NCBI GenBank assembly: GCA_029858505.1
Contig: JAOUEW010000002.1
Span: 1 to 64,000 of the forward strand
DNA from: Deltaproteobacteria bacterium
GTDB taxonomy: Bacteria > SAR324 > JACQKK01
Length of the DNA: 64,000 nucleotides
Direction: 5' to 3'
Part shown: piece after piece, positions 1 to 64,000 of the stretch
Layout of the letters: each line of letters begins with the position of its first letter
Position numbering within the stretch: position 1 is the stretch's first letter
The notes under the pieces: model-generated
What the model saw: only the letters and a program-made list of their open reading frames with translations
Told to the model about the DNA's origin: nothing
Database searches by the model: none
Made by a program: the position numbers and the translations under genes

Positions 1-322
1 CCCCCTAGCGGTGCCGCCCTTTGCCCGTGCTCGTGGTTGGTTTTTCAATCCCACCACGAAGCGATAACGTCCTTTTATCTTTTCAATCATTTGCCCTAAC
101 AACAAAGCACTTCCATATCAATCACATAGAACATGATCGTCATGCCTTGCCCGTGCCACGCCCCGCGGGATTAGACGGAATAACGCCCCGCATGGTAAGA
201 TGAATCTAGATGTTTTAGGGATTTTTGAGACCCAGCACGGTTTGTTTAGAATGAAAGCTCCACCTGGGCAGCACCTGTTCGCCAATCAGAAACTCCAAAA
301 AATCCCTAAAGGGGGGGTCGTC
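1..322. other. Non-coding left edge with a hairpin and leader element
   Basis: No convincing gene is seen before the lipoprotein start at 323. A short inverted repeat (TCGTGGT at 31-37, ACCACGA at 53-59) could form a hairpin. No T-run follows it, so it is not a clear terminator. The last part holds an 18-nt element at 299-316 (AAAATCCCTAAAGGGGGG) that recurs before the next gene. Short open frames here lack a ribosome site and family resemblance. Confidence 0.5.
299..316 (+). promoter_or_regulatory. Shared 18-nt leader element, copy 1
   Basis: The 18 bases AAAATCCCTAAAGGGGGG are identical to 1138-1155, and each copy ends 6-8 nt before a lipoprotein ATG. The G-run acts as, or contains, the ribosome binding site. 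CCC/GGG flanking TAAA could form a small hairpin that hides it. Identity over this length before two unrelated reading frames suggests shared translational control or a duplicated leader. Confidence 0.5.
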
Positions 323-1078
323 ATGAAGAAGCGCACGAGCATGTGGCTAGGCTTGGTGGTGCTGGCTCTGGCAGGGTGTGGGGCGATGATCAATAGTGGG
401 GGTGGTTCTTTTGTGAATGAAGGCGCCACCGGCGCTGGTGGGCCCCTTGTGTTATCACTCGGCAAGGGCCATGGGGGTCAGGTGGCTGCCAACGGAAAGA
501 GTTACTATCAGGTCACCACTGCCGCAGCAGGACCGTATTCCATTATCCTAAATAACCTAACCGACAACGCCAACCCCTCCATATTCACCGACAATGGGTT
601 TACCGCGGCCACCGGTCGCTGCTTGGTGTTCTCTGGAACAGCGATGGATTCATGTTCCGTAACCACGGCTGCGGTCAACACCGTGATCTACATCATGGTC
701 AGCGATATCTCGGGCAACGGGGAATCTTTTACGTTGACCGCTGTTGGCAATGAAGGGGCTATGGGCCCTGGAGGGCAAATTGTGCTGGCGAAAGACACAG
801 CCTATGGGGGTCAGGTGGCTGCCGCTGGAAACAGTTACTATCAGGTCACCTATCCTGCAGCGGGAACCTATACCATTGCCCTGAACAACCTGACGAATGA
901 TGCCGACCCTTATACCTTCACCGACAACGCGTTTTCCATGGCCACCGGTACTTGCACCAATTATGGCGGAACCAAGGCGGATACTTGCACGGTGACCACG
1001 GGGGCGGCCAACACAGTGATTTACATTAAAGTATCCGACTGGGTCTTCGTTGGGGAAACCTTTACCCTCACCCCGTAA
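323..1078 (+). CDS. Secreted lipoprotein with two tandem PPC-like beta domains
   Basis: This 251-residue protein is probably an outer-membrane or surface lipoprotein. The start at 323 is preferred to the upstream in-frame ATG because it follows a G-rich ribosome site and begins directly with a lipoprotein signal. MKKR is followed by a hydrophobic stretch and the lipobox LALAGC, with Cys19 as the lipidated residue. The mature part holds two repeats of about 105 residues. Each contains GGQVAA-G-SYYQVT, a Gly/Ala-rich turn, an FTDN-F segment, a Cys pair and VNTVIYI-VSD, and ends in ESFTLT. This pattern resembles bacterial pre-peptidase C-terminal (PPC-like) beta domains, and each repeat's Cys pair could form a disulfide. 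No enzyme motif is visible. The function is unknown; adhesion or surface display is a guess. Confidence 0.7.
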   Translation: MKKRTSMWLGLVVLALAGCGAMINSGGGSFVNEGATGAGGPLVLSLGKGHGGQVAANGKSYYQVTTAAAGPYSIILNNLTDNANPSIFTDNGFTAATGRCLVFSGTAMDSCSVTTAAVNTVIYIMVSDISGNGESFTLTAVGNEGAMGPGGQIVLAKDTAYGGQVAAAGNSYYQVTYPAAGTYTIALNNLTNDADPYTFTDNAFSMATGTCTNYGGTKADTCTVTTGAANTVIYIKVSDWVFVGETFTLTP

Positions 1079-1137
1079 TGGGGTCTGGCTTATTGTCTTT
1101 GCTTGTCGGTCAATCTTTTTCCTCCGTGGTATTTTTT

Positions 1138-1155
1138 AAAATCCCTAAAGGGGGG
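1138..1155 (+). promoter_or_regulatory. Shared 18-nt leader element, copy 2
   Basis: Identical to 299-316 and placed eight bases before the ATG at 1164. The flanking sequences differ between the copies, so the conserved block stands out. It supplies the purine-rich ribosome binding site for the second lipoprotein. Confidence 0.5.
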
Positions 1156-1163
1156 AAATTCCC

Positions 1164-2432
1164 ATGAGAAACTACAAAATTTTATTGCTGGGTCTAACAA
1201 TGCTGACCCTGGCTGGATGTGAGGGGGGTGGGGGGAACAGCCCTAACTTTACCCAGAGTAACTATACAGACATGGGCCCCATTCTCACTGATGGGACCCC
1301 GGTACTTGGTAATACGGGGACCGGCATAGCGGACCGGTATAGCATGACCCTGACGCCCGGAACGATTTATACCGCTTCTGTTGTGTCCCAATGGAGCGGG
1401 AACTCAGTTGTTGAACTTCACCCTGATACCAACGAGAGATTTCCCCTTGCGTCAGGGATTTCTGTCAACGCCACTATTCCGGGAACCGTGGTGTTTAAGG
1501 CCCCAACAAAAGCCCCTCTGTATTTGTGGGTGCTTGGAAACTACCGCCTGACCGTGACCGCAGTGGGGGCGAAACCCATCGGGGCCCCGTCGATCTCGGC
1601 CATCGCCTTCAATCAAACCAGCATTACCAACGGCCAACCCTTCACGGGAACCCTGACCACCGCCAACGTCACCAGTATTTTTCTCCTGAGCAGCGTGTCG
1701 TATATTCACTCGGGGCAGATTTTGGAAATTGGGTGGGGGTCGGGAACAGCCACCACCTTTAGCGGCGAAACTCTGGGTGATACCCGCATCCAGACAACCA
1801 CCATACGCCCGGCTTCTATTTTCCCGGTGGGAGCGCTGACGGTAATATATAATTACGACCCAGAGATTGGCCCGTATTACCATGTACGGATTCAAACCAA
1901 TGCCAACAGCGAGTATTGGGAAGAAACCACCCTGCTTCCGCCCGCCCTTACGGTGAACAGCAATTCAGCGGTTTCACCCCTTGCCTGCGCGCCCACCCTT
2001 ACCGCAACACCTGTTTTTGGCATAGACCCCGTAGCCTATGGGCAGTCTAATACCATCACCCTGGTCCCCAACGTAAGGGTTTCGGCGATTGTAAGAACCT
2101 ACTACGCAACGATGGGAAATAATACTGCGACCATGAGTACTTCTGGTGTTGTGGCTGCTGGGGGAGGTGTGTTATCCATGCTGACGACGATCTTCAATAC
2201 AAGCGGTAAAACGGAACCCATCTACGCTGAAGTAAACATGACCGCATCCACGGGCTCATGTACTGGAAACTATTTGGTGAAAGACCCCCTGCCCTATGAT
2301 GCCTCCTGGGGCTATCAACTCTTTCCCCTGGTTACCGACTACATCGTGGAACAACGCGACCCGATAAATAGGGTCAACTATCGCAGCCCAACAAACATCC
2401 CGGTAGGGAAAGTATCTGTTCTGCCACAGTAA
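1164..2432 (+). CDS. Predicted lipoprotein of unknown function
   Basis: A 422-residue protein with a clear lipoprotein signal: MRNYK, a hydrophobic core and the lipobox LTLAGC (Cys19), followed by a Gly-rich tether. The rest is rich in Thr, Ser, Asn and Gly with few charged residues, typical of extracellular beta-sandwich proteins. I recognise no family. Two Cys residues in the C-terminal half (PLACAPT and GSCTGN) could pair. The gene follows the first lipoprotein by 85 bp, shares its leader element and ends at a strong terminator, so the two probably form one surface-protein unit. Confidence 0.7.
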   Translation: MRNYKILLLGLTMLTLAGCEGGGGNSPNFTQSNYTDMGPILTDGTPVLGNTGTGIADRYSMTLTPGTIYTASVVSQWSGNSVVELHPDTNERFPLASGISVNATIPGTVVFKAPTKAPLYLWVLGNYRLTVTAVGAKPIGAPSISAIAFNQTSITNGQPFTGTLTTANVTSIFLLSSVSYIHSGQILEIGWGSGTATTFSGETLGDTRIQTTTIRPASIFPVGALTVIYNYDPEIGPYYHVRIQTNANSEYWEETTLLPPALTVNSNSAVSPLACAPTLTATPVFGIDPVAYGQSNTITLVPNVRVSAIVRTYYATMGNNTATMSTSGVVAAGGGVLSMLTTIFNTSGKTEPIYAEVNMTASTGSCTGNYLVKDPLPYDASWGYQLFPLVTDYIVEQRDPINRVNYRSPTNIPVGKVSVLPQ

Positions 2433-2458
2433 CAAGCTGGTCTGAATATACCCTTTAA

Positions 2459-2491
2459 CCCGGCCTTCCCTCCCAGGGGGCCGGGTTTTTT
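2459..2491 (+). terminator. Rho-independent terminator after the lipoprotein pair
   Basis: Stem CCCGGCC (2459-2465) pairs with GGCCGGG (2479-2485), followed immediately by six T. It closes the plus-strand lipoprotein unit. Confidence 0.85.
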
Positions 2492-2504
2492 AATGGGAGA
2501 GGCC

Positions 2505-2743
2505 CCCTCATTACTCGAATCCATCGGCTATTCTATTCACCCGTTCGGGAAATATAGACTGGACGGGAACATGTGCATTACTTGTCGGATTCGATTCATT
2601 TTCTTTCCACGAAGGGGGCGCTGTCCAGCGGGGCACAGCCCCGCCTTTCTCGCCAAGAGGGGATGCCCGCAGGGGAGGGGGAGGGTTGCTTTTCCCGCAA
2701 AGCCCCCCTCCCACCAGCACCTCTCCCCCCTGCCCCCCTCCCC
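2505..2743. repeat. Dispersed modular intergenic repeat, copy A
   Basis: This stretch shares its parts with 3955-4480, 49200-49385 and 59645-60060. It has the module starting TTACTCGAATCCATCGG, then CCGTTCGGGAAA-TATAGACTGGACGGGA, then CGGATTCGATTCATT and TTTCCACGAAGGGG, and ends in a G/C-rich tract. The tract includes a GCCC-gca-GGGG hairpin. It lies between the lipoprotein terminator and the carbonic anhydrase stop. Reading frames through it are repeat artefacts. Confidence 0.75.
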
Positions 2744-3295
2744 CTATATTCCTTTCAGGGTTTTGAACGCCGCCACCCGCTGGCAGTAACTTTCGGCACT
2801 TTTGCGGATGAGTTCCACCACTTCTGGAGGGTAGGTTTTTTTCACCACGGCGGGGCTGCCCACCACCAGGGAGTAGGGCGGAATCTGCACGTTTTCCAGC
2901 ACCACGGCCCCGGCCCCCACAATGGACCCGGTGCCGACGCGGGCGCCGTTCATCACCACCGCCTGCATGCCGATGATGCAGTCGTCCTCGATGACGCAGC
3001 CGTGGATGATGCAGTTGTGGCCCACCGTCACGTTGGCGCCGATGATGACCGGGCAGGGCTTGCCGTCCAACCGCTCCGTGGCCGATTCCACGTGCACGGT
3101 GGTGTTGTCTTGAATGTTGGTGTTCTTCCCCACGGTGATGGGGGCCGAGTCTCCCCGCAGCACCGCGTTGAACCACACCGAGCTTCCGGCTTCTAGGGTG
3201 ACTTGGCCGATGATTTTGGCGCCGGGGGCGGCCCAGGCGGTGGGGTCCAGGGCGGGGCGGTGGCCGTTTAACTCATAGAGCACGCTGTCGGTCAT
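2744..3295 (-). CDS. Gamma-class carbonic anhydrase-like hexapeptide protein
   Basis: A 183-residue left-handed beta-helix protein of the YrdA/PaaY/CaiE gamma-carbonic anhydrase group, expected to form a trimer with metal sites between subunits. The hexapeptide pattern runs from about residue 20 to 150. The metal-binding His triad is visible as H68 (NTTVHVE), H93 (TVGHN) and H98 (IIHGC). The conserved R47 and D49 lie in LRGDS. The length matches the family. The C-terminal helix carries no second domain. Many family members are active or cryptic CO2 hydratases, and some bind CoA thioesters, so the reaction is probable rather than proven. The gene stands alone on the minus strand. Confidence 0.88.
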   Translation of the reverse strand: MTDSVLYELNGHRPALDPTAWAAPGAKIIGQVTLEAGSSVWFNAVLRGDSAPITVGKNTNIQDNTTVHVESATERLDGKPCPVIIGANVTVGHNCIIHGCVIEDDCIIGMQAVVMNGARVGTGSIVGAGAVVLENVQIPPYSLVVGSPAVVKKTYPPEVVELIRKSAESYCQRVAAFKTLKGI

Positions 3296-3454
3296 GGGGT
3301 TCCTTTTTGCTGGGGTTTTGTATTACACATGGGGGAATGGATTCCATCTGCTCAGAGTTCCCTTTCCCCGGCCAATCCGTCAAGACAGCCTGGGGGTTGC
3401 CTTCACTCTGAAACTGAAATGCTCTCTGAATCTGAAAAGGAAAGGGTGACCCGG

Positions 3455-3889
3455 ATGAAACTGGCGAATCTGTGGGGCACGGCCCCTACCCCTGAAACGG
3501 CTCCCAACCCCTATTTGGAGCAATTCACCCACGGCACCTTTAAGGGGGTGCTGACCTGGGAGGCCCTGGATGCCCTGTGGGGGCGGGTGGCCCAGCGGGC
3601 CGGGGAGGGCTGGTATGTTTATGACCTGGCGCACGCTCCGCCGGGGGACCCGTTTTCAGAAACCCAACTGGCAGACTTTCTGGCCCGCACCGGGGAGTGG
3701 CTGCGGCAGCGCCAAAAACAAGACCATTGCGGCATGGTGTATGTGGACAGCCACGAAACCCCGGCCTTTCTGCTGGTGTACGACCCCAAGAATGCCGGGT
3801 CGTCTTGCGGCGTTGGGGGCAAGCGCACCTTGCCCGCCTACACGGTGTCTTTGCTGTCGCCGGTGGATTTGAAGCTGGCTTTTGACTAG
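3455..3889 (+). CDS. Conserved-looking hypothetical protein, 144 residues
   Basis: I choose the ATG at 3455 because it follows a purine-rich ribosome site (GGAAAGGG). The 42 upstream in-frame residues are low-complexity and look untranslated. The product is soluble and acidic, with the segments YVYDLAHAPPGDPFSE and DFLARTGEWLRQ and a C-terminal part containing SSCGVGG and a beta-rich VSLLSPVDL. I do not recognise the family and see no catalytic motif or membrane segment. It is transcribed divergently from the carbonic anhydrase gene, with about 160 bp between their starts. Confidence 0.55.
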   Translation: MKLANLWGTAPTPETAPNPYLEQFTHGTFKGVLTWEALDALWGRVAQRAGEGWYVYDLAHAPPGDPFSETQLADFLARTGEWLRQRQKQDHCGMVYVDSHETPAFLLVYDPKNAGSSCGVGGKRTLPAYTVSLLSPVDLKLAFD

Positions 3890-3954
3890 AGCCATTCTCA
3901 AACCATCTCAAACCCTAGCGGCTTGCTCCGCTTTTGCCAAATTTACTCCACCCA

Positions 3955-4480
3955 ACAGCATCCCTCCCGTTACTCGAAGCCATCGACTTCTCTTTTCATC
4001 CGTTCGGGAAACATAGACTGGACGGGAGCAAGCGCGTAACTCTTCGGCTTCGAGTTGTTTCCGAACAGCACCCCTCCCTGCCGCCTTTCAGGCGGCTGTC
4101 CCTCCCCATCGTGGAGGGAAAATACGTCTTAAGCCGAAGGATGGAGAAAAGAATCTGTTCAGTGTATGAAGCCGGACGGAAGCAAATGAATAACCTCTCG
4201 GCTTCGATTCATTTCCCCTCCACGAAGGGGAGGGGATGCCCCCGCAGGGGGCAGGGGAGGGGTGCCGTTGGAAGGGGATGCCCCCGCAGGGGGCAGGGGG
4301 AAAGCACCCCACCCTGCCGCCTTTCAGGCGGCTGTCCCTCCCCGATGGGTAGGGACAATACTCGATTCCAACGGATATATTACTCAGCCATTCGGATGGG
4401 TCGGGCGAATGGAAACAAGCAACGCCCAAACGCCATTGAACTCCCCCTCTCTTCGGGAGAGGGGGAAGGGGGGTGAGGTC
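3955..4480. repeat. Dispersed modular intergenic repeat, copy B (composite)
   Basis: This is the longest composite copy and fills most of the 613 bp between the hypothetical gene and the glycosyltransferase. Modules in order are TTACTCGAA-CCATCG; CCGTTCGGGAAA with GACTGGACGGGA; a hairpin unit (4069-4159) with stem GCCGCC-tttca-GGCGGC; TGAAGCCGGACGGAAGC; CTTCGATTCATTTCCCCT; and two G-rich hairpins (GCCCCC-gca-GGGGGC). A second partial hairpin unit follows at about 4305-4360, then a C/G-rich tail. It has no protein-coding signature. Confidence 0.8.
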
Positions 4481-4503
4481 CAAATACTCAAGTCAATGAC
4501 CCG

Positions 4504-5598
4504 TTACACCACCCCCCAGGCTTTGATGGCTTCCATGGCCTGCCCCAGAGAAATAGACGCCACGCAGTTGAAGTAGGGGCAGGCTGGCCCCTGACAGCGA
4601 ACGCAGGCCTTGGGGAACCGGCTGGCCAGCAGGTGCTGCCCGCCGGGGGGCGGCTGAGGGCGGCCCGGCGCCGGGGGCAGGGGCCGCCAGCGGGCGGGGG
4701 CGCTGACCCGGTTTTGGGGGAAAAACCCCAGGTGGGGAATGCCCGCCCACCCCGCCAAGTGCAGCGGCCCAGAGGAGTTCCCCACGAACAGCCGTGCGGA
4801 GGAAATGAGCCCCGCCAGCCCCGGCAGGTCCAGCCCGGTTTCCACCCGCACCCCAGAGAGCCCCCCGAAGGCCTGTTCCAGCACCGGGCGGTCGGCGGCA
4901 TCGCCCACGGCGGCCACCGAAAGCCCGGCGGCGGTCAGGCGCTGGGCCAGGGCAGAAAAGTTTTCCAGGGGCCAAGACAATGCCGTGGCGTTGCGCTTGT
5001 AGGGGTGCATCACCACCCAGCCTCCCCCGGCGGCCCAGGGGGGCGGGGGGGGGCTGTTCAGGCGGGGGGGGAAGTACTCCGGGGGCAGCCCCAGGGGGCG
5101 GGCCAGGGCCAAATTCAATTCCATTTCGCTGAAGGCAGATCCCTTACGCGACTGAACGCTCCAGGCGTTGAACCGCCAGAAAAAAGACCGGCGGAGGCTG
5201 CCCACCCGGATGGGGATGCCCGCCTGATGAATCAGCCGGGCGGAGCCGGCTTCAGGATAGGCCAGCACGGCGGCATCGTATTGGCGGAGGGTGATGTTGC
5301 CCAGCAGGGTTTGGCGCAGGGCGGCGGCTTGGGCGGGGGGGTGAGCGTTGGCGTGGCGTTTCAGCAGCACCCCTGGGTCTTCCAGCACCTCGTCCACGCC
5401 CTCCAACAGGCGGGCCACAGGGGCCAGGGGGGCGTGCACCAGCAGGTCCACCCTGGCCTGGGGGAACCGGGCCTTCAGCAGGGTCACCAGGGGCAAGGTC
5501 AGGATCAAGTCCCCCAGGCCGTCGTTCCGCACCACTAAAATTCTGGCGCCCCCCTGGCGGCTGAACAAAATGCGCTTGGCCCTGCCCGGTGAGATCAT
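4504..5598 (-). CDS. Glycosyltransferase family 9 (heptosyltransferase-like)
   Basis: A 364-residue GT9 protein that likely transfers an ADP-heptose or related sugar to the lipopolysaccharide core at the inner membrane. Near the N-terminus ILVVRNDGLGDLILTLPL is the family signature. Near the C-terminus FVGNSSGPLHLAGWAGIP is the donor-binding motif. The length is normal. A C-terminal Cys cluster (CVRCQGPACPYFNC) is a less common addition. The start at 5598 gives a 4-bp ATGA overlap with the upstream GFA-domain gene, so the two are translationally coupled. An in-frame extension upstream is low-complexity and lies inside that gene. The acceptor is not known. Confidence 0.88.
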   Translation of the reverse strand: MISPGRAKRILFSRQGGARILVVRNDGLGDLILTLPLVTLLKARFPQARVDLLVHAPLAPVARLLEGVDEVLEDPGVLLKRHANAHPPAQAAALRQTLLGNITLRQYDAAVLAYPEAGSARLIHQAGIPIRVGSLRRSFFWRFNAWSVQSRKGSAFSEMELNLALARPLGLPPEYFPPRLNSPPPPPWAAGGGWVVMHPYKRNATALSWPLENFSALAQRLTAAGLSVAAVGDAADRPVLEQAFGGLSGVRVETGLDLPGLAGLISSARLFVGNSSGPLHLAGWAGIPHLGFFPQNRVSAPARWRPLPPAPGRPQPPPGGQHLLASRFPKACVRCQGPACPYFNCVASISLGQAMEAIKAWGVV

Positions 5599-6470
5599 TT
5601 CCCAGCCCCCGCAGCGGTTGGCGCGGGGTGGCCTGGGCCATCCCAACGGGCGCCATCGAACACAATCCAATCCGGGCCGGGGGGGTCTCCGGGGGTGCGG
5701 GCGCCATGAACTGGGGGCGGGGGCAGCCAAGCCGGGTCGGGGTTGTCCAGGCAGCGCAGGTTTACCACCACATGATCGGGATTGATTCGAGGATGGTTAA
5801 ACGCATGGATGCCGCAGGTGGAGCAAAACAGATGCCGGGCGGTTTTGGTGGCAAAGCGGTAATCCGTCAGGCGGTCCGCCCCCGAAAGCAAATGAAAAGC
5901 CTCTGGGGCCACCCGGTGCAGCACGGCGGCTTTTTTAGCGCACAGCGAGCAATTGCACAGGGTGGCCCGGTCTAGCCTTGCTTCCAGGCCAAACCGCACC
6001 TGTCCGCAATGGCAGCCGCCCTGGTACTTCCTCAGGGGGGTGTTGGGCTGAGAGGCGGGGAGCGGAGCGGGCGCTTTGGCAACCTCTTCCCAGTGGGCGC
6101 CATCGAACAGCACCCATTCCACCCCCTGGGGAGAGACCCCCGCCGGAGGAACGGGGGGCAGCCATTGGGGCAGAGGATTGCTCACCGTTCGCAGATTCAC
6201 GTTGACGAACCCTTGATCAATCACGGGCAGAATGTACAAGTGAATGCCGCACACCGAACAAAACCGGTGGCGGATCAATTTGGTGTTAAACAGGTAGTCG
6301 GTAAGGTGTTCCTCTCCCTGGGTCAGTTGGAACTGATCGGTCTTGACCCGGTGGTTTACCACCCCCTTCTTCAGGCAGATGGAGCAGTTGCACACGGCCG
6401 CGTGCTTAAGTTGGGTATCCAACTGATATTGAACCAAGCCGCAATGGCATCCCCCGGTGAGAATGGGCAT
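5595..6470 (-). CDS. Tandem GFA (Mss4-like, CENP-V) zinc-binding protein
   Basis: A 291-residue protein made of two consecutive glutathione-dependent formaldehyde-activating (GFA) type domains. Domain 1 has GGCHCG (about residue 6), CNCSIC and FCSVCGIH. Domain 2 repeats the pattern with GGCHCG, CNCSLC and FCSTCGIH. Each domain can bind two zinc ions through its Cys set. Each also ends in a matching FDGA-W segment, so the protein arose by internal duplication. The start at 6470 puts the first zinc motif at the N-terminus, as usual in the family. Single-domain members are common. The GFA name reflects one studied member, so substrate and reaction are unknown. It is coupled to the GT9 gene downstream. 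Confidence 0.85.
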   Translation of the reverse strand: MPILTGGCHCGLVQYQLDTQLKHAAVCNCSICLKKGVVNHRVKTDQFQLTQGEEHLTDYLFNTKLIRHRFCSVCGIHLYILPVIDQGFVNVNLRTVSNPLPQWLPPVPPAGVSPQGVEWVLFDGAHWEEVAKAPAPLPASQPNTPLRKYQGGCHCGQVRFGLEARLDRATLCNCSLCAKKAAVLHRVAPEAFHLLSGADRLTDYRFATKTARHLFCSTCGIHAFNHPRINPDHVVVNLRCLDNPDPAWLPPPPVHGARTPGDPPGPDWIVFDGARWDGPGHPAPTAAGAGK

Positions 6471-6745
6471 AACCCTCCGGATGTAAATGAAACAGGGGCT
6501 GGGTGAACCCCAACCCTGGGCCATCCTACCCCAAAAGGATGGGGGGGAACAAACCCATTCAGGGAGAAAAAGCCACGGCAAGACAATTGGATTGAACGAA
6601 ACACGGGAATAAAGACGAATCGAGCAGGGCAACCACGGGGGGAGGTAAAACAGAGGGAAGGAAAACGGGGGGACTGGAAGGGAGAAATGAAAAAAAGGTT
6701 CTCAACCCAGAAGTTCCAGGTGAAAATCCAGCCGATCGGGCGACG

Positions 6746-6775
6746 CCAGACACCCGGGTTGCCCTGGGTGCCTGG
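6746..6775 (-). terminator. Hairpin downstream of the cold-shock gene
   Basis: CCAGACACCC (6746-6755) pairs with GGGTGCCTGG (6766-6775) with one mismatch and a 10-nt loop. It lies 25 bp past the cspA stop on the minus strand. The minus-strand sequence that follows has a second palindrome and a short T-run only further on, so it is a possible terminator or a 3' stabiliser. Confidence 0.45.
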
Positions 6776-6799
6776 AGCCGTACAAAACGGAAGAGAAAA

Positions 6800-7000
6800 T
6801 TAGGCGGGCCGGACGTTGCGAGCGGCGAGGCCTTTGGGGCCTTCTTCCACATCGAATTCCACAATCTGGCCTTCCCGCAACGTGCGGAAGCCTTCCATGC
6901 GGATTTCAGATTGGTGCACGAACACGTCTTTTCCACCCGAGTCAGGGGTGATAAAACCGAAACCTTTGGTTTCGTTAAACCATTTCACGTTACCTTTCAC
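6800..7000 (-). CDS. Cold-shock domain protein
   Basis: A 66-residue single cold-shock domain protein of the CspA family, a single-stranded RNA/DNA-binding chaperone. The nucleic-acid-binding motifs RNP1 (KGFGFI) and RNP2 (VFVHQ) are both present with the conserved aromatic residues. The length is typical. The start is GTG at 7000, preceded by AGGAG ten bases upstream. About 200 bp separate it from the tRNA gene upstream, enough for the long structured 5' leader common in cold-shock mRNAs, although I cannot identify a thermosensor. Whether it is cold-induced or constitutive cannot be told. Confidence 0.93.
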
Positions 7001-7201
7001 GGCGAACTATCTCCTAATGCTAATGTCTACTCAGCGGGCTTTCCCGGAATACGGGTAGGCCAGACGAAGGTGATAATACAAACAGGCGGCTGAGTCACGC
7101 CTGCTGGGAATCTCCTCTTCCGTACTGCACGGCATACAAACAGACCTTGCAATGGAGCGGTTACTTTTCCCCCTCCCGTGCTTCCGAGGCTTCCGTAAAG
7201 A

Positions 7202-7274
<73 letters not shown>

Positions 7275-7466
7275 GTATGTGGTCGGATTCCGGTGGAAAC
7301 ACATGAGCGAAAGTGGTATTCCGTGGGGGTTGGGCCGGGAGAAAACCCCCCGACCGCAATGAATGATTAAAGCATAATCCAAGCCGTTTGGAAACGAAAA
7401 AAAAGACATTGAGCAAAATAAGTGTTTTTGAGGGGGTTTTCCCGTATTCCCGAGAGGGAATCACAG

Positions 7467-8411
7467 TTACCGGGCCGGAATGACCGCCGCGGGGAAGGGA
7501 ATTCCCTTGGTTTGGGCTTGGCGGCGGGGCTTGACCGGTTTGTGTTGGGCGATGGGTTGGTCGGTGCGCAGGGCAAACTCTAGGGCTTGAAACAGGGTTT
7601 CATCCTTGGGGGCCCGGTGCCCCACCCCGGCCACCCGGTCGTATCGGTGGGCCACGCCCGCCGCTTCCAGCCGCCCCAGGCTGCCCTGCAGGCCCGCCAG
7701 GCGGATGGGGTCCTCGAACTCTCCCATGAAGAATTGGAAGCGGAACCCCCGGGCCCGCATCCGCGAAAGCCGTTTGGGCTCCCAGTAGCTGGTGCGGCTG
7801 CCAGAAATCACCGCGCCGTTGAATTGGTCGGGGTGGCGCAGCGACAGGGCCCAAGACAGGTCCCCCCCCAGCGAGTGCCCCGCCAAACCCACCCGCTGCC
7901 GAGAGATCGGGTAGCGCATCAGGGCCTTTCCCAGCCCCTCTTTCACCCGCCGTTCGTAGCGGGCAATGGCCTGGGCAAACCCCTCGGCGGAGTGGTCATC
8001 GGTGGTTCCTTCTCCTGGGGGAAGCAGCACAAAGAACCCGTGGGCGTCTAGGTCGGCGGGGTTGGGGTAGCGTTCTCGCAGGGTATTTTCCCAGCGTTTC
8101 TGCAGGGAGTGAAACGGGTTGTGGTCGCTCAGCAGGTGGCTTTCCAGGTAACTTTCTGACGTGCCAAAGGTGGCGGGCAGGATGACCAGCAGGGGGTATT
8201 CCCGGTCCATGCGGTAGCCCGGAGGGGTGAGCAGCACGGCTTCTCCCAAAAACACCCGCTGGTGGCGGGCCCAGGCATACATGCCAGCCAACCCCACCAT
8301 CAATAGCCCCAGGGCCAGGGCCAGCGCTGCCGCCGGGCGGTAGTCGGGACGGCGCATCCAGCGGGGTTTGGGGGCGGCGCGGTTCATGGTATGGGCTGGG
8401 TGCAAAGGCAT
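7467..8411 (-). CDS. Membrane-anchored alpha/beta hydrolase (putative esterase)
   Basis: The protein has one N-terminal hydrophobic helix (about residues 25-45), so the catalytic part probably sits in the periplasm attached to the inner membrane. The alpha/beta-hydrolase nucleophile elbow is GHSLGG with the catalytic Ser. A late acid is likely in GEFEDP, and the catalytic His is in GVGHRAP. The arrangement resembles the D-type esterase / PHB depolymerase-like group. The substrate is unknown. The C-terminal tail is basic and low-complexity. The start is uncertain: ATG at 8411 has AGGTG nine bases upstream, while ATG at 8387 and GTG at 8423 are alternatives. It stands alone between the tRNA gene and a repeat fragment. 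Confidence 0.75.
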   Translation of the reverse strand: MPLHPAHTMNRAAPKPRWMRRPDYRPAAALALALGLLMVGLAGMYAWARHQRVFLGEAVLLTPPGYRMDREYPLLVILPATFGTSESYLESHLLSDHNPFHSLQKRWENTLRERYPNPADLDAHGFFVLLPPGEGTTDDHSAEGFAQAIARYERRVKEGLGKALMRYPISRQRVGLAGHSLGGDLSWALSLRHPDQFNGAVISGSRTSYWEPKRLSRMRARGFRFQFFMGEFEDPIRLAGLQGSLGRLEAAGVAHRYDRVAGVGHRAPKDETLFQALEFALRTDQPIAQHKPVKPRRQAQTKGIPFPAAVIPAR

Positions 8412-8423
8412 AAAAAATGGCAC

Positions 8424-8793
8424 CTAGAAAAGTTAGAGTGAAAACAAAGGATGTCTCACGGGTTGGGTTTGCAAAAGACCCTACCGGAACGGAATCGCAA
8501 AAGAAAGAAAAATCAGCGGGTTGAAAGAAAAAGGCTGAAGGGGGGAGAGGTGCTGTTGGGATGCCCGTAGGGGGTAGGATCGGGGTGCTGTTGGAGAGGG
8601 ATCCTACGGTAGTGAATGAATCAACATCCTCACGAATGATCTAGAACGGCTCTCTTACGATGTTGTGTTCTGTGTGTTCGATTGATCGTGTTCAGACGGA
8701 TTCTTTATGGAATCCCCGGCTAGATTTGCTTGCCCCGATGGGGGATAATTTTCCCCGAACCCCGGCTCTCCCGGATATTCTCCCACCCTCTCT
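8424..8793. other. Intergenic region between hydrolase and tyrS
   Basis: A divergent promoter region of about 370 bp. It contains a short fragment of the dispersed repeat at about 8538-8612, with GAGAGGTGCTGTTGG, GATGCCCGTAGGGGG, and GTGCTGTTGGAGAG again as a direct repeat. No reading frame of interest is seen. I find no convincing -35/-10 pair for tyrS and no T-box structure. Confidence 0.5.
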
Positions 8794-10047
8794 TTGAGCC
8801 CCGCCGTGAGCCAGCCCAACCCCACCCTGTGGAGCCTGTTGAGGTCCCGGGGTTTTTTTCAGCAATGCACGGGAGAAGAGGGGGAGATTGAGGCCGCGGC
8901 CAAGGGGCCGGTCACGGCCTACACCGGCTTCGACCCCACGGCGTCATCGTTTCACGTGGGGCATTTAATTCCGCTGATGGCCATGATGCACGTTCAGGCG
9001 GCGGGCCACCGGCCCATTTTGCTGCTGGGGGGGGGCACGGCCATGATCGGCGACCCCACCGGCAAAAACGAAATGCGCCAGATGCTTTCTCGCGAGCAGC
9101 TGGAGGCCAACACCCAGGGCCTGCGCAAACAAGCCGAAAGGCTGCTGCGCTTTGGCCCAGGCCAGGCCGAAATGGTGAACAACGCCGATTGGCTGATGAA
9201 CTGGGGCTACATCGATTTTCTGCGGGAAATTGGCCCGCATTTTTCGGTGAACCGGATGCTGACCTTTGAGACGTTCCGCACCCGCATGGAAACCGGCCTG
9301 TCGTTCATCGAGTTCAACTATCCGCTTTTGCAGGCCTTCGATTTTTTGGAGCTGCACAAGCGGTTCGGCTGCACCGTGCAGATGGGGGGCGATGACCAAT
9401 GGGCCAATATTTTGTCTGGGGTGGACCTGGTGCGGCGGAAGACTGGGGGCCATGTGTTCGGCTGGACCTTTCCCCTGCTCACCACCGCCAGCGGGGCCAA
9501 GATGGGCAAGACCGAAAAAGGCGCCGTGTGGCTGGACCCAGAACGCACCAGCCCTTACGATTATTATCAGTTTTGGGTGAACGTAGACGATGCCGATACG
9601 GCCAAATGCCTGGGGTTTTTTACCCAACTGCCCATGGAGGAGGTGGCCCAGTTGAGCGGCTTGGAGGGTGAACAACTGCGCCGGGCCAAGCAGGTGCTGG
9701 CCTTCGAGGCCACCAAGATCATTCACGGTGAGGAAGAAGCCAAACGGGCCGAGGCCGGGGCCCGGGCGTTGTTTGGTGGTGGGGGCGACTTGTCTCAGGT
9801 GCCCTCCGCCCCGGTGTCTCGCGCCCGCCTGGCCGAGGGATACCCGGTGGCCGAGGCCCTGGCCGAGCATGGGATGGCCAAAACCAACAGCGAAGGCCGC
9901 CGGTTGATGGAGCAGGGCGGGGTCACCGTGAACGACCAAAAGGTGACGGACCCCTTTGCCAAGTTAAATGTGGAAGACGCCCAGGATGGAGCCTTTCTGT
10001 TAAAAGTGGGGAAAAAGAAGTTCCATCGGCTGTTGGTGGAACCATGA
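8794..10047 (+). CDS. tyrS: Tyrosyl-tRNA synthetase
   Basis: A class I aminoacyl-tRNA synthetase of about 415 residues that charges tRNA-Tyr. The N-terminal catalytic core shows YTGFDPTASSFHVGHL, including the HIGH-type motif. The tyrosine-binding region includes QMGGDDQWANI. The KMSKS-type loop is KMGKTEKGAVWLD, and the C-terminal S4 RNA-binding domain follows (residues about 350-417). The length is normal. No ATG lies upstream. The start is either TTG at 8794 or GTG at 8806, and neither has a strong ribosome site. The stop overlaps the ATG of the deformylase fusion gene by 4 bp, so both translation genes are coupled. Confidence 0.95.
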   Translation: MSPAVSQPNPTLWSLLRSRGFFQQCTGEEGEIEAAAKGPVTAYTGFDPTASSFHVGHLIPLMAMMHVQAAGHRPILLLGGGTAMIGDPTGKNEMRQMLSREQLEANTQGLRKQAERLLRFGPGQAEMVNNADWLMNWGYIDFLREIGPHFSVNRMLTFETFRTRMETGLSFIEFNYPLLQAFDFLELHKRFGCTVQMGGDDQWANILSGVDLVRRKTGGHVFGWTFPLLTTASGAKMGKTEKGAVWLDPERTSPYDYYQFWVNVDDADTAKCLGFFTQLPMEEVAQLSGLEGEQLRRAKQVLAFEATKIIHGEEEAKRAEAGARALFGGGGDLSQVPSAPVSRARLAEGYPVAEALAEHGMAKTNSEGRRLMEQGGVTVNDQKVTDPFAKLNVEDAQDGAFLLKVGKKKFHRLLVEP

Positions 10048-11492
10048 CCCAATCCGCCCAAGCCTCCCCATCCCCCTCTTCTTCTCCCCGCCGCAAACCC
10101 CCGCTGACCACCCTGGGTCACCCCCGCCTGGGCAAGGTCTCTCCGCCGGTAACCCCGGATATGCTGAAAGCCCCCTGGTTCCTGCCCCGGCTGGAACGCA
10201 TGGCCAGAGCCATGGAAGCCCACGGGGGCATTGGCATCGCAGCCCCTCAAATCGGCTGGTTTCGCCGGGTGTTTTTGATGGTCGAGGACGTTCCTTTAGA
10301 GGAGGCCAGCGAATTGGAGGAGGATGTGCCGGGCCACCTGATGTGGCTAGACGAAGCCATGGAGGAAGAAAACCCAGAGGAGGAAGGCCCAGAAGAAGAT
10401 CCAGGGGTAGAAGAAGCAGGTCAGGCGGGTGAAGACATGGCGGGGGGGAATACGGGGGAACATCTGGCAGAGGAAATTCGGGAAGAAGAAGACCCCCAGG
10501 CCACCACTCAACGGCTGGTGGTGTGGATCAACCCAGAGGTGACGGAGTTTTCCCCAGCGTTGGGCTGGGCCTGGGAGGGCTGCTTAAGCGTGCCTGGCTG
10601 GCGGGGCTGGATCCGCCGCCCGCTGACGGTGACCGTGAAGGGATGGGGGTTGGATGGCCGCCCCTACAGCAGGGCCTTGGCTGGCTGGAACGCCAGGGTG
10701 TTTTTGCACGAGTTCGACCACCTGGACGGGGTGTTGTTTCCCCAGCGGGCCATGCACCCCAGCCACTTGGTGACCCTGATGGAGTTTGCCCGCCGCCGCC
10801 GCTGGCCCCACGATTGGCCTGCCCCTGGGGCCAGGGATAACCTCCCGGGCACCATGTACTTGCCTCCCCCTGCGCCTTCCGTGGCCCCAGATGCAACCAA
10901 GGTGTTTCCGGCCACCTCCATGCCCGACCCCGACTGGTGGCACAGCCTGTGGCCAGACCCCCAGGGGGTGATGGCCCTGACCGGGGTGCGACCCGGCCAG
11001 CACGTGGTGGATATTTGCTGCGGGGATGGCTGGTTTACCGTGCCCTTGGCCCGGCTGGCCTCCCCCGGCCGGGTGGAGGCGGTGGACCTGCTGCCAGACA
11101 TGCTGGCCGCCACCGAGCGGGCGGCTCAACAGGCTGGGGTCAACAATATTCGCCCGTTGGCCTGCGATGCCATGACGCTGGCCCCCCACCTGGAACAGCC
11201 GGCTCAGCTGGCGGTGATGGCCAACACCTTTCACGGCATTCCTCAACCCACCGAGTTCTGCCGGGCCGTGGCCCAGGCCTTGGCGCCGGGGGGTCGGCTG
11301 GCCATTCTCAACTGGCATGCCCGACCCCAAGAGGAAACCACCGTGCTGGGCAAACCTAGGGGCCCCAAGACAGCCCTGCGGTTAACCCCAGAGCAAACCA
11401 GGGCCCTGGTGGAACCGGCGGGGTTCCGCCAGGAGCGCGTGGAAGAATTGCCCCCCTACCATTATTTAAGCGTGTTTCAACGGTTGGGATGA
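10044..11492 (+). CDS. Peptide deformylase fused to SAM methyltransferase
   Basis: A 482-residue two-domain protein. Residues about 20-260 form a peptide deformylase, which removes formyl from nascent Met. Motif I is GIGIAAPQ (62-69), motif II EGCLSVPG with metal ligand C180, and motif III HEFDHLDG with H222, E223 and H226. All catalytic residues are present. Between motifs I and II lies an unusual Glu-rich insertion (about 82-155). Residues about 295-482 form a class I SAM-dependent methyltransferase with VVDICCGDG (321-329) and an acidic VEAVDLLPDM strand end, similar to UbiE-type enzymes. The methyltransferase target is unknown. The coupled position after tyrS supports a translation-linked job for the deformylase. 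The junction reads through cleanly, with no sign of a frameshift. Confidence 0.88.
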   Translation: MTQSAQASPSPSSSPRRKPPLTTLGHPRLGKVSPPVTPDMLKAPWFLPRLERMARAMEAHGGIGIAAPQIGWFRRVFLMVEDVPLEEASELEEDVPGHLMWLDEAMEEENPEEEGPEEDPGVEEAGQAGEDMAGGNTGEHLAEEIREEEDPQATTQRLVVWINPEVTEFSPALGWAWEGCLSVPGWRGWIRRPLTVTVKGWGLDGRPYSRALAGWNARVFLHEFDHLDGVLFPQRAMHPSHLVTLMEFARRRRWPHDWPAPGARDNLPGTMYLPPPAPSVAPDATKVFPATSMPDPDWWHSLWPDPQGVMALTGVRPGQHVVDICCGDGWFTVPLARLASPGRVEAVDLLPDMLAATERAAQQAGVNNIRPLACDAMTLAPHLEQPAQLAVMANTFHGIPQPTEFCRAVAQALAPGGRLAILNWHARPQEETTVLGKPRGPKTALRLTPEQTRALVEPAGFRQERVEELPPYHYLSVFQRLG

Positions 11493-11924
11493 GGTGGTTT
11501 TCAACAAAAGATCGTAGTTCGCGGTGAGCACGGTTTCTCCCCGTTGGTTTAGAACTGCCCCATGGAATTTCACCAGACCCCCGTGGCTCTGGGGGGTTTT
11601 TCCCACCGCTTCAATCTGGCCGTGGATGGTGTCTCCGGGAAACACCGGGCGGTTAAATTCCAATTCGGTGATTCGCCGCATGGCGATGAGGGTGCCCTCG
11701 AACAAACCGGTTTGCTCAATCAGCCCAGACAGCACCCCCACCACCAGCAGGCCATGGGCCACGGGCCGGCCAAAGGGCGTGTGCTTGCAAAATTCGGCAT
11801 CGGTGTGGATGGGGTTGTGGTCGCCGGACAACTGGGCGAACAGGTCCACATCGGCCTGGGTAATCGTCCGCTCTGGGGTGGTGAAGGTCTGCCCCAGGGC
11901 AAGGTCTTCGAAGTAAATTCTCAT
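11466..11924 (-). CDS. MaoC-like (R)-specific enoyl-CoA hydratase
   Basis: A 152-residue hot-dog-fold protein of the MaoC/PhaJ family, which hydrates 2-enoyl-CoA to (R)-3-hydroxyacyl-CoA. The hydratase signature with catalytic Asp and His is visible as LSGDHNPIHTD, followed by RPVAHGLL. The start at 11924 has GGAAG close upstream, and longer frames upstream lack support. Its 3' end overlaps the 3' end of the convergent deformylase-methyltransferase gene by 27 bp. It is divergent from the histidine kinase gene. It may feed (R)-hydroxyacyl chains to storage polymer or fatty-acid use, but no partner genes are nearby. Confidence 0.85.
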   Translation of the reverse strand: MRIYFEDLALGQTFTTPERTITQADVDLFAQLSGDHNPIHTDAEFCKHTPFGRPVAHGLLVVGVLSGLIEQTGLFEGTLIAMRRITELEFNRPVFPGDTIHGQIEAVGKTPQSHGGLVKFHGAVLNQRGETVLTANYDLLLKTTSSQPLKHA

Positions 11925-12044
11925 GACTTCCAGATGCTCCTTTTCCTTCCAGTAGTTTCTGTTTTTGGGATGATCTGGTATATTGTTTTTTTTCGATGTC
12001 GGCAGGGCATCTTCACTCACCTGGAAGAATGGCTGGTGACACCC

Positions 12045-13319
12045 ATGAGAGCCCCGATGGAACAATTTTTAACAAGTCACCCTCACCACAATTCCGCCGA
12101 ACTCCTTTCGATTTTGCGGGGGTTGACCCCCTTTGCTCCGTTTACCGACGAAGAGTTGAGTTATTTGCTCCCATTTTGCCACATCATCAACCTGGCCGAA
12201 CAGGATGAACTGATTCGGGAGGGAGAGCCCTCGGACAACAAAGCCTACTTCTTGTTAACCGGCGAAGTGTCTGTGTATGTCAACGGTAAGTTTATCTTAA
12301 CCCTGCGGCGGCCGGGAGACATTGTGGGGGAAATGAGCTTGGTGAGTGATGAACCCCGGTCGGCCACCGTTCGGGCTAATATGCCCAGCCGCTTTTTGAT
12401 GATGGCCCCGCCATTGGGGCCCGCTGAAAACGACAACGAAACCCTGCAATCCTACCGCCTGCGTTATTACTTCTCTCGGATGTTTTCCAATATTCTCACC
12501 GAAAAACTGCGGATTACCTCGGACCGGGCCAAGATGTATGAGGACGCCCTATTGAAAATTCACGAGGCCGAGGCGGCCAACTTGGCCAAGACCCAGTTTC
12601 TTTCCGCCATGAGTCACGAGTTGAGAACCCCCCTCAATTCCATTTTAGGGTTTGCCCAGTTGATGACGGCAGACAGTGAGATCAAGAAAGATCCGGTGCA
12701 GTCTGAATATGTGGAGTATATTCTGAAAGGCGGCCAGCATTTGTTGTCTTTGATTAACGAGGTGTTGGACCTGGCCAAAGTGGAGTCGGGTCATATGGCG
12801 GTGTCGATGGCATCGGCCCCCCTGGGGGTGCTGGTGGAGGAAACCCTGACCTTTGTGCAGCCCATGGCCCAAAAACAAGGCATCTCTTTGCTGAATGATC
12901 TGCGGCCAGATCAACCCATTTGGGTGATGGCCGATTACGGCAGGCTGCGGCAAATCCTGCTAAATTTTCTTTCCAACGCCATTAAATACAACAAAGAGAA
13001 GGGCAGCGTCACGGTGAGGGTCCGATTGGGGCCCTCTGGCACGGCCCGGCTGTGCGTTACCGACACCGGGTTGGGCATTCCCAGCGACAAACTTCCGGGA
13101 ATGTTTCAGCCCTTCAACCGGCTGGGCATGGAATCCTCCGCCATTGAAGGCACCGGCATCGGCTTGGCCATCAGCAAGAAAATCACCGAATTGATGGGGG
13201 GAACCATGGGGGTGGAAAGCGAGGAGGGGCAAGGCTCTACCTTTTGGGTGGAATTCCCCCTGGCGGAGTCTCCCTCGATGGATGGATTACCGGGGTCCCC
13301 GGATGCGGGAACCCGGTAA
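12045..13319 (+). CDS. Histidine kinase with N-terminal cyclic-nucleotide-binding domain
   Basis: A cytoplasmic sensor kinase of 424 residues. The N-terminal part (about 20-135) is a cNMP-binding/CRP-like beta-roll: residues DELIREGEPSDNKAYFLLTG, then VYVNG, RRPGDIVGEMSLV and PRSATVRA. The cNMP-binding Glu/Arg positions look plausible but the Arg is not certain. A coiled linker leads to HisKA with SHELRTPLNS (phospho-His) and a HATPase with RQILLNFLSNAIKYN, DTGLGIP and GTGIGLAI. There is no receiver domain and no adjacent regulator gene. The kinase core is strikingly like that of the hybrid kinase at 18.6-21.6 kb, so the two are recent paralogues. The start at 12045 is tentative; ATG at 12057 is an alternative. 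Confidence 0.87.
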   Translation: MRAPMEQFLTSHPHHNSAELLSILRGLTPFAPFTDEELSYLLPFCHIINLAEQDELIREGEPSDNKAYFLLTGEVSVYVNGKFILTLRRPGDIVGEMSLVSDEPRSATVRANMPSRFLMMAPPLGPAENDNETLQSYRLRYYFSRMFSNILTEKLRITSDRAKMYEDALLKIHEAEAANLAKTQFLSAMSHELRTPLNSILGFAQLMTADSEIKKDPVQSEYVEYILKGGQHLLSLINEVLDLAKVESGHMAVSMASAPLGVLVEETLTFVQPMAQKQGISLLNDLRPDQPIWVMADYGRLRQILLNFLSNAIKYNKEKGSVTVRVRLGPSGTARLCVTDTGLGIPSDKLPGMFQPFNRLGMESSAIEGTGIGLAISKKITELMGGTMGVESEEGQGSTFWVEFPLAESPSMDGLPGSPDAGTR

Positions 13320-13320
13320 T
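13286..13320 (+). terminator. Inverted repeat spanning the kinase stop codon
   Basis: ATTACCGGG (13286-13294) and CCCGGTAAT (13312-13320) are perfectly complementary. The 17-nt loop holds a further CCC/GGG pair. The stem includes the TAA stop. A smaller hairpin TCTGGC/GCCAGA follows at 13332-13350. There is no T-run, so it is an mRNA 3'-end structure rather than a classical terminator. Confidence 0.4.
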
Positions 13321-13488
13321 CGTTGAATTACTCTGGCGGTTCTTGCCAGAATCCCCAATTCAGGCGAACCTAGTGAGTACAGCCGGTGATTGTAAAGCAC
13401 CGAGTTTGTTTCTGTTGTTTGAATACTCGGTACTTTCCATCGTTTCCCGTTTTTTTCTCTTCCTATCCATTCCAATCCCCTTTGCCTT

Positions 13489-14418
13489 ATGAAACGGCCC
13501 CCTCTTTTTACCCAATTGAAAGAGGAAGGCCGGGAACTGTGGGATGCCCTTAAGACCCCTCGGTTTTACGGCATCATCCTCACCATGGTGGCGGGGATGC
13601 TTCTCATCACGGCGACCATCAATGCCCTGGTGATTCCCAACAAGCTGGTGTCGCCGGGCATCACGGGGGTATCCCTGATTCTTAACTATCTGGGACTGGC
13701 CCCATCGGTGGGGGTGGCCTTTTTGGCGCTGAATATTCCCATCTTTTTGGCGGGCTGGCGGGAATTCGCCCTGAAGCACACGGTGTTGTCCATTCTGGGG
13801 GTGGGGTTGTTTTCGCTGTTGGCCGAGGTGACCCGCGACGTGCGGGTGGAACAACCGGACCGTTTGATGACCTCGCTGCTGGCGGGGTTGGCCACCGGCG
13901 GGGGGGCGGGGTTGTATTTGCGGCTGGGGGCCACCGCCGGGGGCATGGATGTGCTGGCTCTCATCGCCCGCAAACGGCTGGGGGTCACCATGGGCTCGGT
14001 GTTCATTTCCATCAACGTGGTGATTTTGGCTTCCAGTTGGATGATGTTCGACATCAACACGCTGGTTTATTCTGGCGTGTATATGTTTGCCAACTCTTGG
14101 GCGGTGGAGCGGGTGCAGACGGGTTTTTCTCAACGACGGGTGGTGCTCATTGTGTCCTCCAAGCCCCAGGTGGTGGCCGAAGAAGTCATTCGAAGATTGG
14201 ACAGGGGGGTGACATTTCTGCATGCGGAAGGCGGATTTAGCGGCAAAGAGTCCCGGGTGATTTTTTCTGTGATTAACCTGATGGAACTGGGGCGGATGAA
14301 GGACCTGTTGTATCAAACCGACCCCGATGCGTTGATGACCGTGCTCGATACCACCGAAGTCATCGGTAGAAAGTTTCAAGGCTGGGAAGAGCAGGGCTTT
14401 CGCCCAACCCGCGGATAA
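13489..14418 (+). CDS. YitT-family membrane protein
   Basis: A 309-residue inner-membrane protein with about five or six predicted transmembrane helices (residues 28-220) and a C-terminal soluble domain, DUF2179 (about 235-295). Family features are the IPNKLVSPGITGVSL segment, the Gly-rich AGLATGGGAGLYLRLGATAGGMDV region, and RVIFSVINLMELGRMKDL in the tail. The length is typical. The YitT/YqfU family has no firmly established transport substrate. It lies about 170 bp after the cNMP kinase on the same strand, with hairpin structure between, so co-transcription is uncertain. Confidence 0.85.
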   Translation: MKRPPLFTQLKEEGRELWDALKTPRFYGIILTMVAGMLLITATINALVIPNKLVSPGITGVSLILNYLGLAPSVGVAFLALNIPIFLAGWREFALKHTVLSILGVGLFSLLAEVTRDVRVEQPDRLMTSLLAGLATGGGAGLYLRLGATAGGMDVLALIARKRLGVTMGSVFISINVVILASSWMMFDINTLVYSGVYMFANSWAVERVQTGFSQRRVVLIVSSKPQVVAEEVIRRLDRGVTFLHAEGGFSGKESRVIFSVINLMELGRMKDLLYQTDPDALMTVLDTTEVIGRKFQGWEEQGFRPTRG

Positions 14419-14600
14419 CCGAAACACAGCGCCCACCCTGAAGGCCGCCCAGATATTGACGGCCTGCGAGTCGCTCGCTTGGAAGAAGCCTTGGGATGCG
14501 GTTTTACTCTAGAGAGGATATTCTTATAGAGATTCCGAAACGCCCTAACCGATGAACCCCTGTAACCATTTATCAGCCCTTTTTTGATCTACGGAAACCC

Positions 14601-15503
14601 ATGAGCACAGCAAATAAAGTTCGTATTGAACGGCTTGAATTTAACGTGACCCACGGTTGTATCTTGAAATGCGAAAATTGTGATCACCTGTCACCGTTTT
14701 TTCCGGTGGCCGATGATATGAACGGCAAAGCGGTAAATTTGCAGCAATACAAAACGGTGGTGGAGACCCTGGCCAAACACATTGTCTTGGATGAAATGGT
14801 GATGCTGGGGGGGGAGCCCTTGTTAAGTAAACAATTGCCAGAATATTTGCGACTGGCCAAAGAAACCGGTTTGGCCAAAAAACTTACCCTGATTACCAAT
14901 GGGTTTTTGTTGCCTAAAATGGATCCAAAGGTGCTGGATTATGTGGATGCCATTACGGTCAGCGTGTATCCCTCCATGCCCTTAGACCGCAGCAAAACCA
15001 AGGAAACCGAGGAACTGTGTAAGACCCGAGGTGTGCCTATCGAGTTTTTCACCCAGCGCCATTTTCAATACAGCGTTCTGTCCAAACGCATCAACAATAA
15101 AAAACTGGTGGGAGAAATTTTTGAAACCTGTTCCCTGGCCTGGACCCAAAAATGCCACACCATTTTTGAGGACACCATCACCCGATGTTCCCGCGTTCCT
15201 TTTTTGGACATAAAATTGAGAGAAGCGGGGGCCATCAGCAAGAGCTTGCTGGAAATGGATGCGCTGAAAATTGTTGACCGCCCCGGCTTGGGGGATGAAA
15301 TCGCCGCCTATTTAGACAGCCACACGGTGATGGAAACCTGCCATTACTGCCTGGGCACCGTGGGCAAGCCCAACAAGCACACCCAATTAACCCCCCAACA
15401 AATTAAAGACAACGTGTGGACCCAGCTTGAAGTGGACCACGCCATTAACTGGGTCAAGCTCAAGCGCAGGTTTTGGACCAAGAAACTATTGGGCCGATTT
15501 TAA
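14601..15503 (+). CDS. Radical SAM protein with extra Cys cluster
   Basis: A 300-residue radical SAM enzyme. The iron-sulfur motif CILKCENC sits near residue 20 and is preceded by a beta strand (RLEFNVTHG). MLGGEPLL is the GGE motif of SAM binding. The C-terminal half has additional Cys (EIFETCSLAWTQKCHTIFED, TRCSRV, ETCHYCLG), suggesting a SPASM/twitch-like auxiliary cluster. Members of this shape often sit in polysaccharide or peptide-modification loci, but the substrate cannot be read here. Base composition looks more AT-rich than its neighbours (frequent AAA, TTT, ATT codons), which fits acquisition by transfer. It converges on the YejM-like gene with only about 50 bp between and no clear terminator. 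Confidence 0.82.
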   Translation: MSTANKVRIERLEFNVTHGCILKCENCDHLSPFFPVADDMNGKAVNLQQYKTVVETLAKHIVLDEMVMLGGEPLLSKQLPEYLRLAKETGLAKKLTLITNGFLLPKMDPKVLDYVDAITVSVYPSMPLDRSKTKETEELCKTRGVPIEFFTQRHFQYSVLSKRINNKKLVGEIFETCSLAWTQKCHTIFEDTITRCSRVPFLDIKLREAGAISKSLLEMDALKIVDRPGLGDEIAAYLDSHTVMETCHYCLGTVGKPNKHTQLTPQQIKDNVWTQLEVDHAINWVKLKRRFWTKKLLGRF

Positions 15504-15555
15504 ATGAGTTGAACGGGCGATTTGTCTGGGATCAGGCGGCCTGCGGGTGTGATGT

Positions 15556-17460
15556 TCAGTGCGGTGCCTTCAAAAAGCGGCTCATCCCGTCCATGACCTG
15601 TAACAAGTGTTGTTGGTTGGGGGGCTGGGGCAGGGGATTGTCGTTGGGGTCCAGCACTTCTACCAAACCACTGTCACTGACCACCGTAATGCGGTCGGGT
15701 TCTCTCAGCCCAAAACGGATTCCCCCGGATACCACGACAAACGGCCGCCCGCCTGGGGTGAGTAGATGGGTGCCCAGGCTGTAGCGGTTATAGGGCGTGG
15801 AGCAGCCCAGCAGGTCTCGCATCAGGGTAGGCGCCACGTCTAGTTGGCTGGTCATGTGATGGTAGGCTGCCGGGGGCCTGCCGGGCCAACGCACAATCAG
15901 GGGAACCCGCGCGGTGTAGTCCATAAAATTGGCCGCGTGCCCCCAATAATTTTTCTTGGAATCGTTGAACTCTTGCCCGTGGTCGCCCGTAATCACCACC
16001 ACGGTGTTCTTATCCAGCCCCCTGGCTTTGAGTTTGGCCAGAACCTGTCCTGCCAAGACGTCGGCGTAATACACCGCGTTTTTGTACCGATTGAAAAATG
16101 GCGTAGGGTCAAAATCCGGGTTCAATTCAAGATAGCGGATTTCCTTCCACGAGGGCTGGAAAGGCTCTCTCATGGATTTGGGATAGGCATAGGCATGGGG
16201 GGCATCGTAGAACAAAAAGCCAAAGAACGGCTTGGTGCCCGCCTGGTCTAGCATGGCCAACATGTGATTGGTTATGTCCCGGTCTCGCTGATCGGCGGAG
16301 CCTTCCTTTTGGCGCAGGGTAATGCGTTCGGCCACATCGGCAAACACCGTGCGGTCAAACTCTGGGCTGGTGAGGGCGGCGCTGGCCTGCACTTCCAGAT
16401 GATAGCCCTGGCGGGATAGTTCGTTCACCAACAGCGCCCCCTTACGCTGGGTAAGCATGGGGTTAAAGTAGCTTCCATACAGGCCATAAAACAGGCCGAA
16501 TATTCCATAACGGGTTTCAATACCCGCGGCGTAATGGTGGTCGAACACCTGACTGGTCTGGGCATAACGCCACAGGTTGGGGGTGATTTGGGGGGTCAGG
16601 GCATCACCCCGCCAAGAGTCGAGCACGATCAGCAACAGGTTATAGGGCTTGGCGGAAGCCTTGCAGGCCAGGGGTTCCAGGGGGTAGTTCACCCCGTTTT
16701 CCGCGTCGGGGGGGCCTATCCTGGTGCCTTCCGCTGGGGCCCAGCCATGCTGGCGGAAGAAATCATCGGCCCGCAGAAACTGCCCCCAGGGGATCAACGC
16801 CGCCTGACGGGTGATGGGGGTATAGCGGTTGGCATCGGCCCAGCCATGCAGCACCTGCCCGGCCATGATCCAGAGGAATATCCCCGCCGCCACCGCCCAG
16901 CCCCGCTTCAGCCAGCCCCGTTGCAGCAGCCCCCACACCCAGCCCCCCAGCCGCCATTCCAGCCAGACCACCAGCAACAAAATGAGAATGGCTTCCAGCC
17001 ATTCCATCCAAGAAAATTCAAAAATTTCGCTGGCCGCTCCGCCCAGGATCAGGTTCCACACCAGGGCGTTCATGTGAAAGCGGAACAACTGGTATACCTG
17101 GGTGTCGCCCAGTACCACCAGCACCAGAACAGTAAAACCCAGGGTCCCTGCCAGCCGTGCCGCGCGGGGCCAAACCAAGCCCGCCAGGGCGGCAAGCAGC
17201 CAGGGCAGCAGGCTGATCACCACCATTTGCCCTGGCATGGCCAACAGCAGAAACACCACTCCGGCCCATTGGCTGGGCCACAACCCATGGGCGCCATACC
17301 GCGTGGCCATGGCCGTTAACAAAAGAGCGTTGGCCAGCAGCAGCCAGCCCAGCCAACCCAGGACCTCGCCACGGTTGCTAGGTGGGGGGGTCAGGAGAGG
17401 CCCAGCTGCTTGTCGTCCACCTTGCCGGAGAAGATTCAACAAGTTGGCCATGACGCCCAT
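15556..17460 (-). CDS. YejM/PbgA-like membrane sulfatase-fold protein
   Basis: A 634-residue inner-membrane protein with about five N-terminal helices (residues 30-215) and a periplasmic alkaline-phosphatase/sulfatase-fold domain. It matches the DUF3413-sulfatase architecture of YejM (PbgA/LapC), which controls LpxC stability and envelope lipids in enterobacteria. Shared landmarks recalled from E. coli YejM are WADANRYTPITRQAALIP, IFGLFYGLYGSYF and TSPEFDRTVF. Unlike E. coli YejM, the metal-site motifs look intact: VLDSWRGD and ITGDHGQEF. It may therefore be an active phosphatase or phosphotransferase. The start could also be the fourth codon (17451). The LPS-related kds genes lie 5 kb away on the same strand. 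Confidence 0.85.
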   Translation of the reverse strand: MGVMANLLNLLRQGGRQAAGPLLTPPPSNRGEVLGWLGWLLLANALLLTAMATRYGAHGLWPSQWAGVVFLLLAMPGQMVVISLLPWLLAALAGLVWPRAARLAGTLGFTVLVLVVLGDTQVYQLFRFHMNALVWNLILGGAASEIFEFSWMEWLEAILILLLVVWLEWRLGGWVWGLLQRGWLKRGWAVAAGIFLWIMAGQVLHGWADANRYTPITRQAALIPWGQFLRADDFFRQHGWAPAEGTRIGPPDAENGVNYPLEPLACKASAKPYNLLLIVLDSWRGDALTPQITPNLWRYAQTSQVFDHHYAAGIETRYGIFGLFYGLYGSYFNPMLTQRKGALLVNELSRQGYHLEVQASAALTSPEFDRTVFADVAERITLRQKEGSADQRDRDITNHMLAMLDQAGTKPFFGFLFYDAPHAYAYPKSMREPFQPSWKEIRYLELNPDFDPTPFFNRYKNAVYYADVLAGQVLAKLKARGLDKNTVVVITGDHGQEFNDSKKNYWGHAANFMDYTARVPLIVRWPGRPPAAYHHMTSQLDVAPTLMRDLLGCSTPYNRYSLGTHLLTPGGRPFVVVSGGIRFGLREPDRITVVSDSGLVEVLDPNDNPLPQPPNQQHLLQVMDGMSRFLKAPH

Positions 17461-17500
17461 AGGGTGGTGGAGGCTGTGAAAATAAGGGGGGATCTAAAGT

Positions 17501-18592
17501 CTAATTTCCATGGGGGACGACCGGATCGGCCAGTTCCTTGGTGATGGCCTGAAACTGGGGAATCACTTTGAGGAAAGGTTCGGCCAGGGCGGGGTCCAGT
17601 TTCACGCCAAACTGCTTCTTGACATAATCCACGGCCTCCTCAAAGGACCAGGACTTTTTATAGGGGCGGACAGACATCAGGGCGTCGAACAGGTCACACA
17701 CCGCGATGATACGGGCGAACTGGGGGATCTGGTCTCCATTGAGCCCTTGGGGGTAGCCCGAACCGTCCCAATGCTCATGGTGGGTCAGGGAGATTTCCCT
17801 GGCGGCCTGGAGCAGGGGAGAGGTGTGGCCCCCCAGCATGTCGGCCCCAATGCGGGGGTGGGTTTTCATGACCGTCCATTCTTCTGGAGAGAGGGGGCCG
17901 GGTTTCAGCAGAATGGCGTCGGGGATGCCGATTTTCCCGATGTCGTGCATGGGAGACACCTTCACCAGCATGTCTTGCTCGGCGGGGCTAAGCCCGGCCT
18001 CTTGACCCAGCACGCCGCACAGGCGGCTGATGCGGATGACATGGTTGCCCGTTTCGTTGTCGCGGAATTCTGCGGCCCTGCCCAGGCGGCGGATGATCTC
18101 CAATTGGGTTTCTTCCAGTTCCAGGGTGCGTTCCTTCACCCGTTGATCCAAAATTTTGTTTTGGTCGCGGATTTCTTTATGCAGCAGGCGCACTTCCAGC
18201 AGGTTGCGAATGCGGTTCAGGCATTCCAACTGGTCAAAGGGTTTCAGCAGCAGGTCCTTGGCCCCGCCTTGCAGGGCGGCGTGTTTGCTTTCCGGGTCGG
18301 TCTGGGCGGTGAGCACCAACACCGGCAAATAGTCGCCGTTCATTCCCTCCTGCATTCGCCGCATGACCTCGATGCCATCGATGCCAGGCATACGCAGGTC
18401 CAGCAACACCAAGTCGTAGGGGTCCTTCAGAAACAACTCCACGGCTTTGTAGGGGTCGGTCAGGTATTCCACCCGTTGGAACCCAGCACTGTTCAGCAAA
18501 AACCGGATGAGCGCCAAGTTGGCGGCGTTGTCGTCCACCACCAGCACTCTGGCTTGGCGCATGGCGTCGGAGAAAGGCTGGCTGAGGGTCAT
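17501..18592 (-). CDS. Response regulator with HD-GYP output domain
   Basis: A 363-residue two-domain protein. An N-terminal receiver (residues 14-130) has the acidic pair DD (20-21), phospho-acceptor D65 in LVLLDLRMPG, and the Lys in LLLKPFD. A coiled linker follows, then an HD-GYP domain (about 160-345) with MHDIGKIGIPD and HHEHWDGSGYPQGL, the full metal and GYP signature. Such proteins hydrolyse cyclic di-GMP. Its start overlaps the stop of the hybrid kinase gene by 4 bp, so the kinase is the likely phosphate source. Output is expected on c-di-GMP-controlled behaviour such as motility or attachment. Confidence 0.93.
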   Translation of the reverse strand: MTLSQPFSDAMRQARVLVVDDNAANLALIRFLLNSAGFQRVEYLTDPYKAVELFLKDPYDLVLLDLRMPGIDGIEVMRRMQEGMNGDYLPVLVLTAQTDPESKHAALQGGAKDLLLKPFDQLECLNRIRNLLEVRLLHKEIRDQNKILDQRVKERTLELEETQLEIIRRLGRAAEFRDNETGNHVIRISRLCGVLGQEAGLSPAEQDMLVKVSPMHDIGKIGIPDAILLKPGPLSPEEWTVMKTHPRIGADMLGGHTSPLLQAAREISLTHHEHWDGSGYPQGLNGDQIPQFARIIAVCDLFDALMSVRPYKKSWSFEEAVDYVKKQFGVKLDPALAEPFLKVIPQFQAITKELADPVVPHGN

Positions 18593-21500
18593 GGGGTATC
18601 CTGGTTTTGAGACAGAATCTGGTTCAACACCTGATAAAAAGGCCCAAGCTGAATGGGTTTGGTCAGGTACTCCACAAACCCGGCGTTCTTGCCCCGCTCA
18701 ATTTGCTTGGGCATGGCGTTGGCCGACACGGCCACCACGGGGATATCGGCGGTTTCGGGCAAAGTCTTCAGTTTTTCAAGGGCCTCAAATCCATCCATGC
18801 CGGGAAGGTTCAAGTCCATCAGGATCAACTTGGGGCGGTGGGCCACCGCCAGGTCCAGGCCAATCTCTGCCGAGGGGGCAGTGAGCAGGCGGATGTCGGG
18901 GCGCTGGGCCAGGATTTTGGTCATCAGCCGCAGGTTGTCCGGGTTGTCTTCCACATACAGCACCAGTTTGGAGGCCCCGCTGGCAATCCCATGGGGGCCT
19001 GTATTGCCCCCCTGGTGTTCCTCCCTAGAGGACGCCTCTGGGGTGATTTCCATAGGTTCGGCTTGGGGGAACTCCACCCAAAACGAAGAGCCTTCACCCT
19101 CTCGGCTTTCCATGCCGATGCTGCCCTGCATCAGCTCGGTAATTTTTTTAGAAATGGCCAGCCCAATGCCTGTGCCCTCGACCGAGGACATTTCCATGCC
19201 CAGGCGGTTGAAGGGGAGAAACACCTGGGCTTGCTTGGCGGCGGGGATGCCCTTGCCGGTGTCGGTCACGCATAACCGAATGCGGCCGGTTTCACCAGGG
19301 CAGACCGTGACCGTAGCCTGGCCGCCTTCTTTGTTGTATTTGATGGCGTTCGACAAAAAGTTCAGCAAAATCTGCCGCAAGCGGCTGGCATCGGCCTTGA
19401 TCCAGGCGGGCGTTTCCGGGTTCAGGCCGTTGACCAGGGTGACGTTCCGCTTGAAGGCCACCGGCCGGTTGATGGACAGGCATTCTTCCACCACGTGGGC
19501 CACCTGAATGGGCTCGATGGAAAACCGCACGTTGCCCGACTCGATCTTGGCCAGGTCCAGTACTTCGTCAATCAGGGCCAGCAGGTGCTGGCCCCCTTTC
19601 ATGATATACTCCAGGTATTCTTTTTGTTCCAGATTTTCCTTCCCCGCGTTTTCCGCCTGCATCAGTTGAGCAAAACCCATGATGGAATTCAATGGGGTGC
19701 GAAGCTCGTGGCTCATCGAAGATAAAAAGTGGCTTTTGGCCACGTTGGCGGCTTCGGCCTGGCGGCGGGCTTGGCGCATTTCTTCTTCCGCCTCTTTGCG
19801 GGTGGTGATGTCTCTCACCATGCCCACGAAAATGGGGCCCTCATCAAACACGGCCTTCGACACGGAAAGATCCAGCGGGAAGGTGCTGCCGTCTTTACGC
19901 AACCCCGCAACCTCTCGCTGGGCTTTGCCGATGATGCGGGGGACCCCGGTGGCGGCGTAGCGCTCTAAGTACCCCTGGTGTTCCGAGTGATAGGGCTCCG
20001 GCATCAGCATATCCACGTTTTTGCCGATGACCTCTTGGGCCGTCCAGCCAAAAATACGCTCGGCGGTTTGGTTAAAACTTTGGATGATGCCCTGCTGTGA
20101 AATGGTGATGATGCCGTCGGCGGCGGACTGGAGGATGACCCGGGTGCGCTCCTCGCTTTTATGCAGTTCCTGGGTGCGCTGGTGGACGGTTTTCTCCAGG
20201 GCGGCTTGGTTTTCGGTCAAAATGGCTTCGGCCTGCTTGCGCGCGGTGATGTCGAGCAGGTACACGGCCAGCCCGTTGGGGGTGGGAAAGGCCCGCAGGT
20301 CCAGCCAGCGGTTTTGGGGCGGGTAATAGCCCTCGTCGGTCACTGGGGTGTTTTCCCGCATGGCTGTTTGCAGCGGTTTGAAAAAATGAGAGGCCAGTTC
20401 GGGGAAGACATCCCAGAGTTCTTTGTTGAACACGTCTCGCTGTTCGGACCCCAAAAGCTCGCTGGCTTGGTGGTTGACGAAGCGGATGGACCAGTCGTTG
20501 GCCAGCAAAAAGAACCCGTCGCGGATGTTGTCGAAAATGGCTTTTACCTGGGCTTCGGCCATGTCGCGGGCCCGCTGGGTGGCGGCCAAATGGGTGCGGG
20601 TTGAAAACAGGCTGGTTTCTACCCGCCCCAAATACACATAGAACCCCACCCCCAAGACCAGCATGATGGCCAGCAGCCCCAGGATAAAGAACAAGAGGGA
20701 GTGGAAAATGAAATAATGGTGCTGAGACAAATCCACCACTTCCAGCATCAAGCCAAGGGAGTTCCCCTCCGTGTCGTGCAGTTCCACCAACCGGGCGTGA
20801 ATGGCGGAATGGAGAAACATCCACAACGTATGTCCCACATGGCCGGGAGACAGGGTTTTCCCGGCCAGCTCTTCCGCGACTTGGGGGGGAATGGCGCTTG
20901 CTCCACCCGCCAGGGCGTGGCTGGCGCTGAAGTCCCAGTTTCCCTGGTGCCCCTCAACCGCAATCCGCGACTGCCAGATGTCTTGCTGGGTGTGCCGCTT
21001 GTCGGTGAGCAGGATTAAGTTGACCCCCTGTTTGCGGAGGTCCTGCAGCAATTGCTGGGGGTTTAAGCCCAAAGAAACATAGCCGATGACCCGCCCTTTT
21101 TTCACTACGGGTCTCAGCCCCTGGTACACGATGGTGCCCGCGGCGTCTTGGGTTAGGGCGAAGGAGATGTCCCAGCGGCCCCCCTGGGTGAGAGATTCAG
21201 GGAGTTGAGGAGAGTCTTTGGCCCCTGGATGGAGGCGGGCCAACAGCTTCCCCTGGGCGGAAAACACCCTTAGATGGGACACCCGCCCGCTGGCTTTGAA
21301 CTTTTCGAACAGGGGTTGAACTTCGCCAGATACCCGGTGCGCATTTTGGGTTTCCATGGCGTTCAGCAGGTTGTCGTTCATGGCCAGGCTGTCCAGCAGG
21401 GCAGACATCAGGGCCTTGTCCTGATCCCCCATTCGCAGCACGGAGGATTCAACCTGCTGGTTGATTTTCTCCAGTTCCTCCTCGATTTCTACCCACTCCA

Positions 21501-21636
21501 TCCAAAACACCATCACCGCCGTGAACAGCATCACAAACGTGAGAGCCACCCCCAGGGGCAAAATCGTTTTCAGACGGATGTTGTCATCGCGCCAATGGGT
21601 CTCACGGAAGCGTTGCAGCCGTTTCATCAAAACCAT
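18589..21636 (-). CDS. Hybrid sensor histidine kinase with PAS domains
   Basis: A membrane sensor of about 1015 residues. Order: TM1 (about residues 25-47), a periplasmic region of roughly 270 residues resembling Cache/double-sensor folds, TM2 (LLFFILGLLAIMLVLGVGFY), and two PAS domains, the second with a PAC-like tail. A coiled coil leads to HisKA (SHELRTPLNS), then HATPase (RQILLNFLSNAIKYN, DTGKGIP, GTGIGLAI), then a C-terminal receiver (LVLYVEDNPDN, ILMDLNLPGMDG, YLTKP). The ATG at 21636 is chosen. An ATG nine bases inside and a TTG further upstream are alternatives. The gene is translationally coupled to the HD-GYP regulator, and its kinase core is a close paralogue of the cNMP-linked kinase at 12 kb. 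Confidence 0.92.
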   Translation of the reverse strand: MVLMKRLQRFRETHWRDDNIRLKTILPLGVALTFVMLFTAVMVFWMEWVEIEEELEKINQQVESSVLRMGDQDKALMSALLDSLAMNDNLLNAMETQNAHRVSGEVQPLFEKFKASGRVSHLRVFSAQGKLLARLHPGAKDSPQLPESLTQGGRWDISFALTQDAAGTIVYQGLRPVVKKGRVIGYVSLGLNPQQLLQDLRKQGVNLILLTDKRHTQQDIWQSRIAVEGHQGNWDFSASHALAGGASAIPPQVAEELAGKTLSPGHVGHTLWMFLHSAIHARLVELHDTEGNSLGLMLEVVDLSQHHYFIFHSLLFFILGLLAIMLVLGVGFYVYLGRVETSLFSTRTHLAATQRARDMAEAQVKAIFDNIRDGFFLLANDWSIRFVNHQASELLGSEQRDVFNKELWDVFPELASHFFKPLQTAMRENTPVTDEGYYPPQNRWLDLRAFPTPNGLAVYLLDITARKQAEAILTENQAALEKTVHQRTQELHKSEERTRVILQSAADGIITISQQGIIQSFNQTAERIFGWTAQEVIGKNVDMLMPEPYHSEHQGYLERYAATGVPRIIGKAQREVAGLRKDGSTFPLDLSVSKAVFDEGPIFVGMVRDITTRKEAEEEMRQARRQAEAANVAKSHFLSSMSHELRTPLNSIMGFAQLMQAENAGKENLEQKEYLEYIMKGGQHLLALIDEVLDLAKIESGNVRFSIEPIQVAHVVEECLSINRPVAFKRNVTLVNGLNPETPAWIKADASRLRQILLNFLSNAIKYNKEGGQATVTVCPGETGRIRLCVTDTGKGIPAAKQAQVFLPFNRLGMEMSSVEGTGIGLAISKKITELMQGSIGMESREGEGSSFWVEFPQAEPMEITPEASSREEHQGGNTGPHGIASGASKLVLYVEDNPDNLRLMTKILAQRPDIRLLTAPSAEIGLDLAVAHRPKLILMDLNLPGMDGFEALEKLKTLPETADIPVVAVSANAMPKQIERGKNAGFVEYLTKPIQLGPFYQVLNQILSQNQDTP

Positions 21637-22030
21637 GGAGAAACACGGGGGAAAAAGGGGTGGAAAGCCAAACAAAATTAGTAAATAATAATTCCCAATA
21701 AGTATTCTTTATTTTTATGCAAAAGAACATACCATCGGGAAAATCAAGTAAATGAATTTTTCATTATAGCCAATGGAGAAAATATATTCAACAGAAAAGA
21801 ATGTGGGAAGGTTTTTCCCACATGGGTTATGGCGGGGATTTGGCCGATTTATGAGTCGTAATAATAGAAGATAGGAGAGGATCAGAAGCCTATAGGCGCG
21901 CTGCCCCCACGCCTTCGTTTCACGGAAAAACCCCTGGCAATGCGGAGTTTTAGCGGAAAGATGGGATTTAGAATACGGGTGAGTTGGGGATGTAAATCAA
22001 GGGAAAGAAGGGAAGGAATCGTAGATAATC
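21637..22030. other. AT-rich intergenic region upstream of the hybrid kinase
   Basis: About 390 bp separate the kdsD stop from the hybrid kinase start. The part at 21680-21800 is markedly AT-rich for this genome and is the probable kinase promoter region on the minus strand. A perfect inverted repeat sits at 21801-21823. No reading frame is supported in the rest. Confidence 0.5.
21801..21823 (-). terminator. Perfect 9-bp hairpin downstream of kdsD
   Basis: ATGTGGGAA (21801-21809) and TTCCCACAT (21815-21823) pair around a 5-nt loop. On the minus strand it is followed by a T/C-rich stretch (TCTTTTCTGTT). It could terminate the kdsA-kdsD transcript, whose last stop is about 210 bp upstream, or act as an operator for the kinase. 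Confidence 0.45.
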
Positions 22031-23023
22031 TCAATAATCAATGGCCCGCAGCACTTCATACAATCCAATAATACCCACCGGACGGTTTTGGGCATCCACC
22101 ACAATCAGGGCGCGGATTTTCAGGGTTTCCATGGTGTTCAGGGCCCTGGCCGCCAGGGCGTCTGGGGTGATGGTCTTGGGGTTGCGGGTCATCACCTGAG
22201 AAACCGGCTGCCCCAAAAAGGCCAGGGAGGGGTCTTTCAGGTGCATGCGGGTCAGGTCCCCCAGGCTAACCAGACCCGCCAGCCGCCCCTCGGCGTCTTG
22301 CACGGCGGTCATGCCGTATTGCTTGGCCAGAATTTCCGGGATGATGTCGGTGAGCAGGGCGTCTTGGGTTACGCAGGGCAATTTCTCCCCAGAGTCCATC
22401 AAATCTCCCACGGTGGTAACCAGCTGCTTGCCCAGGGACCCCCCTGGGTGAAACAAGGCAAAGTCTTCTTCCTTAAAGTTGCGCAGGTCTAACAGGGCCA
22501 CCGCCAGGGCATCGCCCAGGGCCAGGGCTGCCGTGGTGCTGGCGGTGGGGGCCAGGCCCAGGGGGCAGGCTTCTTTGGCCACGCTGGCGTCTAGGTGAAT
22601 TTCGGCCCCCTTGGCCAGGGTGCTGGCCGGGTTCCCGGTCATGGCAATTAAGGTAACCCCCATGCGGCGCAGGGGGGGCAGCAGCCGCACCACTTCCTCG
22701 GTGTTGCCGCTGTTGGAGATGGCCAGAATGATGTCGCTGCGGGTGATCATCCCCAGGTCGCCGTGAATGGCCTCTGCCGGGTGCATGAAGAAGGCCGGGG
22801 TGCCGGTGCTGGCCAGGGTGGCGGCGATTTTGGCCCCCACGTGGCCGCTTTTGCCCATGCCGGTCACCACCACTTTGCCGGTGCAGGTCAGCATTTTGCG
22901 GGCGGCCTGGGCAAAGGGCTCTCCCAGGCGGGGAATCAACCCCTCCATGCCGGCAATCTCCGTGCGGAGGGCGGCCTTGGCGGCGTCTAAAATACGGTCG
23001 GTTGAGGGGATAGGTGGTGTCAT
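22031..23023 (-). CDS. kdsD: D-arabinose 5-phosphate isomerase
   Basis: A 330-residue enzyme converting ribulose 5-phosphate to arabinose 5-phosphate, the first step of Kdo synthesis for lipopolysaccharide. It has an N-terminal SIS domain with VVTGMGKSGHVGAKIAATL (about 45-65), AEAIHGDLGMI and SNSGNTEEV, then two CBS domains (about 205-330). The length and domain order match KdsD/KpsF. The ATG at 23023 follows AGGGAGGG. Its start overlaps the stop of kdsA by 4 bp, so the two Kdo enzymes are coupled in pathway order. The expected active-site His (AEAIHGDLG) is present. Confidence 0.95.
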   Translation of the reverse strand: MTPPIPSTDRILDAAKAALRTEIAGMEGLIPRLGEPFAQAARKMLTCTGKVVVTGMGKSGHVGAKIAATLASTGTPAFFMHPAEAIHGDLGMITRSDIILAISNSGNTEEVVRLLPPLRRMGVTLIAMTGNPASTLAKGAEIHLDASVAKEACPLGLAPTASTTAALALGDALAVALLDLRNFKEEDFALFHPGGSLGKQLVTTVGDLMDSGEKLPCVTQDALLTDIIPEILAKQYGMTAVQDAEGRLAGLVSLGDLTRMHLKDPSLAFLGQPVSQVMTRNPKTITPDALAARALNTMETLKIRALIVVDAQNRPVGIIGLYEVLRAIDY

Positions 23024-23856
23024 GTGCCCTCCCTTACAATTCGGTGAATTTCTTTCAATTGCCTGCCCAGGGCTTCCACCTCGTCCATGGGAATCATGTT
23101 GGGGCCGTCGCACAGGGCGATGTCGGGCTGCTCGTGGGTTTCCATGAACACCCCATGGGCCCCGGCGGCGATGGCGGCCCGGGCCATGGTGCCCACGTAT
23201 TGGCGCTCTCCCGCCGACTTCCCCCCGCCGCCGGAGGGCAGCTGGATGGAGTGGGTGGCGTCGATGACCACCGGGTAGCCGAACTGGCTCATGATGGGGA
23301 AGGCCCGCATGTCTACCACCAAGTTATTGTAGCCAAAGGTGTAGCCCCGCTCGGTGAGCAGAATACGCTGGTTGCCCGCGGCGGTCATTTTGTTCACGGC
23401 GTGGCCCACGTCTTTGGGGGCGATGAACTGGCCCTTCTTCCAGTTTACGATCTTTCCGGTGCGGGCCACCTCGGCCACGAAGTCGGTTTGGCGGGAGAGG
23501 AATGCCGGAATTTGCAGAATGTCCAGCACTTCCGCCGCCAGGGGAATTTCCTCAAAGCGGTGAACGTCGGACAGGATGGGCACCCCCACTTCCTGGCGGA
23601 TTTGCCGGAACAGATCCGCTGCTTGCTCCAGCCCTGGGCCCCGAAAGCCATCTACCGAAGTACGGTTGGCTTTGTCGAAGCTGGCCTTGAAGGCGAAGGG
23701 AATGCCCAGGCGGCCAAAAATTTCTTTCAGCCGCTTGGCAAAGGCCAGGGTTTGCCCTGGGCGCACGCTGTCTTCAATCACGTCGGGGCCAGCCAGCACA
23801 AATAGGGGAACCTTTACGTTGTGAAAACTTTTCAGCGAGAAAATGTCTGGGGTCAT
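23020..23856 (-). CDS. kdsA: 3-deoxy-8-phosphooctulonate (Kdo-8-P) synthase
   Basis: A 278-residue TIM-barrel enzyme joining PEP and arabinose 5-phosphate to Kdo-8-phosphate. Signatures are FKASFDKANRTSVDGFRGPG, DVHRFEEIPLAAEV, QIPAFLSRQTD, KKGQF and FGYNNLVVDMR. The position that is Cys in metal-dependent enzymes (AGPCAIE in Aquifex) and Asn in metal-independent ones (GGMNVLE in E. coli) is Asp here: LAGPDVIED, D25. The other metal ligands, the His in ATHSIQLP, the Glu in METHEQP and the Asp in CDGPN, are kept. It therefore fits neither standard class. The start at 23856 places the barrel at the N-terminus. It is the first gene of the kdsA-kdsD pair. Confidence 0.93.
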   Translation of the reverse strand: MTPDIFSLKSFHNVKVPLFVLAGPDVIEDSVRPGQTLAFAKRLKEIFGRLGIPFAFKASFDKANRTSVDGFRGPGLEQAADLFRQIRQEVGVPILSDVHRFEEIPLAAEVLDILQIPAFLSRQTDFVAEVARTGKIVNWKKGQFIAPKDVGHAVNKMTAAGNQRILLTERGYTFGYNNLVVDMRAFPIMSQFGYPVVIDATHSIQLPSGGGGKSAGERQYVGTMARAAIAAGAHGVFMETHEQPDIALCDGPNMIPMDEVEALGRQLKEIHRIVREGT

Positions 23857-24067
23857 GGGGCGGCGGCAGGGAGGGTGCGGGTGACAATGCGGGTTCAGCC
23901 CACAGGGTATCACACCCCCCGGATGAGGCAACGGTTCCCCCTTAGCCTGGGTCTTAGCCCATGGTGGTACATGGAGATTGCGCCTTTACGAAAGTTGCGT
24001 TTTTCCGCCTAATGTGCTTAATATGCGCCATTTTGGGCGCTATGGTTTCCTTCTCCTGGGTAAAGCG

Positions 24068-26905
24068 ATGTTCTCTCTTCGCGGTGTTATTCTGCCTGTT
24101 TCCCTGGCCCTCCCGCTGGTCTTGTCTAGCTGCAATATCCCCAAGGCGTACAGGGGAACGGAGTTCCTGCTGCCCACCTGCGGCTACTGCCCAGACATCG
24201 CCCCCCCGGCGGCGGTGACCACCCCCGCCAACGTGCCGGTGACCCTCACCTACACGGTCACCGACACCGACAGCCCGGTGGTGACCCTGGCAGCGGTCAA
24301 GGCCCCCACCAAGGGCACGCTCTCGGCGTTTACCCTGGCCACCACCACGGGCAACATGACCAGCGGTTATACGTTTACCTTCACGGGCACCTACACCCCA
24401 AACGCCACCATGGCCGGGGCGGATTCCTTCGACCTGCAGGCCACCGACAATTCCCCCACCCCCAACGTGTCGCTGGTACCCAAGGTGAACGTAACCGTGA
24501 CCCCCTACCTCACCGGCATCACGGTGGCTCCGGCGAATCCTTTGGTGCCCAGGGGCACCACCAAGCAGTTCAGCGCGTCGGGGGCTTACAACGATGGCGT
24601 TGCCCGCCCCCTGCCCAATGCCTACACGGCTGCCCCCACCTGGAGCAGCGGCACCCCGGCCAACGCCACCATCAACAGCACGGGGTTGGCTTCGTTGCCG
24701 GCCACCGGAACCATCACGGGCACGTCCGTCATCACCGCCACCAGCGGGCTCATTTCTGGTACCACCACCCTCACCGTGGACATGCCCACCCTGGTCAGCA
24801 TTGCCGTGACTCCTGGCAACGTCACCGTGCCCAGGGGCACCAGCCAGCAATTCGCCGCCACGGGAACCTTTGTTGACGGAACCACCGGGGTCATCACAAC
24901 CCTGATGACCTGGTCCAGCGGCACCACCACCAACGCCACCATTGTCAGCACCTCTGGCTTGGCCACCGCCATCAACACCGGCAACATCACGGGTACTTCT
25001 CTCATCACCGCTACCGACCCGGCCAGCGGAAAGAAGGGAACCGCCACCCTCACCGTGGGCAACCCTAACCTAGTGAGCATCGCCGTGGGGCCGGGGCCGG
25101 GCTTCACCGTGCCCCGGGGCACCACCCAGCAGTTCACCGCCACGGGAACCTACTCCGATACCCAGGCGTTGACCTTGCCCAGCGTTTACACCGCCGCCCC
25201 CACCTGGAGCAGCCTCACCACCACCAATGCCACCGTGAACGCCACTGGCCTTGCCACGGCGGTAAACGGGGGAGCCATCGGTGGAACATCTTCTATCCGG
25301 GCAACCAGCGGTGCCATCATTGGCAGTTCTACCCTCACCGTGGGCAATCCCAACTTGGTCAGCATTGCGGTAACCCCGGCCAATGCCACCATCCTCACTC
25401 GGCAGACCCAGCAATACACCGCCACCGGAACGTTCTCAGATACCACGGTGGTGCCCATTTCCACCTACGGCTATACCGCAACCTGGACCTCCTCTAACCT
25501 CAATTCGGCTACCATTTCTGCCGCGGGCTTGGCTACGGTGGTGTATGCCGGGGTGGGCACCGGAACCATCAGCGCAACCAGTGGGGGTGTCACCGGCTCC
25601 ACGGGCCTCACCACTGTTCTTCAGCAAACCTGGGTTAGCGGGAGTAACACGACGGGTGCCCTAGGGGTATATGGCACCCAGGGCGTTGCCGCTGCCGCCA
25701 ACGTGCCGGGGGCAAGGGATAGCAGTATTTCTTGGGCAGGCACGGCGGGCGACCTATGGCTGTTTGGGGGAAATGGCTTTGCCACCGCCGCAGGAGGGCC
25801 GACCTTTCTAAATGATCTTTGGAAATTTAACCCCACCACGGGCCAATGGACCTGGGTTAGCGGCAGCAGTGGGTATAGTGCCCTGGGGGTGTACGGAACC
25901 CTAGGTGTCGCCGCCGCCACCAACGTGCCGGGGGCTAGGTATTACAGTGTTTCTTGGACAGACACGGCGGGGAACCTGTGGTTGTTCGGGGGAAATGGCT
26001 ATGGCGCAGCAGCGGCGTTGGGTAATCTGAACGACCTGTGGAAATGGAACGGTACCCAATGGACTTGGATTAGCGGAAAAAACGCGATAAGTGCCACTGG
26101 AGCATATGGCACCAAAGGCATCGCCGCCGCAGGCAACGTGCCGGGGGCACGTAGAAACAGCATTTCCTGGGCAGACACGGCGGGGAACCTGTGGCTGCTC
26201 GGGGGATTCGGTAATGACACCACCACAACGGCGGGCTACTTGAATGACCTGTGGAAATTTAACATCGCCACCAGCCAATGGACCTGGGTCAGCGGGAGTA
26301 ACACGACGGGTGCCCTGGGGGTGTATGGCACCAAAGGCGTCGCTGCCGCTACCAACGTGCCGGGGGCTAGATTTGGCAGCGCTACCTGGATAGACACGGC
26401 GGGAAACCTGTGGCTTTTCGGGGGGCAAGGTTTTAGTGCCTCTGGGCCGGCAGGCTGGCTGAACGACCTGTGGAAATGGAACGGCACTCAATGGACCTGG
26501 GTCAGCGGAGGCAGCGCGGTAAGTGCCACCGGGGTGTATGGCACCAAAGGCACCGCCGCCGCCGCCAACGTGCCTGGAAGCCGATACATTAGTGTTTCTT
26601 GGATAGACGCAGGGGGGAACCTGTGGTTGCTAGGAGGGTATGGGTTTGGAACCACTACATCGGGCTATCTGAACGACCTGTGGAAATTTAACCCCGCCAC
26701 CGGCCAGTGGACTTGGGTCAGCGGCGGCAGCGCGTTGGGTGCCCTGGGGGTGTATGGCACCCAGGGCACCCCCGCTGCCACCAACGTGCCGGGGGCACGG
26801 CAGGCCAGCATCTCCTGGAAAGACACGGCGGGGAATCTGTGGCTGTTTGGAGGAAACAATGGATTATCGAGTGTCATGAACGACCTGTGGAAGTTGAGCC
26901 CGTAA
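24068..26905 (+). CDS. Large lipoprotein with BIG2-like and Kelch-like repeats
   Basis: A 945-residue predicted surface lipoprotein. The start at 24068 gives a short signal ending in the lipobox LVLSSC (Cys22); an upstream in-frame ATG would bury it. After a cadherin/Big_9-like segment (VTDTDSPVVTLAAVKAPTKG) come four bacterial Ig-like (BIG2) units, each starting LVSIAV-P or similar and containing VPRGT-QQF-ATGT and a TWSS strand. The C-terminal ~430 residues hold six repeats with the core TWVSG, ALGVYGT, NVPGAR, then LWLFGG and LNDLWKF. These are Kelch/galactose-oxidase-like blades, so a six-bladed propeller is likely. No enzymatic residue is evident; adhesion or polysaccharide binding is plausible. 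A strong terminator follows. Confidence 0.82.
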   Translation: MFSLRGVILPVSLALPLVLSSCNIPKAYRGTEFLLPTCGYCPDIAPPAAVTTPANVPVTLTYTVTDTDSPVVTLAAVKAPTKGTLSAFTLATTTGNMTSGYTFTFTGTYTPNATMAGADSFDLQATDNSPTPNVSLVPKVNVTVTPYLTGITVAPANPLVPRGTTKQFSASGAYNDGVARPLPNAYTAAPTWSSGTPANATINSTGLASLPATGTITGTSVITATSGLISGTTTLTVDMPTLVSIAVTPGNVTVPRGTSQQFAATGTFVDGTTGVITTLMTWSSGTTTNATIVSTSGLATAINTGNITGTSLITATDPASGKKGTATLTVGNPNLVSIAVGPGPGFTVPRGTTQQFTATGTYSDTQALTLPSVYTAAPTWSSLTTTNATVNATGLATAVNGGAIGGTSSIRATSGAIIGSSTLTVGNPNLVSIAVTPANATILTRQTQQYTATGTFSDTTVVPISTYGYTATWTSSNLNSATISAAGLATVVYAGVGTGTISATSGGVTGSTGLTTVLQQTWVSGSNTTGALGVYGTQGVAAAANVPGARDSSISWAGTAGDLWLFGGNGFATAAGGPTFLNDLWKFNPTTGQWTWVSGSSGYSALGVYGTLGVAAATNVPGARYYSVSWTDTAGNLWLFGGNGYGAAAALGNLNDLWKWNGTQWTWISGKNAISATGAYGTKGIAAAGNVPGARRNSISWADTAGNLWLLGGFGNDTTTTAGYLNDLWKFNIATSQWTWVSGSNTTGALGVYGTKGVAAATNVPGARFGSATWIDTAGNLWLFGGQGFSASGPAGWLNDLWKWNGTQWTWVSGGSAVSATGVYGTKGTAAAANVPGSRYISVSWIDAGGNLWLLGGYGFGTTTSGYLNDLWKFNPATGQWTWVSGGSALGALGVYGTQGTPAATNVPGARQASISWKDTAGNLWLFGGNNGLSSVMNDLWKLSP

Positions 26906-26929
26906 AGGCACTTGCCCCGTAAGTAAAAC

Positions 26930-26988
26930 GAAAAAACCAGCGGGCAGAATTCCAGAACCCTTGGAATTCTGCCCGCTGGTTTGTTTTG
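26930..26988. terminator. Strong bidirectional terminator
   Basis: A 19-bp perfect stem (26936-26954 with 26962-26980) and a 7-nt loop are flanked by AAAAAA on the left and TTTGTTTT on the right. It ends the BIG2/Kelch lipoprotein transcript and isolates rmuC. Confidence 0.93.
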
Positions 26989-27090
26989 AGATGAAGAGGT
27001 GAGGTTGAGAGAGGGGGAAACGTCTTGCGCCGGGGGGCGTAAACCCGGATAATGGCCCTTCACAATGGGATTGAAATTTGCTGAGGGGTT

Positions 27091-28251
27091 ATGGATACAG
27101 GGATGATGTTGGGGGTGGGTATTGCGCTGGGGCTGGCTCTGGGGTGGCTTTGGGGAAAGCTTCAGGCGGCGACCGTGGTGGCCAACCTTCGATCGGAGGC
27201 GGCCCGGCTGCAGGCGGAAGCCCAGGCGGGGAAAGTTTTGCAGGAGGAAATTCAAAACATTCGGGCCCAGAACAAGCTAGAGTTTGAAAACCTGGCCCAC
27301 ACCCTGATGAACACCCAAGGCAAGGCCCTGGCCGACCAACACACCCAGGGGCTGAAGACCCTGCTGGATACCTACCAATCTCGCATCAAGGTCTTTGAAG
27401 AACGGGTGGAAAAAAACACCGAGGGGGCCAGCGTTTTGCGGGGGCAGATTGACGAACTGGTGAAGCTGAACCGCCAGTTGAGCACTGGGGCGGAAAATTT
27501 GGTGCTGGCCCTGAAGGGAGATCGCAAATCCCAAGGGAACTGGGGGGAATTGGGGCTGGAACGCATTCTGGAGGCCTCTGGATTGCGGAAAGACCTGGAT
27601 TACCAAACTCAGGTGTCGGTTGAGGGAGAGTCGGGGGGGCAGCAGTATCTAGACGTCCGGGTTCTGCTGCCGGAAGACCGGCACGTGGTGATTGACGCCA
27701 AAGTGTCTCTAACCAACTATGAGGCGTTCAAGAGTGCCTCGGATGAAAAAGAACGCGCCAAACAATTGAGCCTGCATGTGGAGTCGGTGTGGAACCACGT
27801 GAAGGACCTTTCCGATAAGCACTATTCCAGGGCCAAGGGGGTCAACAGCCCAGACTTCGTGTTTATGTACTTGCCTTTGGAGCCAGCCTATCTGGAGGCC
27901 GTGGCCGCCGACAGGGAACTGGTGATTCGCGCCTGGGAAAAAAAAGTGGCCGTGGTGACTTCAACCACTCTGTTCGCCAGTTTGCGGACGGTGGCCTCTA
28001 TTTGGAAAGTGGAGAATCAAAATAAAAACGCCATTCAGATTGCCGAGGAAGGGGCGCGCTTGTACGACAAATTCGTGGGGCTGTTAGAGGATTTTGCGGA
28101 TATTCGACGAGCGTTAGATGGCGGAATCCGGGGGCATGACAGTGCGTTGACGAAAATTCAGGGAAAGGGGGGAATTGCCAGTAAAGTGGAAAACTTGAAA
28201 ACGCTGGGTGCTAACCCCAAGAAAAGCCTCGACGCAAAATATCTGGAGTAG
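27091..28251 (+). CDS. rmuC: RmuC family protein
   Basis: A 386-residue protein of the RmuC family, linked in E. coli to limiting DNA inversions at short repeats. It has an N-terminal membrane-anchor helix (residues 5-22), then a long coiled coil (about 28-140), then the conserved nuclease-like core. Core signatures are NWGELGLERILEASGL, LDVRVLLPEDRHVVIDAKVSL (the D...DAK pattern of the PD-(D/E)XK fold), and FVFMYLPLEPAY. The length is slightly short but complete. It lies alone between a strong terminator and the filament cluster. The exact reaction of the family is not settled. Confidence 0.92.
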   Translation: MDTGMMLGVGIALGLALGWLWGKLQAATVVANLRSEAARLQAEAQAGKVLQEEIQNIRAQNKLEFENLAHTLMNTQGKALADQHTQGLKTLLDTYQSRIKVFEERVEKNTEGASVLRGQIDELVKLNRQLSTGAENLVLALKGDRKSQGNWGELGLERILEASGLRKDLDYQTQVSVEGESGGQQYLDVRVLLPEDRHVVIDAKVSLTNYEAFKSASDEKERAKQLSLHVESVWNHVKDLSDKHYSRAKGVNSPDFVFMYLPLEPAYLEAVAADRELVIRAWEKKVAVVTSTTLFASLRTVASIWKVENQNKNAIQIAEEGARLYDKFVGLLEDFADIRRALDGGIRGHDSALTKIQGKGGIASKVENLKTLGANPKKSLDAKYLE

Positions 28252-28626
28252 GGGAGTTCACGAGGACATATCTTTGAAATTACAGGCTATGCGCCATGGG
28301 TCTGTCTGGTTATCCTATAAAAAATGTTGAGGGTTAAAGATTGTGATTGACTCCCTCCCCCTGTTTTTGATACGGATAGTTTCCAAAGACCATAGGTCTG
28401 GATGGACGTCATCATCCTGTGAGAAAACTGAAATTTAAAAGGTTTCCCCCCTTTTTCCTAGGGCGGTGCCCGCGGGGGGGCGGTGTGCAGAGAGCGTTAG
28501 GAGTGTTAGGCAGAGAGCCCTAAAGTTTAATTATTTATTTGTGAATTATTCTATGAAGGGGTGATGAGCCCCGACCCTATTCCGGGGCCTTATAACCAAG
28601 GTCCTTTTCATTCAGGAGATACCAAG
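28252..28626 (+). promoter_or_regulatory. Upstream region of the filament cluster
   Basis: This 375-bp gap carries no supported gene. Near its end (about 28518-28555) is an unusually AT-rich stretch typical of a strong promoter with an UP-like element. I cannot fix a single -35/-10 pair. A direct repeat GTTAGGAGTGTTAGG lies just before it. AGGAGATACCAAG gives a good ribosome site for the ATG at 28627. Confidence 0.5.
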
Positions 28627-30447
28627 ATGGCAGGCATCAATTTCAAGGCTGGTCCCAAGATGGTTCATCCCGAGGCACCCTCTGCGGTGGGCTCTCGGAA
28701 CTCCCTGAACCGCGACGGGAGAAATGAGTACAACGAAGGGCAGATGATGATTGATGAGGAGGTGGATAAGCTGATTAACCACGTCCAAGAAAAACTGCCC
28801 CCTGAAGTGCTGCAGGAACTGAACGTGATGGGGAACGTGAAGTCTCACCTGCACAACTACTTCAACCAGTCTTACCAAAACATGCTCAACCGTTACTTGG
28901 TAACGGCCGAGGATGAGTTGTCCAAAAAAATTCGGGACATGCTGGACAAAGAGGAAAACAAAGCCCTCAACCGCTACACGCCCAAAGAAATCCGCGAACT
29001 GGTGGAACAAGCTGGCGACCCCAAGGTGTTCAACACCGGCGAGGTGGAAAAATCCATGGTGAACATCATGGGCCACCTGCAGGGTCACTTGGCCAAGGGC
29101 TCTACCGAGTTTGAAGGCCTCACCACGCACATCTTGATGCAGCGCAACGACGTGGGCGGCCTGATTGCCGGCGAAAACGCCTACTCCATTCTGAAGGCCT
29201 CGTTTAAAGACCACTACTTCAAGCCCGACACCGTGATGGAAGTAAACGTGGCCTTGAATATTTTGGATCACGAGTTGATCAGCGCCGTGGTGCCCTACTA
29301 CGTCACCACCGAAGCTCTGGTGAAGGAAATCATCGCGGGGCAAATTCACGAGTTGATTGACCGCGAAATTGCCGACGTGAACAAGCAATTGGAAGCCGAA
29401 GGCCGCAACAAGCTTTCCGCCAACGAGCAGGTGTTTGAGAAAATCAAAGCCCTGGAAAACCACGTGGACGACGACGCGGATGACGAAGACTCCAAGCGCT
29501 ACCAATACATTTCCATGGGGTTCATGGAGCGCCTGAAAAACATGGGTGCCGAATTGGACAACATTCCCGCCGATGCCGATGGCGTGACCCAAACCATCGT
29601 GCGGTTTTTGAAAGCCGAAAACCTGCACAACCGGGGCTGGAGTTCCGCGGTGAACAACCTGACCCGCATTCTGGATGACACCCGGTTGGGCTATCAATAC
29701 GTGGAAAACCTGAAAGACACCCGTCGGCTGTCCATCCGTGAATACGAGCAGACCGACATCTCCCGGCTGCCCGACGAGCGCTACAACTTGTCTCTTCGCT
29801 ACCTGACCCGCGAACAGTTGGTGGAAGACCAAATCGCCTACTCTGCCCAAATTAGCGAGTTCCGCCGCGAAGTGATGCGGTTGTGGGACGTGGTGCAGGG
29901 CATTTACCACGAAGAAAAAGCCAAACAAAAACTGCGGGATTGGGATGACGTGGTGAACTCTACCCTCAGCCGCCGCGGTCGGGGCGGTGCCGGATGGTTT
30001 GAACCCGGCAAAGAGGGTGGCCCGCAATGGAACGAAATCACCTTCATTCAGCGCAAGCTGACCAACCTGGAAGAAATGAACCAGACCTATGCCATGCTGG
30101 TGACCGATTTCCAGGAGCGCTTTCGGATTGTCCGCCGCCGCTTGAACGAAATCTTTGACACGGCCTTCCCGGAACACCGGATGGTGGTGGAGCAGCGGTT
30201 GAACTTCCTGGAAACCCAGTTTTCCGCCTTCATGGCCGAGGTGAACCCGTACCACATTCAGCCAGGCCTGGTGCTGGATCTCCGCATGACCTCCATCAAG
30301 CGGGGAAAAACCACCGTGAAAATGATGGCCAACGTGCTGAACCACTATTTGATGTCACTCTCCAAGGATTATGTGATGGGGACGGTGGGTCAGTCTCACC
30401 GCCACGCGAACGTGGGCGATGCCATGGGTTCGTTCGGGGAAGCCTAG
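28627..30447 (+). CDS. CfpA-like cytoplasmic filament protein, paralogue 1
   Basis: A 606-residue cytoplasmic, mostly helical protein without signal or membrane segment. It closely parallels the product at 34616-36538. Shared landmarks are HPE-PSAVGSRNSL, DEEVDK, KLPPEV, MNRYL-like NRYLVTAEDEL, KVFNTGEVEKSMVNIMGHLQGHL, GENAYSILK, LDHELIS, DSKRY, NRGW...NTLTRILDDTRLGYQY, LPDERY, and a C-terminal NPYHIQPGLVLDL with TSIKRGKTT. From memory these match CfpA, the ribbon-forming cytoplasmic filament protein of spirochaetes, including the FNTGEIEKS block, the NPYHVQPG block and the overall length. The homology is recalled, not searched. It starts at 28627 after AGGAG. It heads a four-gene cluster and is followed by a 12-bp hairpin that may favour its mRNA segment. 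Confidence 0.75.
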   Translation: MAGINFKAGPKMVHPEAPSAVGSRNSLNRDGRNEYNEGQMMIDEEVDKLINHVQEKLPPEVLQELNVMGNVKSHLHNYFNQSYQNMLNRYLVTAEDELSKKIRDMLDKEENKALNRYTPKEIRELVEQAGDPKVFNTGEVEKSMVNIMGHLQGHLAKGSTEFEGLTTHILMQRNDVGGLIAGENAYSILKASFKDHYFKPDTVMEVNVALNILDHELISAVVPYYVTTEALVKEIIAGQIHELIDREIADVNKQLEAEGRNKLSANEQVFEKIKALENHVDDDADDEDSKRYQYISMGFMERLKNMGAELDNIPADADGVTQTIVRFLKAENLHNRGWSSAVNNLTRILDDTRLGYQYVENLKDTRRLSIREYEQTDISRLPDERYNLSLRYLTREQLVEDQIAYSAQISEFRREVMRLWDVVQGIYHEEKAKQKLRDWDDVVNSTLSRRGRGGAGWFEPGKEGGPQWNEITFIQRKLTNLEEMNQTYAMLVTDFQERFRIVRRRLNEIFDTAFPEHRMVVEQRLNFLETQFSAFMAEVNPYHIQPGLVLDLRMTSIKRGKTTVKMMANVLNHYLMSLSKDYVMGTVGQSHRHANVGDAMGSFGEA

Positions 30448-30481
30448 GCCGGAAATTCCCTCTTTATTCGTTCTGTCTGCG

Positions 30482-30511
30482 TTCTCCCGCCCCTTGCTTG
30501 GGGCGGGAGAA
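30482..30511 (+). terminator. Perfect 12-bp intercistronic hairpin
   Basis: TTCTCCCGCCCC (30482-30493) and GGGGCGGGAGAA (30500-30511) pair around a 6-nt loop, 35 bp after the first filament gene. No T-run follows, so it is more likely an mRNA stabiliser or attenuator. Either would leave the first gene expressed above the next one. Confidence 0.65.
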
Positions 30512-30604
30512 ATCAGCCAGGACTATCACTTCACCGGGATCGGGTTTCAATGCCGACCCCATTGTTCGTTCAACAACCATACCCAGCATCCGGAGTTTTT
30601 GGTC

Positions 30605-31831
30605 ATGACCAACGAGTACGCAGCACTTAGCACTCGCAAAGGATTTAACCGGTCTCTGAGCCACTTCCGGCTGGTGACCCAGTTGTCGGAACAGGCTGGG
30701 CAAGGCTTGAACTTGGCCGACCTTGTGGACGACCTGGAAAAAGATAAAAAAATCCAAAAGTCACAAATTGGGCCAATTCTGAACGCCTTGCTGGTGGAAA
30801 AATTTCAATACCAAACGTTGTCGTTCAACTTGGTTCAAGACATGAAAACGTTTGAGGACATTCAATCTCAAACGGAAAAATGGAACCGAGCGGAAATGGT
30901 TGCGGCCTATCACCATCCGCAGTTGGGCATTTCCCTGATCAACCCGAAGCGGAAGAACCATTGGGATGGGGTTCAAGATTTAAGCCGCCATGAATTGGTG
31001 GTGCTGTATGTGAAGGGCGTTCGGGACCAGGATAAAGCCATTGAACCTCAAGTGTTGGCCGGGCTGAAAGCCATGATGAACGGCGGAACGCTTCCGGCGG
31101 GATCTTCGTTCCACGATGCAGCCATTAAGCCCGTGGTGATGAAACCGAAGGTGGTGGAAGCCCCAGCCGAAGCACCCGCGCCCGCCCCTGCTGCGCCGGT
31201 GGCCAAGCCCGCGGCCCCGAAACCCGTGGCGGCAGCGCACACCCGGCCCGGCGCAAAGCCCGCGGTGGTGCCCCCAGCCAGGGGCACGGTGGCCACTAGC
31301 CGCAGGCCCGAAGTGAAACCTGTTGCCAAACCCGGTCGTGTTGGCACCGCGCCCGGCCTGCGCCCGGCCGTTGCCCCACCGTCTCACGCCAAAGGAGGTC
31401 CCGTGTCGAAACCACAACCCCCCACCGCTACCGCCCCCGCGGCCAAGGCGGCCGAAGGCCCAGCGGCGAAAGCCGCCGCCCCAGCAGATGGGGGCAACCG
31501 GGCACGCATGACCCCCAAATACAGCATTCAGGTGACCAACGAGTTGTTCCATAACGGAAACGTGGAAGCCTGGAAAAATATTATTGAATCCTTCAAGGTC
31601 AAGTTCACCACGTTGGAGGTGCACATTTTCCACGATGGCGAAAAGGTAAACGACATCAACTCCTTGTTTAAATGGGGGAAGGTGAAGCACGGAGACGTTC
31701 TTCTCTTTTCCATCTCGGGAGAGGAAATCCAAGGGGTGGCCAAACTGCAACGATACCTGTTTGAAGGCGCCAGTCCGCGTTTCCATAACTTTTTGAAAAA
31801 AGACGTCAACAAGGCTTTGAATCTCTTTTAA
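30605..31831 (+). CDS. Two-domain protein with Pro/Ala linker and HPr-like C-terminus
   Basis: A 408-residue protein. Residues 1-175 form a helical globular domain I do not recognise. Residues 176-300 are a long Pro/Ala/Lys-rich linker. Residues 305-390 form a compact alpha/beta domain with the order and spacing of HPr: strand YSIQVTNE, a His at 316 at the start of helix 1 (LFHNGNVEAWKNIIESF), strand TTLEVHIFHDG, helix NDINSLFKWG, strand GDVLLFSISGEE and helix GVAKLQRYL. H316 lies near the place of the HPr phospho-His, but the surrounding residues differ from GIHARPA. This similarity is my inference. The start at 30605 follows GGAG. The gene lies between a filament gene and a PPDK-like gene, 18 bp before the latter, suggesting phosphotransfer or a relic of it. 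Confidence 0.6.
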   Translation: MTNEYAALSTRKGFNRSLSHFRLVTQLSEQAGQGLNLADLVDDLEKDKKIQKSQIGPILNALLVEKFQYQTLSFNLVQDMKTFEDIQSQTEKWNRAEMVAAYHHPQLGISLINPKRKNHWDGVQDLSRHELVVLYVKGVRDQDKAIEPQVLAGLKAMMNGGTLPAGSSFHDAAIKPVVMKPKVVEAPAEAPAPAPAAPVAKPAAPKPVAAAHTRPGAKPAVVPPARGTVATSRRPEVKPVAKPGRVGTAPGLRPAVAPPSHAKGGPVSKPQPPTATAPAAKAAEGPAAKAAAPADGGNRARMTPKYSIQVTNELFHNGNVEAWKNIIESFKVKFTTLEVHIFHDGEKVNDINSLFKWGKVKHGDVLLFSISGEEIQGVAKLQRYLFEGASPRFHNFLKKDVNKALNLF

Positions 31832-31849
31832 CCGCGACGAAAGAATCCC

Positions 31850-34444
31850 ATGGCTCAGCTGATCGAATTTAACAAGGATGTTTACCTGGAAGGAACCGAT
31901 CTCCAGGAGCGTTTTGGCCTGCGAGGACGAAACGTGATGCAATTGGCCCAATTGAAGGCGCCCATTGCCCCTGGGTTTATGATTGATTCTTCCACCCTGA
32001 CGGGTGGCAAGGTAAAAAACCTGACACGGGCTGAGATCGAAAAAGCGGTCAAGAAAATTGAAAGCCTGACGGGAAAGACCTTTAACAAGGCCGACCGCCC
32101 CATGTTCTTTAAGGTGGTCATTTCTCCCTCGATCCAAATTGGCTCCTTGCGGTCGGTTCATACCGTGGGCATCAGCGATGTGACCGTGCAGGGGTTTGCC
32201 AAATACAGCGGCGAATCCTTTGCCTACGATGAATATCGCCACTACCTAGAGTCGTATGGCTCTCGGTTTATGGGGGTGTCCTCCAGCGAATTCAAGAAAA
32301 TTAAGGATGAAAACCCCAAGGCCAGCCCCAAAGAAATCTGCGCCCTTTATCGAGACAAAGTGGTGCCTGGGTTTCCGCAGGATGGTTACGACCAGTTGTT
32401 GACGGTGCTGACCAACTTGGCCGAGCAATACCTGAGTGATGAAATGAACGAGGGGATTGAGGCCGGGGTGTTGATTCAAATGATGGTGTATGGGAATTTT
32501 GGGAAGAACTCCTACAGTGGCTCTTACTTTACCCGCAATATTGTGACCGGAGAGGCCCAGTTGACCGGGTATTTCGCCCGCAATCAGTTCGATTCCCGGC
32601 CCGACACGGGGGAAGACATCAACAAAATCGGCCCGAAGCACCTGAAAGTGCTAAAGGATTTTGCCACCCAACTGGAAGAAAAGTTTCTCGATATTCGCCA
32701 GGTGAAATTCACCATTGAGGAAGACCGGCTGTGGGTGATCGAGCAAGATCCGGTAGATACCAAATCGACCCAGGCGGAAGTTCGCACCTTCTTGGATTTA
32801 CACAAGAAGGGTCTGATTACCCGTAAAAAGCTGGTGGAAGCCATTCCTCCGGCCCAGATTCAAGACCTTCTCCACCCCGTGATCGACGTGAAGTCGACGC
32901 GGAGCATGGTGAAATTGGTGGGCGGTATCGCGGGCTCTCCTGGGGCCGCCGTGGGCCGCGTGGCGTTCTCCACCGAAAAATTGATGAAAGAATATCATCG
33001 CTGCACGCTGGCGGGCATCAACTCGAACCTGATTCTGGTGCGCCCCCATACCGATGCGGAAGACGTTCAGTCCATCGAGGTGGGCCGGGCGGTGATTGCC
33101 TCGGTGGGTGGATATGCCTCTCACGCCCCGGTGGTGGCTCGCAGTTTAAGAAAGCCCTGCTTGGTGAAAGAAAACATTGAGTACAAAAAAGATCACATTT
33201 TGGTGGAAGGACACCGGATCAACGAGTTTGACGTGGTGTCTTTGGAAGTTCCCACCTACACAGACCCCAGCATGTGGATTGGCGAGGCCAAAATGGTCTA
33301 CCCAGACACGGCTCAGAATGGGTTGGAAGAATACATCGGAGAAGTGGGCGAGTTCGTGAAAGACTTCCAGGTGATGGCCATTGCCGAAAGCGATCGCGAT
33401 ATTGAAGTGGCCCTGAGTTTGGGTGCCACCGGTATTGGGCTGCTTTCCATGGACGGAATGCTGAACCATGAAGCCACCCATGATTCCTTCGTGGAAGCGC
33501 TGCTGACCAAGGAACCCGAGCAGCGGAAGAAGTCTTTGAAGAACGTGGAAGGGAAGTTGATCAAACGCATTGTGGAGATCTTCAAACGGGTGGGTGGACG
33601 GAAGATCATCTTCTTGATGCAAGACAAACCCTTGTACGAATTCCTTCCCCATTCCGAGAAAGAAATGGAGGAAGTGTATGGGAAGATCAGCGGGAAGATG
33701 GGTGTGTCTCTGTCGGAGCTGAAAGCCCGAGCAGGACAACTGCGGAACATTAACCCCATGATGGGGTTGCGGGGTAGCCGTATCGCCATCTCTTACCCTG
33801 ATCTTTACGAAATGCAGTTTGAGGCCATCCTGCGGGCCGCCATGCAGTACTCCGACGGCAAAGCCGGAAAAGTGAATTTCGACCTAATGGTGCCAGCGGT
33901 GATGACCGACGCGGAAATGCGCTTTATCCGCACCGGCCGGAATATTGAAGGCATCATTATTCGCGGATTCCTTGGGGTTGAGAGCGATTTGCTGGAAGAG
34001 TGGAAAATGACCTCCCTTCCCTTCCAATATAAAATCGGCGCCATGATTGAACTGCCGGCTGCCGCCCTGATGGCTGGGCACATGGCCAAACAATCCGAGT
34101 TCTTCTCCATCGGCACCCATACGTTGACCCAAACGACCAACGGAATGTCGCACGACGATATCAATATGTTCCTGCCGTCCTACACCCAGTACGACATTCT
34201 CCGGGATAACCCGTTCCAAATCCTTTCATCTCCGGTGAAGCATCTGATTGCCATGGCCAAAGACTTTGGAAAGGTAACCCGGCCAGACATTCAGGTGGGG
34301 CTGTGCGGTTCCCATGCCTCTGACCCGCTGAATATTAAGTTCGCCTTCGAGGCCAACCTGAACTTTGTGACCTGCAATCCCTATGGAGTGCCTATTGCCA
34401 AGTTGGCGGTGGCTCAAATTGTGGCAAAGAACCAACCCGGTTGA
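31850..34444 (+). CDS. Degenerate pyruvate phosphate dikinase-like protein
   Basis: An 864-residue protein with full PPDK length and order. The N-terminal ATP-grasp half is altered: GGKGAN becomes GLRGRN, the VRSGA-SMPG segment is gone, and the QTR-GKRT motif is replaced by EQDPVDTKST. The swivelling domain keeps the phospho-His in GGYASHAPVVAR (H425). In the PEP barrel, NPMMGLRGSR (R641) and MIE (E734) remain and the catalytic Cys is kept in GLCGSH (C819). RTEHMF has become LSMDGML, and GTNDLTQ is GTHTLTQ (H757 for Asn). It is therefore unlikely to make PEP or pyruvate in the normal way. From memory, spirochaetes also carry a ppdK-annotated gene near cfpA. A role in the filament system is inferred from context. 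Confidence 0.8.
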   Translation: MAQLIEFNKDVYLEGTDLQERFGLRGRNVMQLAQLKAPIAPGFMIDSSTLTGGKVKNLTRAEIEKAVKKIESLTGKTFNKADRPMFFKVVISPSIQIGSLRSVHTVGISDVTVQGFAKYSGESFAYDEYRHYLESYGSRFMGVSSSEFKKIKDENPKASPKEICALYRDKVVPGFPQDGYDQLLTVLTNLAEQYLSDEMNEGIEAGVLIQMMVYGNFGKNSYSGSYFTRNIVTGEAQLTGYFARNQFDSRPDTGEDINKIGPKHLKVLKDFATQLEEKFLDIRQVKFTIEEDRLWVIEQDPVDTKSTQAEVRTFLDLHKKGLITRKKLVEAIPPAQIQDLLHPVIDVKSTRSMVKLVGGIAGSPGAAVGRVAFSTEKLMKEYHRCTLAGINSNLILVRPHTDAEDVQSIEVGRAVIASVGGYASHAPVVARSLRKPCLVKENIEYKKDHILVEGHRINEFDVVSLEVPTYTDPSMWIGEAKMVYPDTAQNGLEEYIGEVGEFVKDFQVMAIAESDRDIEVALSLGATGIGLLSMDGMLNHEATHDSFVEALLTKEPEQRKKSLKNVEGKLIKRIVEIFKRVGGRKIIFLMQDKPLYEFLPHSEKEMEEVYGKISGKMGVSLSELKARAGQLRNINPMMGLRGSRIAISYPDLYEMQFEAILRAAMQYSDGKAGKVNFDLMVPAVMTDAEMRFIRTGRNIEGIIIRGFLGVESDLLEEWKMTSLPFQYKIGAMIELPAAALMAGHMAKQSEFFSIGTHTLTQTTNGMSHDDINMFLPSYTQYDILRDNPFQILSSPVKHLIAMAKDFGKVTRPDIQVGLCGSHASDPLNIKFAFEANLNFVTCNPYGVPIAKLAVAQIVAKNQPG

Positions 34445-34457
34445 TCCCGGGGGGAGG

Positions 34458-34591
34458 CAGAACCCCGGATACCTTGACGGGGTTCTGAAAAACAGATATG
34501 CAAGGAGATACCATTTGCCGTAGAAACACCCGAAAAGATACAAAACAACGACATATTTCAGCGAAATCATGGCTCCTCATAGAGGGAGCCA
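34458..34591 (+). other. Two hairpins before the second filament gene
   Basis: CAGAACCCCG (34458-34467) pairs with CGGGGTTCTG (34478-34487), starting 14 bp after the PPDK-like stop. TGGCTCC (34570-34576) pairs with GGAGCCA (34585-34591), just before the AAAGGAGA ribosome site of the next gene. Neither has a T-run. They could protect mRNA ends or adjust translation of the second filament gene. Confidence 0.5.
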
Positions 34592-34615
34592 GTGTTAAAC
34601 CCAAAGGAGATTCCC

Positions 34616-36538
34616 ATGTCTGAGTTCATGGTCAAACACGGCCCGAATGTGATCCATCCAGAAACCCCCAGTGCGGTGGGTTCCCGTAACTCCTTGTTTC
34701 GCGATAGCCGGGACGAATACTCTGAGTCGAGGCTGGTGGTCGACGAGGAAGTCGACAAAATTTTGAACCACATTCACGCCAAACTGCCGCCGGAAGTCGC
34801 CTCTCGGTTGGAAGTGATGGGTTCGGTGAAGTCGAAGCTGCATACGTACTACAACCAGTCCATGCAGAACATGTCCAACCGGTACCTCACCACGTTGGAA
34901 GATGAACTGGGTAAAAAGGTTCGCAACATGATTGACACCGAAGAAATGCGGGGTTTGAATCGCTATGCCCCTCGGTCGGTGTCTTACCTGTTGGACCGCA
35001 TTGCTGGTGGCGACAAGTTCAACACCGGTGAAATTGAAAAATCCATCGTGAACATGTATGGCCACTTGCACGGCCACGTTCAACGGGAAATGAACGACCT
35101 GGAAACCCGCACCAACTCGTTGTTGCGCCGGAAAATTGACGTGGGTGCCTTTGTGCGGGGCGAAAACGCTTACGCCATCGTGAAGTGCTCCTTCCGCGAT
35201 GACCCGCTCAAACCTGAAAACGTAACCCAGGTGAAATTGGCTTTGGGGATTTTGGATTCCGAATTGATCAGCCCCATTTACCCCTGGGCAACCCCTACCC
35301 TGAACATCGTGAAAGACATCGTGTCCAAGCAGATTCAAGATGCTTTGGACAGCGAGTTGGACCAAATCAACGCCAGCTTGGTGGATGAGGGCAAGTCGGA
35401 ATTGACCGCGGAAGAGAAGATTTTCGAGCGGGTCAAAGCCCTGGACAACCACGTGTCGGATGACCTGATGGAAGGCTCCAAACGCTACAGCACCGTGTCC
35501 AAGAAAATCTTTGACGCCGTGGAAGGGCTGGAAGCCACCATTGACTGGAATGACTATGACCCCATGCGCGTGCGGGAAAACACCTTCAAGCTGATTGAAT
35601 CGGAAAACATCCGAAACCGCGGTTACAACACGGCGGTCAACACCTTGACCCACGTGTTGGACTGGAGCCGGATGGGCTATCAGCACATTGAAAACTACAA
35701 GAACTCTCGGGATTGCATCATTCGCGAATACCACGAGACCAATGAGGACTTGCTGCCCGATGAGCGGTATGCTCTGCGCTTGCGGCACCTGACCTACCAC
35801 CAAATTTTGGTGTGGCGCGAAGCCTATCAAGCGCAATTGAGCGAGTTCATCCGCACCGTGATGGAACTGTGGAGCGTGGTGGAGAAAATTTACGAGGAAG
35901 ACCGCAACAAGAACCGGAAAGAAGACTGGGAGTCCTTGTACAACCGCTTGGTGACTTCTGGTGAAGAAGGTGGCTCTTGGATTATGCGCCCACGGTTTGG
36001 CGGCGGTGATGAAGAGGAAGAATCCTCGACCTCTTCGGAAGAAGCTCCGAAGTGGAACGAAATTAACTTCGTGCAGCCCCAGGAAAACGGCCTGACCGCG
36101 GCCAACCCCAAGCTGCAAAATCAATTTTCCGATATCCGCGGGCGGTTTCCCGTGATGCGGGAGCGCCTGGCCAAGGTGTTCGGCGATCTGACCACCGATG
36201 TGCGTGACATTGTGGAAGCTCGGATCACTTTCTTGGAGAACCAGTTCAACCTGTTTGGCATGCAAATCAATCCGTACCATGTGAACCCCGGTGTTCTGCT
36301 GGAGCTTGACATTGTGAGCGTCAAGCGCAAAAACACCACCATGATGGCCATGGCCAACGTGCTGAACGAATTCTTGTCCAGCGTGTCCAAAGGGTTCCAA
36401 GACGCGGCCTTTGCCTCCTTCTCTCGGCGCCGCTCTACTCAACGGGCTGACTTGGCTGAAGGGTTTGGTTCCGCCACCCAGTTGGGAAGCGATGACCAAG
36501 CGCCTGTGGTTGCTCCTCACGAAGAAACGATGGAGTAA
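34616..36538 (+). CDS. CfpA-like cytoplasmic filament protein, paralogue 2
   Basis: A 640-residue, mainly helical cytoplasmic protein paralogous to the product at 28627-30447. It looks closer to recalled spirochaete CfpA: KFNTGEIEKSIVNMYGHLHG, VGAFVRGENAYAIVKCSF, LDSELISPI, GSKRYSTVSKK, NRGYNTAVNTLTHVLDWSR, LPDERYALRL, NPYHVNPGVLLEL, SVKRKNTTMMAMANVLNEF and a tail with FASFSRRRSTQR. A linker at about 455-480 is rich in Glu and Ser. The start at 34616 follows AAAGGAGA seven bases upstream. It is the last gene of the cluster and is closed by a perfect terminator. Two paralogues may co-assemble or form distinct ribbons. Confidence 0.78.
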   Translation: MSEFMVKHGPNVIHPETPSAVGSRNSLFRDSRDEYSESRLVVDEEVDKILNHIHAKLPPEVASRLEVMGSVKSKLHTYYNQSMQNMSNRYLTTLEDELGKKVRNMIDTEEMRGLNRYAPRSVSYLLDRIAGGDKFNTGEIEKSIVNMYGHLHGHVQREMNDLETRTNSLLRRKIDVGAFVRGENAYAIVKCSFRDDPLKPENVTQVKLALGILDSELISPIYPWATPTLNIVKDIVSKQIQDALDSELDQINASLVDEGKSELTAEEKIFERVKALDNHVSDDLMEGSKRYSTVSKKIFDAVEGLEATIDWNDYDPMRVRENTFKLIESENIRNRGYNTAVNTLTHVLDWSRMGYQHIENYKNSRDCIIREYHETNEDLLPDERYALRLRHLTYHQILVWREAYQAQLSEFIRTVMELWSVVEKIYEEDRNKNRKEDWESLYNRLVTSGEEGGSWIMRPRFGGGDEEEESSTSSEEAPKWNEINFVQPQENGLTAANPKLQNQFSDIRGRFPVMRERLAKVFGDLTTDVRDIVEARITFLENQFNLFGMQINPYHVNPGVLLELDIVSVKRKNTTMMAMANVLNEFLSSVSKGFQDAAFASFSRRRSTQRADLAEGFGSATQLGSDDQAPVVAPHEETME

Positions 36539-36613
36539 TCCCTGAGTCCACCGAACCCGGATTAGAACATCTGGGTTCATGGAAACAGATCCAGGAAATA
36601 CATACCGTATTCA

Positions 36614-36642
36614 GGGGCCGGTTATACCGGCCCCTTTTTTTT
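36614..36642 (+). terminator. Rho-independent terminator of the filament cluster
   Basis: GGGGCCGG (36614-36621) and CCGGCCCC (36627-36634) form a perfect 8-bp stem with a 5-nt loop, followed by eight T. Confidence 0.95.
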
Positions 36643-36703
36643 GTGGTTTTTTCAGGCATCGAGAGACCTTGTCTTTTTGGGGGGGTCTTCTTGTGGGTTG
36701 TCA

Positions 36704-36731
36704 TTGCCCCCCATTGCCAACCGGGTATAAT
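36704..36731 (+). promoter_or_regulatory. Probable sigma70 promoter of gspL, leaderless
   Basis: A perfect -10 TATAAT (36726-36731) has a weak -35 TTGCCC (36704-36709) with 16-bp spacing; TTGTCA at 36698 has a 22-bp spacing that is too long. The expected transcription start falls at about 36738, the A of the gspL ATG. No ribosome site is seen, so the mRNA may be leaderless. Confidence 0.55.
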
Positions 36732-36737
36732 ACGGCC

Positions 36738-38882
36738 ATGAACGACTCCTTCCATTTGATTTGTTTGGCCCCTTCCTTTGCCGAATGGGTCACCCTTTCT
36801 GGGGGTCTGCCCAAACAGACCAGCCGACAGGTTGCGTTTAAAATTGAAGAGGGCCAAGACGAGGATGTAAAGGCGTGCTTTTTTCCCACCGATTGGCGGG
36901 TGGATCCCAAAGGGAAAACGCACACGGTGGTGGTCTTATCTTCAGAATGGTGCCGGTACAGAAAACTTTATTTCCCCTTCAAAGACGCTAAAAAAATTCG
37001 ACAAGCCATTCCGTTTGAACTGGAAAGTGATTTACTGGAGGACTTGAACCGGTATGTTTACAATGTACGGATGATTTCCCAGGGGGAGGGGACGCTGGTC
37101 GTGGTCTCGTTGTTGGAAAAGAACATTCTGGAGGAGGTTCTGCGAAGTGTGGAAGGGGGTGGATTTCGCCCTGTCCGGGTGACGGCGTCCTCTGTGGTGC
37201 TCCCGCGAGAGGAAGATAAGAAAGGATTGGAATGTCAGGTGTACTTGGGGCCGGAGGAGGCTGTGGTTGTGTTGGACCAAGATGGGGTTCCCATGACGGC
37301 AAAATCCTTCGAGGTCCCTTCAGCGCCAGGCTTTTCTTCAGAACAAGAAACGATTTCACCGGATCAGGGGTTGTTGAAACTGCAAGAGAGTGCCCGGAGG
37401 GAAGAATTTAGGAACAAAACCAACCGATGGATGGAGGAAATCACTAGGTTTATTCGGAATCTAGCCATGGGGGGAGAAGTTCAGGTACAACTCCATGGTT
37501 TGTATGCTCCCTTGGTGGTCTGGAGGGGAAATAGGATGGAATGGGCGGAGAAAGACGCGGCCCTGCCTGCTGGGTGGCTAGAGGCCGCCAAGGAACGCCT
37601 GAAGGATGAAGAAGAACAAAGGGAGAAGGAAAAAAAAGGGGAGGAAAAGAACGAAGATAAGGCCGAATTAAAAACCAGCGGGCAAGCGGGTCTTGGTAAA
37701 AAACAGTCAGATAAAACGAAACAAATCGCTCTGCAAAAAGAACTGGCCAAGCTGAAAGCGCTGGAAGAAAAAAAACTTCAACGCAGGGATCAAGAAAAAA
37801 AGAAAACCCAGGTACGCGCGAATAAAATATATTCCGACTGGAAAACCAAATATACCCGGTTGAAAGCGCGCCAACGGGCGGATTGGAAAGATTTAAAAAA
37901 CAAACTGTGGGAGGAAAGAAATAAATTCTGGGCGGAAGATAAAACATCAAAGGCCGCGACGAAAAAAGAAAACGCCATGAGGGCCCAGGCCGAACGTTCG
38001 GGGCAATTGGTCGAATATCGCAAAGCGGCGGATGAGCGAGAAACCAAGCGGAAGGAAAATTTGCGGGGGAAGTACGCAAAGTTGAAAGCCCAGCAAGCTC
38101 AAACCCGTAAGACGGCTTGGGCAGACATTAAAAAAGCCCGGCGGGAAATGAAATCCCAATGGAAAACGGAGATTCAGGAGATTTGGGCTGAGTGGGACCA
38201 AAAATTCCCCTTGCCGCAAGATAACGAAAATATCGAGAAACAGAAACAAACAAACACCAGCAAAAAAGAAAAAAAGATTTCTGGGCGATGGTCACTGGGG
38301 GTGGCGATGGAAGCCGTGGCCAACCCGGAGGAACTATGGGGTTCGAGAGAGGGAAATTTTTATCGCAGAATGCCCTCTTTTCAATTCGGAGGGCTCCAAG
38401 GGATTCCCCGCCCCCCTGGCCGGTTGTTGGTGATGGGGATAAGCCTGGTTGCGCTGATGGTGGGAAATTCCACCCTGAACATGACTTTACTCAAGCAAGA
38501 GGATGCGGCCCTCAGCCAAGAGTTAGATCAGATTTATCAGCGCTACCTTCCTCCGGGTTTGGCCCCCGCCGAGCGCATGCGGGTCTTACGGCAAAAGGTA
38601 GATGACTTGGGGAGGACAAAAGGAGCTTCCGGTGGCGAAGGGGTTCGGGCGTTGGCTGTGATGGAGCAGGTGTCGATGGCCGCGGCGGGTTTGGCGGGCC
38701 TAGTGGTGGACAGCGTGATGGTGGATGAGCGGAGCGGTCTGTTATCCGGGCGAGCAACGGATGAAAACAGCCCCCGTGCGTTCCAGCAGAGGCTGGCAAC
38801 GGGCCAAGGGAGAATAACAGGGGAATTGTCGTTCAGCAAGCAGGGAGCAGATACCCGTTTCAACCTGCATTGGTCCTATTAG
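36738..38882 (+). CDS. gspL: GspL-like T2SS protein with coiled-coil insertion
   Basis: A 714-residue protein identified as the T2SS inner-membrane platform protein GspL. The evidence is an actin-like N-terminal part (about 1-275, with IPFELESDLLEDLNRYVYNV), a single TM helix (561-580), a ferredoxin-like periplasmic tail, and its place just before gspM and gspN. GspL recruits the GspE ATPase. It is far longer than usual (about 400 residues). Between the cytoplasmic domain and the TM helix lies a Lys/Glu-rich coiled coil of about 230 residues (282-512) with regularly spaced Trp. The insertion is visibly more AT-rich than its surroundings. The ATG at 36738 is chosen because longer frames run through the terminator. 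GspE is not in this window. Confidence 0.75.
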   Translation: MNDSFHLICLAPSFAEWVTLSGGLPKQTSRQVAFKIEEGQDEDVKACFFPTDWRVDPKGKTHTVVVLSSEWCRYRKLYFPFKDAKKIRQAIPFELESDLLEDLNRYVYNVRMISQGEGTLVVVSLLEKNILEEVLRSVEGGGFRPVRVTASSVVLPREEDKKGLECQVYLGPEEAVVVLDQDGVPMTAKSFEVPSAPGFSSEQETISPDQGLLKLQESARREEFRNKTNRWMEEITRFIRNLAMGGEVQVQLHGLYAPLVVWRGNRMEWAEKDAALPAGWLEAAKERLKDEEEQREKEKKGEEKNEDKAELKTSGQAGLGKKQSDKTKQIALQKELAKLKALEEKKLQRRDQEKKKTQVRANKIYSDWKTKYTRLKARQRADWKDLKNKLWEERNKFWAEDKTSKAATKKENAMRAQAERSGQLVEYRKAADERETKRKENLRGKYAKLKAQQAQTRKTAWADIKKARREMKSQWKTEIQEIWAEWDQKFPLPQDNENIEKQKQTNTSKKEKKISGRWSLGVAMEAVANPEELWGSREGNFYRRMPSFQFGGLQGIPRPPGRLLVMGISLVALMVGNSTLNMTLLKQEDAALSQELDQIYQRYLPPGLAPAERMRVLRQKVDDLGRTKGASGGEGVRALAVMEQVSMAAAGLAGLVVDSVMVDERSGLLSGRATDENSPRAFQQRLATGQGRITGELSFSKQGADTRFNLHWSY

Positions 38883-38891
38883 GAATACAAA

Positions 38892-39566
38892 ATGGCAGCG
38901 GCTGCGAAGACATTCTGGGTAAAGGCCCGGGATGCCATGAAGACGAAGGGGAACCAACTTCTGGCCCAGGTTCGTTCTCGGCTGGGGGTGAAAGGGGCAT
39001 TGGAAAGTGAGGATCACTCGGCCACCCCCACCCGACCTCCGTCTTGGTTCTCGGTGGAGATGGAGCGCTTGGGTTCAAATCTCCGGACGTTTTGGGAGGC
39101 TCGAACCACCCGAGAAAAAGGGCTCATCGGTTTGCTGGGGGGCATGTTGGCGGTGATGATCCTGGTGAGTCTAGTCTCGATGGTGGTGGGCTGGCGGGGT
39201 AACCTGGATGAAAGGGTGGAGACCAAGAGGGAGGAAGTGGCGCAAGCCAGACTTCTGGCCCAGCAAATGGCTTTGCTCGAACAATCTCCCCAGGAGCGAA
39301 TTCCCGAAGGACCCCCTGGTACCGTGGTGGGAACCCTGGCCCAACGGATGGGAGCGGGAGACCGGATTACGGTGACGGAGGGGGCGGGAGGGGAATGGAC
39401 GGTGAGAGGAGGAGGACTTTCTTTAGACGAGGGGGCCTTCTTGTTGTTTAACTTGGAAAAATCTGGCCGCTTTCGGTTGAAACGGGTGGAATGGAAACGG
39501 GGCAGCGGAGAGCCCCCTGGGATGGATGTGGAGCTGATCTTTTTCGACAGGAGTCAAGCCAAGTGA
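38892..39566 (+). CDS. gspM: GspM-like T2SS protein
   Basis: A 224-residue single-pass inner-membrane protein. A basic cytoplasmic N-terminus leads to the typical GspM segment WEARTTREKGLIGLLGGMLAV with the TM helix at about 78-100, then a periplasmic coiled coil and a small ferredoxin-like domain. GspM partners GspL in the secretion platform. The N-terminus is about 60 residues longer than in many GspM proteins. The gene begins 9 bp after gspL, and its stop overlaps the GTG start of the next gene. Confidence 0.75.
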   Translation: MAAAAKTFWVKARDAMKTKGNQLLAQVRSRLGVKGALESEDHSATPTRPPSWFSVEMERLGSNLRTFWEARTTREKGLIGLLGGMLAVMILVSLVSMVVGWRGNLDERVETKREEVAQARLLAQQMALLEQSPQERIPEGPPGTVVGTLAQRMGAGDRITVTEGAGGEWTVRGGGLSLDEGAFLLFNLEKSGRFRLKRVEWKRGSGEPPGMDVELIFFDRSQAK

Positions 39567-40420
39567 ACATCTCTGCTCGAATGAAGGGTGCGGGGGCTGT
39601 GCTGTTCGTGGTTTTATTTATGGTTGGTTTTTTTGTGAACTTCCCCCGAGAATCGGCTACGGAGTCTCTTGCTAGGCGTTTGACCAGGGACGGCATGTTG
39701 GTGGAACTGACGCCCATTCATCCGGTATGGTTTGGGTTGGGGGTAGATGAAGTCAGAATTTCGGAGATGACCCAGAGCGGGCCGGAACTGGTGTTGTCCC
39801 TCCAAGAAGTAAAAATCCCGCTGACCTGGAAGTTATGGCGGGGGCTGACGGCAGAGGGAAAGGTGGGGAAAGAAGGTCAGCTAGAGGGGGTGGTGGAATG
39901 GTGGGGCGGAGGAGTGGAGGTTCAATTCGACCAAGTGTCTTTAGAAGATATTCCTTGGATTGCCCGACAAAAGCCTAAGATTCTCCGAGGGAAACTGACC
40001 GGCATGGGAAGGATCGTTCCGGGTGGACAGGGCGCCCCCCCAAAACAGGCCAACTGGAACCTCACCATGGAAACGCTGTATCTGGAAGGGTGGGAGGTGG
40101 TGGGTCAACCTGTCCCGGTGACACGCATAGATCGGGTAGAGTTTACGGGAATCATGGAGCAATCCATCCAAATTCAAAATTTGGCCTTGCAGGGGGATAT
40201 CGCTGGTTCCATTACCGGAACCATTCAGCCCATGTGGCAATCGCCGGTGATGTCCACGGTGAACCTGGATGTGAACCTGGCCATGCAATACGATTGGATG
40301 AACCAATTGGGGTTGGCCCGGATGTTTCTGCAAGGTTACATGACCGGCAACCAACTTTCGATTGCGGTAAAGGGCCCCTTGATGACGGCTGAAATTCAAC
40401 GGAAAGAGCCCGGGAAATAA
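39563..40420 (+). CDS. gspN: GspN-like T2SS protein
   Basis: A 285-residue protein with one N-terminal TM helix and a long beta-rich periplasmic region, as in the T2SS protein GspN family (Geobacter/Leptospira-type). Segments such as LTPIHPVWFGLGVDEVRIS, then GEVEWWGG-like strands and GSITGTI, fit the repeated beta-sheet pattern. The GTG at 39563 overlaps the gspM stop (GTGA) and has AGGAG nine bases upstream; ATG at 39581 is the alternative. Position after gspL-gspM supports the call. Its role in secretion is accessory. Confidence 0.7.
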   Translation: MNISARMKGAGAVLFVVLFMVGFFVNFPRESATESLARRLTRDGMLVELTPIHPVWFGLGVDEVRISEMTQSGPELVLSLQEVKIPLTWKLWRGLTAEGKVGKEGQLEGVVEWWGGGVEVQFDQVSLEDIPWIARQKPKILRGKLTGMGRIVPGGQGAPPKQANWNLTMETLYLEGWEVVGQPVPVTRIDRVEFTGIMEQSIQIQNLALQGDIAGSITGTIQPMWQSPVMSTVNLDVNLAMQYDWMNQLGLARMFLQGYMTGNQLSIAVKGPLMTAEIQRKEPGK

Positions 40421-40448
40421 TCAAAACACGTTAAGACAGAGCGCGTTG

Positions 40449-41480
40449 ATGGAAAAACCCAACGGATTTTGGTGGATATACGGCCCCTTGGGGCTGGCCT
40501 GGATTGCCGCGTTCGCGGTGGTTTTGTGGGGGCAAACGGCTTCGGCTTTGAATTCCAGCGCGGAGGAAACCGTGCGGGTGAACCGGGGCGAAAGCCTGGG
40601 CATGGCCATTGCCCGTATGACCGAAGAGGGAAAACTGGCCCATCCCCAGGGGTTTCGGTTGCTGGCGGTTATGCGGGGAGACTCTGGCCGCATCAAGGCG
40701 GGAGAATTCGTGGTGTCTCCGGGATTGTCTCCTGGAGGGTTGTTGAATTTGATGGTGTCGGGGGAGTCTCGCCGGTTTCGCCTGACCATCCCCGAGGGAT
40801 TCAACTTGCGGGATGTGGCCGATAAAGTCGAGGCAGAACACAAGGGGAATGGAAAACGTTTCCTGGCGTTATGCCAGAATTCGGCATTCATCGCCACCTT
40901 GGGGCTTCCGTCTTGGGCCAAGGCCCCCACCCTAGAGGGCTTTTTGTACCCGGATACCTACCTGTTTGCCTACGCCACCACCGAGGAGGAAATGATCGCC
41001 TTCATGGTGGAGCGATTTAAGGAGAAAGCCGTGGAGGTCTTGGAGGAAGGGGCTCCGGAAGCGGGGTTAACCCCTTATCAAGCCTTGGTGCTGGCCTCCA
41101 TCGTGGAAAAAGAAACCGGCTTGGCCAGTGAGCGGCCCATGATTTCCGGGGTGTTTCACAACCGCCTGAAGATTCACATGCCGTTGGCCACCGACCCGGC
41201 GGTGATATATGGCGTGCCGAATTTTGACGGGAACCTGACCCGCAGGCATTTGACCACCCCTGGCCCGTATAACACCTACATCAATCAAGGTCTAACCCCC
41301 ACCCCCATCACCAACCCAGGGTTGGATGCCATTCAGGCCGCCATGAAGCCAGCCCGGGTGGAGTATCTGTTTTTCGTGGCCAAGGGAGACGGCTCCCATT
41401 ATTTTTCCAAAGACTTTAAAACCCATTCCGCTGCGGTGAGGAAATACCAAATTCGGCCTCACCGTAAACAAGGGAATTAA
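40449..41480 (+). CDS. mltG: Endolytic murein transglycosylase
   Basis: A 343-residue YceG/MltG protein that cuts nascent glycan strands at the inner membrane. It has an N-terminal TM helix (about 8-30), a LysM-like module (VRVNRGESLGMAIARM) and the catalytic domain with LEGFLYPDTY, the active-site Glu in SIVEKETG, then VFHNRL, PLATDPAVIYG, YNTYINQGLTPTPITNPG and YLFFVAKGDGSHYFS. The length is typical. A TTG one codon upstream is possible, but ATG at 40449 is preferred. It is inserted inside the T2SS operon, between gspN and gspF, where local wall cutting could help assembly of the secretion machine. Confidence 0.95.
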   Translation: MEKPNGFWWIYGPLGLAWIAAFAVVLWGQTASALNSSAEETVRVNRGESLGMAIARMTEEGKLAHPQGFRLLAVMRGDSGRIKAGEFVVSPGLSPGGLLNLMVSGESRRFRLTIPEGFNLRDVADKVEAEHKGNGKRFLALCQNSAFIATLGLPSWAKAPTLEGFLYPDTYLFAYATTEEEMIAFMVERFKEKAVEVLEEGAPEAGLTPYQALVLASIVEKETGLASERPMISGVFHNRLKIHMPLATDPAVIYGVPNFDGNLTRRHLTTPGPYNTYINQGLTPTPITNPGLDAIQAAMKPARVEYLFFVAKGDGSHYFSKDFKTHSAAVRKYQIRPHRKQGN

Positions 41481-41494
41481 CCCCAAAGGTTCCG

Positions 41495-42721
41495 ATGGCG
41501 GTTTATACCTACAAAGCCGTGGGGCCCGGGGGGGCCACTGAAAAGGGCACCGTGCAGGCCGCTTCCGTGCGGGAGGCCATGGCCCTGCTGAAGGGGCGCA
41601 ATCTTTATCCCACCGATGTGAAGCTTCACCAGCCCATGGGGTTGGGGCTGTTGGCCAACCTCACCGTGATGGCCGCGGGTGGGGGAAGCTCCAAGCAGTT
41701 GGCGGGGTTTTGCCGGCAGGTGGCCACGTTGTTGGGGGCCACCATTCCCTACGATATGGCCCTGGAGATGATTCTCCAGCAAACCACCGACCCTCGCTTC
41801 AAGACGGTCCTTTCCGATGTGCGGGGAAAGGTGATGGAGGGGGCCTATCTGGCCGATGCCATGGCCGCCTATCCACGGCACTTTCCTCCCATGATGGTGT
41901 CCATGTCTCGGGCGGGGGAGGCCTCTGGCACCCTGGTGGACGTGATGACCCGCTTGGCGGACCATTTCGACAGTGCCGCGCGCCTGCGCAGCCGGGTGAC
42001 CTCGGCGCTGGTGTATCCCTTGTTCATGTTGGTGTTTGGCTCGCTGGTGGTGATATTCCTGTTAACTTACGTGATTCCCAAAATCACCCAGCTGTTGGAA
42101 AGTTTTGGCGCGGAGTTGCCCTTGCCCACAAGAATATTGATTTTTATCAGCGATCTGATTACCAACTGGTGGTGGCTGCTGATGATCTGTGCTGGCGTGG
42201 GGGGGTGGTGGGCTTGGCGCTTTTTGCAAACCGAAGTTGGGGGCCTGTGGCGCGACAAAATGGAATTGCGGGTTCCGTTGTGGGGCGATTTGCGGCGAAA
42301 AATATTGCATCAGCGGTTTGCCCAGGTGCTGGGCACCCTGCTGAAGAGCGGGGTGGAGTTGAAGTCGGCCCTGGAGGTTTCTACCCTGGTGTTGGAAAAC
42401 CGGGTTTACCTCAATGCCATGGGCAGCGTGGTGCCCGACGTGCAAAACAAGGGTCTGCCCCTGTCTTCCGCCCTCCGCCGCACCAGTTTGTTCCCCGATG
42501 ACTACCTGCAAATGCTCACCGTGGGGGAAGAGACGGCGACTCTGGACAAGATGATGGAAAACCTGTCCAATAGATTGGAGTATGAAATCCGCACCACCCT
42601 CGATGCATCGGTGGCCATGCTGGAGCCCGTAATGATTTTGATGATGGGGGTGGTGATTCTTTTCATCGTGGTCAGCGTGTTGCTGCCCATGCTAGAACTT
42701 AACCAATTGGTGGGACAATAA
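41495..42721 (+). CDS. gspF: T2SS inner-membrane protein GspF
   Basis: A 408-residue polytopic platform protein, the core on which the pseudopilus is assembled. It starts with the classic MAVYTYKAVGPGG. Two T2SSF domains follow (about 70-195 and 270-395) with FCRQVATLLGATIPYDMAL and FAQVLGTLLKSGVELKSALEV, MVSMSRAGEASGTL and MLTVGEETATL. Three TM helices are visible. It follows mltG by 14 bp with AAAGG before the ATG, and gspG comes 2 bp later, so the genes are in one operon. Confidence 0.95.
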   Translation: MAVYTYKAVGPGGATEKGTVQAASVREAMALLKGRNLYPTDVKLHQPMGLGLLANLTVMAAGGGSSKQLAGFCRQVATLLGATIPYDMALEMILQQTTDPRFKTVLSDVRGKVMEGAYLADAMAAYPRHFPPMMVSMSRAGEASGTLVDVMTRLADHFDSAARLRSRVTSALVYPLFMLVFGSLVVIFLLTYVIPKITQLLESFGAELPLPTRILIFISDLITNWWWLLMICAGVGGWWAWRFLQTEVGGLWRDKMELRVPLWGDLRRKILHQRFAQVLGTLLKSGVELKSALEVSTLVLENRVYLNAMGSVVPDVQNKGLPLSSALRRTSLFPDDYLQMLTVGEETATLDKMMENLSNRLEYEIRTTLDASVAMLEPVMILMMGVVILFIVVSVLLPMLELNQLVGQ

Positions 42722-42723
42722 CC

Positions 42724-43164
42724 ATGACAAACCGAACACTTCAACAGCGCTCCAGGCGCCGGAAAGGCTTTTCTTTCATCGAAATCATGGTGGTGTTGAT
42801 CATCATCGCCATGATCATGGGGTTGGTGGCAACCCAAATGGTGAATTCCGCAGCGCAGGCCAGGGTGCAAACCACGAAAATTCAAATTCAGTCTCTTATT
42901 TCTTCCCTGGATTTGTACCGGCTGCAAAATGCGAATTACCCGACCACGGAACAAGGGTTGAACGCGTTGGTTAAAATGCCGGAACTGGGGCGGCTGCCCA
43001 CCAACTGGCAGGGCCCCTATCTGCGGAAACTTCCCGCCGATGGCTGGGGGAACGATTTCATATACACCAGCGATGGCAATACCTTTCAGATCATCTCCTA
43101 CGGCAAAGATGGCCAACCGGGCGGAGCGGAGTTGGATGCGGATATCACCAGCGACAAACTGTAA
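42724..43164 (+). CDS. gspG: Major pseudopilin GspG
   Basis: A 146-residue major pseudopilin, the main subunit of the T2SS pseudopilus. The prepilin peptidase site is KG|FSFIEIMVVLIIIAMIMG, with Glu5 of the mature form. The C-terminal globular part has NYPTTEQGLNALV, GPYLRKLP, DGWGNDFIY and SYGKDGQPGG, the calcium-binding signature region of GspG. The length is typical. It begins 2 bp after gspF. Confidence 0.95.
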   Translation: MTNRTLQQRSRRRKGFSFIEIMVVLIIIAMIMGLVATQMVNSAAQARVQTTKIQIQSLISSLDLYRLQNANYPTTEQGLNALVKMPELGRLPTNWQGPYLRKLPADGWGNDFIYTSDGNTFQIISYGKDGQPGGAELDADITSDKL

Positions 43165-43699
43165 GAGAAGCCGGCGAACAGCCGGCTTTTCGTTTATTGA
43201 GGTAATGGTGGTGCTGGTGCTGATTGGCCTGCTGGCCATGATGATGGTGCCCTCGTTTCAAAATTTGCTGGTGCGCAACCTGAACTGGGAGGCCAAGCGC
43301 CTGAAGGGGGTGATTCACCTGCTGCGCAACGACGCGGTGCTGACGGGCCGCCATTACCGGCTGATGCTGGACATGGAACAGGGGGCCTATTGGGCCGAGG
43401 TGCTGGCGGAAGATGGCAGGTTCCAGCCGGTCCAGGGGGTGAAGGAACTGTCCCGGCACGAGTTTACATCCTCAATCAAAATCGTGGAAATGGTGCTGTA
43501 CGGGGAAGACACCCAGCCAGCGGAACGAAAGGTGGTTCCGGTGGGGGTGGATCCCTCGGGGTTCGTGGACCCGTTTCAATTAAAATTAGAGGTGGACGGT
43601 AAACCGTTCAGCCTGAAGGCGGAAGGGTTGACTGGAAAGCTGGAACTGACGGAGGGATATGGGCCAGACCACAACATCCACGGCAAGGCGATTCGGTAG
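43136..43699 (+). CDS. gspH: Minor pseudopilin GspH
   Basis: A 187-residue minor pseudopilin with the processing site AG|FSFIEVMVVLVLIGLLAMM. The start at 43136 lies 29 bp inside gspG and has two GGAG sequences upstream; longer frames would put an implausible leader before the cleavage site. The globular part contains AKRLKGVIHLLRNDAVLTG and a GspH-like beta-sheet pattern. Overlaps with both neighbours indicate tight coupling. Confidence 0.85.
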   Translation: MRISPATNCKRSRRTAGFSFIEVMVVLVLIGLLAMMMVPSFQNLLVRNLNWEAKRLKGVIHLLRNDAVLTGRHYRLMLDMEQGAYWAEVLAEDGRFQPVQGVKELSRHEFTSSIKIVEMVLYGEDTQPAERKVVPVGVDPSGFVDPFQLKLEVDGKPFSLKAEGLTGKLELTEGYGPDHNIHGKAIR

Positions 43700-44096
43700 G
43701 GGGGGGTTTTCCCTGCTGGAAGTGCTGATTGCCATGGCTATTTTATCGCTGGTCATGCTGGCGTTGTATCAAGCCTATTCCACCGTTCTATTTCAAAACG
43801 AATACACCACCCGGCTGTGGCGGGTGATGAACGTGGCCCAGAGGGAAATGCTGGCTTGGGAACGGTTAGGCCGGGCGGAGTTGTCGGTGGACCAGGGGGT
43901 GTACCCCCCCGGCCACCCCCTGGAGGGTTACCAGTGGCGCCGGGAGATTGCCGATGAAGAACCGATTCCGGGGGTGAAGTTGCGGAGGGTGAAGTTGGAA
44001 ATTAGCTGGGAAATGAATGCCCGGCTGGGGCCAGAGGCCACCGATGCCCACCGCAGACAGCGTTACGTGACGGAGGTTTATGTGGAAGCCCTCTGA
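43659..44096 (+). CDS. gspI: Minor pseudopilin GspI
   Basis: A 145-residue minor pseudopilin with the processing site GG|FSLLEVLIAMAILSLVMLAL and a short globular domain typical of GspI. It overlaps gspH by 41 bp and gspJ by 17 bp. GspI, J and K form the tip complex of the pseudopilus. Confidence 0.88.
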   Translation: MGQTTTSTARRFGRGGFSLLEVLIAMAILSLVMLALYQAYSTVLFQNEYTTRLWRVMNVAQREMLAWERLGRAELSVDQGVYPPGHPLEGYQWRREIADEEPIPGVKLRRVKLEISWEMNARLGPEATDAHRRQRYVTEVYVEAL

Positions 44097-44799
44097 TCCC
44101 AAGCTCCGGCGGGGAGGATTTACCCTGCTGGAGGTGCTGCTGGCCCTGATTCTGCTCACCATTCTGCTTACGCTGGTGTTCACGGCTTTTTTCCAGATCA
44201 GCAGCGGGGCCAGCCGCCAGAAAGAAAGCCTCACCACCCAACAAGAAATCCGTCTGCTGCAAAAACTCATTTTAGATGACCTGGCCGCCATTCGTTACCT
44301 GCCCCGGTTGCAGCGGAACGGGATCCATCTCCCCTCTGGGGTGATGTCTGCCATGGAACGAGTGGGCAGAGATGAGTTTTCACGCTTGAGTTTTCACGCC
44401 GAAGTTTCGGCGCGATTTTTTCGCAAGGTAGAGCCCGCCCGGGACCCCGGCCTGCATGAGGTGGGATACCGGATAGAAGAAGACCGAGGCGAGTATTGGC
44501 TGACACGCCGGGAGGATTTCTACCTGGACGATCAATTGTGGGAGGGGGGGAAGGAAGTCCGGCTGGCCAAGGGCGTTCGCAAGTTCAAGGTAGAGTTTCT
44601 TCCCTTTTCCCCGAATCCACGGGACCCCAGGCTCACCACGCCAGAGGATTGGCAGGACCGCTGGGACTCTGCCCAGGGCGCTGGCGGGCGGCGTTTGCCC
44701 AGGGCCATCCGCCTGACCCTGGGGCTGGACACCGAGGACGGACAAACCTGGGAGGAAACGGTGGAAATCAACCTGCCCGCCAACCTGAAGGAAGGATAA
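44080..44799 (+). CDS. gspJ: Minor pseudopilin GspJ
   Basis: A 239-residue minor pseudopilin. The cleavage site is GG|FTLLEVLLALILLTILLTL. The globular part has GYRIEEDRGEYWLTRRED and a C-terminal PRAIRLTLGLDTEDG strand, as in GspJ. It starts inside the end of gspI, and gspK follows 9 bp after its stop. Confidence 0.88.
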   Translation: MWKPSDPKLRRGGFTLLEVLLALILLTILLTLVFTAFFQISSGASRQKESLTTQQEIRLLQKLILDDLAAIRYLPRLQRNGIHLPSGVMSAMERVGRDEFSRLSFHAEVSARFFRKVEPARDPGLHEVGYRIEEDRGEYWLTRREDFYLDDQLWEGGKEVRLAKGVRKFKVEFLPFSPNPRDPRLTTPEDWQDRWDSAQGAGGRRLPRAIRLTLGLDTEDGQTWEETVEINLPANLKEG

Positions 44800-44808
44800 G
44801 GGGGCCCC

Positions 44809-45960
44809 ATGAAAAAACTTGGCTCTTTCTCGTTCAAACGCCGGGGTTTGGCCCTGATGGTGACCCTGGCGGTGGTGTTGGTGCTCACGGTGTACATGAC
44901 CGAATACTTTTTTGCCGCCGGGCTGGAACTGAGGGCCATGCAGTCTTATCAAGAATCCCAGCGGGGCCGCAGCTTGGCGGCCTCTGGATTCAAGGCCCTT
45001 ACCATGGCCATGATGATGGATGAACGGGAGTTCTGGCCACTCTATCAAAAGATGAGCCAAGGAATGGGCTTGGTGGCGTTTCCATTGGGGAATGGCTACT
45101 TGACGGCTTTGGAAGTGATTCCCCAAGATGGGTATTACAACCTGAACCGCTTTGCCACGGTGCGGGGCGGGACCCCGCAAAATATCGCCTTGTGGAATTT
45201 GTTCCGCAATGAACTGGCCGAAATCAACATTCCCCCCAAAGAAAAGGGCAACGAAGCGGTGCCCCTGCCAGAGCAAACGATTGCTGATTTGTTTTCCGCC
45301 ATGAACGACTGGATTGACCCCGATGGATTGGATTATACCGGCGCCGGGTTTGGCCAGGGGGCTGAGGATTCGGTGTATTTACTAACCGCCCCGGAATACC
45401 GCACCCGCAATGCTCCCCTGGACCGGCTGGAGGAAATTCGGCTGGTGCGGGGGTTTGCCGAAAGCCGCTTACCGTGGAAAGAAGTGCAAAGCCGGTTTAC
45501 CTTGGTGGAGCGGAGCGAGTTGACGGGGAATTTGTACCCTGGGGTGATTTGCGTGAACACGGCCTCGAGAGATGAGATCGCTCATTTTCTTAAAATGCGA
45601 GAGATGGACAGTGCTTCCACCAATGCCCTGGGGGGGGGCTTTGGCGCGATTCAGGAGGAAATCAACCGCTACGCCCGCAAGGCCGATGATATTGCCGAGG
45701 CCCTGGCGGGCAACTTGGAAGACCCGCCGGAGGGATTCAAGGGTTATGATTTCTCCGCCCTAGATACCGAATTGATTCGGCTGGGATTGAATCCGGGCGT
45801 CACCCGTCAGTTGTTTTCCGTTTGGAACGAGTATTACCGCATTCGGATGCGGGTGGAGGTGAACCGGGTGGGGGTAGAGGTGCGGGCCTTGGTGCGAATC
45901 CCCCGCAGCCAAACCCGCGTGGGCAGCGCCGTGGAGGTGTTGGAATATCAAGCGCGTTGA
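44809..45960 (+). CDS. gspK: Pseudopilin tip protein GspK
   Basis: A 383-residue atypical pseudopilin capping the pseudopilus. The basic start and RRGLALMVTLAVVLVLTVY form the prepilin segment; Glu5 is absent, as expected for GspK. The large domain has LSAMNDWIDPDG-like FSAMNDWIDPDGLDY, and CVNTASRDEIAHFL matches the helix-hairpin-helix-like SAM region. It is the last recognised T2SS gene here. No gspC, gspD, gspE or prepilin peptidase gene is present in the window. Confidence 0.92.
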   Translation: MKKLGSFSFKRRGLALMVTLAVVLVLTVYMTEYFFAAGLELRAMQSYQESQRGRSLAASGFKALTMAMMMDEREFWPLYQKMSQGMGLVAFPLGNGYLTALEVIPQDGYYNLNRFATVRGGTPQNIALWNLFRNELAEINIPPKEKGNEAVPLPEQTIADLFSAMNDWIDPDGLDYTGAGFGQGAEDSVYLLTAPEYRTRNAPLDRLEEIRLVRGFAESRLPWKEVQSRFTLVERSELTGNLYPGVICVNTASRDEIAHFLKMREMDSASTNALGGGFGAIQEEINRYARKADDIAEALAGNLEDPPEGFKGYDFSALDTELIRLGLNPGVTRQLFSVWNEYYRIRMRVEVNRVGVEVRALVRIPRSQTRVGSAVEVLEYQAR

Positions 45961-46039
45961 ACGGGCTGAACGGGTTGAACTGGATGATGAGAGAGACACA
46001 ACCGAAGTGAATAAAAAGTCTGTGACCCAAGGAAACCTC

Positions 46040-46816
46040 ATGACAGCCGCTATCTCTCCGTTGTTTCAACCCGTGGGAAGCCATCTCATTCGTCTGGAGT
46101 CTTGCGATTCCACCAATACCCGGGTAATGGAAGACCCGGCCTGGCTGGAGACCGATGGCTTGGTGGTGCGGGCACGTCACCAAACCGCTGGACGGGGCCG
46201 CCGGGGCCGCGCCTTTGTTTCTACCCCAGGCCATCAACTGCTGATGACCGTGGTGCGCCACCCCCGGGGGCCTGGGGGAGAAGGCCCCGCGGCGGCTCTG
46301 GCCGCCGGGCTGGCGGCGGCCCTGGCCCTGGAAGACCTGGGGTTTGCGCCCGAACTGAAATGGCCCAACGATGTGCTGCTGGGGGGAAAAAAAGTGTGCG
46401 GCATTTTGGTGGAGCGGAAAACCGGGGCCGGGGGCCGCCCACGACTGGTGATTGGAATGGGGATGAATGTGCTGGGAACCATCCAAGATTTTCCAGAACA
46501 TTTGCGGGGGTTGGTCACCACTCTGCAAGAACAGGGGAGGGCTCCGGAGCAGGGTACCCCAGAAATGGAACAGGTGTTCAAAGCATTGCTGGCCCGGCTG
46601 GGGGAAACTCTGGACCATCTGGAGCAGGGGGTTTCTGCCATTCTGCCAGCCTGGGTTCGCCGGGCTAGGCTGGTCAACCGGCAGGTCACCTGGCTGGAGG
46701 ACGGGGTGCCCCAGCGGGGCCAAGTGCTGGGGCTGGATGAGTCTGGCTTTCCTAAAGTGCAAGTATCTGACGGAACAGTGAAAACTTTGCTGTCGGCCGA
46801 TTTGGAATGGGATTGA
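46040..46816 (+). CDS. birA: Biotin-[acetyl-CoA-carboxylase] ligase (monofunctional)
   Basis: A 258-residue biotin protein ligase attaching biotin to carboxylases. Motifs are SCDSTNTRV, GRGRRGRAFVSTPG (biotinyl-AMP loop), KWPNDVLLGGKKVCGILVE and IGMGMNV, with the small C-terminal SH3-like domain. The N-terminal helix-turn-helix of bifunctional BirA is missing, so it should not repress bio genes. The ATG at 46040 with AAGGA six bases upstream is preferred to the GTG at 46007. It follows gspK by about 80 bp. Confidence 0.92.
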   Translation: MTAAISPLFQPVGSHLIRLESCDSTNTRVMEDPAWLETDGLVVRARHQTAGRGRRGRAFVSTPGHQLLMTVVRHPRGPGGEGPAAALAAGLAAALALEDLGFAPELKWPNDVLLGGKKVCGILVERKTGAGGRPRLVIGMGMNVLGTIQDFPEHLRGLVTTLQEQGRAPEQGTPEMEQVFKALLARLGETLDHLEQGVSAILPAWVRRARLVNRQVTWLEDGVPQRGQVLGLDESGFPKVQVSDGTVKTLLSADLEWD

Positions 46817-46893
46817 TCGCAGGGGGGAGGGAGAGGGGGGCGAGTGATGGGGGTGGGATGAGATAAAGAAACGTTCTGAAAAAGGAAAGGCGG

Positions 46894-46922
46894 TTGATTC
46901 CTTTGGGCGACAGCGGTAGCAT
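46894..46922 (+). promoter_or_regulatory. Possible promoter for the HU/IHF gene
   Basis: TTGATT (46894-46899), a 17-bp spacer and TAGCAT (46917-46922) lie about 85 bp before the HU/IHF start. The match to sigma70 consensus is moderate. It is the best candidate in the 190-bp gap after birA. Confidence 0.35.
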
Positions 46923-47006
46923 AACCAACAATACCCCTAGGGAGGGGATATCCCGCAGATGTAAGGGGGGGATTACACCTGTACCTAATCCCGCTAAGGA
47001 GGAGCC

Positions 47007-47291
47007 ATGACCAAAAACCAAATCCTCGCGGAAGTTGCCAAACTTTCCAACCAGAGCAATGCCATGGCTGGTCGGGTGCTCGACGAAGTGCTGGAGGAAA
47101 TTGCCGGGTTGCTGCAACGGGGCGAGTCCATCACTTTTTCTGGATTCGGTTCCTTCGCGGTTCATCACCGGCGCGGCCGCAAGGGCCGCAACCCCCAGAC
47201 CGGTTCAGAAATTCACATTCAACCCCACCGGGTGCTGCGTTTCCGCCCCGGCAAAAAACTGCTTCATACCATCAATCACGGCCACCGGTAA
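47007..47291 (+). CDS. HU/IHF family DNA-binding protein
   Basis: A 94-residue nucleoid protein. It begins MTKNQILAEVAKLSN, has the dimer core LQRGESITFSGFGSFAVHHR and the DNA-binding arm GRNPQTGSEIHIQPHRVLRFRPGK with the intercalating Pro region. The family bends DNA as a dimer. I cannot choose between HU and an IHF subunit. AAGGAGG precedes the ATG. Its 3' end overlaps the convergent kinase-fusion gene by 20 bp. Confidence 0.93.
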   Translation: MTKNQILAEVAKLSNQSNAMAGRVLDEVLEEIAGLLQRGESITFSGFGSFAVHHRRGRKGRNPQTGSEIHIQPHRVLRFRPGKKLLHTINHGHR

Positions 47292-49074
47292 TTCGTTTGC
47301 TTTCACCCCAGGGTTTGTCAGGGTTGAACTTTGGAATGCCTGGTGAAGATTCCGGGTGAATCCTCTGGGGCACAAACAACGGAGCCAACAGCCCCAGCCC
47401 AGGGTGGTCTGTCACTTGGCGGGCCAAGACAGCGGGGGGTTGAGCCATGTCTAGCCGCATCCTCCGTTTGGGGGGAATTTCCTCCAGGGGTTCAAACTGA
47501 GCCTTTTGGGCCGGATAGAGTTCTCGGCGGCCATCCGAAATGCTGTTGGCGGCCCGCTCTCGTTGCCCCAATCGTTCCAGCACGTCTTTCTCTTCCAATC
47601 GGCATTCCACAAACAACCATTCGGCCCCCAGGTTTTGGGCCATGACCCGCGCCTGTTGGCGGTGTTTCCTCCGTGAAAATGAAGCGTCCACAACCACCGG
47701 GCGGCCCAGGGCCAGCAGGGCTTGGGCCCGGGCCAACATTTCTCGATAGGTTTTGGCGGTCCAGGCCGGGGTATAGATGCCCTTCCCCCAGGCGGTTGGG
47801 GAAGGGGTGTTGGCGTGGTGGGGCTGCCTGGTGGGAATCCCGGCCAGCTCTTTGCGGATGCGGTCGGAGTTGAGGTGAACCATGCCGGTCTGGCGGGCCA
47901 ATTCCTCCGCCAGGGTGGATTTTCCCGTGCCCATGGCCCCGCACAAGATGAGCAACTGGGGGGGCTTCATTTGTTGGGCGTAGCCCCAAGCTTCTTGGAA
48001 AAACGTCCTCCCCTCTTTGGTTAGGGTTTCCCGCTCAAGGGGAGATAGATTTGGGTCGGCTAGGCGGAACCCGGCCACCTTTCCCCGCACATAGGCTCGG
48101 TAGCAAGCGTAAAAAGGAATCAACAGGGCGGCCTGGGGGTCCCGGGCGGCTTCCAAGTAGGTGTCCATCATTCGGCGGGCCAGGTCGGGCCGCCCCAAAT
48201 GGGCCAGATCCATCAGCAGAAAGGCCATGTCGTTGGCGCTGTCGTTGTAACGAAAACGGTCGGTGAACTCCACGCAGTCAATGACCCGGGCCTCCGGTTC
48301 ACCCGGCGGGGCGGGCAGACGGAGGTGGATGTGTTCGGCCCGCAGGTCCCCATGGCCATGGCAGATGCGTCCCTGGGTTAGGCGGCCTTCCAGCAACAAC
48401 CGGTGGTCCGTCAAAAATCCGTCAACCTGTTCCTGAATCTGGCCATCCTGGGGGGGAGAAAACAAAATCCCCGCCTGGGGAGCCGCCTGGGCAAAGTTCT
48501 CCTGCCAGTTTTGGCGCAGGGTGGCGATTCCCCCCAGGTGCGGGTGAGCCGCCCTGGCCCGGCGGAAAAACAGGGCCAGGCGGCGGGCCAGCCTGTCGAG
48601 GGCGGGGGGAAGAAGGTTGTGGGGATCTTGGTGGTTGGGATGTTGGATGCTTTGGGTCAACCGTTGGTCCAGCATCTCTGGGCCGGGCAACCGACGCATC
48701 ACCACGGCATAATCCACCACCCGGCCTGGACCCCCCACCCGCCATTCCCCTTGGTGAAATCGCAGCGCCACCACCCCCAGATACACGCCGGGGGCCAGGC
48801 GCCGGTTTAGCCGCACTTCTCTCTGGCAGTCCTGGCGGCGCAGGGTCAGGGTGGTGAAATCAGCAAACCCCAGGTTCACCGGGCGCTTGAACTTGAAGGC
48901 ATAGGCGGGGGTGAGAATCACCATGGAGATATGGGTTTGAACGTGCTCCATGGCATCGGGGCTGGGGGCAGGCTGCTCCGGATATTCCGTGCGGGCGGCC
49001 AGGGCGGCTTTCACCCGTTGCAGGTGGCTGGGGTTCAGCCAATCAGGGGCCGAGGGTTTAGCGGTGGGGCGCAT
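47272..49074 (-). CDS. APH-like phosphotransferase fused to P-loop kinase
   Basis: A 600-residue bifunctional protein of the aminoglycoside-phosphotransferase/ATP-binding (COG2187-COG0645) type. The N-terminal domain (about 1-370) shows the kinase-like HGDLRAEH (239-246) and IDCVEF for metal binding. The C-terminal domain (about 372-600) has the Walker A GAMGTGKST (379-387), MVHLNSDRIRKEL and VVVDASFSRR, like zeta-toxin/gluconate kinase-type P-loop enzymes. The natural substrate is unknown; clinical aminoglycoside resistance should not be assumed. The start at 49074 is tentative, with an ATG at 49125 as alternative, and neither has a ribosome site. Confidence 0.85.
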   Translation of the reverse strand: MRPTAKPSAPDWLNPSHLQRVKAALAARTEYPEQPAPSPDAMEHVQTHISMVILTPAYAFKFKRPVNLGFADFTTLTLRRQDCQREVRLNRRLAPGVYLGVVALRFHQGEWRVGGPGRVVDYAVVMRRLPGPEMLDQRLTQSIQHPNHQDPHNLLPPALDRLARRLALFFRRARAAHPHLGGIATLRQNWQENFAQAAPQAGILFSPPQDGQIQEQVDGFLTDHRLLLEGRLTQGRICHGHGDLRAEHIHLRLPAPPGEPEARVIDCVEFTDRFRYNDSANDMAFLLMDLAHLGRPDLARRMMDTYLEAARDPQAALLIPFYACYRAYVRGKVAGFRLADPNLSPLERETLTKEGRTFFQEAWGYAQQMKPPQLLILCGAMGTGKSTLAEELARQTGMVHLNSDRIRKELAGIPTRQPHHANTPSPTAWGKGIYTPAWTAKTYREMLARAQALLALGRPVVVDASFSRRKHRQQARVMAQNLGAEWLFVECRLEEKDVLERLGQRERAANSISDGRRELYPAQKAQFEPLEEIPPKRRMRLDMAQPPAVLARQVTDHPGLGLLAPLFVPQRIHPESSPGIPKFNPDKPWGESKRITGGRD

Positions 49075-49512
49075 GGCGGGCCTGCAAAGTGGGTGGCGAG
49101 GGCCGATGGAATATCTTTTCTCCATGTTTTCAGCTATATTGTATCTCAAATTCGGGCAGACGGCATGAGAAAACATGGGGGAAACAATGGGGCGGCTGCG
49201 CCCGCCCGTTCATCCCAACGGCACCCTCCCTGGCACCTGCGGTGCCCGTCCCTCCTCTTCGTGGAAGGACAATACGGCTTAGGCCGAAAGGTGGGAGGTA
49301 GAATCCGTGCGGATGGTGAAGACGAAAGAAAGCAAGCGCTTCACCTGAAAGGCGGCGGGGAGGGGTGTTGTTGGGCAGGGGTGTTTCAGAAAGGGCCCAT
49401 GTGGACGTTAGAATTAAATGGGTTAATCATCATCTTCACGCATGATCTGGGATAGCCCCAACATGAGTGATGCAGAGGTTCCATTTCATGTAGTAAATTG
49501 GGGAGCCAAACG
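49075..49512. repeat. Intergenic region with dispersed repeat, copy D
   Basis: Between the divergent kinase-fusion and TerB-like genes lies a copy of the hairpin unit (about 49220-49307): CACC-like start, stem GGCACC-tgc-GGTGCC, CGTCCCTCC, GGACAATACGGCTTAGGCCGAA and GTGGGAGGTAGAATCCG. It is followed by a diverged GAAAGCAAGCGC module and a G-rich tail. The unit aligns base for base with 4069-4159 and 59783-59870 except at compensating stem positions. The remaining ~120 bp holds no gene. Confidence 0.75.
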
Positions 49513-49947
49513 ATGAGTGTTGAGTCTGATGCCAGTTTGGATGGGGAAAGCCGGATTCTAACCCCCAACCGCCCCCTGGCCCACAAGTATCTTGAACCCA
49601 TTTTGTTTTTGGCGGGCCAAATGTCGTCGGCCGATGGCCAAGTGGCCGCCCAGGAACGCAAGGTGCTGGACGACCTGGCCCAGGCGGCCAACATGAAACA
49701 TTTCCGCCGTGAAAAATGGTATCGAGACATGTCGGAGGAACAGGCCTTAAACCGGCTAGACATCGATTTGGCCAAAACGGGGGCCCTGGTGGTGATGGCC
49801 CTGGTGCTGAAAGCCGATGACTTGCGTCATGAGGACGAGCTGGCTTATTTCTCCCGCATTCGGCAAATGCTGGACATTAACGCCGTGTATGTGCCGGAAG
49901 ACGTAGACACCCACAAGCAGTTGGCCCTGCGGTATTTTGCCAAGTAA
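49513..49947 (+). CDS. TerB-like small protein
   Basis: A 144-residue acidic, helical cytoplasmic protein. The segment FLAGQMSSADGQVAAQERKVLDDLAQAA resembles the TerB/DjlA metal-binding helix pair (AxxADGxVxxxE). The C-terminal half has KADDLRHEDELAYFSRIRQML, which looks like a second related helix unit. The start at 49513 follows GGGGAG. The family is linked to tellurite resistance operons and stress, but no other ter genes are near, so the role is unknown. Confidence 0.6.
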   Translation: MSVESDASLDGESRILTPNRPLAHKYLEPILFLAGQMSSADGQVAAQERKVLDDLAQAANMKHFRREKWYRDMSEEQALNRLDIDLAKTGALVVMALVLKADDLRHEDELAYFSRIRQMLDINAVYVPEDVDTHKQLALRYFAK

Positions 49948-49957
49948 CACAAATCCG

Positions 49958-50881
49958 TCACGGTTCGTCCTCTGGGGCATTCCAGCGGGGGTGGGCCGCT
50001 TGAATCTGGGCCGCCACACGTGGAAAGGCGGTGGCATGATAGGCATCCAGCCCACCCAACCCTTTTTGCCCCAGAAACGCCTGAACCGACCGTACATCGG
50101 CCCCGCCCTGTTGAAAATGCCGGGCCCCCAGCCGGCGCAGGGTGGCCGGTCCCCCTTCTAGCCCCACCGCTTCCATGGCCACCTGCACTTGCCGCCCCAG
50201 GGCCCCAGGGGTCAAGCCCCGGCCGCGGGGGCTGATCCAAAAGGGCCCCTGACCCAGCTGCTCCCGCAACGCTAGGTAATCCTCTACTCGCTGGCGTCCT
50301 TCCACCGAAAGGGGCAGGCGGAGGGTTTGCTCTCCCAGGTGAACCTCCAGCTCAGCGCCTTCTGCACAAACCTCTACCGCCGACAGGTGATAGGCCTGGG
50401 AGGGCTTGAGCCCGCACCCATACAGCAGTTCCACCAGCAAATTCAGCCGGGCCTGGGGCAAACTCCCCCCTGGGGGGGCCAGTAACTTCTGCACCGCGTC
50501 TTTGTCTCCCTGGGGCGGGGGTGGGGTGTGGGTGGGGTGGGCGGGCAACAGGGTACGCAGGGGGTTGGCGGGCAGGTACCCCTCGTGGGTAAGATAGGAA
50601 AAAAAGGCCCGCAAAACGGTGACATGGTAGGCCACGGTGGCTGGCTTCAAGCCCAAATCACGTTTCAGGTGATCAAGGTAAATCTCCACCGCCCGCCGGT
50701 CTAGCTGGTTTGGTTCCCAGGGGGAGGGCAGGTACAACTGCCCTGGATGACGGGCGGCCAGGGCACAAAAATCCGCCGCAGCCTGGCCATAGGAGAACAC
50801 GGTGGCGGGGGTTAAACCTTTTTCGGCTTGCAAAAAGGCCGAAAACCCGGTTAGTATCTTTTCGAGTCGTTCAGGCTCCAT
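49958..50881 (-). CDS. Degenerate Xer-like tyrosine recombinase
   Basis: A 307-residue protein with the two-domain layout of XerC/XerD: a SAM-like core-binding N-terminal domain (about 1-110, with TPATVFSYGQAAADFCALA and VLRAFFSYLTHEGYL) and a catalytic-fold C-terminus. Compared with XerD, the first catalytic Arg is Lys (YGCGLKPSQAYHL). The first His is Ala (ATLRRLGARHF) and the second His is Gln (FLGQKG). Only the second Arg and the nucleophile Tyr (DAYHA) remain. It is probably unable to recombine DNA normally and may be a DNA-binding derivative. No transposon ends or second recombinase are nearby. The 3' end lies 10 bp from the convergent TerB-like gene. Confidence 0.8.
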   Translation of the reverse strand: MEPERLEKILTGFSAFLQAEKGLTPATVFSYGQAAADFCALAARHPGQLYLPSPWEPNQLDRRAVEIYLDHLKRDLGLKPATVAYHVTVLRAFFSYLTHEGYLPANPLRTLLPAHPTHTPPPPQGDKDAVQKLLAPPGGSLPQARLNLLVELLYGCGLKPSQAYHLSAVEVCAEGAELEVHLGEQTLRLPLSVEGRQRVEDYLALREQLGQGPFWISPRGRGLTPGALGRQVQVAMEAVGLEGGPATLRRLGARHFQQGGADVRSVQAFLGQKGLGGLDAYHATAFPRVAAQIQAAHPRWNAPEDEP

Positions 50882-50898
50882 GCTCGCTCTCTCGATAG

Positions 50899-51435
<537 letters not shown>

Positions 51436-51482
51436 ATGTATGGCGCGCCTCAGACAACCCATCCATTCAAGGTGATATTCCT

Positions 51483-52886
51483 ATGACTGCCCAAGACGTA
51501 TTGAAATTTGCCAAGGAAAAGAAAGTAAAATACGTAGACCTCAAATTCATGGACTTCATTGGGACCTGGCAGCACTTTCAGATCCCCGTGGCGGCCCTGA
51601 CCGAAGAAGTGTTCGAGAACGGCCAGTATTTCGACGGCTCATCCATCCGGGCCTGGCAGACCATTGACGCCAGCGACATGCTGGTGGTGCCGGATCCCTC
51701 TTCGGCCAAAATCGACCCCTTCTTCAAAGACACCACCCTGTCGTTGATCTGCGACATCCACGACCCGGTGACCGGCGGCTCCTACAGCCGCGACCCCCGC
51801 AACATTGCCAGCAAAGCCGAAGCCTTCTTGAAGTCTTCCGGCATTGCCGACACGGCCTACTTTGGCCCGGAAGCCGAGTTCTTCGTGTTCGACGGCGTGA
51901 GCTATGACACCAAGGGTTCTGGCGCTTTCTACCGCATCAAATCTTCCGAAGCCCCCTGGACCACGGGAGACGAGGAAAACAACCTGGGTTACAAGGTAAA
52001 GCCCAAGCAGGGATACTTCCCCGTGGCCCCCATGGATGCCATGCAAGACTTTCGCAACGATGTGATGACGATTCTGACCGACCTGGGGTTTGTGCTGGAG
52101 CGGTCTCACCACGAAGTGGCCCCGGCGCAGCATGAGATCAACTACCGCTTTAGCACCCTGAAGGACACCGCCGATCACCTGCAGTGGTTCAAATACGCGG
52201 TGAAAAACGTGGCCCTGCGCTACGGCAAAACGGCCACCTTTATGCCCAAACCCATGTTTGGCGACAACGGTTCTGGGATGCACACCCACATGTCGCTGTG
52301 GAAAGGCGGCAAGCCCCTGTTTGCCGGAGAAAAATACGCGGGCTTGAGCGAAATGGCCATGCACTATATCGGCGGCATTTTGAAGCACGCCCCGGCGCTG
52401 GCGGCCTTCACCAACCCCTCCACCAACTCGTACAAGCGGCTGGTGCCAGGGTTCGAGGCCCCCATTAACTTGGCTTACTCCAACCGCAACCGGTCGGCGG
52501 CCATGCGCATTCCCATCGTGGGGTCTCCCAAGGCCCGGCGCATCGAGTTCCGCTGCCCCGACGCCACCTCGAACGCCTACTTGGCATTCTCCGCGCTGCT
52601 GATGGCGGGCTTGGACGGCATTCAAAATAAAATTGATCCGGGCGAGTCGTGGGACAAAGACATCTACGGCCTGCCGCCGGAAGAGCTGGCCAAGATCCCG
52701 AAAATGCCGGGGAACCTATCCGAGGCGTTGACGGCTTTGGAAAAGGACCATGCCTTCTTGATGAAAGGTGATGTGTTTACCCCCGACGTGATCGAGTACT
52801 GGACGGAATACAAAATGAAGGAAGAGGTGAAACAGGTCGACAGCCGCCCTCATCCCCACGAATTTTACTTGTATTTCGACTGCTAA
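51483..52886 (+). CDS. glnA: Glutamine synthetase type I
   Basis: A 467-residue dodecameric glutamine synthetase making glutamine from glutamate, ammonia and ATP. Signatures are FDGSSIRAWQ, the metal-site EAEFFVF, MFGDNGSGMHTHMSLW, NPSTNSYKRLVPGFEAP and NRSAAMRIP. The adenylylation Tyr region is present as DKDIYGLPPEE, so GlnE/PII control is likely. The length and lack of the 25-residue insertion point to type I. It is coupled to glnB upstream and ends at a terminator. Confidence 0.97.
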   Translation: MTAQDVLKFAKEKKVKYVDLKFMDFIGTWQHFQIPVAALTEEVFENGQYFDGSSIRAWQTIDASDMLVVPDPSSAKIDPFFKDTTLSLICDIHDPVTGGSYSRDPRNIASKAEAFLKSSGIADTAYFGPEAEFFVFDGVSYDTKGSGAFYRIKSSEAPWTTGDEENNLGYKVKPKQGYFPVAPMDAMQDFRNDVMTILTDLGFVLERSHHEVAPAQHEINYRFSTLKDTADHLQWFKYAVKNVALRYGKTATFMPKPMFGDNGSGMHTHMSLWKGGKPLFAGEKYAGLSEMAMHYIGGILKHAPALAAFTNPSTNSYKRLVPGFEAPINLAYSNRNRSAAMRIPIVGSPKARRIEFRCPDATSNAYLAFSALLMAGLDGIQNKIDPGESWDKDIYGLPPEELAKIPKMPGNLSEALTALEKDHAFLMKGDVFTPDVIEYWTEYKMKEEVKQVDSRPHPHEFYLYFDC

Positions 52887-52924
52887 CCACGGGCGGCCCA
52901 GGCCGCTGGTGTTGGCTGAAAGAA

Positions 52925-52956
52925 ACGGGCCTGGAATCCAGGCCCGTTTTATTTTG
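52925..52956 (+). terminator. Rho-independent terminator of glnBA
   Basis: ACGGGCCTGG (52925-52934) pairs with CCAGGCCCGT (52938-52947) around AAT, followed by TTTTATTTT. Confidence 0.93.
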
Positions 52957-53126
52957 CTTCAAGAATAGGAATTTCCACGAAAACTGGCGAGATTTATATA
53001 CGGATTACAATGGGTTATTGATTCCCTTGTCATCCCCTATTTCCCGTGGTTTGATGGTTTTTTCTACGAAATCCAAGGCCTTTCTCACCCCCCACTGAAA
53101 CCCTCCCCTGGAGGGCACGAAACGTC

Positions 53127-56100
53127 ATGCGGTTGAAACAGCTTCGCCTCTCTGGCTTCAAATCGTTCTGCGACGATACCGTTTTGCAATTTAACGATGA
53201 GGGGATCTCCGTCATTATCGGCCCGAACGGTTGCGGCAAAAGCAACGTGGTCGACGCCATCCGCTGGGCCCTGGGCGAACAAAGCCCCCGCTTCCTGCGG
53301 GGCGGGGCCATGTCCGACGTCATCTTCAACGGCAGCGCCACCCGCAAGCCGGTGGGCCGGGCCGAGGTGACCATTGTGTTCGACAACACCTCCGGCACCG
53401 CCCTGGAGATGTACAAAGATTACGCTGAAATCTCCGTGACCCGCCGCCTGTTCCGCTCTGGCGACAGCGAATACCTGATCAACAACACGCCCGCCCGCCT
53501 AAAAGACATCCGCGACCTGGTGATGGATACCGGGGCGGCTGGCCGCTCTTACTCCATTGTGGAGCAAGGGAAGGTGGACCAGTTCATCGTCAACACCCCG
53601 GCTGAACGGCGGATCTTTTTGGAAGAAGCCGCCGGGATCGTTCGGTTTAAGACCCGGCGCATCGCCGCCGAAAAGCGGCTGGACCAAACCCGCCAGAACC
53701 TGACCCGGGTGGCCGACGTGTTGGGCGAGGTGGGCCGCCGGGAAGAGGAACTGCGGGACCAGGTAGAAAAAGCCAAAGCCTTCTTGGAATTGCGCGATGA
53801 AGTGGCCCGCTTGGCCGGTCAGTTGAACCGAGTGCGCTACCAAAAGGCCGCCCGTAAGTATCACGACATGGAGTCGGCCAAAGCCAAGGTGCAGGAAGAC
53901 ATGGAAAAAGCCGCTGGGGCCCACCACACCACGGCGGCCCGGCTGGAGGCGGCCGAGGCGGAAATGGCCCTGATGGAGCAGCAGCTGCGCGCCATGCGGG
54001 AAGACCTGTTTGCCAAAGAGCGGGACATTCAGGCCCAGGAAAGCAAGGTGGCCCTGGCCCGGCAAGATCAAGAGAACGTGAAGGTTTGGATTGCCAAGCT
54101 GGAGTCTGACCGGGAAGAACTGAAAACCCGGCGCCTGCGGTTGGAGGAAGAGCAAGCTGGCTTGCGCCAAGAAATTTCTGGCATGGAGGCCGAAGAGCAA
54201 GCCTTCCGCCGGTCGGTGGAACAGGCCGAGCGGGACTTTCGAGAGCGGGAGGCGTTGCGCCAATCCATCGAGGCCAAAGCCTTGGAGGCTGGTGAACAAT
54301 TGCAGGCCTGCCACATTCACCTGACTGGCGCCCAAAACAACCGCCGACACCAAGAGGAACGCATTCACGAATTGACCCGCCGGTTGGAGGCCATGGGCCG
54401 CCAGCGGGAACAGACCCAAGGGGAGCGTGATGCCGCCGCCCAAGCCATGGAGGGGGTGGGGGAGCGAGCCCGCCAAGCGGCCGCCCAGAAAGACGCCTGC
54501 GTGGGGCAGTTGGAGGGGCTGGCGGCCCGGGGAGAAGAAGCCGCGGCCCGGTTGGAATCGGCCCGGGTGGCTCTGCGGGAGTTGGAGCGGGAAGAAATGG
54601 ATTGTCGCTCCCGGTTAGAGGCCCTGCGGGAGATCAATGCCGGATATGAAGGGTTCACCGATACGGTGCGGGAAGTGCTGCAGTGGGCCGACGCCCACCC
54701 CCAAGAAAAGGCCGACTGGGGGCTGTTGGGTCCCCTGGCCGATCACATTCAGGTGTCTTCCAACGTGTTGGAGTGGGCCGGGTCCTATCTGGCCCCCTAT
54801 CTGGAAACCCTGGTGGTGTCACGGGCCGACGCGGTGGGGCGGATGGAGGAACGTCTGCGCAGCGAGGGCCTGGGCCAGGTGAAACTGGTGGCCCTGGAAG
54901 GAATTGTGGAAAACCCCCTGCCCCCGGTGGAAAACAGTTTGGCGGCAGTGGTGGCCTTTCCCCCCCGCATGGCCCAGTTGGGCCAACGGCTGTTTGGCCA
55001 AGTGGGGGTTTTGCCGGAAAGCGCCGGGCCCTTTCCCCTGCCCTCGGGGGCGGGAAACGGCAATGGCCGGGAATGGCTGGGGCACCAGGGGCGCTTCCAC
55101 ATCAGCCACAAGGCGGTGTTTTCCATGGGGGCGGCCCAGCCGCCTTCGGTGGGGGTGGTGCGGCGGCGGCAAGAAATTTCCACCCTGGAGGAAAAACAAA
55201 CGTCCATGGAGTCGGTGCGGGCGGAAAGATCGGCCCAGGTAGACAAGCACCAGGAAGAATTAACCCAGGTGGAAACCCTGCGCCGGGACTTGGAACAGCA
55301 GCGCCAGCAGCACGCTTTGGATGTCTCTCGGCTGGAGCAGGAATCTTTGGCGGCGGGACGAGAACTGGAGCGGTTGAAGCAAAGCCTGGACCGAATCGCC
55401 GCGGAATCGGCCGAGATTGAGGCCGAAAAAACAAGAACCGTTGAACAGCAGGCCGCCCAGGCCAAAGCCGCCGAAGAATGGGAAGAAAAAAAGGGCGTGC
55501 TGGAACGAGAATTGGTTCAGGTGCGCGCCCAAGAGGCCGCCGCCCGAGAGGAAGCCAACGCCATTGGCCAGCGGATGACCGAAAGCCGCGTGGCCCACGC
55601 CCGGGCTTTGTCGATTTTGCAGGGGGGGCAAACACGGCTGAACACCCTGGCGGTGGATCTGGAAGAAGCGGCTAACCGCTGGGAGGAAGCAGGCGAACAA
55701 CTGGCCGCCCAGGCCCAAAAACTGGAACAGGCCGCCCAGAATATTGAACTGGCCAACCAGGCACGGGCCCAGGGCCTGCGAGAACTGGAACAAATGAAGG
55801 GCGTGGTGAAAGAGCGGGAAGACAAACACGCCGATGGAGAAACCCTGCGCGTTCAATTGGCCGAGCAGGTAAAAGAAACCCGCAAGGTGATGGAGCAGAC
55901 CCAGGAAAAACACGTGAAGCTGGACATCTCCATGGCCGAAGAGCGGACGCGGATGCAGCAATTTGCCGAAATGCTGGGCGAGGCCGACCAGCCCGCCATG
56001 GGCGCCGAAGGCCCGCTGGAGGAAGTGGACGAGCGAGAAGTGGAAAGCAAATGGAACAAGGGCCGGAAAGCCATGGAAGCCATGGAGGGGGTGAACTTGG

Positions 56101-56690
56101 CGGCCCCGGAAGAATACAAAGCCCTGAAGGACCGGATGGAATTTTTGGGCCAGCAAAAGGGCGATTTGGAAAAGGCCATCGCCGATCTGGAGGAATCCAT
56201 CCGCCACATGAACATTGAAACCCGCAAGCGGTTCAAAGAAACCTTTGACCAGGTGAACGAAAAATTCCAAGAGGTCTTCCCCAAAGTGTTTGGAGGGGGG
56301 CATGCCCGGCTGGTGCTCACGGATTCGGAGGACCTGCTGCTGGCGGGGGTAGACATCGAAGCCGAACCGCCAGGGAAGAAACTCTCTGGGTTGAACCTGC
56401 TAAGCGGTGGCGAGAAGGCCCTTACGGCCATCTCTCTCATTTTCTCCTTCTTTTTAATCAAGCCCAGCCCCTTCTGCCTGCTGGACGAGGTGGATGCCCC
56501 CCTGGACGATGCCAACGTGGGGAGGTTCAACCGCTTGGTGCAAAGCGTGATGGACCGCTCTCAGTTCATCATCATTACCCACAACCGGCGCACCATGGAA
56601 ATTGGCGACCTGCTGTATGGGGTCACCATGGAGGAAGACGGCGTGTCCAAGCTGGTGAGTGTCAACCTTTCCGGGAGAAACCAGGCATGA
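53127..56690 (+). CDS. smc: Chromosome segregation SMC protein
   Basis: A 1187-residue SMC ATPase that compacts and segregates the chromosome with ScpA/ScpB. The N-terminal Walker A is GPNGCGKSNVVDAIRWALGE. A long coiled coil follows (about 170-520 and 660-1010), with the hinge between (about 520-660). The C-terminal head has the signature LSGGEKALTAISLIF and Walker B PFCLLDEVDAPLDDANV. Full length, no break. scpA and scpB are not in the window. Its stop overlaps the next start by 4 bp (ATGA). Confidence 0.96.
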   Translation: MRLKQLRLSGFKSFCDDTVLQFNDEGISVIIGPNGCGKSNVVDAIRWALGEQSPRFLRGGAMSDVIFNGSATRKPVGRAEVTIVFDNTSGTALEMYKDYAEISVTRRLFRSGDSEYLINNTPARLKDIRDLVMDTGAAGRSYSIVEQGKVDQFIVNTPAERRIFLEEAAGIVRFKTRRIAAEKRLDQTRQNLTRVADVLGEVGRREEELRDQVEKAKAFLELRDEVARLAGQLNRVRYQKAARKYHDMESAKAKVQEDMEKAAGAHHTTAARLEAAEAEMALMEQQLRAMREDLFAKERDIQAQESKVALARQDQENVKVWIAKLESDREELKTRRLRLEEEQAGLRQEISGMEAEEQAFRRSVEQAERDFREREALRQSIEAKALEAGEQLQACHIHLTGAQNNRRHQEERIHELTRRLEAMGRQREQTQGERDAAAQAMEGVGERARQAAAQKDACVGQLEGLAARGEEAAARLESARVALRELEREEMDCRSRLEALREINAGYEGFTDTVREVLQWADAHPQEKADWGLLGPLADHIQVSSNVLEWAGSYLAPYLETLVVSRADAVGRMEERLRSEGLGQVKLVALEGIVENPLPPVENSLAAVVAFPPRMAQLGQRLFGQVGVLPESAGPFPLPSGAGNGNGREWLGHQGRFHISHKAVFSMGAAQPPSVGVVRRRQEISTLEEKQTSMESVRAERSAQVDKHQEELTQVETLRRDLEQQRQQHALDVSRLEQESLAAGRELERLKQSLDRIAAESAEIEAEKTRTVEQQAAQAKAAEEWEEKKGVLERELVQVRAQEAAAREEANAIGQRMTESRVAHARALSILQGGQTRLNTLAVDLEEAANRWEEAGEQLAAQAQKLEQAAQNIELANQARAQGLRELEQMKGVVKEREDKHADGETLRVQLAEQVKETRKVMEQTQEKHVKLDISMAEERTRMQQFAEMLGEADQPAMGAEGPLEEVDEREVESKWNKGRKAMEAMEGVNLAAPEEYKALKDRMEFLGQQKGDLEKAIADLEESIRHMNIETRKRFKETFDQVNEKFQEVFPKVFGGGHARLVLTDSEDLLLAGVDIEAEPPGKKLSGLNLLSGGEKALTAISLIFSFFLIKPSPFCLLDEVDAPLDDANVGRFNRLVQSVMDRSQFIIITHNRRTMEIGDLLYGVTMEEDGVSKLVSVNLSGRNQA

Positions 56691-58297
56691 ATCTGTTCTC
56701 CAAACGTGCGTTTGCCGCGGCGGTCGTGGGATTGGCCCTGGCGGCTTCCTGGGTCAGCGCTCCTCCCGCGTTCTCTCAGGCATCTCAAATTGAAACCGAA
56801 CCCCTGGCCGAGCGGGTGGCCAAGGCCCTGAACGGTGTGCGGGCCCGGCAATACCAAACCCTGGCCATTCACCGGGTGAGAATGAAGGCCCCCCAAAACC
56901 TAAACGTGGATGAGTTGATTGATTACATCAACGTGAAGGTGGTTCGGGAGAAACGTTTTCGGGTGATTGACCGCTCGAAATTGCAGATGGTGCTGAAAGA
57001 GCAAAAAATGCTGATGTCCGAGATCGTCTCGGCCCAAGAGTATCAGGAACTGGGGAAGCTGCTGGGGGTGGATTTGTTCGTGTACGGAAGCTTTTACCAA
57101 GATAGCTTGGTGTTAAAGGCCATTGACGTTCAGACTTCGGCGGTGGCCTGGGCCGAGGCCTTTCCGCTGGCCAGCCCGGCACCCCACCACGATATGCTGT
57201 CTCAACTGGGCGAGGCCATGGTGGTCTCGATGAAAAACGATCAGGAACAATTAAAAGCCGCCAACCTGCGCCAGATCAGTTTTTGGGGGTTTGACACGGA
57301 AGAAGGCGTGAAGGTGGAAGAACTGGTGGACTACTTCACCGTGGCGTTCTCCCGTTGGGGCGAATTCCGGGTGGTCGACAGGGAAAATCTCCGGCTGATT
57401 TTGGAGGAACAGCGGCTGAACCAAGCGGCCTTCATGGATGAAACCCATGCCAAGCGCCTGGGTGAATTGTATGGGGTGGATGCCTTTGTGTATGGAACCT
57501 TTTCTCGGAAGAGCGAAGATACCTTCACGGCTTCCATGAAGATGATGAATATTTTGACCGGCGAGATTCGGTGGGCGGATATTTTGAAAATCAAAGTTCA
57601 ACCCCCCAAAGCAGCGGCGGGGCCGGGAGGCACGCCCGACATGGTGCTGGTCAACGAAGGCCCCTTCACCCGGGGGGCCCCCCAGTCTCCCCCCGAAGCC
57701 ACCCCCATTGGGCAGGTGAACCTGAAGTCATTTTATCTTGATCGGGGTGAAGTGACCAACGCTCAATATCTAAAGTTTGTGAAGGCCCGCCGCCACCGGG
57801 CGCCGGTGAACTGGCCGGGGGGGCAAATTCCCTCTGGGTCAGAGAACCTGCCGGTGGTGATGGTGACCTGGGAAGATGCCCGGCAATTTTGCCAGTTCGC
57901 TGGCAAACGGCTGCCCTCGGAGGCCGAATGGGAAAAAGCCGCCCGAGGCACCCAGGGGCAGGTCTATCCTTGGAAGGGAGAAGGATTTTCTCCCGGCCTA
58001 GCCATGACCCGGGAGATGGGCCGCAACACGGCGCTGCCAGCAGAGGAGCCCCTGCGTGACATCAGCCCTTTTGGGGCGGTGCACATGGCGGGGAACGTGA
58101 GGGAATGGGTGGATGACATGTTCGCGCCCTATCCGGGCAGCGGGGTGGTGAACCCCAAGTTCCACAAAGAACGGGTGGTGCGGGGGGGGTCCTGGGCCAC
58201 TGGCGGCGAAAGCACCCCGGCCTACGTCCGGAGTTCCTCCGCCCCTAACTTGGCTTGGCCAGACCTGGGGTTCCGCTGCGCCAAAAACGCCAACTAA
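56687..58297 (+). CDS. Secreted CsgG-like/SUMF1-like fusion protein
   Basis: A 536-residue exported protein. The signal peptide (about 1-32) is followed by two tandem domains of about 130 residues. Each resembles the CsgG/FlgO-type fold: FRVIDRSKLQMVLKEQ and LGKLLGVDLFVYGSFY, then FRVVDRENLRLILEEQ and LGELYGVDAFVYGTF. The C-terminal ~220 residues form a formylglycine-generating enzyme/SUMF1-like domain: VTNAQYLKFV, PVVMVTWEDARQFCQFAGKRLPSEAEWEKAARG, GNVREWVDD and VVRGGSW. The Cys pair that activates sulfatases is missing near GGSWATGG, so formylglycine formation is unlikely. Translation is coupled to smc, a surprising partner for an exported protein. Confidence 0.8.
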   Translation: MNLFSKRAFAAAVVGLALAASWVSAPPAFSQASQIETEPLAERVAKALNGVRARQYQTLAIHRVRMKAPQNLNVDELIDYINVKVVREKRFRVIDRSKLQMVLKEQKMLMSEIVSAQEYQELGKLLGVDLFVYGSFYQDSLVLKAIDVQTSAVAWAEAFPLASPAPHHDMLSQLGEAMVVSMKNDQEQLKAANLRQISFWGFDTEEGVKVEELVDYFTVAFSRWGEFRVVDRENLRLILEEQRLNQAAFMDETHAKRLGELYGVDAFVYGTFSRKSEDTFTASMKMMNILTGEIRWADILKIKVQPPKAAAGPGGTPDMVLVNEGPFTRGAPQSPPEATPIGQVNLKSFYLDRGEVTNAQYLKFVKARRHRAPVNWPGGQIPSGSENLPVVMVTWEDARQFCQFAGKRLPSEAEWEKAARGTQGQVYPWKGEGFSPGLAMTREMGRNTALPAEEPLRDISPFGAVHMAGNVREWVDDMFAPYPGSGVVNPKFHKERVVRGGSWATGGESTPAYVRSSSAPNLAWPDLGFRCAKNAN

Positions 58298-58301
58298 CCG
58301 G

Positions 58302-59000
58302 TTAGTTGTTGAGGTTGTTCGGCAGGGGGGCCAGTTTTCCGATGGCGATGCCAGCCATGTCACGGACAACCTCATCGGCGTCCGACTCGGACATTTGGCG
58401 CACCTTGTCGTTGAAGCTGGTGACCTTGGCGCCCACCAAAGCCCTCAGGGTGTGCCAACGCACCAGAGAGTCTTCGTGGTCCAGGTACGATCCGATTTGC
58501 TCCACCGATTTGGGTTCGGATATTTTTTCCAGGGCGCGAATGACTGGCAGGGTCAGGTACTCACGGCTTTTGGCTTCTTTAGATTCGGGCTCTTTTTTCT
58601 TTTTCACCAAGCTGCCCAGCAGTTTTTTCAAGCCCGTTTGCAGCCCCAGCAGTTCAAGCAGGGGGGCGGCGGCTTCGGCTTGGCCGGTTTCACCCAGGGC
58701 ATCCACAATGGTTTCGGTGATGAGGATGTTTTCCGCCTTGGGGTGGCCCAGCATGTCGGTGAGTTTTTTCACGGCTTCGGAGGATTTGTTGCGGCCCAGG
58801 GCCCCCAGGGCATACATCACCACCACGGGGTTTTTCTCATCCAGCATGTCGAACAGGGCAGACAGCGGAATTTTGCCGGACTTTTCAAATTCGATCAGGC
58901 GGCTGGTGGCCCGGCTGCGAACATGCTCATCGGTGCTGGTGATTTCGATGAACAGTTTGTCCAGTTCGTTCAGTACTCGTTCGGGTAGTTGGATGGTCAT
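58302..59000 (-). CDS. HEAT-repeat protein
   Basis: A 232-residue soluble protein of helical repeats. Typical HEAT units are visible, for example NPVVVMYALGALGRNKSSEAVKKLTDML and LVRWHTLRALVGAK. A lysine-rich stretch (VKKKKEPESKEAKSREY) interrupts them. Such proteins serve as binding scaffolds; the partner is unknown. The start at 59000 is chosen because the long upstream extension is low-complexity and covers the ispF start on the other strand. It converges on the CsgG/SUMF1-like gene with 4 bp between. Confidence 0.75.
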   Translation of the reverse strand: MTIQLPERVLNELDKLFIEITSTDEHVRSRATSRLIEFEKSGKIPLSALFDMLDEKNPVVVMYALGALGRNKSSEAVKKLTDMLGHPKAENILITETIVDALGETGQAEAAAPLLELLGLQTGLKKLLGSLVKKKKEPESKEAKSREYLTLPVIRALEKISEPKSVEQIGSYLDHEDSLVRWHTLRALVGAKVTSFNDKVRQMSESDADEVVRDMAGIAIGKLAPLPNNLNN

Positions 59001-59111
59001 GGGAGGGAGTGAAGAATGAGCGGGTGAACGATGTGTCGGCGGCTGAAATTCAACCGATGAGAATACAACCAGTGGAACACACTTTCCACGCCTTGAAAAG
59101 AGACCATTTCT

Positions 59112-59591
59112 ATGACCATTCGGGTGGGGCAGGGATATGACGTGCATCAACTGGTGGAAGGCCGGGCGTTGATGTTGGGAGGTGTCCGGATCCCCCATTC
59201 TTTGGGGCTGTTGGGGCATTCCGATGCCGATGTGTTGTTCCACGCCGTGGCCGATGCCTTGCTGGGGGCGGCGGCCCTGGGGGACCTGGGCCGGCACTTC
59301 CCCGACAACGATCCGGCCTATCAGGGGGCCGACAGCGGCCGCCTGCTGGCCGAGGTGACCGCCCGGGCGGCCCAGGCTGGCTGGCGCCCGGTGAACGTGG
59401 ACACCACGGTGGTGGCTCAGCGGCCCAAACTGGCGCCCTTCGTGGGGGCCATGCGAGAAAACCTAGCTCGCCACCTGGGGCTGCCAGTGGAGGCCGTGTC
59501 GGTGAAGGCCACCACCACCGAGAAACTGGGGTTTGCCGGGCGGGAAGAAGGCATTGCCGCACAGGCCGTTATTTTGGTGGAGTCTATTTAA
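59112..59591 (+). CDS. ispF: 2-C-methyl-D-erythritol 2,4-cyclodiphosphate synthase
   Basis: A 159-residue MEP-pathway enzyme converting CDP-methylerythritol 2-phosphate into the cyclic diphosphate for isoprenoid synthesis. The zinc site DVH appears in GQGYDVHQL, the signature [31 protein letters not shown] is intact, and [17 protein letters not shown] closes the protein. The length is standard for a single-function IspF. No ispD is adjacent. Confidence 0.97.
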
Positions 59592-60099
59592 CGCGCTCAA
59601 GTTTAGGGCGGGGGAGAGTGTGGGTGGTGGAACGATCATCCGTTAAATCACCCCTCCCTGGCGGCTGCGCCGCCCGTCCCGTTACTCGAATCCATCGGTT
59701 ATTTCATTCAGCCGTTCAGTGAGTGAAGGTCGGAAGGAAGCAAGTGCATCACTTTTCGGCTTCGATTTATTTCCCCGAACGGCACCCCTCCCTGGCGGCT
59801 TGCGCCGCCTGTCCCTCCCCGTCGGAGAGGGACAATACGGCTTAGGCCGAAGGGTGGAGAATAAAATCCGTTCAGTGAATGAAGCCGGACGGAAGCAAGC
59901 GCATAACCATCGGATTCAATTCATTCCCCTCCACGAAGGGGATGCCCCCACAGGGGGCAGGGGAGGGGTGCTTTTTGGAGAGCCGGAAGGAAGCAATCAC
60001 ATCACCTTCCCCCCGGTTTCATCCCGTTCCCCTCCACGAAGGGCAGGGGTTTTTTTACGGGAATGCCCAGCACAGCGGTATTCACTTGACCGGTCAAAC
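59592..60099. repeat. Intergenic region with dispersed repeat, copy E (composite)
   Basis: A composite array of the dispersed repeat fills the gap after ispF. At 59648-59676 is a partial hairpin unit (GGCGGC-tgc-GCCGCC), then TTACTCGAATCCATCGG, CCGTTCAGTGAGTGAAGG and CTTCGATTTATTTCC. A full hairpin unit lies at 59783-59870 (stem GGCGGC-ttgc-GCCGCC). After it come GAATGAAGCCGGACGGAAGC with CAATTCATTCCCCTCCACG, a GCCCCC-aca-GGGGGC hairpin, and a third GGAAGCAA module. It has no coding support. Confidence 0.8.
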
Positions 60100-60100
60100 A

Positions 60101-60132
60101 AAAACCCCCCGGAAAAGCTTCCGGGGGGTTTT
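60101..60132. terminator. Bidirectional terminator between repeats and FmdB gene
   Basis: AAAACCCCCCGGAA (60101-60114) pairs with TTCCGGGGGGTTTT (60119-60132) around AAGC. T-rich sequence flanks both sides in their own directions. It lies 29 bp past the stop of the minus-strand zinc ribbon gene and serves as its terminator. Confidence 0.9.
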
Positions 60133-60160
60133 TGTTTATGGGGGAAACAAAGCCAAGTGA

Positions 60161-60424
60161 TTAGTTGACCGCGCAGGCGCACCCGCCGCCGCAACCACCC
60201 GCGGGCTTGGCGCTTTCGCTGGAGGATTCGGCGGGAGCCGAGGACCCGCCGCTGTATCCTTCTTTGTACCAACCGCCACCTTGCAGGTGAAAGGCGCTGC
60301 GGGAGAGTTTTCGCTGCACGGTGCCCGAACACTTGGGGCATTGGGCCGAGTCGGCTTCCTCGAATTTCCTCAACTGCTCAAAGTGGTGGTCGCAGGAGGA
60401 GCAGGCGTATTCGTATAAGGGCAT
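60161..60424 (-). CDS. FmdB-type zinc ribbon protein
   Basis: An 87-residue protein starting MPLYEYACSSC, the hallmark of the FmdB zinc ribbon family. The ribbon Cys pairs are YACSSC and QCPKCSG. A flexible Ser-rich linker leads to a C-terminal Cys cluster GGCGGGCACAVN. The family was named from a regulator of formamidase/amidase genes, but most members are uncharacterised. The ATG at 60424 has AGGAA upstream; the longer frame upstream is not supported. Confidence 0.88.
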   Translation of the reverse strand: MPLYEYACSSCDHHFEQLRKFEEADSAQCPKCSGTVQRKLSRSAFHLQGGGWYKEGYSGGSSAPAESSSESAKPAGGCGGGCACAVN

Positions 60425-60817
60425 GGGTTTCGTTCCTGATAAGGGAATAATTTCAGGCTGGAGACCGTGGGTTCTCCAACGGAAATGACTGTTAAAAGGA
60501 TACATTCTCTTCCAGCGGTTTGTCAATGACCAGCGCCAGAGGTCCGATAGAGCGGGGAGGCCGGGGATTGGAACCGAAAGAAAAACAATGGGAATTGAAG
60601 AAAGAAACAAAACGATTAAGAAAAGGAAAGATCGGAACGGAAAGAAAAAAACAACTTCCCCTCCCAGGCCGTTGACACCTTCCCATTATTCATGTTACCT
60701 AGAGAAGATTTCGTTGAGGGAAATGGCGGTCTACCCGCCGGAACGGTTGTTCCGGCATGGTCTAACCGAATCCTGCCCGCGCCACCAAATATTTAACGTC
60801 AGTCCGCCGAGGCCTGA
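60425..60817 (+). other. Upstream region of the ATP synthase operon
   Basis: This 393-bp gap separates the zinc ribbon gene from the ATP synthase operon. A perfect -35-like TTGACA at 60672-60677 is the best promoter sign, but no good -10 is placed 16-18 bp after it. The part at 60585-60660 is A-rich. A small frame ending at 60821 has no ribosome site or recognisable content. Confidence 0.45.
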
Positions 60818-61285
60818 ATGAATTACCTGGATTCCCCCCACCTGATTCGAGTGTTCGACTTCGGGGCGTTGCATTTAGAGCTAAACACCCCGGTGTTTTT
60901 GTTTGTTCTAATCATGGTGGTGATGTTTCTGCTGAATGCCCTGCTGTTCCGCCCCGTGATGCGGTCGGTGGAAAACCGGACCAAGCACCTGGATCAAACC
61001 AAAACGGGCATTGCGGAAAATCAAAAAACCATTCAACGGCTTCAAGAGGAATTCCAAGCCAAGCTTTCCAAGGTGAAGGCCGATATCGCCCAAATCCGCA
61101 TGGAAGCCCGGCGGAAAACCCAGATGGAAACGGAAGGCATTTTGAAAGAGGCCAAGAAAACCGCGGAAGATGAACTGCGGAAGGCCCTGGATACCATGAA
61201 TCAAGAAGTGGGATCGGTTCGCAAAGAGCTGCTGGACCGCTCCGGCGCCCTGGCCAAACAAGTGGCCACACAGGTGCTGAAATAA
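60818..61285 (+). CDS. ATP synthase F0 subunit b'
   Basis: A 155-residue subunit b-prime, part of the peripheral stalk. One N-terminal TM helix (TPVFLFVLIMVVMFLLNALLF) and a long charged helix (about 50-150) with heptad pattern are visible. It is followed 57 bp later by a second, signal-peptide-bearing b subunit. Two different b genes in tandem are known in photosynthetic bacteria and several delta-proteobacteria-like groups, where a heterodimeric stalk forms. Confidence 0.88.
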   Translation: MNYLDSPHLIRVFDFGALHLELNTPVFLFVLIMVVMFLLNALLFRPVMRSVENRTKHLDQTKTGIAENQKTIQRLQEEFQAKLSKVKADIAQIRMEARRKTQMETEGILKEAKKTAEDELRKALDTMNQEVGSVRKELLDRSGALAKQVATQVLK

Positions 61286-61342
61286 AACTTAGCTTAAATA
61301 AATAGAATTTATTTGAAACGTTTAACCCAACCCATCGGACTC

Positions 61343-61933
61343 ATGCGCAAGTCGCCCTTTATTCAAACCCTTGGCCGGACGGCCCTTGCCACGGTGTGGG
61401 TTGGGGTAAGTTTGCCAGGCCTCGCCTGGGCGGAAGAAGCCGCTGGCCACCACAACCCCTGGATGCCCCTGGTGTTCCAGGCCGTCAACTTGGCGGTTCT
61501 GCTGGCCATATTGTTTTACTTTCTGCGCGCGCCCATTCAAAGTTTCTTGGCCGACGCCGCCCGCCGACTGAAAGAAGGGCTGGACGAAACCCGCAGAGAG
61601 GAAGCCGAAACCAAGGCCCTGCTAGAGACCGAACGGCGGAACGTGTCGAACCTAGACGCTGAAATGAAAAAAATGAAGTCCGACGTAGAGGTGGAGGCCC
61701 AAAAAGAACGGGACCGGCTGACCGCCGAAACCCAAGAAATGGCCGAGCGGCTGAAGGCCCAGGTGCGCTCCCAGTTAGACATGGAACGCAACAAAGCCAT
61801 GGAATCTCTACGGCACGAACTGGCCGATGAAACCATCCGCTTGTCGGAAAAACTGATCAAAGATCAGATGGACCAGCAAAAACAAAAGAAGCTGTTGGAT
61901 GACCACCTGAAGCGCCAGGAGGGGCGAGGATGA
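61343..61933 (+). CDS. atpF: ATP synthase F0 subunit b with signal-like N-terminus
   Basis: A 196-residue peripheral stalk subunit. It begins with a predicted cleavable signal segment (MRKSPFIQTLGRTALATVWV..., AWA before EEAAGH), then a TM helix (PLVFQAVNLAVLLAILFYFL) and a long charged coiled coil to the end. The start at 61343 is chosen; TTG at 61313 is an alternative. Its stop overlaps the atpH start by 4 bp. Confidence 0.9.
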   Translation: MRKSPFIQTLGRTALATVWVGVSLPGLAWAEEAAGHHNPWMPLVFQAVNLAVLLAILFYFLRAPIQSFLADAARRLKEGLDETRREEAETKALLETERRNVSNLDAEMKKMKSDVEVEAQKERDRLTAETQEMAERLKAQVRSQLDMERNKAMESLRHELADETIRLSEKLIKDQMDQQKQKKLLDDHLKRQEGRG

Positions 61934-62487
61934 GCCGCACCGTGATTGCCAAACGTTATGCCCAAGCCCTGCTAAACTTGGCCACCCGCGAGAAAAAAGT
62001 GGACGAAGTGGGGCAGGAGTTGGGTCTGGTGGCAGAGGCCATTCAGTCATCGCGCAACACCAGCGGTTTCATGGCCGACCCCAAGATTGACCGCGCAGCC
62101 AAAGAACGCGTGATGGAGCACATGGCCGAGAAAGCCAAGCTCTCTCCGCTGGTTTCTGGCTATCTGCGGTATTTGTCGGCCAAGGGGCGCATGGGGCTGG
62201 TGGGGTCCATTAGCGGCGTGTACCACACCCTGGCCGATGAAAAAAACGGCCGCGCCGTGGCCCAGGTGACCGTGGCCCATGCCATTGGCCAGGATACCGA
62301 AGAAGAAATTCGGAAGTATTACGAAAAAGTTTCTGGAAAAAAATTAAACCTGGTTGTGAACGTTGATCCCGGCATTTTGGGCGGGGCCATGACCAAGATA
62401 GGCAGTATCGTCCGCGACGGCAGCCTGCGGAATCATCTGCGGCAACTGAAGACGTCGATCATTCAAGGAAAGGTGGAAAAAGAATGA
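61930..62487 (+). CDS. atpH: ATP synthase F1 subunit delta
   Basis: A 185-residue delta subunit joining the F1 head to the peripheral stalk. Features are [20 protein letters not shown] at the N-terminus and the C-terminal [30 protein letters not shown], the family signature. It overlaps both neighbours by 4 bp. Confidence 0.96.
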
Positions 62488-63992
62488 AGATCCGCGCCGA
62501 GGAAATCAGCTCGATCATTGAGAAGCAAATTGAAACTTTCGACCGCAAGGTTGAAACCCGCGAGGTGGGAACGATTCTCACCGTGGGTGACGGGATTGCC
62601 CGGGTGTATGGCCTGGACAACGTGAAGGCAGGCGAGTTGCTGGAGTTTCCCGGCGGCATGACCGGCATTGCCCTGAACCTGGAACAAGACAACGTGGGTG
62701 CCGTGCTGATGGGCGACGACCGGGCCATCAAAGAAGGCGATGAAGTCCGCCGCACCAACCGGATTGCCGAGGTTCCGGTGGGTTACGGCCTGGTGGGCCG
62801 GGTGGTGGATCCCCTGGGAAAACCCCTCGACGGCAAGGGCCCCATTAAAAACGAAGGCTTTCGAAAGCTGGACGTGATTGCCCCGGGCATCATTCAACGC
62901 AAAAGCGTGCACGAACCCCTGCAAACCGGTATCAAGGCCATCGACGCCATGATTCCCATCGGCCGCGGCCAGCGGGAACTGATTATCGGTGACCGCCAAA
63001 CCGGAAAGACCGCCATTGCCCTGGATACGATCATCAACCAAAAGGGCACCGGCGTGATCTGCGTGTACGTGGCCGTGGGCCAGAAAAACTCCTCGGTGGC
63101 TCAGGTGACCGAGAAGCTTCGCCAGCACGGCGCCATGGACTACACCATCGTGGTGAACGCGTCCTCCGCCGACCCGGCCCCCCTGCAATACATTGCCCCC
63201 CTGGCGGGCGCTTCCATTGCCGAGCACTTTATGTGGCAAGGCAAGCATACCCTGGTGGTGTACGACGACCTGTCCAAGCAGGCGGTGGCTTATCGGCAGT
63301 TGTCTCTGTTGCTGCGACGCCCCCCCGGCCGCGAAGCCTACCCTGGCGACGTGTTCTACCTGCACTCCCGCTTGCTGGAGCGCGCGGCCAAGCTGTCCGA
63401 CGCCCTGGGCGCAGGTTCCATGACCGCCCTGCCCATCATTGAAACCCAAGGTGGCGACGTGTCGGCCTATATCCCCACCAACGTGATTTCCATCACCGAC
63501 GGTCAGATCTTCCTTACCACCGAGTTGTTCAACTCTGGCGTGAAGCCCGCGGTGAACGTGGGGATTTCCGTGTCTCGGGTGGGTGGCGCGGCTCAGGTGA
63601 AAGGCATGAAAAAAGTGGCCGGTACCCTGCGCTTGGATTTGGCCCAATACCGTGAAAAGGCCGCCTTCGCCCAGTTTGGTTCCGACCTCGACAAAGCCAC
63701 CCAGGCCCAGTTGGCCCGGGGCGAGCGGATGGTGGAACTGCTGAAACAGGACCAATACAAGCCCATGGACGTGGTGGATCAGATGATTTCCATCTTTGTG
63801 GCCACCCGCGGCGGGCTGGACGATGTGCCCACCCGCTCCGTGCGGAAGTTCGAGGGCGAGTGGCTGACCTACATGCGCACCCAGGGCAAAACCCTGCGCG
63901 ACAAACTGGAGAAGAGCAAGGCCATCGAGAAAGACGATGAAGCGGCTATTCTCGACGCCATGAAGAAATTTAAGGCCACCTTTAGCGCCTAA
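62484..63992 (+). CDS. atpA: ATP synthase F1 subunit alpha
   Basis: A 502-residue alpha subunit with a non-catalytic nucleotide site. Walker A is [11 protein letters not shown], followed by [13 protein letters not shown], the DELTA-type [27 protein letters not shown] and the arginine-finger region [13 protein letters not shown]. It is complete and ends 8 bp before the window edge. Genes for gamma, beta and epsilon presumably follow. Confidence 0.98.
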
Positions 63993-64000
63993 ACGCGCGT

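Follow-up and report, generated by a model that had tools for sequence, protein, structure and literature searches.

The locus described here raises two questions: (i) whether a protein family known from spirochaete filaments has a true counterpart in another phylum; and (ii) what the two genes enclosed by its filament genes might do there. CfpA has been stated to be restricted to spirochaetes (PMC2776988), and a cfpA mutant of Treponema denticola is devoid of filaments and displays chromosome condensation and cell filamentation (PMC3398590). The window (i.e., the whole stretch of 64,000 nucleotides that was analysed) comes from SAR324 (Ca. Lambdaproteobacteria), and a sequence-only reading of it had proposed two CfpA-like paralogues around an HPr-like and a PPDK-like gene. 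Taken as a whole, the evidence shows that SAR324 has genuine CfpA, and makes likely a filament like the treponemal ribbon and a partner pair which is either linked to phosphoenolpyruvate (PEP) or acts as a scaffold.

The four genes lie on the forward strand: cfpA1 (28627-30447; 606 aa), a gene for an HPr-like two-domain protein (30605-31831; 408 aa; start codon examined), a gene for a PPDK-derived protein (31850-34444; 864 aa) and cfpA2 (34616-36538; 640 aa). The HPr-like and PPDK-like genes are thus located between both cfpA genes and on the same strand, as had been read. The run is closed by an intrinsic terminator at 36613-36635 of the same strand (10-pair stem, 8 G-C pairs, then a T7 tail), which agrees with the single strong terminator formerly proposed; as a class, terminator-like matches are not more frequent than in shuffled sequences, and this one is the strongest of them.

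The two long paralogues, whose coordinates and lengths had been given correctly, share 44% identity over 621 columns (BLASTP E 0.0). Their kinship with CfpA, for which an HMM search had been suggested, is borne out by strong, full-length matches to the NCBIfam equivalog NF040882 ('cytoplasmic filament protein CfpA'; cut-off 500 bits; model length 605): 654 bits over model positions 4-583 for cfpA1 and 733 bits over positions 3-604 for cfpA2. The same model gave no match in 14 control genomes. In a scan of genome contigs, the best 80 of 288 relatives were listed, so that further phyla may also have CfpA. The viral contigs searched contained no CfpA relative. The structure model of CfpA is of moderate confidence (pLDDT 70.6), and neither a profile search nor Foldseek found a credible fold match in the PDB. 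As regards the duplication of the filament gene, the paralogy is real but the count of two is not: a third cfpA is found outside the window in the same genome (G000:C4:948729-950549).

Regarding the host, two options had been considered: CfpA ribbons extend beyond spirochaetes, or the organism is an unusual LPS-bearing relative of them. The genome phylogeny, named beforehand as a possible refutation, places the host within SAR324 and outside Spirochaetota, and rpoB parts the two phyla; the first option stands as regards the protein, and the second must be abandoned. Among the neighbours formerly recognised, the T2SS (L/M/F/K) and YejM-type (DUF3413-sulfatase) genes were confirmed, as were YceG and RmuC genes. 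The periplasmic flagellar sheath protein FlaA, present in every spirochaete tested, was undetected in the host. Flagellin is present in 52/52 SAR324 genomes and does not tell cfpA-bearing from cfpA-lacking ones.

Actually, cfpA is present in 20/52 SAR324 genomes, nearly always in three copies, which contradicts a spirochaete-only distribution, and in 99/247 Spirochaetota genomes, with one copy each. Metagenome-assembled genomes can be contaminated, and a contamination of 4% is estimated for the genome of the window (G000). Nevertheless, the window sits on a 646-kb contig, and the genes occur in 10/10 genomes of its family (f1) and in 10/10 of a second family (f4). Contamination is so improbable that it was rejected, on the grounds that these 20 genomes come from independent studies, that the synteny is family-specific and that their CfpA sequences form a clade of their own.

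In the CfpA tree, the SAR324 sequences constitute one clade (support 1.0), and each of its three paralogue groups contains both families, while two other SAR324 families have no cfpA. The group B copy (cfpA1) is linked to the HPr-like and PPDK-like genes in both families, and the group A copy (cfpA2) adjoins T2SS genes in both. Since the cfpA2-type copy adjoins T2SS genes in the other family too, cfpA1 and cfpA2 of the window probably came together by the joining of two separate loci. Compared with Treponema CfpA (TP0748 and orthologues), SAR324 CfpA has in common the full-length homology above the equivalog cut-off and the HPr-like and PPDK-like genes downstream; it differs in belonging to another phylum, in having three paralogues instead of one and in a host where FlaA is undetected.

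The SAR324 module could derive from shared ancestry or from horizontal transfer from a spirochaete, and transfer has close to an even chance. It would account for the two families devoid of cfpA, for the fact that CfpA is otherwise known only from Spirochaetota and for the position of SAR324 beside a few spirochaete lineages; but the CfpA tree is unrooted, and the single, long-stemmed SAR324 clade is compatible with a sister position if the root is placed there. Moreover, f1 and f4 are not sister groups in rpoB and yet have all three paralogues in common, hence any transfer would be older than the diversification of SAR324.

The order cfpA - HPr-like - PPDK-like is kept across Spirochaetota, and the operon is found in SAR324 as well. 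The synteny with Treponema that had been proposed is real: in T. pallidum, cfpA is TP0748 and the ppdK-annotated gene is TP0746 (PMC3373638). In terms of genome counts (kinship ignored), 94 of the 247 spirochaete genomes have both cfpA and the HPr-like gene, 5 have cfpA alone, 2 the HPr-like gene alone and 146 neither; both genes are adjacent in 81 of the 94. This adjacency and co-occurrence are no proof of binding; that the HPr-like/PPDK-like pair binds CfpA physically we consider somewhat more probable than its contrary. In any case, the pair is not indispensable, because in some SAR324 genomes, e.g., G048 (98% complete), cfpA persists with neither an HPr-like nor a PPDK-like gene.

The HPr-like protein consists of a conserved N-terminal domain, a long low-confidence linker and a C-terminal domain with HPr fold. 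The label given from sequence is upheld by the predicted fold and not by sequence profiles. On the one hand, AlphaFold2 models the C-terminal domain with pLDDT mostly >90 and the order beta-alpha-beta-beta-alpha-beta-alpha, and each of the Foldseek ranks 1-28 is an HPr or a Crh, with probabilities that reach 0.99. On the other hand, there was no Pfam match to PF00381 at E up to 1, hhalign gave the domain a weak match to the local HPr sequences (P 0.038; probability 1.4%) and a search of PDB sequences with the HPr-like profile found no HPr. In that last search, the N-terminal half matched NusA weakly (E 1.6e-4). In the predicted model, an invariant His (codon at 31550-31552, forward strand; 45/45 aligned sequences) lies next to the point at which the first helix begins, in the place of His15 of HPr. 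The protein shares with HPr (PF00381) this predicted fold and this His, and differs in the Pfam result, in an extra fused domain and in having FHNGN instead of HxRP, that is, no Arg17-Pro18 motif. Canonical HPr is also present in these genomes.

The PPDK-like label, for its part, holds for derivation and fails for identity. The protein shares with pyruvate, phosphate dikinase (PPDK; equivalog TIGR01828) the domain order, the length and the mobile-domain His (His455; codon at 33122-33124, forward strand), which is found in 62/62 PPDK-like sequences. By contrast, it scores 516 bits, under the cut-off of 843 bits, as do all cfpA-linked copies. In Clostridium symbiosum numbering, the ATP-site residues are K22, R92, E323, Q335 and R337; the window has R, V, K, E and D, respectively. 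The first four are replaced in nearly every cfpA-linked copy, while stand-alone spirochaete PPDKs, including those of the same genomes, retain all five. The PEP-site residues R561, R617, R665, E745, N768, D769 and C831 are kept in nearly all spirochaete and f4 copies; in the window they read S, L, R, E, H, T and C, with 4/7 lost. Judging by these residues, the cfpA-linked protein is not a PPDK, because the ATP site is lost and the family of the window has also lost the greater part of its PEP site.

It could still be argued that the protein is an ordinary PPDK that merely lies beside cfpA, as annotated for TP0746, which is expected to yield ATP from PEP, AMP and PPi (PMC10013896). This is very unlikely, given the scores below the cut-off, the absence of ATP-site residues which the stand-alone PPDKs of the same genomes keep, and the separate clade of the cfpA-linked copies (support 0.982 in a tree without Enzyme I; a poor 0.322 when rooted on Enzyme I, a long branch). 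TP0746 appears to be this cfpA-linked protein, and may be misannotated; no second PPDK was found in the presumed T. pallidum genome.

In spirochaetes and f4, the residue pattern is Enzyme I-like: as in Enzyme I of the PTS (TIGR01417), there are PEP-binding and phospho-His domains without ATP use, although the descent is from PPDK. The N-terminal, HPr-binding domain of Enzyme I gave no Pfam match in the window's protein at E up to 1. Separate Enzyme I-like frames exist in the tested genomes as well.

With regard to function, SAR324 CfpA would most likely form polymers, giving a cytoplasmic filament akin to the ribbon of treponemes, except that three types of subunit, and not a single one, would make it up or set its pattern. 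Having lost the use of ATP everywhere, the PPDK-derived protein would not interconvert pyruvate and PEP. In spirochaetes and f4, its His could take phosphate from PEP, with the HPr-like protein as the next acceptor, in the manner of Enzyme I and HPr; assembly or attachment of the filament, or its link to division, would then track the PEP level. That any phosphotransfer takes place in spirochaetes is a tentative proposal, and it is rather unlikely that the complete scheme is right, i.e., a PPDK-derived, PEP-driven phosphorelay of Enzyme I/HPr type, dedicated to the filament, which in spirochaetes and SAR324 makes the state of the filament depend on glycolytic status and has decayed to a scaffold beside the three-subunit filament of the window's family. 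In that family, the pair is more likely a binding or anchoring scaffold, because the PEP site is damaged as well.

A purely structural role everywhere, with both proteins as pseudoenzyme bridges or membrane anchors and phosphotransfer nowhere, is quite conceivable, if short of probable. It fits the conservation of the PPDK-like protein despite the lost ATP site (and the lost PEP site in the window's family) and the lack of a conserved HPr Arg17. Going by the title of Izard 2004, tomography of treponemal filaments reportedly revealed bridging and anchoring components. But essentially all spirochaete and f4 copies keep the PEP-site residues and His455, which argues against a pure scaffold, as it would not need them.

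CfpA, so far called exclusive to spirochaetes, is now found triplicated in a separate phylum, and SAR324 becomes a comparison group for what the CfpA filament does. As cfpA exists in a phylum without detectable FlaA, the filament is separable from the spirochaete periplasmic flagellum. The conserved HPr-like/PPDK-like pair provides named candidates for filament components and for a possible metabolic link. Published work takes TP0746 to be the glycolytic PPDK of T. pallidum, but the residue comparison suggests that it is without the residues for that reaction; as no other PPDK was found in the presumed T. pallidum genome, models relying on TP0746 for ATP would need revision. Finally, the co-inheritance of the pair with CfpA suggests a connection between the filament and the chemistry of phosphoenolpyruvate.

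The hallmark cytoskeletal gene set of spirochaetes, built around the cytoplasmic filament protein CfpA, occurs in another phylum, SAR324. In the window, it forms a run on the forward strand comprising: (i) cfpA1 (28627-30447; 606 aa); (ii) a gene for an HPr-like protein (30605-31831; 408 aa); (iii) a gene for a PPDK-like protein (31850-34444; 864 aa); and (iv) cfpA2 (34616-36538; 640 aa), with a strong terminator at its 3' side (36613-36635). This layout is as the sequence-only reading had described it, including the coordinates and sizes of the two long paralogues, the two enclosed same-strand genes and the closing terminator. The CfpA-like nature that it gave the paralogues (44% identical to each other) is borne out by NF040882, the NCBIfam equivalog model for CfpA (cut-off 500 bits), which both match across nearly the full model (cfpA1, 654 bits; cfpA2, 733 bits) and which had zero matches in 14 control genomes. 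CfpA has been stated to occur exclusively in spirochaetes (PMC2776988), and a search of openly available literature found no paper linking SAR324 with cytoplasmic filaments. Elsewhere in the window, a 975-aa ORF (23978-26905, +) with BIG2-like and kelch-like repeats (NDLWK..TGQWTWVSGS) is likely a surface protein, and a 634-aa protein (47272-49176, -) combines a P-loop kinase domain (AAA_33) with a weakly scoring match to zeta toxin.

The window belongs to a 646-kb contig (C5) of a 2.79-Mb genome, 97% complete. Its assignment to SAR324 is based on the taxonomy of the genome set (52 SAR324 genomes) and on an rpoB tree, rooted with E. coli, in which SAR324 is a single clade (support 0.999) separate from Spirochaetota (0.964). 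Furthermore, a stretch of the rpoB model (~893-984) is matched by all SAR324 genomes tested and by no Spirochaetota tested. Of the two alternatives initially considered, the extension of CfpA genes beyond spirochaetes is upheld by this placement of the host, and an unusual LPS-bearing relative is not.

CfpA is present in 20 of the 52 SAR324 genomes, namely every one of the ten in f1 (the window's family) and of the ten in f4, and was not found in f2 (31 genomes) or f3 (one genome). The duplication first described holds as paralogy, but f1 and f4 genomes mostly carry three copies, not two; 99 of 247 Spirochaetota genomes have one copy each, split or very weak matches aside. In the CfpA tree, SAR324 proteins form one clade (1.0) with three groups (0.991, 0.959 and 0.896), and, because each contains f1 and f4 members, the triplication is older than the split of these families. 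Given that rpoB pairs f1 with f2 (0.911) and f4 with f3 (0.989), the SAR324 ancestor probably had cfpA, which f2 and f3 would have lost. The f4 copy that clusters with cfpA2 adjoins T2SS M and YceG genes, as does cfpA2 in the window; the one that clusters with cfpA1 is found elsewhere, with the HPr-like and PPDK-like genes. With these loci separate in f4, the f1 run seems to have arisen by the joining of two loci, not by duplication in tandem.

In spirochaetes, the order cfpA, HPr-like, PPDK-like is seen at most loci of sufficient length. Among the 247 Spirochaetota genomes, 94 have both cfpA and the HPr-like gene, five cfpA alone, two the HPr-like gene alone and 146 neither (Fisher's exact P = 3e-59, not phylogeny-corrected); in 81 of the 94 the two genes are same-strand neighbours, and in the remainder they are mostly on different contigs. 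The HPr-like gene was undetected in four cfpA-bearing f4 genomes (G042, G043, G048 and G049), one of them 98% complete, and in G048 the PPDK-like gene is also missing beside its cfpA. In one spirochaete, a CfpA frame of 2159 codons (G265:C1:2249885-2251645) has one internal TAA, and the HPr-like gene lies ~158 kb from it.

Pfam search and profile comparison did not detect HPr in the HPr-like protein. AlphaFold2 predicts a confident C-terminal domain with strands and helices in HPr order. Foldseek ranks 1-28 are occupied entirely by HPr and Crh, with probabilities reaching 0.99; the E-values, 0.02 and above, are modest owing to the query, a 410-aa model that spans two domains. Only one histidine is invariant in 45 HPr-like sequences; it sits where the first helix begins, in the modelled spot corresponding to His15 of HPr, whereas Arg17 of HPr is absent. 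Most f1 genomes have a second, short protein with an HPr-like domain (e.g. L213:4786-5334, +), which in the window's genome has the motif RHGN in place of FHNGN.

For the PPDK-like protein, 62 cfpA-linked copies were aligned to C. symbiosum PPDK (its numbering), with the compared residues grouped by their usual roles (ATP site, PEP site, phospho-His). At the ATP site, K22, R92, E323 and Q335 have given way to other residues (mostly R, V, R/K and E/D, respectively) in every copy or almost every copy, and R337 is variable. His455, R665 and E745 are invariant. R561, R617, N768, D769 and C831 are retained in f4 copies and in every spirochaete copy covering them; in f1 copies, the first four are largely lost. 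As a positive control, the ATP-site set is intact in stand-alone PPDKs from spirochaete (13) and f4 (3) genomes. The split between cfpA-linked proteins and stand-alone PPDKs has support of 0.982. Stand-alone f1 PPDKs do not fully keep this set: L159, L160 and L161 have E323, Q335 or R337 changed, with K22, R92 and the PEP site kept. Judged by residues, the spirochaete PPDK-like proteins show the Enzyme I pattern, with a PEP site and a phospho-His and no use of ATP.

In a 1.1-Mb single-contig genome taken to be T. pallidum (G113), cfpA (814710-816533) and the sole PPDK-like gene (810752-813313) agree in position with the published TP0748 and TP0746, in line with the synteny that the sequence-only reading gave. 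This PPDK-like gene scores 608 bits, under the PPDK cut-off, and has R, V, R, E and K at the ATP site. PPDK activity has been assigned to TP0746 (PMC10013896); its residue pattern argues against an active PPDK.

Loss of cfpA in T. denticola abolishes the filaments and leads to chromosome condensation and cell filamentation (PMC3398590), and in T. pallidum the filaments run beneath the membrane, parallel to the flagella (PMC13398306). FlaA, present in five of five spirochaetes tested, was not found in the SAR324 genomes tested, yet these have flagellins, and a CfpA filament there would therefore need no spirochaete-type flagellar sheath. The likeliest reading is that CfpA proteins of more than one type would together form a cytoplasmic filament in SAR324. 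The more interesting part of the finding is the HPr-like and PPDK-like pair, which would be dedicated partners of the filament, with a possible link to PEP in spirochaetes and a probably structural role in f1.

Follow-up and report, generated by a model that had tools for sequence, protein, structure and literature searches.

A tandem HPr-fold protein and a PPDK paralogue beside the cytoplasmic filament gene cfpA: components of a candidate PEP-dependent phosphorelay

In HPr, the histidine phosphocarrier of the phosphotransferase system (PTS), His15 sits immediately N-terminal to helix 1 and R17 is one of the main contacts with enzyme I (EI) (PMC8509676). Pyruvate phosphate dikinase (PPDK) of Flaveria binds ATP through Arg95 and Glu324 (PMC5507339), which correspond to R92 and E323 in the numbering used below. 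The third system of relevance is the treponemal cytoplasmic filament protein CfpA; filamentation and condensed chromosomes have been described in a cfpA mutant (PMC3398590). In Treponema denticola, TDE0842–0844 encode CfpA, a hypothetical protein and a ‘pyruvate phosphate dikinase’, and the three genes respond together in co-culture (PMC3914990). When the T. denticola envelope fraction was run on a gel, TDE0844 was band 1 and CfpA band 3, both among the intense bands that represent >100 ng or 1% of total protein (PMC3931704). Soluble enzymes of glycolysis are not expected constituents of this fraction. The Treponema pallidum protein TP0746 has been treated as a glycolytic PPDK (PMC10013896).

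Here we describe a related gene set in a bacterium that its nearest named relatives place in SAR324 (Candidatus Lambdaproteobacteria), within a stretch of 64,000 nucleotides that was analysed as a whole (the window). The gene of interest begins with an ATG at 30605 and its translation runs for 408 codons, the last of which ends at 31828 and is followed by a stop codon; we call its product HPrL and the PPDK-like product of the next gene PPDKL (Table 1). Both lie between two homologues of treponemal CfpA, which score 654 (CfpA-1) and 733 bits (CfpA-2) against a curated NF040882 cut-off of 500, and the same CfpA-2 arrangement is found in sister genomes. SAR324 carries several CfpA paralogues, two of them inside the module in the window. 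We found neither a regulator or partner of CfpA nor the CfpA-HPrL-PPDKL module described in the literature searched.

Table 1. Coordinates of the module genes, and of domains and residues of HPrL and PPDKL, in the window
Feature	Position	Strand	Basis
CfpA-1, cytoplasmic filament protein A, first module gene	28561..30447	+	NCBIfam NF040882, E 2.8e-196
HPrL, 408 aa, with two HPr-like domains in tandem	30605..31831	+	Translation, orthologues, AlphaFold models; without Pfam match
HPrL residues 1–66, N-terminal helical bundle	30605..30802	+	AlphaFold helices 11–32, 37–46, 52–66; pLDDT mostly >90
HPrL residues 69–161, first HPr-fold domain, without active-site His	30809..31087	+	VIA-align
HPrL ~residues 164–302, Pro/Ala/Lys-rich flexible linker, boundaries approximate	31094..31510	+	Composition, comparison with relatives
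HPrL residues 303–408, second HPr-fold domain, with H316	31511..31828	+	AlphaFold pLDDT 93.9, Foldseek, VIA
HPrL H316, predicted phospho-accepting His directly before helix 1	31550..31552	+	64/64 invariant
HPrL residues 353–363, SLFKWGKVKHG, second near-invariant motif, at HPr helix 2 position	31661..31693	+	
PPDKL, PPDK-like protein, 864 aa	31850..34444	+	TIGR01828 516 bits against cut-off 843; residue mapping
PPDKL H425, equivalent to C. symbiosum PPDK phospho-His H455	33122..33124	+	Alignment to solved PPDKs
CfpA-2, second filament-protein paralogue, in module of SAR324 f1	34592..36538	+	NF040882, E 4e-220

Searches of Pfam and NCBIfam with HPrL alone gave nothing useful, and PF00381 matched neither the window protein, nor 54 members of the family at E values up to 10, nor any HPrL locus in the genome searches. 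Sequence-profile matches in the PDB (an RxLR effector at 0.003 over 45 residues, folliculin and ubiquitin) were judged to be chance only. AlphaFold models were built from alignments of the window and locus sequences, 54 for the C-terminal and 40 for the N-terminal domain. The C-terminal model (residues 299–408) had a pLDDT of 93.9 and the element order E-H-E-E-H-E-H, with H316 as model residue 18 and helix 1 spanning model residues 19–35. The best 30 Foldseek matches in the PDB were all HPr or Crh (E 0.015, probability up to 0.99). VIA gave a maximum Z of 8.0 (2.5 Å over 81 residues) as compared with at most 6.2 for unrelated rows; other folds' absence from the VIA lists does not count against those folds. 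A Z of 8 alone is no proof of an HPr fold, and it is the position of the histidine and the context that add support: in a profile alignment with 17 canonical HPr sequences, H316 was aligned with His15 (P 0.014). The first-pass annotation had read the strand-helix order of HPr in the last ~100 residues, with H316 at the start of the first helix, and had proposed a Foldseek comparison with HPr. The predicted topology and the leading matches bear out this reading, helix 1 begins right after H316, and a fold unlike HPr was not predicted.

The same annotation had tethered this domain by a Pro/Ala/Lys-rich linker to an unknown N-terminal domain. The linker is real: ~residues 164–302 are 21% P, 28% A and 9% K, and its length exceeds that in most relatives, in which it measures 32–160 aa and mostly 45–85. 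The N-terminal part, on the other hand, contains a second HPr fold that had been overlooked. Its model (pLDDT 92.6) consists of a helical bundle followed by an HPr fold at residues 69–161, which VIA-align superimposed on Escherichia coli HPr with a Z of 8.9 (1.8 Å over 79 residues), non-HPr rows reaching at most 4.0. In 40 sequences, the loop preceding helix 84–90 holds no conserved histidine. An initial guess from the pattern of helices and strands, that this domain was GspE-N/MshEN, was abandoned when Foldseek and VIA gave HPr instead. When the profiles of the two HPrL domains were compared, no signal emerged, which lends no support to a recent internal duplication. According to these models, HPrL carries two HPr folds, one of which has a candidate active site.

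All 64 orthologues compared, drawn from SAR324 and Spirochaetota, have H316, which lies inside the motif NELFHNGNVEAW; the first-pass annotation had made its reading depend on such conservation, and loss of the histidine among orthologues in these two phyla was not seen. Twelve HPrL proteins added later, some of them perhaps from the same species as members of the 64, agree with this motif pattern. A second motif, LFKWGKVKHG, is similarly constrained, L354, F355, W357 and G363 each being present in 64/64. The counterpart of HPr Arg17 is missing, its place being taken by G318 in all 64. HPrL thus resembles HPr and NPr in its predicted beta-alpha-beta-beta-alpha-beta-alpha fold, in a histidine directly before helix 1 and in SLFK at the helix-2 position, but differs in lacking an arginine at +2, in escaping PF00381, in combining two HPr folds with a long linker and an additional helical bundle, in occurring together with a PPDK paralogue in every case checked, and in its linkage to a filament gene. 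Because of the missing Arg17 and the lack of a PF00381 match, we do not class it as a PTS HPr; it is a conserved but previously unrecognised protein.

SAR324 genomes of the window's family (f1) also carry a second, short HPrL paralogue that consists of the C-terminal domain only and is unlinked to CfpA (for example G000:C1:35046-35330, L141; also L149, L152 and L205-L210). These unlinked paralogues keep GNxEAW, with H316 replaced by V, T, E, E, E or R. Retention of the motif without H316 indicates that the histidine is not needed for the fold, and its loss here indicates that only the copies linked to PPDKL have retained it.

The residues of PPDKL were mapped onto the active site of Clostridium symbiosum PPDK and are given in its numbering. 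The ATP-site residues K22, R92, D321, E323 and Q335 are replaced in every PPDKL checked. In Spirochaetota, K22 has become R (52/52), R92 V, I or L (52/52), D321 mostly Q, S or R, E323 R or K (51/52) and Q335 E or D (50/52); in f1, K22 is R in all, and the window protein has R, V, Q, K and E at the five positions. The new residues are in turn conserved among Spirochaetota, which suggests a new use of the pocket. The phospho-histidine H455 is kept in all PPDKL aligned. The PEP site (R561, E563, R617, D620, R665, E745, N768, D769, C831) is intact in 52 + 5 Spirochaetota sequences, one of them being gapped over some of the region, and likewise in six sequences of SAR324 family f3. In the eight f1 proteins, by contrast, R561 is replaced by S, G, A, Q, P or K and D769 by T, I or M, and most of the proteins no longer have R617 and N768; the window protein has S, L, E, H, T and C at R561, R617, E745, N768, D769 and C831. 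Domain identities follow the same division: the PEP barrel is the best kept domain (64–69%) and the ATP half the least (40–42%) in Spirochaetota and f3, whereas in f1 the swivel domain is the best (71%) and the PEP barrel the worst (60%). The neighbour's intact phospho-histidine, noted in the first-pass annotation, is confirmed as H425, but the partner as a whole is not intact in f1.

Ten searched loci of the same genome set supplied bona fide PPDKs, which represent eight distinct genes because two genomes were reached twice; these PPDKs kept all catalytic residues and formed their own clade with a support of 1.0. PPDKL shares with PPDK (TIGR01828) the full-length domain order, the phospho-histidine and, outside f1, the PEP site; it differs in the five replaced ATP-site residues, in scoring under the curated cut-off and in falling in a separate clade. 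With PTS enzyme I (PF05524 plus PEP-utilizers domains) it would share PEP-driven histidine phosphorylation, an HPr-type partner and independence of nucleotides, although it is built from PPDK, retains a dead ATP-grasp half and lacks the EI helical HPr-binding subdomain, PF05524 giving no match in PPDKL at E values up to 1. Judged by these residues and domains, PPDKL is a paralogue of PPDK that qualifies neither as a PPDK nor as an EI.

The gene order CfpA-HPrL-PPDKL is common to Spirochaetota and to SAR324 families f1 and f3. A scan of GTDB genomes for CfpA yielded 80 loci, and in 54 of the 59 from Spirochaetota HPrL lies directly downstream of CfpA. PPDKL follows HPrL in 49 of these, the remaining five stopping at a contig edge; L094, L115, L133 and L139 have CfpA without an adjoining HPrL, and L090 is too short to tell. 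Among 120 Spirochaetota genomes, 48 have CfpA, of which 47 also have HPrL, and the other 72 have neither (Fisher p 8e-33, uncorrected for relatedness), and in the sole genome with CfpA but no HPrL, CfpA lies at a contig end. In three genomes (G117, G124, G149) CfpA, HPrL and PPDKL are all present but unlinked, with an unchanged residue pattern. Four f3 genomes of SAR324 keep CfpA and lack both HPrL and any PPDK-type gene. Synteny identifies TDE0843 as HPrL and TDE0844 as PPDKL. A search for conserved neighbours revealed divergent upstream genes and no obvious fourth member of the module.

From the computed folds, residue patterns, synteny and co-occurrence we infer that HPrL, with its two HPr-fold heads, is a partner of the cytoplasmic filament formed by CfpA, and that a relay with PPDKL was ancestral and probably still operates in Spirochaetota and SAR324 f3. 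A PPDKL whose PEP site and phospho-histidine are whole while its ATP site is lost looks like a PEP-only donor to HPr. PEP would phosphorylate the swivelling histidine (H455), and the phosphate would pass to H316 in the second HPr domain rather than to AMP/PPi, which it could not reach because the ATP half is dead. The long linker would tether this domain to the helical bundle and His-less HPr fold, and that N-terminal part would be expected to dock on the filament or on PPDKL; the phosphorylation state of HPrL would then signal the PEP/pyruvate ratio to the filament. As the first-pass annotation suggested, the linker might also give reach along the filament. In f1, PEP entry looks lost and both histidines persist, so that either another donor serves H316 or the pair is now structural or a remnant. 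The first-pass suggestion of a phosphorelay or its remnant therefore holds in its first form for the relatives, and ‘remnant’ better fits the window's own genome.

In favour of the relay we count, besides the features of the two proteins and the shared gene order, the joint absence of HPrL and PPDKL from four CfpA-bearing SAR324 genomes, the co-regulation of TDE0842–0844 (PMC3914990) and the prominence of TDE0844 alongside CfpA in the envelope fraction (PMC3931704). Against it we count the missing Arg17 and PF00381 match, the lack of the EI helical subdomain in PPDKL, a C-domain Z only moderately above that of unrelated rows, the degenerate PEP site of f1, the existence of those four genomes with CfpA but no pair, and the presence of canonical HPr and EI in most of the genomes concerned. 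On balance, we hold with moderate confidence that phosphate passes, or once passed, from PEP through the PPDKL histidine to H316 at the filament, the window's family retaining a remnant or using another donor.

The alternative that survives best, unlikely in our estimation but deserving weight, is that HPrL and PPDKL are a purely structural adaptor, a scaffold or cross-bridge for CfpA in which no phosphate moves and H316 serves binding or folding. Both proteins persist as intact ORFs in f1 despite the degenerate PEP site, one of the two HPr folds has no histidine, and the abundance of TDE0844 and its co-fractionation with CfpA would suit a structural part. Treponemal filaments reportedly possess bridging and anchoring components (Izard 2004). 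A structural role leaves unexplained, however, why 57 Spirochaetota and six f3 sequences combine an intact PEP site and phospho-histidine with a replaced ATP site, and why the unlinked paralogues have lost exactly H316.

It is improbable, in our view, that HPrL is instead an HPr-like acceptor of canonical EI (PTS or PTS-Ntr), with PPDKL doing something else such as PEP sensing. Of the 16 genomes checked, 15 have a canonical EI, most SAR324 genomes also encode a canonical HPr, and EI would supply a donor for the window's family too. Nevertheless, HPrL tracks PPDKL in presence and absence even where the three genes are unlinked, SAR324 genomes G042, G045, G047 and G049 are without HPrL though they keep canonical HPr, and R17, one of the main EI contacts of HPr (PMC8509676), is missing from HPrL.

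There is very little to commend the reading of PPDKL as an ordinary glycolytic PPDK that simply lies beside cfpA, with HPrL unrelated: annotation and the literature assume it (PMC10013896, PMC8525777) and the similarity to PPDK is full-length, but every ATP-site residue checked is replaced, the score is under the NCBIfam cut-off, and the genomes checked usually encode, in addition, a bona fide PPDK whose catalytic residues are all in place. Such an over-cut-off PPDK was found in 18 of 19 genome entries (two genomes being counted twice) and in 9 of 12 in a second set; in the window's own genome it falls just below the cut-off. A ubiquitin-like beta-grasp for the C-terminal domain, hinted at by 14 of 54 members that match ubiquitin families of Pfam weakly (best E 0.015), is barely credible and was dropped, since the model has a single strand before helix 1 and the HPr element order, and HPr leads the Foldseek and VIA matches.

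Returning to the relay from PPDKL to HPrL, its existence would mean that a PEP-dependent HPr-type relay has evolved by a second route, from PPDK instead of EI, and would tie central metabolism to the bacterial cytoskeleton; the cfpA-adjacent treponemal ‘PPDK’, called glycolytic in the literature, would then probably not be glycolytic. The CfpA filament would also gain two candidate partners. In G121, most likely T. pallidum, the module contains an ATP-dead, PEP-intact PPDKL, EI is present and no bona fide PPDK was found in the genome. The fullest form of the proposal, that a filament-bound relay outside the PTS runs from an ATP-stripped PPDK to a double HPr that controls CfpA according to PEP/pyruvate, with TP0746 a relay kinase and not a glycolytic enzyme, we put forward tentatively, its chances falling slightly short of even. 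The CfpA-linked paralogue of G121 (G121:C1:810752-813313, L167) is the sole full-length PPDK-type gene of that genome.

Several further observations concern CfpA and the surroundings of the module. CfpA-bearing SAR324 genomes usually have three CfpA paralogues, as compared with one in nearly all Spirochaetota genomes searched, a third example besides the two in the window being G000:C4:948729-950549; SAR324 family f2 lacks both CfpA and HPrL. In CfpA (window 28627–30444), His150, His154 and His543 are invariant in 88/88 sequences from two phyla, and as possible acceptors or structural residues they offer a lead only. Long minus-strand frames lie antisense to CfpA-1 (28612–30345, 577 aa), HPrL (30980–32242, 420 aa) and CfpA-2 (34595–36580, 661 aa), and are most likely by-products of codon composition. 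Directly after the filament module lies a type II secretion cluster (window 36579–45960) with GspL, M, F, J, K and pseudopilin-like genes, which includes a YceG/MltG-like gene; GspL follows CfpA-2 in sister genomes too. Upstream of RmuC, a large ORF at 23978–26905 encodes bacterial Ig-like and Kelch repeats. In ~40 of the Spirochaetota loci L082-L140, a divergent gene upstream of CfpA encodes what its sequence suggests is a secreted VWA-like protein.

Follow-up and report, generated by a model that had tools for sequence, protein, structure and literature searches.

The PEP sites of PPDK and PTS enzyme I are structurally equivalent (PMC5371819). In Treponema pallidum, TP0746 is treated in the literature as a working glycolytic PPDK that forms ATP, and its expression and mutations have been read accordingly (PMC10013896, PMC8525777). 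The gene is well expressed (PMC8525777), and no enzyme assay of TP0746 was found in the literature searched. A link between CfpA, PPDK and HPr was also sought in the literature and none was found, and the papers searched contained no regulator or partner of CfpA filaments.

Here, we describe a PPDK-like gene enclosed by two cfpA genes in a SAR324 bacterium (Ca. Lambdaproteobacteria), as assigned from its named relatives. The analysed stretch of DNA, referred to as the window, comprises 64,000 nucleotides (contig JAOUEW010000002.1 of assembly GCA_029858505.1, positions 1 to 64,000). An initial annotation of this stretch had described the gene product as a PPDK-like protein that selectively lost catalytic motifs and was repurposed for a role tied to the filaments.

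Gene organization of the cfpA locus

The locus has the gene order cfpA, orf3, PPDK-like gene, cfpA and contains the following features.

28561-30447, + strand: cfpA copy A, cytoplasmic filament protein (NF040882, 654 bits, cut-off 500; model match from 28648)
30605-31831, + strand: orf3, 408 aa (conserved ATG; family alignment, match start and AlphaFold)
31505-31828, + strand: predicted HPr-like domain of orf3 (residues 363-470 of the 470-aa ORF; H378 codon 31550-31552; Foldseek)
31850-34444, + strand: predicted PPDK-like pseudoenzyme, 864 aa (full-length alignment, NCBIfam, Pfam, residue mapping and AlphaFold/PDB match)
31850-32764, + strand: former ATP-grasp domain, approximately residues 1-305 (nucleotide residues replaced by R25, V90, Q284, K286 and E298)
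32867-33259, + strand: swivelling His domain, approximately residues 340-470 (Pfam PF00391; H425 codon 33122-33124; conservation)
33347-34429, + strand: PEP-barrel domain, approximately residues 500-860 (Pfam PF02896; replacements S533, L589, H757 and T758; E734, R641 and C819 kept)
34592-36538, + strand: cfpA copy B (NF040882, 733 bits, cut-off 500)

The ORF list contains an upstream start for orf3 at 30419, which gives the 470-aa ORF; the conserved ATG is located at 30605. A third cfpA gene is located elsewhere in the genome, which also encodes a PtsP-type enzyme I. The second cfpA is directly followed by a gene for a GspL-like protein with a long charged insert (36579-38882), and a large ORF at 23978-26905 contains repeated Ig-like and Kelch-like repeats and probably encodes a surface protein.

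The PPDK-like protein retains the PPDK fold and lacks residues of both active sites

The ORF of the PPDK-like protein begins with ATG and runs through 864 codons without interruption. Its product aligns with PPDK along the whole length (E-values down to 1e-109; approximately 31% identity to Clostridium symbiosum PPDK), in agreement with the initial annotation, which had stated that full PPDK length is kept. An AlphaFold model calculated with 34 relatives in the input has a pLDDT of 88 and a pTM of 0.80, and its top PDB matches are PPDK structures (E-value 1e-64). With the NCBIfam equivalog model TIGR01828, the protein reaches 516 bits and thus fails the curated cut-off, which is set at 843. 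The Pfam PPDK_N domain reaches 16.8 against a cut-off of 27, and the His and PEP domains score above their cut-offs.

Active-site residues were mapped in the numbering of C. symbiosum PPDK. The roles of these residues in PPDK are established, including that of D769 as a Mg2+ ligand, and only the correspondence was computed here. At the ATP site, K22, R92, D321 and E323 correspond to R25, V90, Q284 and K286, Q335 to E298 (or to Q299 by a one-column shift) and R337 to D300/P301. The replacement of the ATP-grasp motifs that had been noted initially thus applies to K22, R92, D321, E323 and R337, and to Q335 unless the shifted column is taken. In the His domain, T453 is replaced by A423, and H455 is preserved as H425. 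At the PEP site, R561, R617, N768 and D769 are replaced by S533, L589, H757 and T758, respectively, and D620, R665, E745 and C831 are kept as D592, R641, E734 and C819. Among R561, R617, E745, N768, D769 and C831, the window protein therefore retains only E745 and C831. The mapping confirms the previously described loss of the RTEH Arg and of the Asn in GTNDLTQ (GTHTLTQ in the window) as well as the presence of the His, the Glu, the Cys and one barrel Arg. The losses of R617 and D769 had not been recognized.

Across 37 genuine PPDKs, a motif scan recovered each of the four ATP-site motifs in 36-37 proteins. None of the nine full-length orthologs of the window protein contains them, and the scan found no ATP motif anywhere in the N-terminal half, which excludes the possibility that the ATP-grasp residues are merely shifted. 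The HPr-docking domain of enzyme I (PF05524) gave no Pfam match at E-values up to 1. Judged from its sequence, the window protein is not a PPDK by the residue and score tests and is not an enzyme I by the domain test. It very probably has no PEP chemistry.

H425 is the invariant residue in SAR324 orthologs

The gene is kept in nine other SAR324 genera with 59-70% identity, and the losses are common to all of these orthologs (family f1). Their dN values of 0.16-0.24 are roughly a tenth of the dS values of 1.8-2.8, which are saturated. Chance and decay to a pseudogene are ruled out by this retention and by dN being far lower than dS.

H425, the candidate phospho-His by its correspondence to that of PPDK, is invariant in all orthologs. 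Together with one other stretch, the surrounding loop (residues 419-438) is the most conserved part of the family, with 16 of 20 columns conserved versus 36% overall (binomial p = 6e-5). A surface-type stretch at residues 780-800 is also strongly conserved. The position of C831 is occupied by Cys in six of the nine full-length proteins, by Ser or Tyr in the remaining three and by Ala in the partial tenth ortholog, so the Cys does not belong to any conserved core. The initial proposal of a conserved His/Cys core thus holds for the His but not for the Cys. Its suggestion of repurposing is supported, as the protein is not a working PPDK and its conserved H425 stretch fits a kept role of the His domain.

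A second SAR324 family (f4) contains cfpA-linked relatives that lack the ATP site and have an intact PEP site and His. At least two other SAR324 genomes (G030 and G031; loci L090-L093) carry several cfpA genes with neither orf3 nor a PPDK-like gene beside them, indicating that the filaments do not need the pair.

A second PPDK paralog of the window's SAR324 family was observed both in the genome of the window (C4, L002:679-3417) and in relatives (L058, L061 and L062). It keeps the PEP site and the His and is altered at D321, E323, Q335 and R337, and its ATP-grasp domain is shortened in the window's genome. This paralog is possibly another half-enzyme.

Loss of the ATP site is shared with cfpA-linked proteins of Spirochaetota

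A scan of named genomes with the CfpA alignment returned SAR324 only; spirochaete genomes were reached via the FlaA marker. cfpA is present in 98 of the 297 Spirochaetota genomes. Both cfpA and orf3 occur in 96 of these genomes, only one of them in three and neither in 198 (Fisher p = 6e-75, uncorrected for relatedness among the genomes). Neither gene was found in approximately 330 genomes outside SAR324 and Spirochaetota. Among the 38 spirochaete cfpA loci that were read, 34 contain orf3 and a PPDK-like gene near cfpA, immediately adjacent in 30 and with the PPDK-like gene approximately 5-6 kb further on in four. The proposed tie to the filaments is thus supported by synteny with cfpA in two phyla, with the order cfpA-orf3-PPDK-like(-cfpA) in SAR324, and by the co-inheritance of orf3 with cfpA.

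All 32 full-length spirochaete cfpA-linked proteins carry the replacements K22R, R92V/I, E323K/R and Q335E/D/N. All 32 also retain H455, R561, R617, D620, R665, E745, N768, D769 and C831. By contrast, 30 of 30 genuine PPDKs have the complete set of residues; almost all of them come from genomes that also supplied the cfpA-linked proteins. This alignment with true PPDKs and with the spirochaete neighbours of cfpA, which had been suggested as a check, separates the two groups completely at these four ATP-site positions. The TIGR01828 scores also differ, with approximately 609-722 bits for the full-length cfpA-linked proteins versus approximately 1250-1420 bits for the genuine PPDKs (cut-off, 843). 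Most spirochaete genomes that encode a cfpA-linked protein also encode a genuine PPDK and pyruvate kinase.

In a phylogenetic tree, read as an unrooted split, a branch with 100% support separates the SAR324 and spirochaete cfpA-linked proteins from the genuine PPDKs, with which the other SAR324 paralog is placed. The f4 members (G032 and G033) lie on long branches. The loss of the ATP-site residues is family-wide, and that of the PEP-site residues is confined to the lineage of the window. The initial view that both ATP and PEP chemistry are missing is accordingly upheld for the window protein and does not extend to the PEP site of the wider family. The simplest history is a single loss of ATP chemistry in the cfpA-linked ancestor, with the PEP site disappearing afterwards in family f1, to which the window belongs. 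The cfpA-linked family has almost certainly lost PPDK activity and forms a graded series from active PPDK through half-enzyme to the full pseudoenzyme of the window, in which the His is still conserved.

The only PPDK match of Treponema pallidum belongs to the cfpA-linked family

In one spirochaete genome (G423, locus L168), the residues A869 and P655 are encoded at positions that agree with the published nucleotide coordinates of TP0746 (PMC10013896), and the genome is that of T. pallidum Nichols or a very close copy. The cfpA-linked protein is the sole PPDK match in this genome and scores 608.5 bits, below the TIGR01828 cut-off. The ATP-site positions of TP0746 are R28, V92, E301, R303, E315 and K317 in its own numbering, and H442 and the PEP site are intact. 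Neither a genuine PPDK nor a pyruvate kinase was found in this genome. T. pallidum is thus left with a PPDK-like protein whose ATP site is dead and with no recognized enzyme for an ATP-making conversion of PEP to pyruvate. The PPDK annotation of T. pallidum becomes directly testable.

The C-terminal domain of orf3 is predicted to adopt an HPr fold

In the AlphaFold model, orf3 consists of an N-terminal domain, a disordered Pro/Ala linker and a C-terminal domain with an HPr fold. The last 108 residues are modelled confidently in the order strand-helix-strand-strand-short helix-strand-helix. A Foldseek search with the orf3 model yielded HPr or Crh structures as all of its 25 best PDB matches, with probabilities of 0.54-0.99, TM-scores of 0.42-0.68 on the HPr chain and E-values of 0.03-0.2. 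The length and partial disorder of the query keep these E-values modest. H378 occupies an invariant alignment column and is located directly before the first helix, matching His15 of HPr in the secondary-structure order. An SLFK motif is found at the position of HPr Ser46 in the second helix.

The resemblance of orf3 to HPr is structural. Comparisons with Pfam, NCBIfam and PDB sequences identified no credible family, since all matches were at chance level or fell in the linker and none was to HPr. The Pfam PTS-HPr family (PF00381) did not match, and HPr Arg17-Pro18 is replaced. The HPr profile-profile score of 22.5 exceeds those of all 100 shuffles (maximum, 20.5); this comparison taken alone is weak, with E-values of 0.002-0.004 and probabilities of 9-14%. 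On the strength of the model, we are confident that the C-terminal domain has an HPr fold.

Stand-alone paralogs of the HPr-like domain are encoded in genomes of the window's family (L246:9785-10333, L247:8826-9299 and L249:8270-8623). They have lost the His at the active position, which argues that the HPr-like fold itself does not demand this residue.

Discussion

We propose, with a probability of about 0.55, that the window gene product has lost catalysis and belongs to a distinct, cfpA-linked PPDK offshoot that ancestrally operated a relay from PEP via the PPDK-like His to an HPr-like protein. The intact PEP site in the wider family together with the HPr-fold domain in orf3 suggests such a PEP-driven protein phosphorelay. 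In the ancestral form, represented by the spirochaete and f4 proteins, PEP would phosphorylate the His of the PPDK-like protein. The swivelling domain would then meet no nucleotide at the former ATP-grasp domain and would hand the phosphate to the HPr-like His in place of AMP/PPi. The HPr-like domain could report the PEP/pyruvate status to the CfpA filament machinery or modify it. CfpA would be the obvious candidate target of the phosphate by synteny, and synteny and co-inheritance suggest contact of the PPDK-like protein and orf3 with CfpA. The relatives of the window protein most probably function with their partner as enzyme I does with HPr, and the odds of such a phosphorelay in spirochaetes, as read from residues and models, are only a little short of even.

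In the lineage of the window, the relay could not start from PEP at the PPDK-like protein. With the PEP step gone, the protein would now either act as a docking or scaffold subunit for CfpA and the HPr-like protein or accept phosphate as an intermediate from a different source, for which the PtsP-like enzyme I is a candidate. H425 and H378 are still conserved, which suggests that a docking function, or a relay function supplied by a different donor, persists.

A pure scaffold, in which the PPDK-like fold is a structural partner of CfpA and orf3, the H425 loop is a binding surface and no phosphotransfer occurs in the window's lineage, is less likely than the relay. In its favour, neither active site is functional by its residues in the family of the window, surface-type stretches such as residues 780-800 and the His loop are strongly conserved, the linkage to cfpA is permanent, and the two His residues could be kept for structure. 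However, a complete PEP site, as found in 32 of 32 relatives, would be superfluous for a scaffold, and no member has replaced the His, whereas the Cys and Arg vary. The HPr-like paralogs also show that the His of orf3 can go when it is not needed.

A metabolic enzyme with an altered donor site, which converts PEP and pyruvate in metabolism, binds a different phosphate donor or acceptor at its altered ATP-grasp domain and is only incidentally linked to cfpA, is improbable. In its favour, the PEP site is intact in the spirochaete and f4 proteins, and T. pallidum expresses its gene well (PMC8525777) and has no other PPDK or pyruvate kinase. It is opposed by the exchange of the acidic E323 for Lys or Arg in all spirochaete members, by the genuine PPDK and pyruvate kinase in most of the same genomes, by the near-perfect cfpA-orf3 co-inheritance and by the retention of the gene in the window's lineage despite the loss of the PEP site. 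The family is probably a protein phosphorelay or a filament scaffold rather than a metabolic enzyme. An ordinary divergent or misaligned PPDK that is still active with shifted ATP-grasp residues, as the full length and fold might suggest, is hardly credible in view of the motif scan and of replacements that are consistent across two phyla.

The proposal of an ancestral relay, of which the window protein is a dead member, can tentatively be extended, at less than even odds. The CfpA filaments of spirochaetes and SAR324 would be served by a PPDK-derived, PTS-like phosphorelay, with the ATP-dead PPDK as the enzyme-I analogue and the HPr-fold protein as the acceptor that replaces the nucleotide. 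TP0746 would then be the relay enzyme, leaving T. pallidum with no known ATP-making step from PEP to pyruvate. If true, CfpA filaments would gain a regulator or partner in the PEP-reading, HPr-like pair that is conserved next to cfpA, and central metabolism would be linked to the cytoskeleton.

Comparison with known systems

The window protein shares the full-length three-domain fold, the swivelling His domain and the PEP barrel with PPDK. The cfpA-linked family differs from PPDK in its missing ATP site, its sub-cut-off score and its separate clade, and the window's lineage additionally lacks the PEP site. Like PTS enzyme I, the spirochaete and f4 members combine a PEP barrel and a swivelling His with no nucleotide chemistry, and the PPDK-like gene likewise lies beside a gene for an HPr-fold protein. 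The residues expected of a working PEP site plus a phospho-His are present in f4 and in all 32 members from spirochaetes; the window protein lacks this combination. Unlike enzyme I, the PPDK-like protein is derived from PPDK, contains a remnant ATP-grasp domain and lacks PF05524. orf3 is predicted to share the open-faced sandwich fold of HPr and Crh, with its His where the first helix begins and SLFK at the second helix. It differs from them by the missing PTS-HPr match, the replaced Arg17-Pro18, the extra domain attached via a disordered linker and the tie to cfpA. TP0746 retains the PEP site that the window protein has lost, but it lies near TP0748 (CfpA) and matches the window in gene order and family.
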